Below, one piece after another: positions 1 through 31,747 of a DNA stretch of 31,747 nucleotides (positions are counted from its first letter, which is position 1; each line of letters starts with the position of its first letter). Origin of the DNA: a virus; IMG/VR virus record IMGVR_UViG_3300027741_000176, positions 1-31,747 of that record. One strand, 5' to 3'. A program made the translations under genes and the position numbers. The notes under the pieces are model-generated. The model saw nothing but the letters and a program-made list of their open reading frames with translations. It was not told the DNA's origin and ran no database searches.

Positions 1-2
1 TT

Positions 3-86
3 CGTTGTTATATTAGCAATGCTGGATCAAATACATCCGCTTCTGTTCATGTTAACTTCAATCAGGCTGGCATGGTCGCTTTCTAA
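3..86 (+). CDS. C-terminal end of an upstream gene, probably the major capsid protein (partial)
   Basis: Frame 3 is open from the left edge and ends at TAA (84-86), giving 27 residues that close with NQAGMVAF. The start lies outside the window. The only functional clue is position: it sits directly before a P22 gp4-like connector gene, where P22-type genomes place the coat protein. The Asn/Ser/Thr-rich, beta-prone tail fits a capsid C-terminus but is not diagnostic. A different virion protein is possible. The next gene starts 17 bases later behind a GAGG ribosome-binding site. Confidence 0.45.
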   Translation, partial: RCYISNAGSNTSASVHVNFNQAGMVAF

Positions 87-103
87 TTTAAATTGAGGCA
101 AAA

Positions 104-802
104 ATGACCACCAGCGGCACATACAATTTTAATCCGTCGCTTGGCGAAGTCGTCTTGAATGCTTTTGCACGTTGCGGTGTTCGTAGGACCGCCATTATGC
201 AAGAGCATATGACGGATGCGCGGTTTGAAACCAATCTCATGTTTTCTTCTTGGGCTAACCAAGGAGTAAACCTGTGGGAGGTTGTGCAAATTTCTGTACC
301 ATTAGTGCAGGGCCAGACGACGTACACGGTCCCGCAAAAGGTTGTGATGATACTTGATGCCGTTATTCAGCAGAATACTGGCACTTCATCGCAGTTTGAC
401 CGTGTTATTATGCCTATTTCCCGCACAGAGTACAGCCAAACGCCTAATAAGTTGCAGCAAGCGCCGCCTACGGTGTTCTGGTTTGACCGTTTAATCAATC
501 CAACGGTTACGTTGTGGCCTGTTCCGGATCAATCAAATTATTATACGTTGAATTATTATGCTGTGACGCAAATTCAGGATGCTGAATTAACGGACGCACA
601 GACGGTTGACATTCCCTACCGTTGGATGGATGCCTTGGCATCTGGTTTGGCGGCACGTTTGTCGGCTATTTATGCTCCAGAACGCATGCAGATGTTGGAA
701 GCTAAAGCCCAGCAAGCGTATACGATAGCTGCTACACAGGATACGGAAAACGTTCCTTTGTATATTATGCCCGGACTTTCTGGCTACTTTAGGGTGTCGT
801 AG
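104..802 (+). CDS. P22 gp4-like head-completion / packaged-DNA stabilisation protein
   Basis: A 232-residue protein matching a family recalled from many podophages and prophages, named after P22 gp4. Such proteins form the ring below the portal that closes the head after DNA packaging. Family hallmarks visible here are the N-terminal NPSLGEVVLNAFARCG, the WANQGVNLWEV segment, the VPLVQGQTTYTVP strand, PTVFWFDR, WPVPD and the C-terminal QDTENVPLY. Its length is typical. ATG at 104 is preceded by GAGG and the stop is TAG. It lies between the probable capsid end and a zinc-ribbon virion protein, as expected for a connector. The family assignment is from memory of conserved motifs; the exact ring position is inferred. 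Confidence 0.72.
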   Translation: MTTSGTYNFNPSLGEVVLNAFARCGVRRTAIMQEHMTDARFETNLMFSSWANQGVNLWEVVQISVPLVQGQTTYTVPQKVVMILDAVIQQNTGTSSQFDRVIMPISRTEYSQTPNKLQQAPPTVFWFDRLINPTVTLWPVPDQSNYYTLNYYAVTQIQDAELTDAQTVDIPYRWMDALASGLAARLSAIYAPERMQMLEAKAQQAYTIAATQDTENVPLYIMPGLSGYFRVS

Positions 803-804
803 TC

Positions 805-1536
805 ATGGCGTACCGTCCCCACGGCCATGCCTTTGTTAATCCAAGCGCACCATCAGCATGGGGGCGGTGTGACCGTTGCGGTTTTATCTACAATCATAAA
901 GCGTTGAAATTCCAATTTGATTACCGTGGCCCGCAATTACAGAATCTACGATTTTTGGTGTGCGAAAAATGTTATGACAAGCCACAGGCTCAGTTAAAGC
1001 CTATTTTGACTACACAAGACCCGGTTCCTGTGTTGAACGCCCGCCCGGATTCGTATGACATATACAATACCAGTAATCTGGCGGAACCCGGCTTTACCAT
1101 TAACACCGCAACTGGCATTCCCGTTCCCGCTAACGTGGATTTGATTACGGAAGATGGTGTAAATCTTACGGTTCAACCTATTGGTAAGCCAGCGGACCTT
1201 GATCCAAATGCGCTAATGCCGCTCATTAACCAAACGGTTTTTAATGTTCTTTTGCCCGTAACATCTATTACGGCATTTGGAACAACTACTATCCAAGTAA
1301 CTACTTCCTCCGCACATAACCTTGTAACTGGTAGCCAAGTATCAGTTACGGGAACAACAGATAATAATGCGATGGGAATGTACAGTGTTACAGTAAGTGG
1401 ATCGCAAACCGTTTTTACATATCAAGCCAATTCTGCTATACCTTCTGGTGGACTTTTGGGGGCAAATACACGTATAGTGACTGCGTCCGTTGGTATACCG
1501 CCGCAGTACACACAAATCGTTCAGACAGGTGCGTAA
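805..1536 (+). CDS. Zinc-ribbon virion-associated protein with a C-terminal FCCH-like domain
   Basis: A 243-residue protein of a type common beside gp4-like genes in podophages; no function is established for it. Two CxxC pairs (Cys22/Cys25 and Cys53/Cys56) make a probable four-cysteine zinc ribbon in the first 60 residues, followed by a Pro-rich stretch (DPVPVLNARPD). Residues about 153-230 form a beta-rich domain with TTSSAHNLVTGSQVSVTG and a following YSVTVSG strand, which also occurs in two later virion proteins here and resembles the domain annotated as E1-FCCH-like in phage proteins. It starts two bases after the previous stop and ends immediately before the next ATG. A structural or connector role is inferred from position only. 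Confidence 0.65.
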   Translation: MAYRPHGHAFVNPSAPSAWGRCDRCGFIYNHKALKFQFDYRGPQLQNLRFLVCEKCYDKPQAQLKPILTTQDPVPVLNARPDSYDIYNTSNLAEPGFTINTATGIPVPANVDLITEDGVNLTVQPIGKPADLDPNALMPLINQTVFNVLLPVTSITAFGTTTIQVTTSSAHNLVTGSQVSVTGTTDNNAMGMYSVTVSGSQTVFTYQANSAIPSGGLLGANTRIVTASVGIPPQYTQIVQTGA

Positions 1537-4227
1537 ATGTCAAATGTTTCCATTTCAAACCTGCCTTCAACAACAGCGGCAACGGCCAACAATCAAATTC
1601 CTGCTGTTCAAAACGGTACGACTGTTTACTTAACCGTAGACCAGATTGCGCGATATACGCAGCAAACGTATCCAATCACGGGTATTACGTCAATTACTGC
1701 CCAGTCCCCACTATCAGGCGGCACTATTACGTCGTCTGGTACAATTGGTTTAACGACCAGCAGCATTGATAATACGTATCTTGCTCCTATGGCGGCAAAC
1801 ACCATTAAGGGCAACAATACTGGGTCGTCGGCCAATCCGACGGATTTAACTGTTTTAAACCTTCAAAACATGCTTGGTTTTGGGACAACCACTGCCAATA
1901 CGGTTCTTGCAAATATTACGGGAACAGGCAACGCAATGGCAGCAACGTCTGTTACGGCGTTGTTTGATAGTGCATTTACAAGCACTCAGGGTTCTATTTT
2001 ATACCGCAGCGCAACAAACTGGGTTCCTCTTGGGCCTTCTTCTGCGGGCGCTGTTCTTATTTCCGGCGGTTCAAGTGCTAATCCTTCTTGGTCTACGTTG
2101 GCTGGTTCTGGAACTGTAACAAATATTAGCACCGGAACTGGTCTTACGGGCGGACCTATTACAACATTTGGTACTATTAGTATTGCAAATACTACCGTGA
2201 CTGCGGGTTCTTATGGAACAGCCTCATCCGTTCCCTCAATTACGGTAAATGCACAGGGCCAATTAACTGCCGCATCCAATACGACAATATCTATTCCATC
2301 CTCTGCAATTAATACTGCAATCCCAAATGCCAGTTTAGCAAACAGCAGCATTACGATTAATGGAAATTCCGTTAGCTTGGGCGGGTCAACTACAATTACG
2401 GCCAGCACGACCGGAACTTTGACGCTTGGCACTGGTCTATCTGGTACGTCATTTAATGGCTCAACCAATGTGACGGCAGCGATTGCCAATACAACGGTAA
2501 CAGCTGGGTCTTATGGCGCATCTACGGCTATACCTACATTTACCGTTAATGCCCAAGGACAATTAACGGTTGCATCAACGGCGGTTGTAATTGCTCCGGC
2601 TGGTACGCTTTCCGGTACAACATTAAATTCTTCTGTTGTTTCTTCGTCTTTAACCAGCGTAGGAACGATTGGCACTGGCGTTTGGCAAGGTTCAACCGTT
2701 GGCGTTGCTTATGGCGGTACGGGCGTTACGACTTCCACGGGTTCTGGGTCAGTTGTTCTTTCAAACTCACCAACATTGGGCGCAGCATCTGCCACCAGCG
2801 TTGCAATGACAACGGGTACAATTAGCACGACGCCATCTAACGCCACAGATATTGCCAACAAAAGTTATGTTGATTCGGTTGCTAACGGCATTAACTTCCA
2901 CCCCGCCTGTAACTACGCAAGTACAGCCGACCTTGGTTCCGTAACATATAACAATGGCTCATCTGGTGTTGGCGCTACCTTAACAAATGCTGGCGCACAG
3001 GCTGCTTTGGTTATTGACGGCCATACGTTTACGTCCACTGACGTTACCAATGCTGTGCGTATTTTGCTTAAAAACGAAAGCAACGGCGCGTATAACGGTA
3101 TTTATGTCCTAACTAATCAAGGTTCTGGATCAACCAACTGGTCCATGATCCGCGCAACGGACTACGATACCAGCGGCACTGGCACTAACGAAATTGATCA
3201 AGGCGATTTTGTTTACGTCATTTCTGGCACGGCCAACACCAATACCTCTTGGGTTCAACAAACGCCGCTTCCTATTACGGTCGGCACGACAGCACTTGTT
3301 TGGGTTCAGTTTGGTTCGTCAGCCACATACACTGCTGGAACTGGCCTTACGCTTTCGTCCAACCAATTTAGCATTACCAATACGGCGGTAACGGCAAATT
3401 CCTACGGTTCGTCTACCGCCATTCCTACATTTACGGTCAACGCACAGGGTCAGCTTACTGCGGTTTCAACCGCAGCAGTCATTGCACCAGCCGGAACACT
3501 TTCTGGCACAACACTTAATTCCACGGTTGTTTCATCCTCACTTACCAGCGTCGGCACCATTGGAACTGGCGTTTGGCAAGGGACAACTATTGGCGCAACC
3601 TATGGCGGAACGGGCCAAACATCTTACACCGTTGGTGACTTGTTGTATGCTTCTACGACAACTGCCCTTTCTAAATTGGCGGCTGTTTCTACGGGTCAAG
3701 TGTTAGTTTCGGCTGGTACGGGTACGGCTCCAGCTTATTCTGCCACACCAAGTGTTACATCCATAACGGCTCCATCTGTATACGGCGGAACGGGTACGGG
3801 TTCGTCACTTACCTTGCAGTCAACAACGGGCGTTGGCGCCACCGACTCCATTGTAATGAAGGTGGGCAATAACGGCGCTGTGACGGCCCTGTCTATTGCT
3901 ACAACGGGCATTGTGTCATTCCCGACAACTGGCGCAATTGTCCTTCCCGCCAGCACAACGGGCAACCAACCAACGGGCCAAACTGGCATGTTGCGGTTTA
4001 ACACCACAACGACATCGTTTGAGGGTTATAATGGCTCTGCTTGGGGCGCTATCGGGGGCGGCGCAACGGGCGGCGGAACTGATGCAATTTTCTGGAATAA
4101 TGGGCAGACAGTCAATACATCTTATAGTATACCTGCTTCAACAAACGCTGGCACATTTGGTCCAGTTTCCGTTTCTTCCTCTGCCGTCGTTACCATTCCG
4201 TCTTCAAGCACTTGGACAATTGTATGA
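1537..4227 (+). CDS. Large repetitive tail fibre / adhesin protein
   Basis: An 896-residue protein dominated by Gly, Ser, Thr, Ala and Asn, as in fibrous phage adhesins. The N-terminus (SNVSISNLPSTTAA) is probably the virion-attachment end. The body carries three copies of a SYG...TVNAQGQLT beta repeat (residues about 218, 318 and 615), the last two inside a 79-residue duplication. Between these copies is a fibre domain with NKSYVDSVANGINFHPAC and NGIYVLTN. Residues about 808-840 (GQTGMLRFNTTT, YNGSAWG) recur in the gene at 8138. The last 45 residues form a C-terminal module shared with the genes at 4751 and 9201. It probably binds host surface glycans. ATG follows the previous TAA with no gap, and TGA overlaps the next start (ATGA). 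No catalytic motif is visible. Confidence 0.8.
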   Translation: MSNVSISNLPSTTAATANNQIPAVQNGTTVYLTVDQIARYTQQTYPITGITSITAQSPLSGGTITSSGTIGLTTSSIDNTYLAPMAANTIKGNNTGSSANPTDLTVLNLQNMLGFGTTTANTVLANITGTGNAMAATSVTALFDSAFTSTQGSILYRSATNWVPLGPSSAGAVLISGGSSANPSWSTLAGSGTVTNISTGTGLTGGPITTFGTISIANTTVTAGSYGTASSVPSITVNAQGQLTAASNTTISIPSSAINTAIPNASLANSSITINGNSVSLGGSTTITASTTGTLTLGTGLSGTSFNGSTNVTAAIANTTVTAGSYGASTAIPTFTVNAQGQLTVASTAVVIAPAGTLSGTTLNSSVVSSSLTSVGTIGTGVWQGSTVGVAYGGTGVTTSTGSGSVVLSNSPTLGAASATSVAMTTGTISTTPSNATDIANKSYVDSVANGINFHPACNYASTADLGSVTYNNGSSGVGATLTNAGAQAALVIDGHTFTSTDVTNAVRILLKNESNGAYNGIYVLTNQGSGSTNWSMIRATDYDTSGTGTNEIDQGDFVYVISGTANTNTSWVQQTPLPITVGTTALVWVQFGSSATYTAGTGLTLSSNQFSITNTAVTANSYGSSTAIPTFTVNAQGQLTAVSTAAVIAPAGTLSGTTLNSTVVSSSLTSVGTIGTGVWQGTTIGATYGGTGQTSYTVGDLLYASTTTALSKLAAVSTGQVLVSAGTGTAPAYSATPSVTSITAPSVYGGTGTGSSLTLQSTTGVGATDSIVMKVGNNGAVTALSIATTGIVSFPTTGAIVLPASTTGNQPTGQTGMLRFNTTTTSFEGYNGSAWGAIGGGATGGGTDAIFWNNGQTVNTSYSIPASTNAGTFGPVSVSSSAVVTIPSSSTWTIV
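2188..2277 (+). repeat. Fibre repeat, copy 1 (30 codons, partial)
   Basis: In-frame unit within the 896-residue fibre gene, beginning NTTVTAGSYG and ending QGQLTAAS. It matches the first 30 codons of the longer repeats at 2488 and 3379 and lies exactly 300 bases before the first of them. It then diverges into a different sequence. Confidence 0.8.
2488..2724 (+). repeat. Fibre repeat, copy 2 (79 codons)
   Basis: In-frame 237-base unit running from NTTVTAGSYG to AYGGTG. It aligns without gaps to the unit at 3379-3615, with 68 of 79 residues identical by eye. Many codons differ at the third position, so the duplication is not recent or has been edited. Confidence 0.85.
3379..3615 (+). repeat. 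Fibre repeat, copy 3 (79 codons)
   Basis: In-frame 237-base unit running from NTAVTANSYG to TYGGTG, a gap-free match to the unit at 2488-2724 and starting 891 bases after it. The pair brackets the conserved fibre domain at about 2830-3330. Confidence 0.85.
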
Positions 4228-4751
4228 GGTATTACACTTACACACATGCCTCTCCTGATGGCAAAGTTTTTTACGTTGGCAAAGGAACGGGTCACCGGGC
4301 TTTTTCTATGGGTAAACGGTCTTGGATTTGGCGGGAAGTGTTTGAACAACAAAATGGTATACTTATTCAAATTGTTTCACGTTTTGAAACAGAAAAAGAA
4401 GCCTTTAACCATGAAATGGCATTAATTGAATATTATAAAGAACAAGGTTGCAAATTAGTCAATTTGTCAGAAGGCGGTCCGGGGCCATTAGGATTTATAC
4501 AGTCAGAAAAAACCCGTTCATTAAAACGTGATAAACTGCTTGGTTTTAAACATAAGGATATTGTTTGCCCTAATTGTGGTAAAACTGGCGGAGAAACTTC
4601 TATGAAGCGTTGGCACTTTGATAAGTGCAGAGGATTAAAGATTTACAAATCCCGCGCCACGGTAAACGGCAAACGTGTATTTCTTGGAAATTACGCTACC
4701 AAAGAAGAAGCTAACGTGGTAAAAGAACGATATTTAGCGGAGTTGGTTTAA
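4224..4751 (+). CDS. GIY-YIG homing endonuclease with zinc-finger and AP2/NUMOD-like DNA-binding tail
   Basis: A 175-residue free-standing endonuclease. The catalytic domain (residues 1-90) has the paired motif as YTY (4-6) and YVGKG (17-21), followed by His24/Arg25, the metal-binding Glu region HEMALIEYY (63-71) and VNLSEGGPG (79-87). The specificity tail has a Cys115/Cys118/His131/Cys135 zinc finger (CPNCG) and a final segment with RATVNGKRVFLGNYATKEEA, like the AP2/NUMOD modules of HNH and GIY-YIG homing enzymes. An ATG 12 bases upstream is possible, but the ATGA overlap with the fibre stop favours 4224. The gene looks AT-richer than its neighbours and splits a fibre cassette, consistent with acquisition as a mobile nuclease. 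Its cleavage target is unknown. Confidence 0.85.
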   Translation: MRYYTYTHASPDGKVFYVGKGTGHRAFSMGKRSWIWREVFEQQNGILIQIVSRFETEKEAFNHEMALIEYYKEQGCKLVNLSEGGPGPLGFIQSEKTRSLKRDKLLGFKHKDIVCPNCGKTGGETSMKRWHFDKCRGLKIYKSRATVNGKRVFLGNYATKEEANVVKERYLAELV

Positions 4752-5038
4752 TGGGTAGTTTAGCACTTAACGGCGCAACATCAGGTCAAGTCACGATTTC
4801 CCCACCATCTGTGGCGGGAACGCAGACGCAGACCTTGCAAGCCGCCTCTGGTACAATTCCTTTAATTAACTCATCCGGCGCTATAGTGAATACTGGCCCG
4901 TTTTATGTTAACTATCAAACCGTATCAACTTCGTATACTATACCATCTGGATATAGCGCCGTATCAGCAGGGCCAATTTCTGTGTCCTCTGGTGTGGCGG
5001 TTACGGTTCCCGGCGGTAGCAAGTGGGTGGTTCTCTAA
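4751..5038 (+). CDS. Short fibre-type protein with shared N- and C-terminal modules
   Basis: A 95-residue protein that is almost entirely two shared modules. The N-terminal LNGATSGQVTISPPSVAG matches the start of the gene at 5706. The C-terminal half (NYQTVSTSYTIP ... AGPISVSSGVAVTVPGGSKW) matches the C-termini of the fibres at 1537 and 9201. It resembles a minimal fibre, an attachment module joined to a tip or trimerisation module, or the leftover of a larger fibre after recombination. It overlaps the nuclease stop as TAATG and the next gene in the same way. Its role in the virion is inferred. Confidence 0.7.
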   Translation: MGSLALNGATSGQVTISPPSVAGTQTQTLQAASGTIPLINSSGAIVNTGPFYVNYQTVSTSYTIPSGYSAVSAGPISVSSGVAVTVPGGSKWVVL

Positions 5039-5709
5039 TGGCTACGATCCTTAACGCATCAACTTCATCCGGTCTTGTAGCCACTGCGGATAACAGTGGC
5101 ATTATCCAATTGCAGACCAACGGAACCAATACAATCAACGTCGCTACGACAGGGTTAACGACAATTGCATATAACGGCGCAAACGCTGGTTTGATTCCGG
5201 GGCAGCAAATTTATGTCACCAATTCTGGGTATGTTGGGTCAAATTCATCTTCTGCGCAAAGCATTTTTGGTGTGGGTGTAACTCTTTCTGCGTCAACGCA
5301 ATATGCATTTGATATGGCTTTTGTTTTATCAAAAACCGCCGGAACAACATCACACACATTAGCACTTGGTTTTGGCGGCGGAACAGCAACATTTAATAAT
5401 TTTCTATGCCAAGGACTTTGGAATAGCACAGGCAGTGCATTTTTGTCTGGTAATAATGCGGGTGCAAATTCACTTGCTCTTAATGTTACAACATCAACTG
5501 TTATATCAGGGGCGCAAACAAGCGCTGCATTAAGTTTGTACTTTGTAATAAATGGCATTGTTTCTATTAACGCTGGCGGCACATTTATTCCGCAATATAC
5601 GCTTTCAGCCGCTCCCGGCGGAGCCTATACAACTTATTCTGGGTCATACATGAGAATTTACCCACTTGCGGCATCTGGTTCTAACGTATCAATAGGAACA
5701 TGGGCATGA
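5038..5709 (+). CDS. Tail fibre-like protein
   Basis: A 223-residue Ser/Thr/Gly/Ala-rich, beta-predicted protein. An initial ATILNASTSSGLVATADNSG segment leads into QLQTNGTNTINVATTG, a feature of fibre N-termini seen in many phages. The C-terminal part contains GGTFIPQYTLSAAPGGAY followed by MRIYPLA, which I recognise as a conserved fibre domain of unknown ligand. An in-frame ATG at 5023 would extend it, but 5038 overlaps the previous stop as TAATG, the pattern throughout this operon. It ends at TGA 5707-5709 inside the next gene's start. A virion-surface location is inferred. Confidence 0.7.
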   Translation: MATILNASTSSGLVATADNSGIIQLQTNGTNTINVATTGLTTIAYNGANAGLIPGQQIYVTNSGYVGSNSSSAQSIFGVGVTLSASTQYAFDMAFVLSKTAGTTSHTLALGFGGGTATFNNFLCQGLWNSTGSAFLSGNNAGANSLALNVTTSTVISGAQTSAALSLYFVINGIVSINAGGTFIPQYTLSAAPGGAYTTYSGSYMRIYPLAASGSNVSIGTWA

Positions 5710-6218
5710 GCAGTATAACCCTTAACGGCGACACAAGCGGCTCAGTACAGATATTGGTTCCAGCAGTAGCGGGGAGCAACCAAGTAACGATTGCTGCACA
5801 GACGGGGACGCTTAATGCGGCGGGTCCAGCGTTTTCGTATTACCAAAGTGTTGCGTCCAGCTTGACATCCGCCGCCTATAGCAAAGTAACTTTTACATCG
5901 TCTGAATTTGACACCACTGGTGGTATGTATTCTTCTTCCCGTTTTACCCCTACTGTGGCGGGGTATTATCAAATTTCAGCGGGTATTTATGCAACCAATG
6001 CGGCCACTATTGTTCCCGCTATTTATAAAAACGGTTCTGGATGGAAACAAGGATCACAATCAGCAACCAACCAACAATCGTCGGTAAGCGCATTAGTGTT
6101 TCTTAATGGCTCTTCTGACTATGTTGAAATTTATGCTTATAATTCAGCAGCAACACAAAATACAGTGGCTGGCTCTGCTTTAACGTATTTTCAAGGTTGC
6201 TTATTGAGGGGCGCATAA
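5706..6218 (+). CDS. Fibre-type protein with a C1q/TNF-like jelly-roll domain
   Basis: A 170-residue protein. Residues 1-25 (SSITLNGDTSGSVQILVP) are the attachment-like module shared with the gene at 4751. From about residue 40 to the end the order of segments resembles a C1q-like head: FSYYQSVASS, the YSKVTFTSSEFDTTGG strand, FTPTVAGYYQISAGIY, then SVSALVFLNGSSDYVEIY. C1q-like heads form trimers and often bind glycans or proteins, so this is a candidate receptor-binding tip. An ATG six bases upstream exists; 5706 is chosen for its ATGA overlap with the previous stop and because the protein start then matches the 4751 gene. Confidence 0.7.
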   Translation: MSSITLNGDTSGSVQILVPAVAGSNQVTIAAQTGTLNAAGPAFSYYQSVASSLTSAAYSKVTFTSSEFDTTGGMYSSSRFTPTVAGYYQISAGIYATNAATIVPAIYKNGSGWKQGSQSATNQQSSVSALVFLNGSSDYVEIYAYNSAATQNTVAGSALTYFQGCLLRGA

Positions 6219-6219
6219 C

Positions 6220-6780
6220 ATGACCGTAATCGTAGACGGAACCAATGGCGTATCTACCCCGTTTGTAACAAGCACGGGATCAGTGGCTTATACATCTGGG
6301 CAAACTTATGCGGGGGCGTTGGCGTCAGGAACCGCTCAATCCACTGCGTCCGGTACAGGATTTACATTTACCGGAATCCCATCTTATGTGAAGCGCATCA
6401 CTTTTATTTTTAACGCTGTAGCAACAAGCGGATCAAGCCAATTTCTTGTTAGGATTGGTAGCGGTTCATTGACAACCAGTGGGTATGCGTCGCAATCATC
6501 TTACGTTTATTCAGCAGTTGGTACAACCAATTCAACAGCCGGGTTTGCTGTTTTTCATGATAGTTCAACTTATACCGTTTCTGGAAATATGATTTTAACT
6601 AACGTATCCGGCAACAATTGGGTTTCTTCTTTTACAGGCTTTAATAGTACTGGCACAACTTATTGTATTTTTGGCGGCGGATACGTTTCGTTGTCTGGAA
6701 CATTAGATAGAATTGCGCTTAATACGGTTAATGGCACTGACACGTTCAATGCTGGCTCTGTCAACATCATTTATGAGTAA
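6220..6780 (+). CDS. Tail fibre-like protein
   Basis: A 186-residue protein starting TVIVDGTNGVSTP, an N-terminal attachment-type motif also seen in shorter form at 8138 (NGQNGETFP). The rest is a beta-rich domain with TGIPSYVKRITFIFNAV near residue 50 and a C-terminal LDRIALNTVNGTDTFNAG then VNIIYE. That C-terminal signature recurs in many fibre proteins of phages from aquatic and soil proteobacteria (recalled). The stop codon is separated by one base from the preceding gene's stop-start junction. Ligand unknown. Confidence 0.72.
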   Translation: MTVIVDGTNGVSTPFVTSTGSVAYTSGQTYAGALASGTAQSTASGTGFTFTGIPSYVKRITFIFNAVATSGSSQFLVRIGSGSLTTSGYASQSSYVYSAVGTTNSTAGFAVFHDSSTYTVSGNMILTNVSGNNWVSSFTGFNSTGTTYCIFGGGYVSLSGTLDRIALNTVNGTDTFNAGSVNIIYE

Positions 6781-6783
6781 ATC

Positions 6784-7965
6784 ATGGTCGCTACATTAAA
6801 CACCACCGTCATCCAGAACGCCTCATCCTCCACCGCCAACCTTACGTTGGACACGGCAGGTAACGTCACAGGCGGCGCAAACCTTGTTGCTACGGGTATG
6901 CCGTATGGGTCGTCGTCGTTTCTGCGGAACCGTATTATCAATGGGAATATGGTGATTGATCAGCGGAATAGTGGGGCTGCGGTTTCTTTAAGTGCAGCGG
7001 GTACTTTTACCGTTGATCGTTGGCGTTCTGGTTCAAACGGAACTTGGACATCTGCTATATTTTCTGCCCAACAGAACAAAGGTTCCGTAACTCTTCCCGC
7101 TGGTTTTACTAACTATATAGGCATCCAAACAACAACTGCTGACTCTACTTTAACAAGCGGTACAGCATATGAATTTACTCAGCCGATTGAAGGGTTTAAT
7201 GTTAGCGATTTGGCTTGGGGTACAGCAAACGCCAAAACTGTAACGCTTTCATTTTTGGTTTATTCAAATCTTACTGGAACTTTTGGTGGTTCTATTTGTA
7301 ATAGTGCCGTAAACAGGTTTTACCCTTTTTCATTTACAATTTCCTCCGCAAATACTTGGACGACAATCAACGTCACTATTGTTGGAGATACGACCGGAAC
7401 TTGGTTAACAACTAACGGCGTTGGCCTATATGTTCGTTATTCTTTGGGAGCGGCATCCAATTTACTTGGAGCAGCAGGTTCTTGGACAGGTACAACATAT
7501 GTTGGAGTAACAGGCCAACAACAGATTTCCGCATCTACGTCCAATTATATTTACATCACAAGCGTTCAGCTTGAACAAGGCTCTGTAGCCACACCATTTG
7601 AACGGCCATTATACAGCAAGCAGTTGGCTGATTGTCAGCGGTATCTTCCTGTTCAACAATTACTAAATGGTCAACAAACTCAATTTTTGGGTATGTGTAC
7701 GTCTACAACAACAGCTTATTTTAATATTCCGTTTTCTGTTACTGCCCGTGTTGCCCCAACTGGTTTTGTTTTAACGGCTGGTTCATTATTTCCCGCGAAT
7801 GCAAGTGGAGCCTCTACCGCAAACGGAACTGCTTCATTTAACACAGCTCAAACAACTCAGGGACAAATAGTTATAAATTCTGCATCTGGTTTGGTTGCTG
7901 GAAATGCAACATTTCTTTACCCAAATAACAATGCAACGCTTTATTGGACAGGGTGTGAATTATGA
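6784..7965 (+). CDS. Tail fibre protein with carbohydrate-binding-module-like domain
   Basis: A 393-residue fibre protein. The N-terminal 45 residues contain LTLDTAGNVTG, then FLRNRIINGNMVIDQRNSG, a signature common in phage fibres just before a jelly-roll, CBM-like domain. The body continues with FTVDRWRSG (about residue 75) and beta-rich sequence, ending in the conserved SVQLEQGSVATPFERP (about 255-275) followed by LADCQRYLP. The last 100 residues form a distinct Gly/Ser/Thr-rich tip. The order matches known fibres that carry a sugar-binding domain and a variable tip, so it is a strong receptor-binding candidate. Its TGA overlaps the ATG of the next small gene. Confidence 0.78.
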   Translation: MVATLNTTVIQNASSSTANLTLDTAGNVTGGANLVATGMPYGSSSFLRNRIINGNMVIDQRNSGAAVSLSAAGTFTVDRWRSGSNGTWTSAIFSAQQNKGSVTLPAGFTNYIGIQTTTADSTLTSGTAYEFTQPIEGFNVSDLAWGTANAKTVTLSFLVYSNLTGTFGGSICNSAVNRFYPFSFTISSANTWTTINVTIVGDTTGTWLTTNGVGLYVRYSLGAASNLLGAAGSWTGTTYVGVTGQQQISASTSNYIYITSVQLEQGSVATPFERPLYSKQLADCQRYLPVQQLLNGQQTQFLGMCTSTTTAYFNIPFSVTARVAPTGFVLTAGSLFPANASGASTANGTASFNTAQTTQGQIVINSASGLVAGNATFLYPNNNATLYWTGCEL

Positions 7966-8141
7966 TTGATTCAGATTGGCAAATTGTCCCTAATACAAAC
8001 AATCCAGTTGTAAATAGAATTTTACAAGATGGTAGGACTGAAAGCCGCCTTGTATCTTCATTTACACCAGATGATCCTGACTACGCCGCCATTATGCAGC
8101 TTGTTGCAGAAGGCAAACTTACCATTGGAGCCGCAGAATGA
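7962..8141 (+). CDS. Small fibre-associated protein of 59 residues
   Basis: A short open frame that fills the only apparent gap in the fibre cassette and is tied to both neighbours by ATGA overlaps (7962 and 8138), strong evidence that it is translated. It begins MIDSDWQIVPNTNN and contains NRILQDGRTESRLVSS and TPDDPDYAA, ending with a short acidic tail. Small proteins with a PDDPDY segment are recalled downstream of tail fibres in other phages; a fibre assembly or chaperone role is possible but unproven. No membrane segment or signal peptide is visible. Confidence 0.65.
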   Translation: MIDSDWQIVPNTNNPVVNRILQDGRTESRLVSSFTPDDPDYAAIMQLVAEGKLTIGAAE

Positions 8142-8962
8142 GCATTATCCTAAACGGTCAAAATGGTGAGACGTTCCCAACGTGGACAACAGCAACCCGT
8201 CCAGCTTCCCCAAACCAAGGGCAGACTGGCTTTAATACGACCACAATTCAGCTTGAAACATACAATGGCTCTGCATGGGTCATTGCTCCAATGTCTGCGT
8301 CACAGGGTACGTCAGGTCAGTACTTGCAATCTGCTGGTGCGGGTGCTGCACCGACATGGGTAACTGTTGCAGCGTCTTCGGGTGGGCTTATCCGCGCACC
8401 ACAAATCAAAACCAGCGGTACGTCATATACAACGCCGTCTAACTGCAACTCAATTTATGTTGAACTTGTTGGTGGCGGCGGTTCAGGCGCGGCTGGTAAT
8501 TCTGGTGGCGTAAACGGCGCAGGTGGCGGTGGCGGCGGTGGTTATGCTGCAAAATATTTTACCGTTACCCCAAGCACTGCATATACCTACGCAATTGGCG
8601 CTGGTGGAGCAGCGGTAGGCAGTGCAAATAATAATGGCAATGCTGGAGGAGGCACTACGTTTACGGTAAGTGGAACAACTATTACCGGAAATGGTGGAAA
8701 TGGTGGTTCGCAAAGTGGTGGCACTGGCGGTACTTGTGGCGGTGGCAGCGGTGGGACTGCAACAAATGGTGACATAAATAGCACTGGCGCATCAGGCGCT
8801 AATGGTTTTGGTTTCCAAGCGACAACACCTACTTATGTTACAGCCTTTGGAGCGGGTGGCCCAAGTTTCTTTGGCATGAGTTATGGTGGTGGTTCTGGTG
8901 GCGGTAGTGGTAATTCTGCGGCAGGTGCAACTGGTATGATTCGTATTTGGGAATTTACCTAA
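8138..8962 (+). CDS. Adhesin with glycine-rich receptor-binding domain
   Basis: A 274-residue protein. Residues 1-55 (IILNGQNGETFPTW, GQTGFNTTTIQLE, YNGSAW) form an attachment region, part of which also occurs near the C-terminus of the 896-residue fibre. From about residue 95 comes a glycine-rich tip domain: YVELVGGGGSG, GGGGGGGYAAKYF, YAIGAGGAA, several GNGGNGG-type runs, and a closing MIRIWEF. This resembles the polyglycine-sandwich tips of T-even gp38-type adhesins and the widespread glycine-rich phage domain. Such tips usually set receptor specificity and vary rapidly. The start overlaps the previous stop (ATGA) and the stop overlaps the next start (TAATG). Confidence 0.8.
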   Translation: MSIILNGQNGETFPTWTTATRPASPNQGQTGFNTTTIQLETYNGSAWVIAPMSASQGTSGQYLQSAGAGAAPTWVTVAASSGGLIRAPQIKTSGTSYTTPSNCNSIYVELVGGGGSGAAGNSGGVNGAGGGGGGGYAAKYFTVTPSTAYTYAIGAGGAAVGSANNNGNAGGGTTFTVSGTTITGNGGNGGSQSGGTGGTCGGGSGGTATNGDINSTGASGANGFGFQATTPTYVTAFGAGGPSFFGMSYGGGSGGGSGNSAAGATGMIRIWEFT

Positions 8963-9201
8963 TGGCTTTGGACTGGCAGCAAATTGCTAATATTTTTATT
9001 ACGGCGGGGTTTGCTGCGGTAGGGTATTTCTATACTCAAATCGTCAATGAGCAAAAACGTGACCGCCAAATGATAAATGACATACGGGTTGATCTGCCAA
9101 CAAAATACGTCAGCAAGGATGATCTAACGGCCCACTTAAACCGCATTGAAGCCATGTTGACTAAGATATTTGATAGGCTTGAACAGAAGGTGGATAAGTA
9201 A
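8962..9201 (+). CDS. Small single-span membrane protein, possible lysis accessory
   Basis: A 79-residue protein with one N-terminal hydrophobic segment (about residues 8-27, IANIFITAGFAAVGYFYT), then a charged helical stretch with coiled-coil character and the conserved motif LPTKYVSKDDL followed by NRIEAMLTKIFDRLEQK. Proteins with this plan occur in many phages near lysis or tail genes. Their function is not settled, and holin accessory or spanin-like roles have been proposed. ATG at 8962 overlaps the adhesin stop; an upstream in-frame ATG at 8947 is less likely because it would overlap the adhesin end. It sits oddly inside a fibre cassette rather than beside the holin at 25079. Confidence 0.65.
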   Translation: MALDWQQIANIFITAGFAAVGYFYTQIVNEQKRDRQMINDIRVDLPTKYVSKDDLTAHLNRIEAMLTKIFDRLEQKVDK

Positions 9202-9773
9202 TGTCAACGACAACCACCAATAAACAACTTACGCTTCCATCCTACAATCAAACGTCGCCGACGTGGGATATCCCACTCAATGCTAACTTCACGACAATTG
9301 ATGCCGCCTTTGGTAATACGACCTCCGTTGCGTTAACAAATTCTAACGTTACCCTGACATCCAGCCAGTGTCAGAATATGCGTATTTTGCTTACGGGCCA
9401 ATTATCCGCCAATATTACACTTACGTTCCCTGCTGAAGGCGGCCAATGGATTGTAACTAATTCAACCAGTAACGACGTTAACGGCCCGTATACTGTTACG
9501 GCTGCATCCGCTGGTTCCGGTACAAATTCTGTTACAATCACACAGGGTTATAGTGTTGGTGTATATTCTGATGGTAATGGTATATACTATTCCAACGACG
9601 GATTGGTTGTATCTGCTGGTGCTGTTAACGGTATTTTTTACCTTAATAATCAAACAGTTACAAGTAGTTACACTATTCCGGCGTCACAAAATGCTTTAAC
9701 TGGAGGGCCGATCAGCATCGCCAACGGGGTGACGGTGACGGTTTCTGGAACATCAAACTGGACTGTTGTGTGA
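9201..9773 (+). CDS. Tail fibre-type protein with the shared C-terminal module
   Basis: A 190-residue protein. The N-terminus carries LPSYNQTSPTWDIPLNANF then TIDAAFG (about residues 12-40), a motif typical of phage base or fibre proteins that connect to the tail. The middle is a beta-rich segment (TLTFPAEGGQWIVTN, GYSVGVYSDGNGIYY). The last 50 residues (YLNNQTVTSSYTIPASQNAL ... VTVSGTSNW) repeat the C-terminal module of the genes at 1537 and 4751. It is the last gene of the fibre cassette and overlaps the preceding small membrane-protein gene as TAATG. Confidence 0.75.
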   Translation: MSTTTTNKQLTLPSYNQTSPTWDIPLNANFTTIDAAFGNTTSVALTNSNVTLTSSQCQNMRILLTGQLSANITLTFPAEGGQWIVTNSTSNDVNGPYTVTAASAGSGTNSVTITQGYSVGVYSDGNGIYYSNDGLVVSAGAVNGIFYLNNQTVTSSYTIPASQNALTGGPISIANGVTVTVSGTSNWTVV

Positions 9774-9779
9774 GGATAA

Positions 9780-9977
9780 ATGGAAAACCTTGAATTAGAA
9801 CTTAAACTTACTGTTGCTCATGTTAATACCATGCTGAAGCATCTTGGCGCTGGCGTGTATGCTGAAGTTGCTGACTTGATTAATCTTCTTCACGGTCAGG
9901 CAAAGCCTCAGATTCAGGCTGCTGCCGCTGCTCCAGTTGTTGAAGCAGCACCTACGGACGAACAGCCCGCCCAGTAA
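9780..9977 (+). CDS. Small helical phage protein with acidic Ala/Pro tail
   Basis: A 65-residue protein. The first 40 residues (LTVAHVNTMLKHLGAGVYAEVADLINLLH) form a predicted helical domain recalled from many podophages at this position before the adaptor gene. The rest is a low-complexity tail rich in Ala, Pro, Glu and Gln. No function is known; a virion-assembly role is inferred from the neighbours. ATG lies seven bases after the previous stop with a GAGG ribosome-binding site. Confidence 0.65.
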   Translation: MENLELELKLTVAHVNTMLKHLGAGVYAEVADLINLLHGQAKPQIQAAAAAPVVEAAPTDEQPAQ

Positions 9978-9992
9978 TGAAAGTAGGCAGTC

Positions 9993-10922
9993 GTGAATTA
10001 CACGGATTACCTTAACCAAATATCTACTTTGGCGGTTGTTCCCACGACTGATACCAACTTCTTGACCATTTTGCCGCAAGCAATCAATTATGCCCAATTG
10101 CGTATGCAACGGGATATCGATTTCTTGTCAACACAAGTGTACGACTCAACATCGTACACTACCACTTCCGGCAGCAATCTGGTCACAATACCTACGGCGG
10201 CGTTCATTACGTTGCAGACGATTCAGGTAAATAACAGTGGTGTAAACTATCCATTGACGCCAGTGGCTAAGGAATATATCCAATCCGTATATAATAGTAC
10301 GGCCAGTTCAGGGGTTCCAAGTGTCTTTGCTGTGTATGGCGGTGATTCGGCCACGACTGGAAACACAAGCCAGTACATTCTTCTTGGGCCGTATCCTAAC
10401 GCATCTTATCCACTAACTTTAACGGGAACGGTTCATTCTGCCCCGCTTGGGTTCTTGCCCGCTATTTCTACCGTATCCGCACCATCTACAACCGCCACAA
10501 TTACCTTTTCGTCGGCTCATGGGTTGACGACGGGCAATACGGTTTACCTGAACAATTTTGCGCCATCCACTTATAATGGCCCGTACACATGTACAGTAAC
10601 TGGTACAACTACCATTACGATTACATTGCCGTCTGCGTTGGGTAATCCGACATCCATCGGAACCGCTACAAACGGCAATAACTCCACTTTCATATCCACG
10701 TATCTTCCTGATATTTTTATTGCTGCATCTATGATTTACGTTGGCGGCTATCAGCGTAACTTCTCTTCTACTGGTGCTGATCAACAAATGCCTGTAAACT
10801 GGGAACAGCAATATCAGGCTCTGTTGAAGGGTGCTATGGTGGAAGAGTATCGTAAAAAGTTCCAATCCGCCGCTTGGGGGTCACAGTCACCGTCGCCTAT
10901 TGCTACACCGCCAAGGAATTAA
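9993..10922 (+). CDS. Phage adaptor / head-tail connector-like protein with FCCH-like insert
   Basis: A 309-residue protein of the family often annotated as phage adaptor (SU10-type). It starts at GTG (9993) with NYTDYLNQISTLAV and has the typical early segment LPQAINYAQLRMQRDIDF (about 28-45). The C-terminal helical part has YLPDIFIAASMIYVGGY and WEQQYQALLKGA. Between them, residues about 158-232 are an inserted beta domain (ITFSSAHGLTTGNTVYL ... YTCTVTGTTTITITLP), also present in the genes at 805 and 10926. Adaptors of this kind join the portal to the tail nozzle. The weak upstream AAGTAGG may lower its translation. Confidence 0.68.
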   Translation: MNYTDYLNQISTLAVVPTTDTNFLTILPQAINYAQLRMQRDIDFLSTQVYDSTSYTTTSGSNLVTIPTAAFITLQTIQVNNSGVNYPLTPVAKEYIQSVYNSTASSGVPSVFAVYGGDSATTGNTSQYILLGPYPNASYPLTLTGTVHSAPLGFLPAISTVSAPSTTATITFSSAHGLTTGNTVYLNNFAPSTYNGPYTCTVTGTTTITITLPSALGNPTSIGTATNGNNSTFISTYLPDIFIAASMIYVGGYQRNFSSTGADQQMPVNWEQQYQALLKGAMVEEYRKKFQSAAWGSQSPSPIATPPRN

Positions 10923-10925
10923 CCT

Positions 10926-13184
10926 ATGGCACGGAGTACCCTGAAACTCATTCCGGGCGTTGATGTAATCAAAACCCCGGTTTTGAACGAAGCGGCGTTG
11001 TCATCAACCAACCTTATTCGGTTCCTTCCAGACAGGAATCAGCTTGGTTTGCCACAGAAGTTGGGCGGATGGGTAGCGTATTATAACGCACCATTAACTT
11101 CCACCGTCCGCGCCCTAAAAGGTTACGCTGATCTCAATGGCGTAAACCATTTGGCTATTGGCTGCACATCTGAATTGGCACTTCTGACCAGCGGAAATTT
11201 GCAAGATATTACCCCTCTTATTTATGCGGATAATATTGCGCCTAATTTTTCTACGACTGTTGGGTCTACAACGGTTACGGTTATTGATCCAAACTTAACT
11301 GCCTCAACATTGGATTACGTTGAATTTATTACCCCGGTGTCTGTGGGCGGGATTGTTCTTACGGGTCCTTATCTTATTACTTCCGTTGCGGGGACGACTT
11401 ACACGATTACCGCTGCATCTCCAGCAACGTTTACGGTTTCTAAAGCAGTTATTGTTGGGTCTATTTCCAGCACAACATTATCCGTAACTTCCGTTACCAG
11501 CGGCACATTGGTCATCGGCCAATCCCTGTCTGGCACTGGCGTAACAACTGGCACAACCCTTACGGCGGGGGCGGGAGCAAGTTGGACAACAAGCATTAGT
11601 CAGTCTGCTGGGTCTACGACGATTACGGCTTACGGCGGGTCTGTATATCAATTTTCTACATCCTCCGGATCACAGGTTGTAACTTGCCTATTTGCTAACC
11701 ACGGTTATTCTGCGGGTAGTCAATTTTATGTAGGCGTATCCACGTCCGTAGGTGGCTTGGTTGTTTATGGCCTGTACACCGTTTTATCCGTAACGGATGC
11801 CAATACATTCACATTTTCCGTAGGTAATACCGCCACATCAACGGCTGGCCCAGTTCCCATTAATTCAGGGCAAGCAAGCATAAATTATTATAACGCAGTC
11901 AGCGCCCAACCTATTGGTACGGGGTACGGCGTAGGTGGTTATGGTGTTGGCGGGTATGGCCTTGGAACGTCATCCACGGCTGCACCGGGAACGCCTATTA
12001 CCGCTTCAGATTGGTCTTTGGACAATTTTGGACAGAACTTGATTGCTTGTCCCGCTGGTGGCGCAATCTATTCTTACACCATTAATTCTGGCGTAGCATC
12101 CGCACAGTTGGTTAGTTCACAGGCTCCATTAGTTAATGATGGCGTATTTGTCGCTATGCCACAACGGCAGGTGGTAGCTTGGGGATCGTCTTTTACGCTC
12201 CAACAAGACCCTCTTCTTATTCGTTGGTCAGATGTTTCCGATAGTACGGTTTGGATTGGAACTGCCCAGAATCAAGCGGGTAGCTACCGGATTCCTACGG
12301 GTTCTAAAATTGTAACCTGTGTTCAGGCCGCGCAACAGGGTTTGATTTGGACGGATTTGGACCTTTGGGCGATGCAATATATCGGTGCGCCATTGGTGTA
12401 CGGATTTAACAAAATTGGGGCAAATTGCGGTGCGATTAGTCGTAAATGCGTTGGTCAGTTAAATAATACCGTTTATTGGATGTCCCAAAAACAATTCTTC
12501 ATGAACGCTGGTCAAGGTCCTCAACCTATGCCTTGTCCAGTTTGGGATGTGATTTATCAAAATTTAAAAACAGGAAATGATGCAAACGGGATTCCGTATA
12601 CGCAACATATCCGTTGCGGAGTTAACTCTCAATTCAATGAAATTACGTGGTATTATCCTTCCACCAACAGCGCAAATGGTGAAAATGATTCATATGTTAA
12701 ATACAATACGGTTCTCAACCAATGGGACTTTGGCTCTTTGGGTCGTACTGCTTGGATTGATCAATCTGTGCTTGGGCCTCCCATTGGTTCTGGAACTGAT
12801 AATTACCTTTATCAACATGAAATAGGCAATGACGCCGCCAATGGTACTCAGGCGGTGGCTATGAACTCCACCATGCAAACGGGCTATTTTGAGATAGCTA
12901 ACGCTGATAATATTATGTTTGTTGACCAAATTTGGCCGGACATGAAGTGGGGTACGTATTCCGGAACCAATAATGCTACGGTCAATATGACGTTTTATGC
13001 GACAAACTATCCGGGAGACACCCCAATAGTTTACGGGCCGTATCCTATGACGCAAGCCACTGAATACATATCCGTCCGTATTAGGGCGCGTTTGATAGCA
13101 ATTAACATATCATCTAATGACGTAGGCACATTCTGGCGGCTTGGCGGCATACGCTACCGCGCAGCACCTGATGGGAAATACTAA
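10926..13184 (+). CDS. Large tail hub / P22 gp10-like packaged-DNA stabilisation protein
   Basis: A 752-residue virion protein. The N-terminal 60 residues (LIPGVDVIKTPVLNEAALSS, NLIRFLPDRN, LPQKLGGW) are a well-conserved start recalled from podophage proteins related to P22 gp10, which form the tail hub or nozzle plug. Residues about 112-168 and 238-315 are beta domains of the FCCH-like kind. A short YGVGGYGVGGYGLG repeat lies at about 333-347. The conserved core follows: SDWSLDNFGQNLIACPAGG, PLVNDGVFVAMPQRQVVAW and FVQAAQQG-like strands, suggesting a propeller. It follows the adaptor gene by three bases and overlaps the next gene as TAATG, in the expected P22-like order. The gp10 name is an inference from context and recalled motifs. 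Confidence 0.65.
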   Translation: MARSTLKLIPGVDVIKTPVLNEAALSSTNLIRFLPDRNQLGLPQKLGGWVAYYNAPLTSTVRALKGYADLNGVNHLAIGCTSELALLTSGNLQDITPLIYADNIAPNFSTTVGSTTVTVIDPNLTASTLDYVEFITPVSVGGIVLTGPYLITSVAGTTYTITAASPATFTVSKAVIVGSISSTTLSVTSVTSGTLVIGQSLSGTGVTTGTTLTAGAGASWTTSISQSAGSTTITAYGGSVYQFSTSSGSQVVTCLFANHGYSAGSQFYVGVSTSVGGLVVYGLYTVLSVTDANTFTFSVGNTATSTAGPVPINSGQASINYYNAVSAQPIGTGYGVGGYGVGGYGLGTSSTAAPGTPITASDWSLDNFGQNLIACPAGGAIYSYTINSGVASAQLVSSQAPLVNDGVFVAMPQRQVVAWGSSFTLQQDPLLIRWSDVSDSTVWIGTAQNQAGSYRIPTGSKIVTCVQAAQQGLIWTDLDLWAMQYIGAPLVYGFNKIGANCGAISRKCVGQLNNTVYWMSQKQFFMNAGQGPQPMPCPVWDVIYQNLKTGNDANGIPYTQHIRCGVNSQFNEITWYYPSTNSANGENDSYVKYNTVLNQWDFGSLGRTAWIDQSVLGPPIGSGTDNYLYQHEIGNDAANGTQAVAMNSTMQTGYFEIANADNIMFVDQIWPDMKWGTYSGTNNATVNMTFYATNYPGDTPIVYGPYPMTQATEYISVRIRARLIAINISSNDVGTFWRLGGIRYRAAPDGKY

Positions 13185-13549
13185 TGGCTTCCTTAGACGA
13201 TATTTTGTCCGCCCAAAAGAATGGTGTTGTGGCTCTCAATTCCATAGCAAACTACGATGGTTTGCGGACGGGGTATTATGGTTCCAAGAATACCAAGGAA
13301 ATAGCAGCCGCTACGACTCAAATCATTAAATCGTCCTCCGGCTGGTTGGCAACAATCTCTGTTATAGCAGCCGGGTCTACTACTGGGTATATTTACGATA
13401 CCAACAATTCCACCCTTCTTTCGGGTAATAGAATTTACGCTATCCCATCCACTTTGGGTATTGGCATATACCAAATACAGATACCGTTTGCGACGGGGCT
13501 TACAATTGTGACGGGAACAGGGTCAATTGTTTCCTTGACATACACCTAA
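13184..13549 (+). CDS. Small virion-associated protein
   Basis: A 121-residue protein with an N-terminal helix (LDDILSAQKNGVVALNSIA) and a C-terminal beta sandwich (KSSSGWLATISVIAAGSTTG, YDTNNST, then IPSTLGIGIYQIQIPFATGL and VTGTGSIVSLTYT). The same plan is recalled in small proteins that follow gp10-like genes in other phages; no function is assigned. It is coupled to the hub gene by TAATG, and its end marks the only sizeable gap (56 bases) in the late region. Confidence 0.6.
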   Translation: MASLDDILSAQKNGVVALNSIANYDGLRTGYYGSKNTKEIAAATTQIIKSSSGWLATISVIAAGSTTGYIYDTNNSTLLSGNRIYAIPSTLGIGIYQIQIPFATGLTIVTGTGSIVSLTYT

Positions 13550-13605
13550 CAGGACTATCGAAATTTTAAATTTTAGTGTAATTCTATGGAATTACGGAGG
13601 CGGCA
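13535..13605 (+). promoter_or_regulatory. Possible late promoter and hairpin ahead of the internal-protein genes
   Basis: The gap between two late genes contains TTGACA (13535-13540), then TATCGA 15 bases later (13556-13561), a weak sigma70-like pair. An AT-rich run and a perfect inverted repeat GTAATTC-tatg-GAATTAC (13578-13595) follow, directly before the GGAGG ribosome-binding site (13596-13600) of the 13606 gene. The hairpin could influence ribosome access, act as an RNA-processing site, or be chance. The pairing is seen directly; any function is inferred. Confidence 0.3.
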
Positions 13606-15381
13606 ATGAGCGACCCATATAGCAATGATGATGATATGACAGGTGGAGGTTCATACCTTCCATCGCTTCCTAAGTTATATCAAAATATTTTCAATAGCTT
13701 AGGATTTGCTCCTAACCCCGGTCCCGGCCCAGTTCACAAAGAATTAGATATGCGGAATTATTTCCGCAAATTTGGCACTACTCCAGCGCAGACTGTTCGA
13801 CCTGCTGCGGTAGCCCCTAATCTTAACCGGATACAACGATATCCTGACCATACGGGTGCGGCTCAAACCGGGTTTGGACCATATGGAAGAATGCCGCCAA
13901 ATAATGAAAATTATGGCAATGGATTAGATTATTCTGGTTACTCTCCTACAAATGCAGTAAAAATTAATAGGAATATTAACCAAACGTATGGTTCAAGAGG
14001 TTACGGCGCTGGCCTTTATGCGTCTTCCCAACAATACCCAGATCAGCAAATATTTTCTGACCAGCCCAGCGTAGGCGATAGGTCATCGATGCCTGTTTAC
14101 CCGCAGCGTCAGTCCAGCCCACCAATGTATACGCCGCCAGAGGCAAATGTGCCTATGCCGTCTTTTATGACAAACAGGGCATCGCAACAAGTTACTGACC
14201 CATTGCAGCGCACAATGCTTGGTTTAGATGATGACGGAACGCAAACAACACAGCCATCCGGCGGTTCGCAGCTTGCTGATCCACGGGCTGTAAGGGCATT
14301 AGACCCGTCTGCACGTCCTTATCCCCCGCGTCCGGATGAGGGTGGCGGCTCCGACAACGCTCCCTTAATTACCAGTGGCATGATTCCATCCACGGGTCGG
14401 GCGCATATGACCTCGCCTATTATCCCCAAAGATGCCGCCGCATCTAAGGGCCGCGCCCACATGTCGGCACAATCTCAAAGCCAACCTGATTTACCCGCAT
14501 CTAAAGAAGCTGGTGATACGGGTGAATTTCTTAACAATGATCCCAACGATATGCGTCCGGGGTCTTTGGGCGAAGCCCGTAAATTGTTTCCGGGTCGCCC
14601 ACTCCAACAGGCTATTTACTATACTGAACCATCTCATGGAAGAGAAGGTGGCGGATCAATGCGCCGCATTGGCGTAGGCGCGGATACGTCCAACCTAAAT
14701 CCAGATTATGTTGCACGTATTTGGGAACCTGCTGACATGTCTGGCGGGGAAAGATTTATTCGGGGTGCATATGAGACACCGGGCAAAAACCCACTTACAT
14801 ACACGCCTGAAATGGCTTCTGGCGGAGCGGCTGGACAGGCTGATAAAATTGCCCGTGAAAAGGCGACCCCTTGCCATGTTGGTCCTATTACTATGGCAGT
14901 TGGCGGGCGTACTGATCATATTCCTATGAACGTGCTTGAAGGTTCATATGTGTTACCAGCCGATATTGTTTCCGGATTGGGCGAAGGCAATACGCTTGCT
15001 GGCACTAAGTTGATCAACAATATGTTTAGCAGTGGTCCATTTGGTGTAAGTGCAAAAGCCCCTAAATTTGCACAAGTTTCTCAGCCAAGTTTGGGTCAGT
15101 ACGGCTCTATGCAAAAAATGTTTGGAAGCAGTCAAAATTTAGGGCAAATCAACGCGCCGCAAAAGGCGGCTGCTGATGGTGGTCCAGTTTTATCTGGAAA
15201 ATACCGTCCAGTTCCTATTGTCGCTGCTGGCGGCGAATACGTCATTCACCCTGATGTCGTTAAAAAATTAGGTAATGGCAATATGGATAGGGGCCACGAT
15301 TATCTGGACAATTTCGTAAAAGGCGTCCGTAAGCATCTTGTTAAAACTCTTAGCAAGTTGCCCGGACCAAGGAGAGATTGA
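13606..15381 (+). CDS. Large internal / structural protein with tandem C-terminal repeats
   Basis: A 591-residue protein. The N-terminal 300 residues are Pro, Gly, Ser and Tyr-rich and look disordered. Residues about 320-380 are more ordered (LGEARKLFPGRPLQQAIYYT). The C-terminal 170 residues carry two related units: GGRTDHIPMNVLEGSYVLPA then LGEGNTLAG, and GGPVLSGKYRPVPIVAAG then EYVIHPDVVKKLGNGN. It ends in a basic VKTLSKLPGPRRD. A GExV-(H/L)P segment is recalled from the C-termini of tape-measure and other phage structural proteins, but the role here is not established. It begins after a GGAGG site, leads the block of large internal proteins and overlaps the GNAT-like gene by one base (TGATG). 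Confidence 0.6.
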   Translation: MSDPYSNDDDMTGGGSYLPSLPKLYQNIFNSLGFAPNPGPGPVHKELDMRNYFRKFGTTPAQTVRPAAVAPNLNRIQRYPDHTGAAQTGFGPYGRMPPNNENYGNGLDYSGYSPTNAVKINRNINQTYGSRGYGAGLYASSQQYPDQQIFSDQPSVGDRSSMPVYPQRQSSPPMYTPPEANVPMPSFMTNRASQQVTDPLQRTMLGLDDDGTQTTQPSGGSQLADPRAVRALDPSARPYPPRPDEGGGSDNAPLITSGMIPSTGRAHMTSPIIPKDAAASKGRAHMSAQSQSQPDLPASKEAGDTGEFLNNDPNDMRPGSLGEARKLFPGRPLQQAIYYTEPSHGREGGGSMRRIGVGADTSNLNPDYVARIWEPADMSGGERFIRGAYETPGKNPLTYTPEMASGGAAGQADKIAREKATPCHVGPITMAVGGRTDHIPMNVLEGSYVLPADIVSGLGEGNTLAGTKLINNMFSSGPFGVSAKAPKFAQVSQPSLGQYGSMQKMFGSSQNLGQINAPQKAAADGGPVLSGKYRPVPIVAAGGEYVIHPDVVKKLGNGNMDRGHDYLDNFVKGVRKHLVKTLSKLPGPRRD

Positions 15382-15854
15382 TGGATTATCCGGTCAGATT
15401 AGCCACTGTTGAAGATGCTGATAACATAATGATTCTTCTTGCTTTGATGCACGAAGAAAATGGTCTATTTGAAATGGACTATGATGCCGTTAGAGACATG
15501 GTAACCAACGTATTAAGTGGCAAAAATGGCATCATTGGCGTTATCGACGGCGAAGAGGGTTTAGAGGCGGCTGTTTGTCTTGTTATTGACAAACTTTGGT
15601 ACGCTAAAACTTGGTGTTTAAACGACGTTTTTAACTTTGTCGCACCTAAATATCGTCGTTCTACAAGGGCAAAATCATTAATTTCTTTTGCCAAAAACTA
15701 TTCTGATCAAGTGGGTATTCCCCTTTTGATGGGTATTGTTTCCAACGTTCGGACAGAAGCAAAAATCAAACTGTTGGAACGTCAAATGAGTAAAGCTGGC
15801 GCGTTCTTCATTTACAATCATGTGAATGAAAAACCTGATAACCATGTACAGTAG
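15381..15854 (+). CDS. GNAT-family acetyltransferase-like protein
   Basis: A 157-residue protein with the GNAT order of elements: an opening strand and helix (YPVRLATVEDADNIMILLAL), a long acidic helix, a central strand (IIGVIDGEE) with the AAVCLVIDKLWY segment, then LNDVFNFVAPKYRRSTRAKS followed by a helix. The usual acetyl-CoA loop R/Q-x-x-G-x-G/A is present only in changed form (RRSTRA), so activity is uncertain. GNAT-like genes are recalled beside ejection-protein genes in podophages. ATG at 15381 has GGAGAG ten bases upstream and is preferred to the in-frame TTG just before it. Substrate unknown; a virion protein is one possibility. Confidence 0.68.
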   Translation: MDYPVRLATVEDADNIMILLALMHEENGLFEMDYDAVRDMVTNVLSGKNGIIGVIDGEEGLEAAVCLVIDKLWYAKTWCLNDVFNFVAPKYRRSTRAKSLISFAKNYSDQVGIPLLMGIVSNVRTEAKIKLLERQMSKAGAFFIYNHVNEKPDNHVQ

Positions 15855-15864
15855 GATTTAGGCT

Positions 15865-18800
15865 ATGGGCTCATTATGCCAAGGATTATTTGGTTCACAG
15901 GCTTCGACGACGTATCAGCCGCCAGAGGCTGTAAAGAACGCCGTAACGGACATTCTTGGCCGCGCAGCAACGCAGTCTAATCAACCATACCCGCAATATA
16001 CCCCAGACACTGCGGCACAGTACTCTAATTACAATGCAGGGTTGCTTGCCCCTATGACGCCTAATCAGGCTCAGGCAGGTCAATCTATCGCTGGTTTGCG
16101 GGGCTATACGGCTCCTAATTTTGGAGCAGCAACTAATTTAGTAGGCGCTGCGGCCAGCCCATTACAAATGCAGCAGTTTTCGCAGGGCGCTGTCAATCAA
16201 TACATGAATCCATATCTTAATGATGTGGTGGGTTCAGCAGTTGCCAACATCAACCAAACCAATGCCCAACAACAGCAACAAGTGTTGGGCAATGCAATCC
16301 AACGGGGCGCATTTGGTGGCGACCGTGCTGGTATTGCACAGGCTGAATTGGCCCGCCAACAGGGCTTGGCAAACAATGCAACGATTGCCAACCTTCTTGG
16401 TCAGGGTTACAACCAAGCACAACAGCAGTTCAATCAGCAACAGCAAACGGACCTTGCTACTCAGTTGCAGAATCGCAATTTGATGACCAATGCAGGTCTC
16501 AACCTTGCAAACCTTGGCACACAGGGTCAGCAAGCCGCCCTGCAACAAGCTAACGCTCAGTACGGATACGGTACGGCAGAACAGCAGCAACAACAGGCTG
16601 GTCTATCGACTGCTTATCAGCAGTATATGAACCAACAGGCATTCCCTTACCAACAACTCAGCTACTACGCTGGCTTGGCATCAGGTGCTGCTCCTGCAAT
16701 GGGCGGGACGACAACTGGCTATTCACCTACTGTCAGCAATGCTGGCGGCCTTTTAGGTGGTCTGTCCATACTTGGTGGGCTTTCCAACCCCGGAGCGGTT
16801 TCCGCTTCTAATCCATATTCTGCGGCATCGGCTGGCATTGGTGCGCTTACTTCCGGTTTTGGAAGTCTCTTTGGCTTAAAAGATGGTGGACGTGTTGAAC
16901 GGGCGTCTGGTGGCCGTACTGGTTATGCAGATGCGGGTGCAGTTCCCGTAAGCCCCGTAACTCAAGCATATAATGATTACAATAATGCAGTCGCTGCGGG
17001 CGCTCCGTATGATGTTCTGCAACAATTGTATCGTAGATATCAGCAGTCATTTCAAGGTGCTACCCCTCCTTGGGAAAAGACAGCAGCCACGGCCAATGCT
17101 CCGGCAGCCGCTAAGGTAAATGCCCCAGTAGCGGACGCTTCTGGAGTAGTAGGAACACCGGGTGGTGGTGGCGGCGGCGAAGGAAATGCCGCAATTACGG
17201 CTCGTAATGCTGATTATTCTCCAGACTTTACGAGCAGCAATGGTCCCGTTGGTGGCGGTGGTTACGGCCCATATGACGCTGGTGGCGGACCGGGCAATAC
17301 ATTTAATTCAGGAGCAATACCCGGCGGTGGTATAATTGGCGGTATTTTAGGTGGATTGTTTGGTGGCCCCCTTGGCGCTTTAGCTGGTTCCGCATTAGGA
17401 AATTACAATCCAAATGAAAAAAACGTAAATACAACCCCATATGATCCAAATTATACAGGCGTTGTATCTTCAATGAGTTCTGACCCGGCTGCATCTGGCG
17501 TAAGTGGTGCAAGAACAATTGGCATTGAAAATCCAGACAGACCAATTGACGAACGTGCAGGATTTTATGGCACACCAACGGATAACGGCGCAGACCTTCC
17601 CGCTGCTAAAACGGCAGGTGAAGGATATGGCGGTTTTATGCCATCAGGTTCAGTAGGTTCCCGTTCAACAGGATTTACAGGAGATTATGCAAAAATAGCA
17701 CATGATCTTGAAGTGCAATATAGTTTGCCGGAAGGGACGTTGGCTGGAATTGCAAATGTTGAAACTGGCGGAACATATAATCCAAACATTTCTAACCCAT
17801 CGGGAACTTCTAAAGGGTTAATGCAATTTCAAGACCCGACTGCTCAAAAATATGGTTTGCAAAATCCATTTGATCCAATTGCGGCGTTAACTTCTGCTGC
17901 TCAATATTCCGCAGATATTGCAAATGCTCAAGGCAATAAGGCAACCGTTGGAAGTATTGGTCTTGCTTATAATCAAGGTTTAGGTGGATTTAACGCATTG
18001 AAAAATGCCGATCCAAATGCTTTGGCCGTTGATGTTCTTGGTCGGAATTTTACAAGCAACCGATTTGGCTTGCCAATGGATGCTACTGTTTCCGATTATA
18101 TGAATGCGGCGCAAAACGCTTATTCAAAGGGCGCTATTCCAACTCCCTCTCAAACTTTTGATCCAGCTAATCCGCCTTCGCCTCCTTCTAACCCTGAATA
18201 CTCCAAAGGGTTGGCTGACATACAAGGTGCAAGTGGCGTTCCGGGGGTCGCCGGAATGGCTCCTGACGGCAAGGGTCTGGGCAATGCAGGTTATAGTCTT
18301 GGCCTTCCTGACGCGGGAGCTGCCCCTGCACGGGATACGTCAAGTGATCGCGCCAATATTTATAGCGAACCAGCGGGTCCGCCAGCGCCTGATAATTCTG
18401 ACAATTCAAATGATCAAGGTGGCTTTGGTGATGCAAGAACCAATGACTCCAGTTCTTCAGAAAAACGTGGTGGTCGTATTAAGCCGCATCATTATGCTGC
18501 TGGCGGGTATGAGCCATTTCATATGCAATATGGGATGCCAACTGAAACGGACATTGAACAACAAGCACAGGACTATTCTGGTTCCGGCGCTGGCGTTCTT
18601 GGTCCACAACTCCAAGCTTTGGCGGCAAAGGGCGTTCTTCCTTCAGCTAAGGGCGGTCGTATCCATGCTCAAACAGGCACTGGCATATCTGTTGATGAAG
18701 CGCCTGTTGTTCATAGCTGGGATGAACCAGACGACAATGCACAGGTTTCAAAAAATAAACCAACAACCACAGCACCTGTTGTTGAAAGCAGATTCAAAAC

Positions 18801-20433
18801 TCCCTTGCAGCAGTTAGGCAGCACTATTTCAAGCGCAGTAAAAAGCGCAGATGAATATATTGCACCAAAGGCAGAAGCGGTGGTTAAAGCTGCCACAGAA
18901 CCACAATATGTTGCTGATCCAAATTACGTTGCCCCAAAGTATCGTTCTATGGAAAATGCTGGACCGTATGATGCCGCCCCAACACAGGCGGCAGAATTAA
19001 GGAAGGCATCGGGAACGTATACCAAGCCATACGAAAAAACTCAGCCAATTGATCCCACCAAATCATTTGCTGTGGATCAAGGCGCAGGTAATGTTGCTGA
19101 TGAAGGTCAAGAGGCCGCACCAGCCGCATCGGCAGCACCTGTTGCGCGGCAACGTGATGTCGCTCCCGGCATTAAAGAATGGTACAACGCGCCGCCTCCT
19201 GTTGATATGCGCCAGATGGCTGCATTAAATTTTGGGGCTAACTTGCTTGCTGGTGGTGATTTTGGTTCTAACCTTGCCCGTGCAGGGCATGATTACGCCA
19301 ATACAATCCTTGCACAGCAAGATCAGCAACGTGCCACGATGCGGAATGAATCTGAGTCTGCGCTTCACCGGTCGCAGGGCATTGAAGCTGGTGCAAGAAC
19401 GGCCAAAGAACGCATTCAGCCAATGGGCCTTGGGTATTCTATTGTTTCTGGCACAGGCACTCCGGACGACCCAATCATTCTTACTGGCATTCAAGGCGCA
19501 GATGGTCAGGCTGGCGGGACAAACGTTCAAGGCGGCGCAGGTGGTGTTGGCGGGAAAACCGCACAGATTGTAATGAAACAGCCGTATAACGGCGAAACTT
19601 ATGTGCCTGACTTCTCCGACAATCCACAGGCGCAACAAACCGCTGCTGCTAATATAACGATGCTTGCCCATCAGGCAAAGGCAGCTATGCCTATGCAAAC
19701 TGAGTTGGCGAAAAAGAATTATGAATTATCTCAAGCGGAAGTTCAGGCGGCAAGACAAGATGCCCGTGCTGCTGCGGATAACATCGTTCCTTATTCGGAA
19801 GTTATGGACGCCATCCATGCCATGCCACAAGGCGGGCCTCTTTCTCCGGGCTTGACTGGTAAGGCCCGTTACACCGCAATTGCAGGTCTTAACGAAGCTG
19901 CAAGAACGGTTGGTATTGATCTTGGGTTGACCGATACAATGTCTGCTGCGGAAATTATGAACAAGTTCGCAACTGCCGCCGCAAACCAAACATCGGAAAG
20001 CCGTGCAGCTAAGTGGCTTGAAACAACCGCCGCTTCGTTGCCTAGCATTGGCTTGAATCTTCCAACGATGCAGAAGCTGGCAGCTAACCAATTTACCGCA
20101 GCGCATACGAAACAAATGTATGCCAATACGGTTGCTAAATTGGCGGCAGAGTCTGATGGTCAAGACCGCGACATGACGGGTCATTTCTATGCAGTTAACC
20201 CACGTCAGAACCAAGTCAAACTTCAAAACGCTATCTACAAGCTGATGAATGCCCATCAGAAGGAAGGTGGTAAAGCAGAAGGCGCTTGGATAAAGAATCC
20301 AGAAACTGGCCGTTATGAAACGCCAATTTCTATGTTCCAACACGGTCAATTAACAGCAGAGCAGTTTGACAAAATATCGTATGATTTGACTGGTATGAAG
20401 AATATGTCTTCGGTCTTTGGCGCTGGACAATAA
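15865..20433 (+). CDS. Giant internal virion / ejection protein with lytic transglycosylase domain
   Basis: A 1522-residue protein. Residues 1-300 are Gln/Ala-rich helices with the family motif IQRGAFGGDRAGIAQAELAR (about 151-170), recalled from phage DNA-transfer proteins. A Gly-rich linker with GLKDGGRVERASGGRTGY follows (about 336-353). Residues about 608-740 are a soluble-lytic-transglycosylase fold: catalytic Glu633 in NVETGG, SKGLMQF (649-655) and AYNQG (701-705). Two further GGR motifs lie near 866 and 927. The last 500 residues are helical and alanine-rich. Such domains open peptidoglycan locally while DNA enters the host, and the protein probably travels with the DNA, as T7 gp16 or P22 ejection proteins do. 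The ejection role is inferred. Confidence 0.75.
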   Translation: MGSLCQGLFGSQASTTYQPPEAVKNAVTDILGRAATQSNQPYPQYTPDTAAQYSNYNAGLLAPMTPNQAQAGQSIAGLRGYTAPNFGAATNLVGAAASPLQMQQFSQGAVNQYMNPYLNDVVGSAVANINQTNAQQQQQVLGNAIQRGAFGGDRAGIAQAELARQQGLANNATIANLLGQGYNQAQQQFNQQQQTDLATQLQNRNLMTNAGLNLANLGTQGQQAALQQANAQYGYGTAEQQQQQAGLSTAYQQYMNQQAFPYQQLSYYAGLASGAAPAMGGTTTGYSPTVSNAGGLLGGLSILGGLSNPGAVSASNPYSAASAGIGALTSGFGSLFGLKDGGRVERASGGRTGYADAGAVPVSPVTQAYNDYNNAVAAGAPYDVLQQLYRRYQQSFQGATPPWEKTAATANAPAAAKVNAPVADASGVVGTPGGGGGGEGNAAITARNADYSPDFTSSNGPVGGGGYGPYDAGGGPGNTFNSGAIPGGGIIGGILGGLFGGPLGALAGSALGNYNPNEKNVNTTPYDPNYTGVVSSMSSDPAASGVSGARTIGIENPDRPIDERAGFYGTPTDNGADLPAAKTAGEGYGGFMPSGSVGSRSTGFTGDYAKIAHDLEVQYSLPEGTLAGIANVETGGTYNPNISNPSGTSKGLMQFQDPTAQKYGLQNPFDPIAALTSAAQYSADIANAQGNKATVGSIGLAYNQGLGGFNALKNADPNALAVDVLGRNFTSNRFGLPMDATVSDYMNAAQNAYSKGAIPTPSQTFDPANPPSPPSNPEYSKGLADIQGASGVPGVAGMAPDGKGLGNAGYSLGLPDAGAAPARDTSSDRANIYSEPAGPPAPDNSDNSNDQGGFGDARTNDSSSSEKRGGRIKPHHYAAGGYEPFHMQYGMPTETDIEQQAQDYSGSGAGVLGPQLQALAAKGVLPSAKGGRIHAQTGTGISVDEAPVVHSWDEPDDNAQVSKNKPTTTAPVVESRFKTPLQQLGSTISSAVKSADEYIAPKAEAVVKAATEPQYVADPNYVAPKYRSMENAGPYDAAPTQAAELRKASGTYTKPYEKTQPIDPTKSFAVDQGAGNVADEGQEAAPAASAAPVARQRDVAPGIKEWYNAPPPVDMRQMAALNFGANLLAGGDFGSNLARAGHDYANTILAQQDQQRATMRNESESALHRSQGIEAGARTAKERIQPMGLGYSIVSGTGTPDDPIILTGIQGADGQAGGTNVQGGAGGVGGKTAQIVMKQPYNGETYVPDFSDNPQAQQTAAANITMLAHQAKAAMPMQTELAKKNYELSQAEVQAARQDARAAADNIVPYSEVMDAIHAMPQGGPLSPGLTGKARYTAIAGLNEAARTVGIDLGLTDTMSAAEIMNKFATAAANQTSESRAAKWLETTAASLPSIGLNLPTMQKLAANQFTAAHTKQMYANTVAKLAAESDGQDRDMTGHFYAVNPRQNQVKLQNAIYKLMNAHQKEGGKAEGAWIKNPETGRYETPISMFQHGQLTAEQFDKISYDLTGMKNMSSVFGAGQ

Positions 20434-20434
20434 A

Positions 20435-23400
20435 ATGGATAATCAAGATTTATTGGGTTCTTTTTCATTAGACAGCCACGTAGCCCCACAAGGTAAAGCG
20501 CCTTCTGGGGGCGCTGGTGCTGCGCCAGAAAAAGCTTCTGATAATATTGTAAATTCATTTTCTTTAGATGAGCCGTCTGGCGTTACTTCTCAAAGAGAAG
20601 AGAAAGAACGGGCGTCAAAAACCAAACAATACAAAGATACGACTGCATCCGACGTTGCAAAAGGACTTGGCGCTGGTGTTGAATTGGGCGCTGCTCAAAT
20701 TCTTGGTTTGCCCGGCGATATTGCCCGTGCTGGACGTTACTTAAAAGAAGAAGGCACATATTACGGCAAGAAGGCGTTAGAGAATTACGGCTATCTGCCG
20801 GAAGGAACCGCTGACGAAGACTGGAAAGCTGTAGAAGAGGCCCGCCAATCTCCTAACCGTGGTTGGGTTGGCCCATTGCCTAGCAGTGAAGTAACGGAAG
20901 CTGCCGCCAAGAAGTATTTGCCGGGGGCTAGTTATGAGCCTGAAAGCCGTGGTGGCGCGTATGCACACACCATTGGTGAATTTGTCCCGACTATCCTTGG
21001 CGGCGAAGGTTCCGCTATTAAGAAACTTGGTACGGCGGCTATCGCTGGTGCAGGTTCTGAAGCTGCGGGACAAGCTACGGAGGGTACACCATACGAAGGC
21101 ATCGCCCGCATAGGTGGCGCTTTGGTTTCGCCGTTTGCCGCAGAGAAAACGCTTTCCCGCCCATTAGGTTCCGTTGGCTCCGCAATGGGTGTTGGCGATG
21201 AGGCTCTTAGTTCTGTTGGCTTGACATCCAGCAATATGGCGGCAAGACAAAAACTTGTCGATGAAGCTGCACGGTTGCAGAAAATTGGTGCGCTATCCGG
21301 TTTGTCAGAATCCGACATTCGTTCGGTTATATCCGACGAGGCTGCACGGGGCGTTTCTCCAGAAAATTCCGTCATTCATCAGTGGTCTGCAATTTCCAAT
21401 TCGCCTACTGATATTGTCAATCGGTTTGTTAAAAACTCCCTTCAAAACTCCAAGGTCCGCCAAGGCGTTGAAGAAATGTATGCTAATGCCAACCGTTCCG
21501 CTGACATGGCGGATGTGGCTGCGGGCAGCATGTTTAATGATATGCATGAAGAGGCCACCGTTAATGCTTTAAACGCTCAACGGCGTTCTCATGGCCTTCC
21601 TGACAATATTACAGAGGCCCCCGCTCCGGAACAAATTCGCAGAACCGCAGAGGAAGTTAAACAGGGCGCTTGGGAACGTGAAGTTCAACCAGTTTTTAAT
21701 AAGCATGAAGTGGTTGATAGCCCTACGCTATCGGCCATGCTGCCTATTGTTAAACCAGAAATGGTTGAAGTTACCAAAAACGATTATAATCGTTTGCGTA
21801 TGGCCCGTGGTGAAAACCCATTCCAATTCCTTACCAAGGACCAAAACAATAAATACCAGACGCAGGGGTTCAACCATCCTACGGGCATGACTAACGGCGC
21901 TCCGCTGGAATACTGGGACATGCTTGCCAATAACTTGCAAGCGTCTCAAAACGTGGCGGATAATCTTATCGGTAAACAAATGCGCGAAGGTGTTGAGCAG
22001 TATTTTACTGCTAAAGGCCTTCCCCATGAGTTGAATACTGCAAAACAATCGTTCCGCAGTGTCCGTGGTGAAACCAACGCATTGGACGCTGGTATGCGGT
22101 TCGTAACGGATGGCGCATATCAAACGAATCCAGCAAAACGGTCTGCCTTCCTAAACCGTTGGAACAAAATGAATGACGTTGAAAAAGGCCTGTATCAGGC
22201 TGGCGTCATGCAACAGGCGTTTTCGACAATTGCTCAGGGCAGCAAGGGATTTGTCAATTGGAAGGGCGTATTGCAGAACCGCGACAACCGCCAATTGCTT
22301 CAAGAAATCCTTAACTTCCGCCCACAGGGCGCACCTGTTAAAGCTGGATCAAGCAATTTTGATAAATTCAATAGCGCATTGAATGTTGCAAATGCATTTA
22401 AGAGGGAAAATGCAAGCCACGTTCTTGCTTCTACCCCAGAGGTTAGGACATTCCTTGGCCGCATATTGTCGACGGGTGATCGTAGTCCGTTGGATATTGC
22501 TTTGCATGCCGCGTACCGCGGCGCGTTCAGCCCTGATCTAGGTTACATTACCTTGCTAAGTGGCGGCTTGGGTTACCTTCGTCAGGTACAAGCTGACCGC
22601 CAAGCATTACGCATGTTGCAAATGTTCAACAGCAAGAACCCTAATGACGCAATTCAGCTTGCACGGGACATTGCTGCATCTAAGGGTCATCAGACAAGCT
22701 GGCAGAAGGTTCAGTCTTTGTTAGACTTCACCAATAAGTCTACCATTAATTTCTACCGCCGTGCTGCCATTGCCGCCAATAGCCAGCAGCCTCAACAGCG
22801 CAAAGAAGGTGGCCGCGTAGGTTACGGTCCCGGCGGCGAGGTTGATAGTCCTGATGACGCCCCGCAGTTCCCTAACCGTAAGGTTAATGAATTAGGTTTC
22901 TATAGCCGTGCTGGTGAAGCGCTTCGTGGCTTTCCTAATCAGGAAAAACAACAGGACATTGCAAAGATAATAAAAACGCTTTACGAAAGGCATGACGTCC
23001 ATCCGGATGAGATGCGTTACACTGGCATTACAACGCCGGAAAGCAATCCCAAGAATATTCAATTATCCGATACGTTTGGCGGCATGGGTGAAATGTCCCC
23101 GGCTGATTTGGCTCAACACATAGAAAGCCAACAACCAAAAATGTATCGGAAACGTATGGGAACGCCACAATACTCAACCCTTTCCATTGATAATCCACAT
23201 CTGTCGGATTACACAGAAGACGTGTACCATTTCCCAGAAAGGAAAATAGATAAGTCTTTAGAATGGCAAGCTGATCCTACAAAATGGACTGTTCACCGTG
23301 ATGAACATGACAATGCAAATGTTCACGACGAAAATAATAATTATTTATCACATGTTAATCAAAAATTTTCGGATGATGAAGCTATCCGAATTATTCATGG

Positions 23401-24610
23401 TGAATGGGCGGAACATAAAAAAGATAAAACAGAATCAGGATTAAATTTTAAAGAACCGCATTTTTCCGGAACTGAGGATTATAATAAATCTGGCTGGATG
23501 AGGCACAATGTAGCTACATTTCCGCCGACGCCAAATAATCCTAACGGTGCAAAATTTAAAAATATTGAAGAATTGCAGCCTCAACGCGCCCAACAGGCCG
23601 AAAAACAAGGATTAAATATTGAACCTTATAATCCTAATAAAGAAGATGAATTGCGTAACCGTTGGAAAGAAGCCAGTGCAGCGGAAGCTAAAGCTACAAC
23701 AGCCGCAGAACGTAAAATTCATGGTGACCGGGCAGATGCATTAAGAAAACAGTATCTTGGCTATAAGACCAACCACTCCGGTAGTTATGGTGGAATTGCT
23801 GACGCACCATATACTAACTCTGTTGAAGCTTCTACCAAACGTTATGTCCGTCAAATGCTAGCTGACGCGGCGAAAGAAGGCATGAGTGGGGTTAGTATCA
23901 CGCCGTGGTACAGAAACGCCGAACGGGCGGGCGCTCAACCCATAGACCAAATTGAACTTACGCATGACACTGATAGAAGCAACCAGCCTATAACGCAGTT
24001 AACTGTAAAAGGTGACAAGTACTCTAAAGACCTTGGCGTATTCCCCCGCCATGATCGTTTGACAGATGACGACATGGAAAGACTACACGATGCTTTTGGT
24101 AAACAAACAACCAAAAGAATTTTGGAGGCCATGAAAGGGTCTAACCAAAAAAAATCAGATGTTGTAATGACGGCTTTGGATGAAGAAAATCCTCTTATGT
24201 TTTCGCCGTCTCAAAATGGTCACGTTATTGATGGTCACCGTTATTATTACCGTGATTATTTGCCCCGTGTTTTAGAAAAAGAAGCCCGCCGCCTTGACCC
24301 TGATGCCAAGGTTCAGGGTTTGTTCCGCTTGGCTGATCCTAAAGGAAAATTTAAGGACAAGATGGGAACCCATCAAGGCATTGTTTTTTCCAAGAAATTT
24401 ATAAAAGCTGCTAAGGCTGGCGGGTTCCGTTCGTTTAAAGACGGCGGCGAAGTAGAACGCCCAAAGCGGGCAACGGGTGGTCGTATTCCGGAAGTGGATA
24501 AATTATTTAAAGCTGCCAAAAAAGAGTTAGATAACTCGACTAAACCTATGCTTAATATACATGATGACCACATCGTTAATGCGCTTAGGATTGCCCAAGG
24601 ACGGATTTAA
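20435..24610 (+). CDS. Giant internal / ejected protein with polyvalent-protein-like C-terminal domain
   Basis: A 1391-residue protein starting at ATG 20435, two bases after the previous stop; an in-frame ATG at 20417 lies inside the upstream gene. The N-terminus has two copies of GSFSLD/NSFSLD (residues 7-12 and about 41-46). Residues about 75-270 are Gly/Ala-rich with amphipathic helices, and 280-780 are helical, recalled from phage ejection proteins. A GGRVGY motif (about 790) precedes a region from about 818 to 1260 resembling a domain of large polyvalent proteins: GFYSRAGEAL, PDEMRYTGI, IEELQPQRAQQAEKQG (Glu1045-Glu1046), then a helix and ITPWYRNAER. The C-terminus has ATGGRIPEVDKLF. Injection with phage DNA is inferred from context. 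Confidence 0.65.
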   Translation: MDNQDLLGSFSLDSHVAPQGKAPSGGAGAAPEKASDNIVNSFSLDEPSGVTSQREEKERASKTKQYKDTTASDVAKGLGAGVELGAAQILGLPGDIARAGRYLKEEGTYYGKKALENYGYLPEGTADEDWKAVEEARQSPNRGWVGPLPSSEVTEAAAKKYLPGASYEPESRGGAYAHTIGEFVPTILGGEGSAIKKLGTAAIAGAGSEAAGQATEGTPYEGIARIGGALVSPFAAEKTLSRPLGSVGSAMGVGDEALSSVGLTSSNMAARQKLVDEAARLQKIGALSGLSESDIRSVISDEAARGVSPENSVIHQWSAISNSPTDIVNRFVKNSLQNSKVRQGVEEMYANANRSADMADVAAGSMFNDMHEEATVNALNAQRRSHGLPDNITEAPAPEQIRRTAEEVKQGAWEREVQPVFNKHEVVDSPTLSAMLPIVKPEMVEVTKNDYNRLRMARGENPFQFLTKDQNNKYQTQGFNHPTGMTNGAPLEYWDMLANNLQASQNVADNLIGKQMREGVEQYFTAKGLPHELNTAKQSFRSVRGETNALDAGMRFVTDGAYQTNPAKRSAFLNRWNKMNDVEKGLYQAGVMQQAFSTIAQGSKGFVNWKGVLQNRDNRQLLQEILNFRPQGAPVKAGSSNFDKFNSALNVANAFKRENASHVLASTPEVRTFLGRILSTGDRSPLDIALHAAYRGAFSPDLGYITLLSGGLGYLRQVQADRQALRMLQMFNSKNPNDAIQLARDIAASKGHQTSWQKVQSLLDFTNKSTINFYRRAAIAANSQQPQQRKEGGRVGYGPGGEVDSPDDAPQFPNRKVNELGFYSRAGEALRGFPNQEKQQDIAKIIKTLYERHDVHPDEMRYTGITTPESNPKNIQLSDTFGGMGEMSPADLAQHIESQQPKMYRKRMGTPQYSTLSIDNPHLSDYTEDVYHFPERKIDKSLEWQADPTKWTVHRDEHDNANVHDENNNYLSHVNQKFSDDEAIRIIHGEWAEHKKDKTESGLNFKEPHFSGTEDYNKSGWMRHNVATFPPTPNNPNGAKFKNIEELQPQRAQQAEKQGLNIEPYNPNKEDELRNRWKEASAAEAKATTAAERKIHGDRADALRKQYLGYKTNHSGSYGGIADAPYTNSVEASTKRYVRQMLADAAKEGMSGVSITPWYRNAERAGAQPIDQIELTHDTDRSNQPITQLTVKGDKYSKDLGVFPRHDRLTDDDMERLHDAFGKQTTKRILEAMKGSNQKKSDVVMTALDEENPLMFSPSQNGHVIDGHRYYYRDYLPRVLEKEARRLDPDAKVQGLFRLADPKGKFKDKMGTHQGIVFSKKFIKAAKAGGFRSFKDGGEVERPKRATGGRIPEVDKLFKAAKKELDNSTKPMLNIHDDHIVNALRIAQGRI

Positions 24611-25077
24611 TGGACCCTTTTACGCTTATAGCTGGCGCTACCGCCATTTATAACTCAATCAAGTCCTCCGTGGATGCGGGCAAGGACGTGATGGAGACTG
24701 CGGAAAAGGTGGGCAATCTTTTCAGCAAAGTTGCCCAAATCGTCACTATTGCGTCAACGCCGCGCAAAAAGAAAATGTTTCAGTCTCAGGCGGAATTTGA
24801 GGCAGAGGCGGTTAAGATTTATGCCGTTAAGGCCAAGGCCCAGCAGATGCAATTGGATGTCAAGAACATGTTTGTGGGTCAGTACGGCCCGGCAGCATGG
24901 GAAGGCATTCAAAGGCAGGTGATTGAAATGCGTAAGGAGGCTGCACGTCAGGCGGCTGCTGCGCTAAAAGAACAAGAGGAGAACCGGAAGGATTTAATTA
25001 TGGTTAGCAGTATTGTTGGTTTTCTGGTACTAGGTATTGGCGCAATTGGCGTTTTTCTTATGATAACGGTGAAATAG
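24610..25077 (+). CDS. Tail-anchored helical membrane protein
   Basis: A 155-residue protein. The first 125 residues are charged, helical and coiled-coil-like, starting DPFTLIAGATAIYNSIKSSV and containing KMFQSQAEFEAEAVKIYAVK. One strong hydrophobic segment (about 128-151, MVSSIVGFLVLGIGAIGVFL) ends the protein, giving a C-terminal membrane anchor. Proteins with this opening are recalled from marine and freshwater podophages next to lysis genes; the function is unknown, with a lysis or envelope role possible from its place before the holin. TAATG overlap with the preceding gene. Confidence 0.62.
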   Translation: MDPFTLIAGATAIYNSIKSSVDAGKDVMETAEKVGNLFSKVAQIVTIASTPRKKKMFQSQAEFEAEAVKIYAVKAKAQQMQLDVKNMFVGQYGPAAWEGIQRQVIEMRKEAARQAAAALKEQEENRKDLIMVSSIVGFLVLGIGAIGVFLMITVK

Positions 25078-25078
25078 G

Positions 25079-25582
25079 ATGGACATTCTTAAAACTTTTG
25101 GCCCTTTAATCGGGTCCGTTGCCCCTACGATTGCTACCGCCCTTGGTGGCCCAGTTGCTGGCATGGCGGTGAAAGCCTTGTCTGGTGCTTTATTCGGCCA
25201 TGAGGACGGCACGGAAGAAGATATTCAGGCAGCTTTGGCTAACCCAACGGGGGATCAGTTAGCGGCTCTTAAAAAGATCGACGCCGATTTTAAGACGCAG
25301 ATGAAGTCGTTGGACATCGATCTGGAGCGTATTGCGGCTGATGACCGTAACTCCGCCCGCCAGATGGCTATTGCGACGCATGATTGGACGCCCCGTATTT
25401 TGGCGGTGGTCGTTATTTGTGCTTGGGTAATCATCCAGTGGCATTTGCTTAACAGCGTCATTCCAGACGTAATGCGGGAATTGATTGCACGGGTTCTTGG
25501 AACCTTAGATGCTGCATTAACCTTAGTTCTTTCATATTACTTTGGTTCGTCTCACCAGCATACCCCCGCTCCAAAGGAATAA
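25079..25582 (+). CDS. Holin, GTA-type three-segment family
   Basis: A 167-residue protein with a hydrophobic N-terminal region (about 11-38, IGSVAPTIATALGGPVAGMA), an acidic linker with helical LAALKKIDADFKTQMKSL, and two C-terminal membrane segments (about 102-122, TPRILAVVVICAWVIIQW; about 141-160, VLGTLDAALTLVLSYYFGSS). The HDWTPRILA junction is typical of the 3TM holins described for alphaproteobacterial gene-transfer agents. Holins perforate the inner membrane at a set time so that endolysin reaches the wall. It starts one base after the preceding stop and is followed by the endolysin at three bases, a classic lysis pair. Confidence 0.75.
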   Translation: MDILKTFGPLIGSVAPTIATALGGPVAGMAVKALSGALFGHEDGTEEDIQAALANPTGDQLAALKKIDADFKTQMKSLDIDLERIAADDRNSARQMAIATHDWTPRILAVVVICAWVIIQWHLLNSVIPDVMRELIARVLGTLDAALTLVLSYYFGSSHQHTPAPKE

Positions 25583-25585
25583 GCC

Positions 25586-26098
25586 GTGAAAGATAATTTT
25601 GAACAATGCCTAGCCTTAGTCTTGAAGGAAGAAGGCGGTTATGTTAATGATCTCCGCGATCCGGGGGGTAGAACGAACCACGGCGTTACTCAAAAAGTAT
25701 GGGAAGATTGGGTCGGTCATCCGGTAACGGAGGCCGACATGAAGAATCTTACTATTGAAGACGTTGCGCCCCTGTACAAGAAAAACTACTGGGATAAGAT
25801 AAATGGCGACGCACTTCCTCTTGGCATTGACTATGCCACTTTTGATATGGCTGTTAATAGTGGGCTAACCCGTGCAGCAAAAACCCTTCAGCAGGTATGC
25901 GGTGTGGGTCAAGACGGACATGTCGGCCCCGCCACAATTGCGGCTGCTGAAGAGGCAAACGGTCGTGAAGTTGCAACAAGAATCTGCGAAGCACGGTTGG
26001 CTTTTCTCCAAGGACTCCCCACTTGGCCCACCTTCGGAAAAGGATGGGGTGGACGTGTCTCAAGGGTTGAAAACTTAGCATTTAGAATGGTAGAATAG
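25586..26098 (+). CDS. Endolysin, glycoside hydrolase family 108 (N-acetylmuramidase type)
   Basis: A 170-residue enzyme that cleaves the peptidoglycan glycan chain. The GH108 signature is intact: Glu16 in KEEGGYVNDLRDPGGRTNHG (residues 14-33), the catalytic glutamate being that of EGGY. The conserved YKKNYWDKI (about 63-71), DYATFDMAVNSG and a C-terminal peptidoglycan-binding-type helix (QDGHVGPATIAAAE) follow. The length is normal for single-domain members. It has no signal peptide, so release depends on the holin. The start is GTG (25586) behind AAAGGA. It is the last gene of the late operon, followed directly by two hairpins. Confidence 0.9.
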   Translation: MKDNFEQCLALVLKEEGGYVNDLRDPGGRTNHGVTQKVWEDWVGHPVTEADMKNLTIEDVAPLYKKNYWDKINGDALPLGIDYATFDMAVNSGLTRAAKTLQQVCGVGQDGHVGPATIAAAEEANGREVATRICEARLAFLQGLPTWPTFGKGWGGRVSRVENLAFRMVE

Positions 26099-26135
26099 AG
26101 GCGGCGCGGTCTTTTTTCCTTTCCCGCGCCACCTC
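26098..26135 (+). terminator. GC-rich hairpin immediately after the endolysin
   Basis: GAGGCGGCGCGG (26098-26109) pairs with CCGCGCCACCTC (26124-26135), twelve positions with one C-A mismatch, around a pyrimidine-rich 14-base loop containing TTTTTT. There is no U-tract after the stem, so it is a protective 3' hairpin or a pause element rather than a textbook terminator; it precedes a better one. Confidence 0.55.
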
Positions 26136-26144
26136 CCATGACTT

Positions 26145-26180
26145 GAGGAGACTGATTATTCGGGGTCAGTCTCCTCCTTT
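26145..26180 (+). terminator. Intrinsic terminator of the rightward late operon
   Basis: A perfect 11-base inverted repeat, GAGGAGACTGA (26145-26155) and TCAGTCTCCTC (26166-26176), with a 10-base loop, followed by CTTTTCTTC on the plus strand. This is a good rho-independent terminator for transcripts coming from the lysis genes. The loop holds the stop codon of the converging minus-strand gene, so part of the stem is coding in that gene. Read on the minus strand the stem lacks a T-run. Confidence 0.75.
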
Positions 26181-26467
26181 TCTTCATCAATCGTAACGAT
26201 GTATTCGCAGCTACTGACAACGGGTAGATTGCGGCCAGACTTTTTGTACATACGTTGGCTATCCAACCAACCCAAATCCTTCAGCCCGTTAAGGCTCCGG
26301 ATCGTGGTCCCAGTAGAGGTGTTGGTCAGCTTAGATATCTCATCAATGGTGGCGGTGAACTTTTTAGTGCCGTAGGTATCCATAAGGCGCAGCATGAATA
26401 GCTGCTCCCTTGGTTTAGCATTGGCGGTCCATATCACCATTTGCTGGGGAGTTAGTTTCTGATCCAT
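26156..26467 (-). CDS. Small winged-helix-like DNA-binding protein
   Basis: A 103-residue protein, the last gene of the leftward operon. Residues about 20-70 read as a winged helix: EQLFMLRLMDTYG, then TIDEISKLTNTSTGTTIRSL as a likely helix-turn-helix, then a basic wing (QRMYKKSGR). The C-terminus is acidic (DEEKEETDPE). It could be a replication-organiser or transcription regulator; nothing distinguishes these. The start at 26467 lies inside the upstream gene (53-base overlap) and has no clear ribosome-binding site; ATG at 26440 is an alternative. Its stop lies in the loop of the late terminator. Confidence 0.55.
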   Translation of the reverse strand: MDQKLTPQQMVIWTANAKPREQLFMLRLMDTYGTKKFTATIDEISKLTNTSTGTTIRSLNGLKDLGWLDSQRMYKKSGRNLPVVSSCEYIVTIDEEKEETDPE

Positions 26468-26687
26468 GTGTAAAGCCAGACGTTGTGTTTGGTATTCTTG
26501 GTCGGTTAAAGGTCGGGTTGCTTTGCGATCTAACTTGGGGATTAGGCCATGTCCAAATTTCCCCGGAGTTCTCTTGAATGCATACCCACATCAAATGATG
26601 TTCTTCCCCGTAATCGATCAGAAAATGAGCCAGTGCTGGCCCTTTTGGGGTCAACATAGGTAGGGTGGGATTTAATTGAATGATCAA
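26415..26687 (-). CDS. Conserved small phage protein, TTG start
   Basis: A 90-residue protein with the order LPMLTPKGPALAHFLIDYGE, HHLMWVCIQENSGEIWTWPN and PQVRSQSNPTFNRPR, recalled from small early proteins of alphaproteobacterial phages; function unknown. The start is TTG at 26687, supported by AAGGAG eight bases upstream and by the family's usual opening before the TPKG motif; the first ATG (26657) would remove ten conserved-looking residues. It overlaps the upstream stop by four bases. The C-terminal 25 residues are polar and low in structure. Confidence 0.62.
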   Translation of the reverse strand: MIIQLNPTLPMLTPKGPALAHFLIDYGEEHHLMWVCIQENSGEIWTWPNPQVRSQSNPTFNRPRIPNTTSGFTHGSETNSPANGDMDRQC

Positions 26688-27010
26688 TTAAATTTCTCCT
26701 TCCCTGCTTCAAGCAGGTGCTTCAGGTAATCCTGCGTAATGCCCTTCACCTTTTTAAAGGTCATGTCCAAGGTGTTGTCTTCAAGGACTTCACGGTTCAT
26801 CATGCAGACGATAAGCATCAGGGCAATGGAATGGATGATGATTGCATCCGACATGCTATCTGTGACTTTGCCGTCCTTGATCATATCCATAGTGGATTCA
26901 TTAATTGCGTAAGACAACTTATCGGCGATGGGGAAAGCATGATCGTAGATGTTCTCTAACGGGCTTTCTTTTTCGTCCGGGTTAAAACCCTCTGGTAATA
27001 TTAAAGCCAT
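26684..27010 (-). CDS. Hypothetical early phage protein
   Basis: A 108-residue protein, not recognised. It begins ALILPEGFNPDEKES and is largely helical, with a hydrophobic stretch (SDAIIIHSIALMLIVCMMN, about 55-73) that looks more like a buried amphipathic helix than a clear membrane span, followed by a lysine-rich helical end (KKVKGITQDYLKHLLEAGKE). It is coupled to its upstream neighbour by TAATG and to the next gene by a four-base overlap, which supports translation. Confidence 0.55.
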   Translation of the reverse strand: MALILPEGFNPDEKESPLENIYDHAFPIADKLSYAINESTMDMIKDGKVTDSMSDAIIIHSIALMLIVCMMNREVLEDNTLDMTFKKVKGITQDYLKHLLEAGKEKFN

Positions 27011-27270
27011 TAGTTAACTCCATCCATGTCAATTGGGAAATGTTTATGGTTTTTTATAAAGTCTTGTGCTTCTTCTAACGTTTCAAATGTTGCAATATTT
27101 TCATACGTTAAGAAAAAGTCCTCCCACCGTTTTACTCTAAACCCAATTTCTTTCTTTTCTGCCCTACCATTTCGGTCATATGTAGTCACTTGAAGGGCAT
27201 CAATTATCCATTTTGGGTTCCTCCAAGACAACCGCACCAATGGTCTCATTATGGCGTAAAAAAATTCCAT
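27010..27270 (-). CDS. Hypothetical early phage protein
   Basis: An 86-residue protein, not recognised. It starts MEFFYAIMRPLVRLSWRNPK and carries mixed strands (EKKEIGFRVKRWEDFFLT) and a C-terminal helix (TFETLEEAQDFIKNHKHF), an alpha/beta plan seen in many small phage modulators. Translation is well supported: ATG at 27270 has a full AGGAGG ribosome-binding site seven bases upstream and the stop overlaps the next ATG. Confidence 0.55.
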   Translation of the reverse strand: MEFFYAIMRPLVRLSWRNPKWIIDALQVTTYDRNGRAEKKEIGFRVKRWEDFFLTYENIATFETLEEAQDFIKNHKHFPIDMDGVN

Positions 27271-27283
27271 TATTTACCTCCTG

Positions 27284-27535
27284 TTAAATTCTATCTTTGC
27301 TGCTACGCTGCATAATGTAATGATATTCTGCGTGATGTTTTGTCCAGCTTGGCGCTTTTCGTTGAGCCAAATAAACAAGACCCCGTTCTTTCATGGACCA
27401 AACATAGTTAGCCATTTGGGACAATTCAGAATTACTATTGCCCCTGTCTTTGATTAGCCACCCTGTATAATAGGTGGTTTCATCTCCCCTTTTGGCATCA
27501 GAAATCCAATCTGACACCGCATTGATACTCATCAT
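27284..27535 (-). CDS. Small conserved phage protein
   Basis: An 83-residue protein with a plan recalled in proteobacterial prophages: an opening helix (NAVSDWISDAKRGDETTYYTG), a DR dipeptide (IKDRGN), a helix ending in MKERGLVYLAQRK, and a final strand (AEYHYIMQRSS). The YYTG-x-DR-x-(hydrophobic)YLAQRK order is the clue; function unknown, though a DNA-binding or regulatory fold is plausible. The start overlaps the HNH gene stop as ATGA (27535-27532). Confidence 0.55.
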   Translation of the reverse strand: MMSINAVSDWISDAKRGDETTYYTGWLIKDRGNSNSELSQMANYVWSMKERGLVYLAQRKAPSWTKHHAEYHYIMQRSSKDRI

Positions 27536-27882
27536 TCTTCATCTCTCCTAACTACAGTTCCATCTAATTTACGTTTGAATGCCGACCTTTTACCAAAAGG
27601 TAGCGGCGTCCTAGATACGTGAACTCCAAGGTGACGTGCTTCGCGCCGTTTAGCCTTTGCAATTTTACCCACGTCATCAGTCGTTTTTGTTCGATGGCAT
27701 TTGATATGCGATGGACGCCAATTGCTTTCGTCATCCGCCCCGCCCATCGCAAAAGGAATAACATGCTCAACGTCCCAAGCTTCTCCAACACTGATTTTAC
27801 CTCCACAGATGTGGCAGACCCCGTCGTGTTTGGCGAACAGGGCTACCCTTTGTTTGGTTGATATCGTCTTACGCTTTACCAC
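27532..27882 (-). CDS. HNH endonuclease
   Basis: A 116-residue protein with a compact HNH beta-beta-alpha-metal fold: Cys23 and Cys26 (CHICGGKI), then the catalytic stretch WDVEHVIPFAMGG with His40, Asn54 in ESNWRPSH, and a second zinc pair in KCHRTKT (Cys62/His63). The tail (about 75-116) is strongly basic and probably binds DNA. Phage HNH proteins of this size act as packaging-associated nickases beside terminase or as homing nucleases. Here the gene is in the recombination operon, far from any visible terminase, so its role is open. It overlaps the upstream gene by seven bases. Confidence 0.85.
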   Translation of the reverse strand: MVKRKTISTKQRVALFAKHDGVCHICGGKISVGEAWDVEHVIPFAMGGADDESNWRPSHIKCHRTKTTDDVGKIAKAKRREARHLGVHVSRTPLPFGKRSAFKRKLDGTVVRRDEE

Positions 27883-28181
27883 GGCATCTCATCGTTTAAA
27901 GCGTCCTTGACGGAGGTTTTCTTTTCAGGCGTTCCATATGCCTCGTCGATAGCATTATTAGGTTTACGGTTGCCCCAAGCAGGTGCTGTTTTTGGCTTTG
28001 ATGGCTCACCCATACGGCCCGATAGGAAGTTCGTTCCGGTCTTAGCTGTGCGGTTCCACAGGGCTACATCGTGATCAACGCCATCAATGTTGATCTTGCC
28101 CCGCCAATCAGGTTGGCTGTCTTTGGTCTTATTGTCGTTTGGAAATAGCGATAGATCGCCGTGTTTACTTTCCCATGCCAT
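27876..28181 (-). CDS. Small ssDNA-binding candidate (DUF736-like) with SSB-like tip
   Basis: A 101-residue protein. The first half contains QPDWRGKINIDGVDHDVALW then TKTGTNFLSGRMG-like strands, an OB-like or DUF736-like core by pattern. The second half is disordered and ends NDEMPW, an acidic run with a proline and terminal aromatic that resembles the SSB C-terminal tip (usually DDDIPF) which recruits repair proteins. Placement between the HNH nuclease and DUF1367/ERF genes fits a recombination role. The start at 28181 has GGAG upstream. The assignment is an inference from these patterns. Confidence 0.5.
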   Translation of the reverse strand: MAWESKHGDLSLFPNDNKTKDSQPDWRGKINIDGVDHDVALWNRTAKTGTNFLSGRMGEPSKPKTAPAWGNRKPNNAIDEAYGTPEKKTSVKDALNDEMPW

Positions 28182-28182
28182 T

Positions 28183-28635
28183 TTACTTACTCCATAATTC
28201 GGTTAGGCGAAAACCTAACAACTGTTCAACTTCAACGATTAGTTCTGACGTATTCAATCCGGGGATAACTTCTTCCACAATGACATCCAATGCGGCATGA
28301 AAGAATTTCCGGAACTCTTCCTGATCCATTGCGTTAAAGCTGATGGATTGTGCAACCCACCAAACCTTATCGTCATGGAACCGGACCTCTTCGACGTATC
28401 CAAGGCGGATTTTCAGCCATAGCAATAGCTGTTCTGCTCTGCGATACTCTGCATGGTTCTCACATATCTTATTGAGTATAGTCCAAAAGAACCGATGCTG
28501 CTTCGTACTGCGGGTGCGACTTATCGTCACAGACAAGTCTTTCTCCGCAGGGAACTCCTGTAAAGCTTCTTCGTCCACAAGGGAGCAAGGTTCCAACTTA
28601 CTCCCCCGCCTACGGACATAGATAACTTCCGCCAT
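28183..28635 (-). CDS. DUF1367/NinB-like recombination-associated protein
   Basis: A 150-residue protein whose central part matches a pattern recalled for phage DUF1367-type proteins: RSTKQHRFFWTILNKI (about 44-59), WLKIRLGYVEEV, then SISFNAMDQEEFRKFFHAA and an acidic helical end. Such proteins often sit beside recombination genes and are sometimes grouped with NinB-like factors. Function is inferred from location after ERF and Exo genes. ATG at 28635 is preferred; a TTG nine bases upstream is possible. It starts one base after the ERF stop. Confidence 0.6.
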   Translation of the reverse strand: MAEVIYVRRRGSKLEPCSLVDEEALQEFPAEKDLSVTISRTRSTKQHRFFWTILNKICENHAEYRRAEQLLLWLKIRLGYVEEVRFHDDKVWWVAQSISFNAMDQEEFRKFFHAALDVIVEEVIPGLNTSELIVEVEQLLGFRLTELWSK

Positions 28636-28636
28636 G

Positions 28637-29260
28637 TTAGCCAAGCTTGGCTTTCAGGGTTTTATAATACTCCTGCAACTCTGAACGATGGCCGGGGAGC
28701 AACATACCAATCTTGTCTTTGTTGTCCGTCGTCCAGTTTGAAAGTTCTTCAGCGTTCTTGCACATGTCCATTGCACCCTTGATAACGCCAAGCAGGTTGG
28801 TGCTATCTTCTGGCTTTAGACCCGGCTCCATTTGCTTTGCAGGGGCCTTGCCCTTGATAGGGCGAAGTTCTGCCGCCTGAGCGGCGTTGCCGTCGTCATC
28901 ATCTTCACCCGCAATGCCAACCATAGCAAACAGGGAATAGCGGCGGGCATAGGTCATTGCTGAACCCATTTCTTGTGGCTTGCCAAAGCCGCCTACTGGA
29001 TAGTCCGATTCTATAAATTGCCCGCTTTTGTGAATGATGCGGGTATTGAGAATGATCACCCCATCCATTACGGACGTGCCTTGTACGAATGTCAGGTCAT
29101 GCTTTGAGAAGCATTCCCGTAGGGCTGTAAGGCCGTCAGACAGGTCTACATAGGCAGACTTGAAGTGGGGGTTGATCTTGGTCTTGGCAGGGTTCTTTAG
29201 CACTCCTTGAGCCTTAATCAGGGCGGCTGCTAGTTCATTGATTGATTCGCTACTACGCAT
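28637..29260 (-). CDS. erf: ERF-family single-strand annealing protein
   Basis: A 207-residue recombinase that anneals complementary single strands, the partner of the exonuclease encoded upstream. ERF hallmarks are clear: SINELAAALIKAQGVL (6-21), NPHFKSAYVDLSDGLTALRE (30-49), then the signature KPQEMGSAMTYARRYSLFAM (94-113) with GIAGEDDDDGN. The C-terminus (about 130-207) is less conserved, as usual. A longer reading frame exists, but ATG at 29260 has AAAGGA seven bases upstream and fits the family's start. One small gene lies between it and the exonuclease. Confidence 0.9.
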   Translation of the reverse strand: MRSSESINELAAALIKAQGVLKNPAKTKINPHFKSAYVDLSDGLTALRECFSKHDLTFVQGTSVMDGVIILNTRIIHKSGQFIESDYPVGGFGKPQEMGSAMTYARRYSLFAMVGIAGEDDDDGNAAQAAELRPIKGKAPAKQMEPGLKPEDSTNLLGVIKGAMDMCKNAEELSNWTTDNKDKIGMLLPGHRSELQEYYKTLKAKLG

Positions 29261-29270
29261 GGTCTTTCCT

Positions 29271-29519
29271 TTAATGTGGTTTCTTGGTCTTATCTCTATT
29301 GGTGACTTCAAATAAAACGCCGTAAGCATTTCCCTTATCCATTGAGAACTTTCTGGCGGTTTCTGGATCACCGATTTGGGTTGCAAGGACAGGTAGCATT
29401 TCTGCTAATCTATCCCGCACAAACTCCCCTTCGTCACGGGGAATCAAAGGATGGACTTCAATCTCAAATCCATCCGGCAACATAAATATTTTGAGTATTT
29501 CAATTCTTTCTGACATCAT
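29271..29519 (-). CDS. Hypothetical early protein between exonuclease and ERF genes
   Basis: An 82-residue protein, not recognised. It begins MMSERIEILKIFMLPDGFEI and continues with acidic/basic helical sequence (RDEGEFVRDRLAEMLPVLAT) and a lysine-rich end (NRDKTKKPH). ATG at 29519 overlaps the exonuclease stop as ATGA, so it is probably translated; a second ATG follows immediately (29516). Its place in the Exo-ERF pair suggests a recombination accessory function, unproven. Confidence 0.5.
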   Translation of the reverse strand: MMSERIEILKIFMLPDGFEIEVHPLIPRDEGEFVRDRLAEMLPVLATQIGDPETARKFSMDKGNAYGVLFEVTNRDKTKKPH

Positions 29520-30298
29520 TCGCCCTTCAGACGAAGTGAACCCCGCTTGTCCCGCTTGATGCTGACGCCATAGCCGTAAGCCTCCGCCATATCTTCTTCC
29601 ACCAAACCTTTCAGGCTGTTGGCGGCTTCATCATATAGCTTCTTGCCGTTGCTATTCATCTTCAACTGATTCGCAAAGCTAGCCCATGCGTTGTTACCCG
29701 TCATGTCAACACGACGAACAGCATCCACAGGGGCCTTGACGGTTATTGCCACTGGCGGTGTGCCACTTTTGACACAATCCCAGAAGCGGCGTTCTGCATC
29801 AATCAGGATGTCGGAATAGATGGCATCCAAACTGATATCAAACTTCTCAAACTTATGGTTACCGAAGAACACCGACAGAACCGCCTTGTTCACACCACAG
29901 ACAAGCATGTTGTGGGTAAGCTGTGGGTAGTAGCGGTCAAGGATTTCATCTTCTTTGGCAAAGGCGGAAACGTGCTTGGCTTCAAACACAGTCTCCCCGC
30001 CGTCGGTTAGTCCATCAAGAGTACAGCCCATAAAAGAATGAACAGCAGAAGTCCGCTGTGTGCCATTATCTGTTACCTTTCTACCAGTCTGCTTCTCAAA
30101 CCATTGAATGTTAAACGGCTCAGTAAACACACCCATCTGGACAGGAAGCACGTCATCCAAGTTAACGTCTTCTTCTTGTCCCGACTTTACCCGCCAGAGG
30201 CGAAGGATGTTTTCTTCGTCTCCGGACATAATTGTATTAGCATCTGAACCGCCCAATAACTTGGAGCGGAACAGTCTCTGTTCTGCGGTTAATGTCAT
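29516..30298 (-). CDS. YqaJ / lambda-Exo-like PD-(D/E)XK exonuclease
   Basis: A 260-residue nuclease that probably resects double-stranded DNA 5' to 3' to expose strands for ERF. Active-site elements of the YqaJ/lambda-exonuclease fold are present in order: GGSDA (16-20), MGVFTE with Glu60, CTLDG with Asp95, FEAKHV with Glu106 and Lys108, and Gln126 in YPQLTHNMLVCG. The C-terminal 70 residues are basic and helical (KGLVEEDMAEAYGYGVSI). ATG at 30298 has GGAGAG upstream. It follows a 62-base gap with promoter-like and operator-like elements, and leads the Exo-ERF group. Confidence 0.85.
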   Translation of the reverse strand: MTLTAEQRLFRSKLLGGSDANTIMSGDEENILRLWRVKSGQEEDVNLDDVLPVQMGVFTEPFNIQWFEKQTGRKVTDNGTQRTSAVHSFMGCTLDGLTDGGETVFEAKHVSAFAKEDEILDRYYPQLTHNMLVCGVNKAVLSVFFGNHKFEKFDISLDAIYSDILIDAERRFWDCVKSGTPPVAITVKAPVDAVRRVDMTGNNAWASFANQLKMNSNGKKLYDEAANSLKGLVEEDMAEAYGYGVSIKRDKRGSLRLKGE

Positions 30299-30322
30299 TG
30301 TGTCTCTCCATTTGACAACTGT

Positions 30323-30357
30323 GTTATTTCAGTACTTCTCATATTCGTCAAGTACTG
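30323..30357 (-). promoter_or_regulatory. Candidate leftward promoter with operator-like inverted repeat
   Basis: On the minus strand TTGACG (30351-30346) lies 17 bases before AATAAC (30328-30323), a fair sigma70-type pair (5/6 and 4/6 matches), 25 bases ahead of the exonuclease ATG. A perfect 8-base inverted repeat with a 12-base spacer, CAGTACTT (30330-30337) and AAGTACTG (30350-30357), covers the -35 box and spacer, as a repressor operator would. No T-run follows, so a terminator is unlikely. Sequence symmetry is seen directly; regulation is inferred. Confidence 0.45.
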
Positions 30358-30360
30358 CGG

Positions 30361-30852
30361 TTAAAATTTTATAAATTCCCCTAAATTAAATTTACAAGTG
30401 TATGTGTCTTCTGAACTTCCCCTTTCTTTGTCTTTGGTAAATCTTACGTCCCATAAATGTTTTGTGTCTCTTTTGACCACAAAAGCATGGGTCATTGAAT
30501 GATTAACGATAAAAATGGCGGCGGGGTTCGCCCTATCGCAGTTGATTTTCTGCGCCACCATCATATCGGGATATGGGTAATCTTTCTCCGACGTGAAATC
30601 GAACCTGCGACGTTTTACCTCAATCGGATGCGGGGTGAAATCAATCACACCTTCCGTTGTTTTGTAGGCAATGATGTCTCCACGGTCCGCATATTCAATT
30701 GATTGATGCACAGATGGGGCCAATTCCATCGAAGGAATCATAACGGTCAGGTTCTTCTCAAAGTTAAGGTATTGGGCAACCTTGAACACCGCTTCCCGTG
30801 TTTCCATAAAGCGTTTCCGAAACAGGTGGTATTCCCATTCAGACTGCCTCAT
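30361..30852 (-). CDS. Orphan PD-(D/E)XK nuclease-like protein
   Basis: A 163-residue protein, family not recognised. A nuclease-type active site is visible: Asp59 in DRGDIIAY, then Glu78 and Lys80 in HPIEVKRRRFDF, the D-x(18)-E-x-K spacing and strand context of the restriction-endonuclease-like fold. A preceding helical part (WEYHLFRKRFMETREAVFKV) carries candidate glutamates. After the core, PDMMVAQKIN and the strand AAIFIVNHSMTHAFVVKRD complete an alpha/beta core. ATG at 30852 is chosen because it overlaps the upstream stop as ATGA behind AAGGG; 30906 would add 18 residues inside the upstream gene. It may be a recombination nuclease or a homing or anti-host enzyme. Confidence 0.6.
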   Translation of the reverse strand: MRQSEWEYHLFRKRFMETREAVFKVAQYLNFEKNLTVMIPSMELAPSVHQSIEYADRGDIIAYKTTEGVIDFTPHPIEVKRRRFDFTSEKDYPYPDMMVAQKINCDRANPAAIFIVNHSMTHAFVVKRDTKHLWDVRFTKDKERGSSEDTYTCKFNLGEFIKF

Positions 30853-31319
30853 GCCACCCTTTTGCGGTCCGGCACTGTGTATCTCAGGAAGTGATGTTGA
30901 CACCATGATTTACCTTTTACTGTTTCGTGGCCGCAATATAATGTTTCAAAGTTCTTAATGGGGCCTACGATTGCTTTGCACTCCCCATACTTTAAATCCA
31001 TTAATGTTTTATTTAATGGCTCAAAGTTTTCATCTTCTTTTATATCGTAAATGTTTAAAGGCGGTAATCTTTCTTTTTTGGCTTTTGTTATTTTAAAGTT
31101 GGAAACGGTTTTTTTCTTTGGCAATGGATGCAAAGGTTTTTCTTTTTCCATTGTCCTGTTTAGTAATGCAATGCCCCGCCTATGACATACTCCAATAACG
31201 GAGTTTTTATTTCGGTCGATTAATTCCATCGCTATGTTTTTGGCGGTATATCCTTTAGACGCCAAGTCGGACACTAATTTTATTTCTTCCCATGTCCAAG
31301 GTTTTGAATAAGTGACCAT
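30849..31319 (-). CDS. GcrA-like transcription regulator
   Basis: A 156-residue protein built like GcrA, the sigma70-binding cell-cycle regulator of alphaproteobacteria. Residues about 7-50 form the helical DNA-binding domain (PWTWEEIKLVSDLASKGYTA, IDRNKNSVIGVCHRRGIALL). A Lys/Pro-rich linker follows (LHPLPKKKTVSNF). The C-terminal domain carries the Cys/His pattern GECKAIVG, LYCGHE and WCQHHF that in GcrA belongs to the sigma-interacting part. GcrA acts at promoters methylated at GANTC by CcrM. ATG at 31319 has GGAG nine bases upstream; 31334 also starts in frame but lacks a site. It heads the leftward operon from the divergent promoter region. Confidence 0.8.
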   Translation of the reverse strand: MVTYSKPWTWEEIKLVSDLASKGYTAKNIAMELIDRNKNSVIGVCHRRGIALLNRTMEKEKPLHPLPKKKTVSNFKITKAKKERLPPLNIYDIKEDENFEPLNKTLMDLKYGECKAIVGPIKNFETLYCGHETVKGKSWCQHHFLRYTVPDRKRVA

Positions 31320-31343
31320 TTTAATTTTCTCCATTTAATGGTA

Positions 31344-31377
31344 TTGACATACTGCACATTCGCCTATAGGTTGTCAA
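31344..31377. promoter_or_regulatory. Overlapping divergent promoters with palindromic operator candidate
   Basis: The 80-base gap between the GcrA-like gene and the HTH gene holds two TTGACA boxes facing each other. Rightward: TTGACA (31344-31349), 15 bases, TATAGG (31365-31370), with AGGGG six bases before ATG 31399. Leftward: TTGACA (31377-31372, minus strand), 17 bases, CAGTAT (31354-31349), which would start RNA just before the GGAG of ATG 31319. The two promoters overlap almost completely. CCTATAGG (31363-31370) is a perfect palindrome on the rightward -10. The arrangement suggests a repressor switch; I saw no GANTC site here. Confidence 0.5.
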
Positions 31378-31398
31378 CATGAAGTTTAGGGGAAGTGA

Positions 31399-31662
31399 AT
31401 GACGCATTTAATTGCTAAACGGGTTATAACAAAATTGGGAGGGCCACGGGCCGTCTCAGGAATGTTAGCCATGTCTACACAGAGTATCTACAAGTGGATG
31501 TGGCCGATGGACAAAGGCGGAACGGGCGGGTTGATCCCTGTCCGCCGCCAGATTGAATTGATGGTTGCGGCAAAACAACGCGGCATCATATTGACTAAAG
31601 ATGACTTCTTCCCAAAGGACCTAGCAGATGCCAGTGAAGTACAAGGTAGCACCGAAGATTGA
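31399..31662 (+). CDS. YdaS/Cro-like helix-turn-helix regulator
   Basis: An 87-residue protein with a helix-turn-helix near residues 6-38: AKRVITKLGGPRAVSGMLAM then STQSIYKWMWP, followed by the conserved GGTGGLIPVRRQIELMVAAK and a short acidic tail (ADASEVQGSTED). This order is recalled from YdaS-like/Cro-type regulators of alphaproteobacterial phages. It is divergent from the GcrA-like gene and placed to repress one or both overlapping promoters. ATG 31399 has AGGGG six bases upstream. Its end overlaps the next gene by 35 bases. Confidence 0.75.
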   Translation: MTHLIAKRVITKLGGPRAVSGMLAMSTQSIYKWMWPMDKGGTGGLIPVRRQIELMVAAKQRGIILTKDDFFPKDLADASEVQGSTED

Positions 31663-31747
31663 GCGGACCATTGATGGAATCGTGTTTGATTCCAAAAGAG
31701 AAGCCGCCCGCTACGCTGATTTGAAATTGGCGGAGAAGCTTGGGAAT
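31628..31747 (+). CDS. DUF1064-family protein, 5' end (partial)
   Basis: The first 40 codons of a gene that runs off the right edge. It begins MPVKYKVAPKIERTIDGIVF and continues DSKREAARYADLKLAEKLG, matching the start of the DUF1064 family (KYxxxxxxVDGIxFDSKxEAxRYxxLxxLExxG). These phage proteins are often placed near replication and recombination genes and some are grouped with Holliday-junction-resolvase-like folds, but the catalytic part would lie outside the window. It starts inside the end of the HTH gene, a 35-base overlap in another frame. Confidence 0.75.
   Translation, partial: MPVKYKVAPKIERTIDGIVFDSKREAARYADLKLAEKLGN

What the first reader, a model, noticed from the sequence alone, without database searches (positions are those of the whole stretch)
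22895..24430. Polyvalent-protein-like domain at the end of a probable ejected protein
Residues about 818-1260 follow the element order recalled for a domain of large polyvalent proteins: G-F-Y-S opening, P-D-E-M-x-x-T-G-I, Y-x-E-D-x-Y-x-x-P, H-F, R-H-N-V, E-E-L-Q, later a helix and T-P-W-x-x-x-x-R. The usual E-E-x-Q-S-D-W hallmark is altered to EELQPQR, so the site may be degenerate or changed. Such proteins are thought to enter the recipient cell with the DNA and act against host defences. This would be the most interesting function in the window.
Basis: partly seen in the sequence, partly recalled or inferred. Interest (0 to 1): 0.65.

Follow-up and report, generated by a model that had tools for sequence, protein, structure and literature searches.

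The report
Swappable effector cassette in phage ejection protein
The end of a phage protein that is probably injected into bacteria carries an exchangeable module, an altered member of a widespread but unnamed phage domain with a predicted acetyltransferase-like fold, and close relatives of the phage carry an ADP-ribosyltransferase, another module or nothing in the same slot.

Summary
Residues 818-1345 of the 1397-aa ORF (20417-24610, +) are homologous to the widespread "EEIQSDW" domain of phage polyvalent proteins: a profile of 69 canonical members, built without the window, scores 53 bits; the best of 1000 shuffles scores 8.9. The hallmark is truly altered, EEIQSDWHQ to EELQPQRAQ, but the domain is not decaying: it is the best conserved large part of the protein, with dN/dS about 0.2. 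Pfam has no model for it. AlphaFold models of the window and of a canonical member fold well; their weak Foldseek hits outside the family are mainly GNAT acyltransferases.

The main new result is that the domain is a swappable cassette. It lies between "GG-x-V/I" motifs, with a constant ejection-type N-module before it and a constant 44-aa tail after it. Relatives with the same module and tail carry ART-PolyVal there. Two phages 98.2% identical from the tail onward differ in the cassette. In a second N-module family one contig has an empty slot, and four nearly identical contigs with ~88% identical flanks carry a 769-bp insert. Virion delivery, acyltransfer and any anti-defence role are inferred, not shown.

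The parts
20435..22807 (+). constant N-module of the probable ejection protein (res 7-797; likely start ATG 20435 just after the stop of the upstream ORF)
   Evidence: relatives L224 (69%), L226 (63-65%), L004 (45%) share it whatever the cassette; follows a DNA ejection protein homologue
22808..22843 (+). 5' border of the cassette, GGRVGYGPGGEV
   Evidence: GG-x-V/I motif at the same place in all chassis relatives; cassette similarity starts or stops here
22868..24451 (+). cassette: divergent EExQSDW-family domain (res 818-1345), predicted GNAT-like fold
   Evidence: profile match 53 bits against 8.9 for shuffles; model pLDDT 84.3, pTM 0.81; weak Foldseek GNAT hits
23567..23593 (+). altered hallmark EELQPQRAQ (res 1051-1059; canonical EEIQSDWHQ), end of predicted beta4 and start of the next helix
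24443..24475 (+). 3' border of the cassette, GGEVERPKRAT
   Evidence: identity between phages with different cassettes resumes at this border and the tail
24476..24607 (+). constant 44-aa tail GGRIPEVDKLF...ALRIAQGRI
   Evidence: same tail behind two unrelated N-module families and several cassettes
15865..20433 (+). upstream ORF, DNA ejection protein homologue (phrog_4287, E 6e-13) with a further PHROG match at res 618-757
   Evidence: homologous to internal virion protein D of MW202675
15378..15854 (+). solo acetyltransferase-like gene of the ejection module
   Evidence: phrog_1249 E 7.5e-6; homologues in MW202675 and CRP-901
24610..25077 (+). gene directly downstream (155 aa); the same gene follows different cassettes, so it is not a cassette-specific immunity gene
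28637..30298 (-). ERF-family and YqaJ-family recombination genes, a possible route for cassette exchange (inference)
   Evidence: Pfam PF04404 and PF09588 above cut-off

Best explanation
The finding is an exchangeable effector cassette in a phage protein that is probably ejected with the DNA. A constant N-module and a constant 44-aa tail carry a variable domain between GG-x-V/I motifs. In this phage the cassette is a divergent member of the EExQSDW polyvalent domain family, which most likely has a GNAT-like fold: the invariant EE.Q lies at the end of beta4, followed by a helix with Q....G. Proposed working: the protein is packaged and ejected with the DNA, and the cassette then binds CoA or acyl-CoA and modifies or binds a host protein early in infection; phages swap cassettes by recombination in the flanking constant parts, perhaps with the ERF/YqaJ system. 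Shown by sequence: homology, altered motif, purifying selection, cassette replacement, an empty and an occupied slot, no cassette-specific gene in the compared stretch downstream. Inferred: virion packaging, injection, GNAT chemistry, host target, role of the GG motifs.
For: Profile match 53 bits against 8.9 for shuffles. Invariant polar residues kept: H1015, R1029, E1051, E1052, Q1054, Q1059, Y1278. Domain 68% identical to L004, N-module 45%, dN/dS 0.22. Same N-module and tail with ART-PolyVal in L224/L227 and L226. L004 and L226 98.2% identical over 3995 bp from the tail on, cassettes unrelated. L249 empty, L244 with a 769-bp insert at the same point. ART cassette 75% identical on N-modules with no detectable similarity. 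Confident models; GNATs dominate the weak fold matches in PDB and among viral models. Ejection-module context.
Against: No fold match to PDB reaches E<0.001, and no GNAT sequence profile matches. The full Q/RxxGxG/A loop of GNATs is absent. The SDWH part of the hallmark is lost, so catalysis by this version is doubtful. The N-module itself has no annotated close relative; only one distant homologue is annotated as a DNA injection protein. No virion or transfer data exist.
Confidence: 0.6

Rival explanations
1. Catalytically dead relative: the domain keeps the fold but, with SDWH lost, only binds a ligand or a host protein, as the GNAT-like C-terminal domain of isocitrate lyase 2 binds acetyl-CoA.
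For: SDWH replaced by PQRA or PERA in this clade while 76 of 77 relatives keep QSDW; only 23 of 51 conserved columns kept; ICL2 is the top PDB fold match and its domain is a GNAT-like acetyl-CoA sensor.
Against: EE.Q....Q, H, R and Y are kept in all members and selection is strong. It replaces an enzyme-type domain (ART) in the same slot.
Confidence: 0.25
2. Purely structural part: the variable region is a spacer or assembly domain of the ejection protein with no action in the host.
For: It lies inside a virion-type protein. A slot can be empty (L249), so it is dispensable for assembly of the protein.
Against: The slot is also filled by ART-PolyVal, whose family is predicted to modify host proteins; homologues occur in many other multidomain proteins; conserved polar residues.
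Confidence: 0.08
3. Not a GNAT: the EExQSDW domain is an enzyme of another or a new fold, and the Foldseek hits reflect a common alpha/beta core only.
For: E-values 0.009 or worse against PDB, low TM-scores, large insertions.
Against: GNATs dominate the lists of three searches with two models of about 20% identical proteins and two libraries; element order fits.
Confidence: 0.25
4. Assembly artefact: the cassette differences are chimeric joins of metagenome contigs.
For: All cassette-bearing contigs are metagenome assemblies; L226, L248 and L249 are single contigs.
Against: The same arrangement recurs in separate datasets (L003 and L004; L224 and L227; L244-L247). All junctions are in frame and at the same GG borders.
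Confidence: 0.04

Closest known systems
Polyvalent proteins of phages and conjugative elements (Iyer et al. 2017, PMC5512222)
   Same: Large phage proteins with interchangeable enzymatic domains (ART-PolyVal among them), predicted to be injected early; mosaicism reported for Helicobacter prophages.
   Different: Here a single slot in an ejection-type protein with constant flanks, GG borders and a constant tail, seen empty or with different cassettes in near-identical phages. The EExQSDW domain was not found in the main text or in Pfam; it may be one of the LPDs in supplements that could not be read.
MuF polymorphic toxins of temperate phages (PMC12226406)
   Same: Constant N-terminal part tied to the virion, variable C-terminal effector.
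   Different: No MuF domain by Pfam; the variable part is followed by a constant tail; no cassette-specific immunity gene next to it in the L004/L226 pair.
T4 Alt, injected ADP-ribosyltransferase
   Same: Model for an effector carried in the head and injected with DNA; sister phages hold an ART in the same slot.
   Different: Alt belongs to another ART clade (R-S-E); the window's cassette is not an ART.
GNAT superfamily (SSAT, Hat1, Eis, TacT and KacT toxins, ICL2 C-terminal domain)
   Same: Predicted order beta2-beta3-beta4-alpha3-beta5-alpha4-beta6-beta7; weak Foldseek hits to these.
   Different: Large insertions, no full Q/RxxGxG/A loop, no sequence-profile match.

Membership tests
EExQSDW polyvalent domain family | Profile-level similarity over the whole domain and order of elements | tested here: met
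   53 bits over res 802-1301, best shuffle 8.9; alignments A2 and A3
EExQSDW polyvalent domain family | Hallmark EExQSDWHQ intact | tested here: not met
   EELQPQRAQ; EE.Q and the last Q kept, SDWH lost. I therefore call it a divergent homologue, not a canonical member
Polyvalent proteins (Iyer et al. 2017) | Several domains of disparate activity in one polypeptide | tested here: inconclusive
   N-module plus one cassette and tail in the window; ART plus a second domain in L243 and L251
Polyvalent proteins (Iyer et al. 2017) | Transfer into the host with the DNA | not testable with these tools
   only gene context
GNAT superfamily | GNAT fold | tested here: inconclusive
   confident models, GNATs dominate weak hits, best E 0.009 in PDB and 0.008 in the viral library
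GNAT superfamily | Pyrophosphate-binding loop Q/RxxGxG/A after beta4 | tested here: not met
   read in the sequences: canonical members have GRxxGY, the window AEKQGL
GNAT superfamily | Sequence-profile match | tested here: not met
   no GNAT family among the 25 Pfam families listed for the 60 members; no PDB sequence match
GNAT superfamily | Acyl-CoA binding and acyl transfer | not testable with these tools
   needs protein
MuF polymorphic toxins | MuF N-terminal domain | tested here: not met
   no Pfam family at E<=1 in the whole protein
MuF polymorphic toxins | Variable effector on a constant part | tested here: met
MuF polymorphic toxins | Adjacent cognate immunity gene | tested here: not met
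   L004 and L226 are 98.2% identical for 4 kb downstream although the cassettes differ

The most novel reading that the evidence does not exclude
A phage-borne exchangeable effector system without immunity genes: one ejection-protein slot, bordered by GG motifs and a constant tail that may be a packaging or processing signal, is loaded by recombination with ART, a new GNAT-fold family (the EExQSDW domain, hundreds of viral contigs) or other effectors.
Probability: 0.45. Interest if true: 0.78.

Novelty: new variant of a known kind. Interest (0 to 1): 0.64.

Why it matters
A defined slot with empty, ART and GNAT-like versions in closely related phages is a natural experiment: exchanging only the cassette would show what an injected effector does for a phage. 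The constant tail and GG borders may also point to how such proteins are packaged or processed.

Tried and rejected
Pfam and PHROGs on the whole protein: no hit. tblastn in phage records: no hit for the domain or the N-module. DNA pattern for the EELQP.RAQ variant: of seven stretches two were the known sister contigs; in the other five neither profile found a relative, so the variant was seen only in this clade. The fetched regions of MW202675, OR003939, MW202879 and CRP-901 lack the domain. GNAT by sequence: no supporting Pfam match among 60 members, no PDB sequence match. The bacterial genome scan gave one confirmed relative, in an Opitutae MAG. GG-motif enrichment at domain borders of canonical proteins is only 2-3 fold and partly from related loci, so it is not used as proof. 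The literature library holds none of the motif strings searched; searches for ejection protein plus polymorphic toxin, and for polyvalent plus internal virion protein plus ADP-ribosyltransferase, gave nothing on such a slot.

Full report
WHAT IS THERE. The window is a 31.7-kb virus record. It encodes a GcrA-like protein, so an alphaproteobacterial host is plausible. The ORF at 20417-24610 (likely start ATG 20435) follows an ORF matched by a DNA ejection protein profile (15865-20433, phrog_4287, E 6e-13). It stands downstream of a homologue of phage stabilization proteins (10926-13184, 50% identical to MW202675) and of a solo acetyltransferase-like gene (15378-15854, phrog_1249). The related records MW202675, MW202879 and CRP-901 also have an annotated acetyltransferase gene between stabilization-type and internal virion genes.

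CHECK OF THE OBSERVATION. Pfam and PHROGs find nothing in the 1397-aa protein. I therefore sampled the canonical domain from IMG/VR by a degenerate EEIQSDWHQ DNA pattern and built a profile from 69 diverse members without the window. It hits window res 802-1301 with 53 bits and the sister contigs L003/L004 with 66-70 bits; 1000 shuffles of the same protein reach 8.9 bits at most. In joint alignments S(FYS), Y.E, H, R, EE.Q....Q, G, P and Y are invariant or nearly so including the window. What differs is SDWH to PQRA (sisters PERA), W281 and D401 (numbers refer to L087). In a sample drawn with an anchor outside the motif, 76 of 77 readable members have QSDW. A DNA search for the variant found no further relatives.

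NOT A DECAYING SITE. Between window and L004 the domain is 68% identical and the part before it 40-50%; split at the GG motif, the cassette is 68.9% and the N-module 44.8% identical. dN/dS in the domain is about 0.22, with synonymous sites near saturation in places. It is the best conserved large part of the protein.

FOLD. AlphaFold2 gives confident models for the window domain (pLDDT 84.3, pTM 0.81) and for the canonical L087 domain (88.2, 0.81). No PDB match reaches E<0.001. For the canonical model, 49 of the 50 listed PDB hits are GNATs or ICL2 and its C-terminal domain; the ICL2 authors report that this domain resembles GNATs (PMC6788997). For the window model about half of the top 20 are GNATs (KacT, TacT2, GmvT, Hat1, acetyltransferases). 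Against viral models, the first 28 hits look like the same kind of phage protein, and the named hits beyond are mostly N-acyltransferases (probability up to 0.84). The predicted order beta2 (YxE), beta3 (HxR), beta4 (EExQ), helix, alpha3, beta5 (TPW/TTG), alpha4 (FYD/YYRD), beta6, beta7 fits a GNAT core with insertions. I take a GNAT-like fold as likely (about 0.75) and active acyl transfer by the window version as open (about 0.4). No Pfam profile covers the domain; the two GNAT families described for polyvalent proteins are RimI-like (PMC5512222).

THE CASSETTE. N-module relatives L224, L227 and L226 keep the N-module and the 44-aa tail but carry ART-PolyVal in place of this domain (63.8 and 32.8 bits in L224 and L226, cut-off 31.2). 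Window and L224 are 86.5% identical in DNA over a 3.2-kb stretch that covers the end of the upstream gene and the first part of the N-module, and 95.9% from the tail on, with no DNA similarity in the cassette. L004 (this domain) and L226 (ART) are 98.2% identical over 3995 bp that begin at the 3' border, while their N-modules are about 45% identical in protein. The tails show the same: L004 and L226 are identical, window and L224 97.7%. A tail search finds the same tail behind a second N-module family without detectable similarity to the first (L244, L249, L241) and on separate effector ORFs (L243, L251). Slot contents: this domain, a divergent relative (L248, 39 bits), ART-PolyVal, an ART-like YHGT domain (L244-L247, by eye), unknown domains (L241, L252), or nothing (L249). 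L249 and L244 align at 88-89% on both sides of a 769-bp insert whose ends lie at the GG codons. An ART cassette is 75% identical on N-modules that show no similarity to each other (L226 and L243). MW202675 has a tail-like end (E 3e-4) preceded by SGGRV and no cassette.

HOW IT MOST LIKELY WORKS. The N-module would place the protein in the virion and pass it into the cell; the cassette would act there. ART and GNAT-type enzymes both modify proteins, and T4 Alt is a known injected ART (PMC5512222 section 9). In L004 and L226 the 4 kb downstream are nearly identical although the cassettes differ, so no cassette-specific immunity gene follows within that stretch; this fits an effector for the infected cell rather than a toxin-immunity pair. 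ERF and YqaJ genes in the window offer a route for recombination. The GG motifs may be linkers or cleavage sites; nothing here decides. Shown: homology, altered motif, selection, cassette replacement. Inferred: packaging, injection, acyl transfer, target, anti-defence role.

NOVELTY. Domain shuffling in polyvalent proteins is known. A defined slot with constant flanks, an empty and an occupied state and near-identical backgrounds, and a fold lead for the EExQSDW domain, I did not find described (open-access library only, and the supplements of PMC5512222 could not be read). I rate it a new variant of a known kind.

LIMITS. The cassette-bearing contigs come from metagenomes, and L226, L248 and L249 are single contigs; the other arrangements recur in separate datasets. 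No coordinates of the models were available for measuring an active site.

Noticed in passing
window 15378-15854 (+): A solo acetyltransferase-like gene (phrog_1249) in the ejection module; MW202675, MW202879 and CRP-901 have an annotated acetyltransferase gene in the corresponding place.
   Followed up: partly
window 104-802 and 9993-10922 (+): Two separate genes match the SU10 adaptor family (PF24175, 42.8 and 50.8 bits).
   Followed up: no
window 4212-4751 (+): Homing-endonuclease-like match (phrog_314, E 6e-10; weak GIY-YIG Pfam match) among structural genes.
   Followed up: no
L241:2620-6156: Carries a second, partial tail copy (res 916-943) upstream of another cassette, as if two cassettes had been placed in a row.
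   Followed up: no
L243:2-2887 and L243:2863-4551; L251:48-2714 and L251:2663-4336: N-module and effector plus tail are split into two overlapping ORFs; both N-module ORFs end with a similar short end, H(G)xHVGSNVxFTG.
   Followed up: partly
L030, L025, L243, L251: PHROG families phrog_7348 and phrog_873, described as endolysin, match the EExQSDW domain or the effector region; such annotations probably mislead.
   Followed up: no
window 15865-20433 (+), res 341-352, 869-930: GGRV/GGRI motifs also occur in the upstream ejection protein.
   Followed up: no
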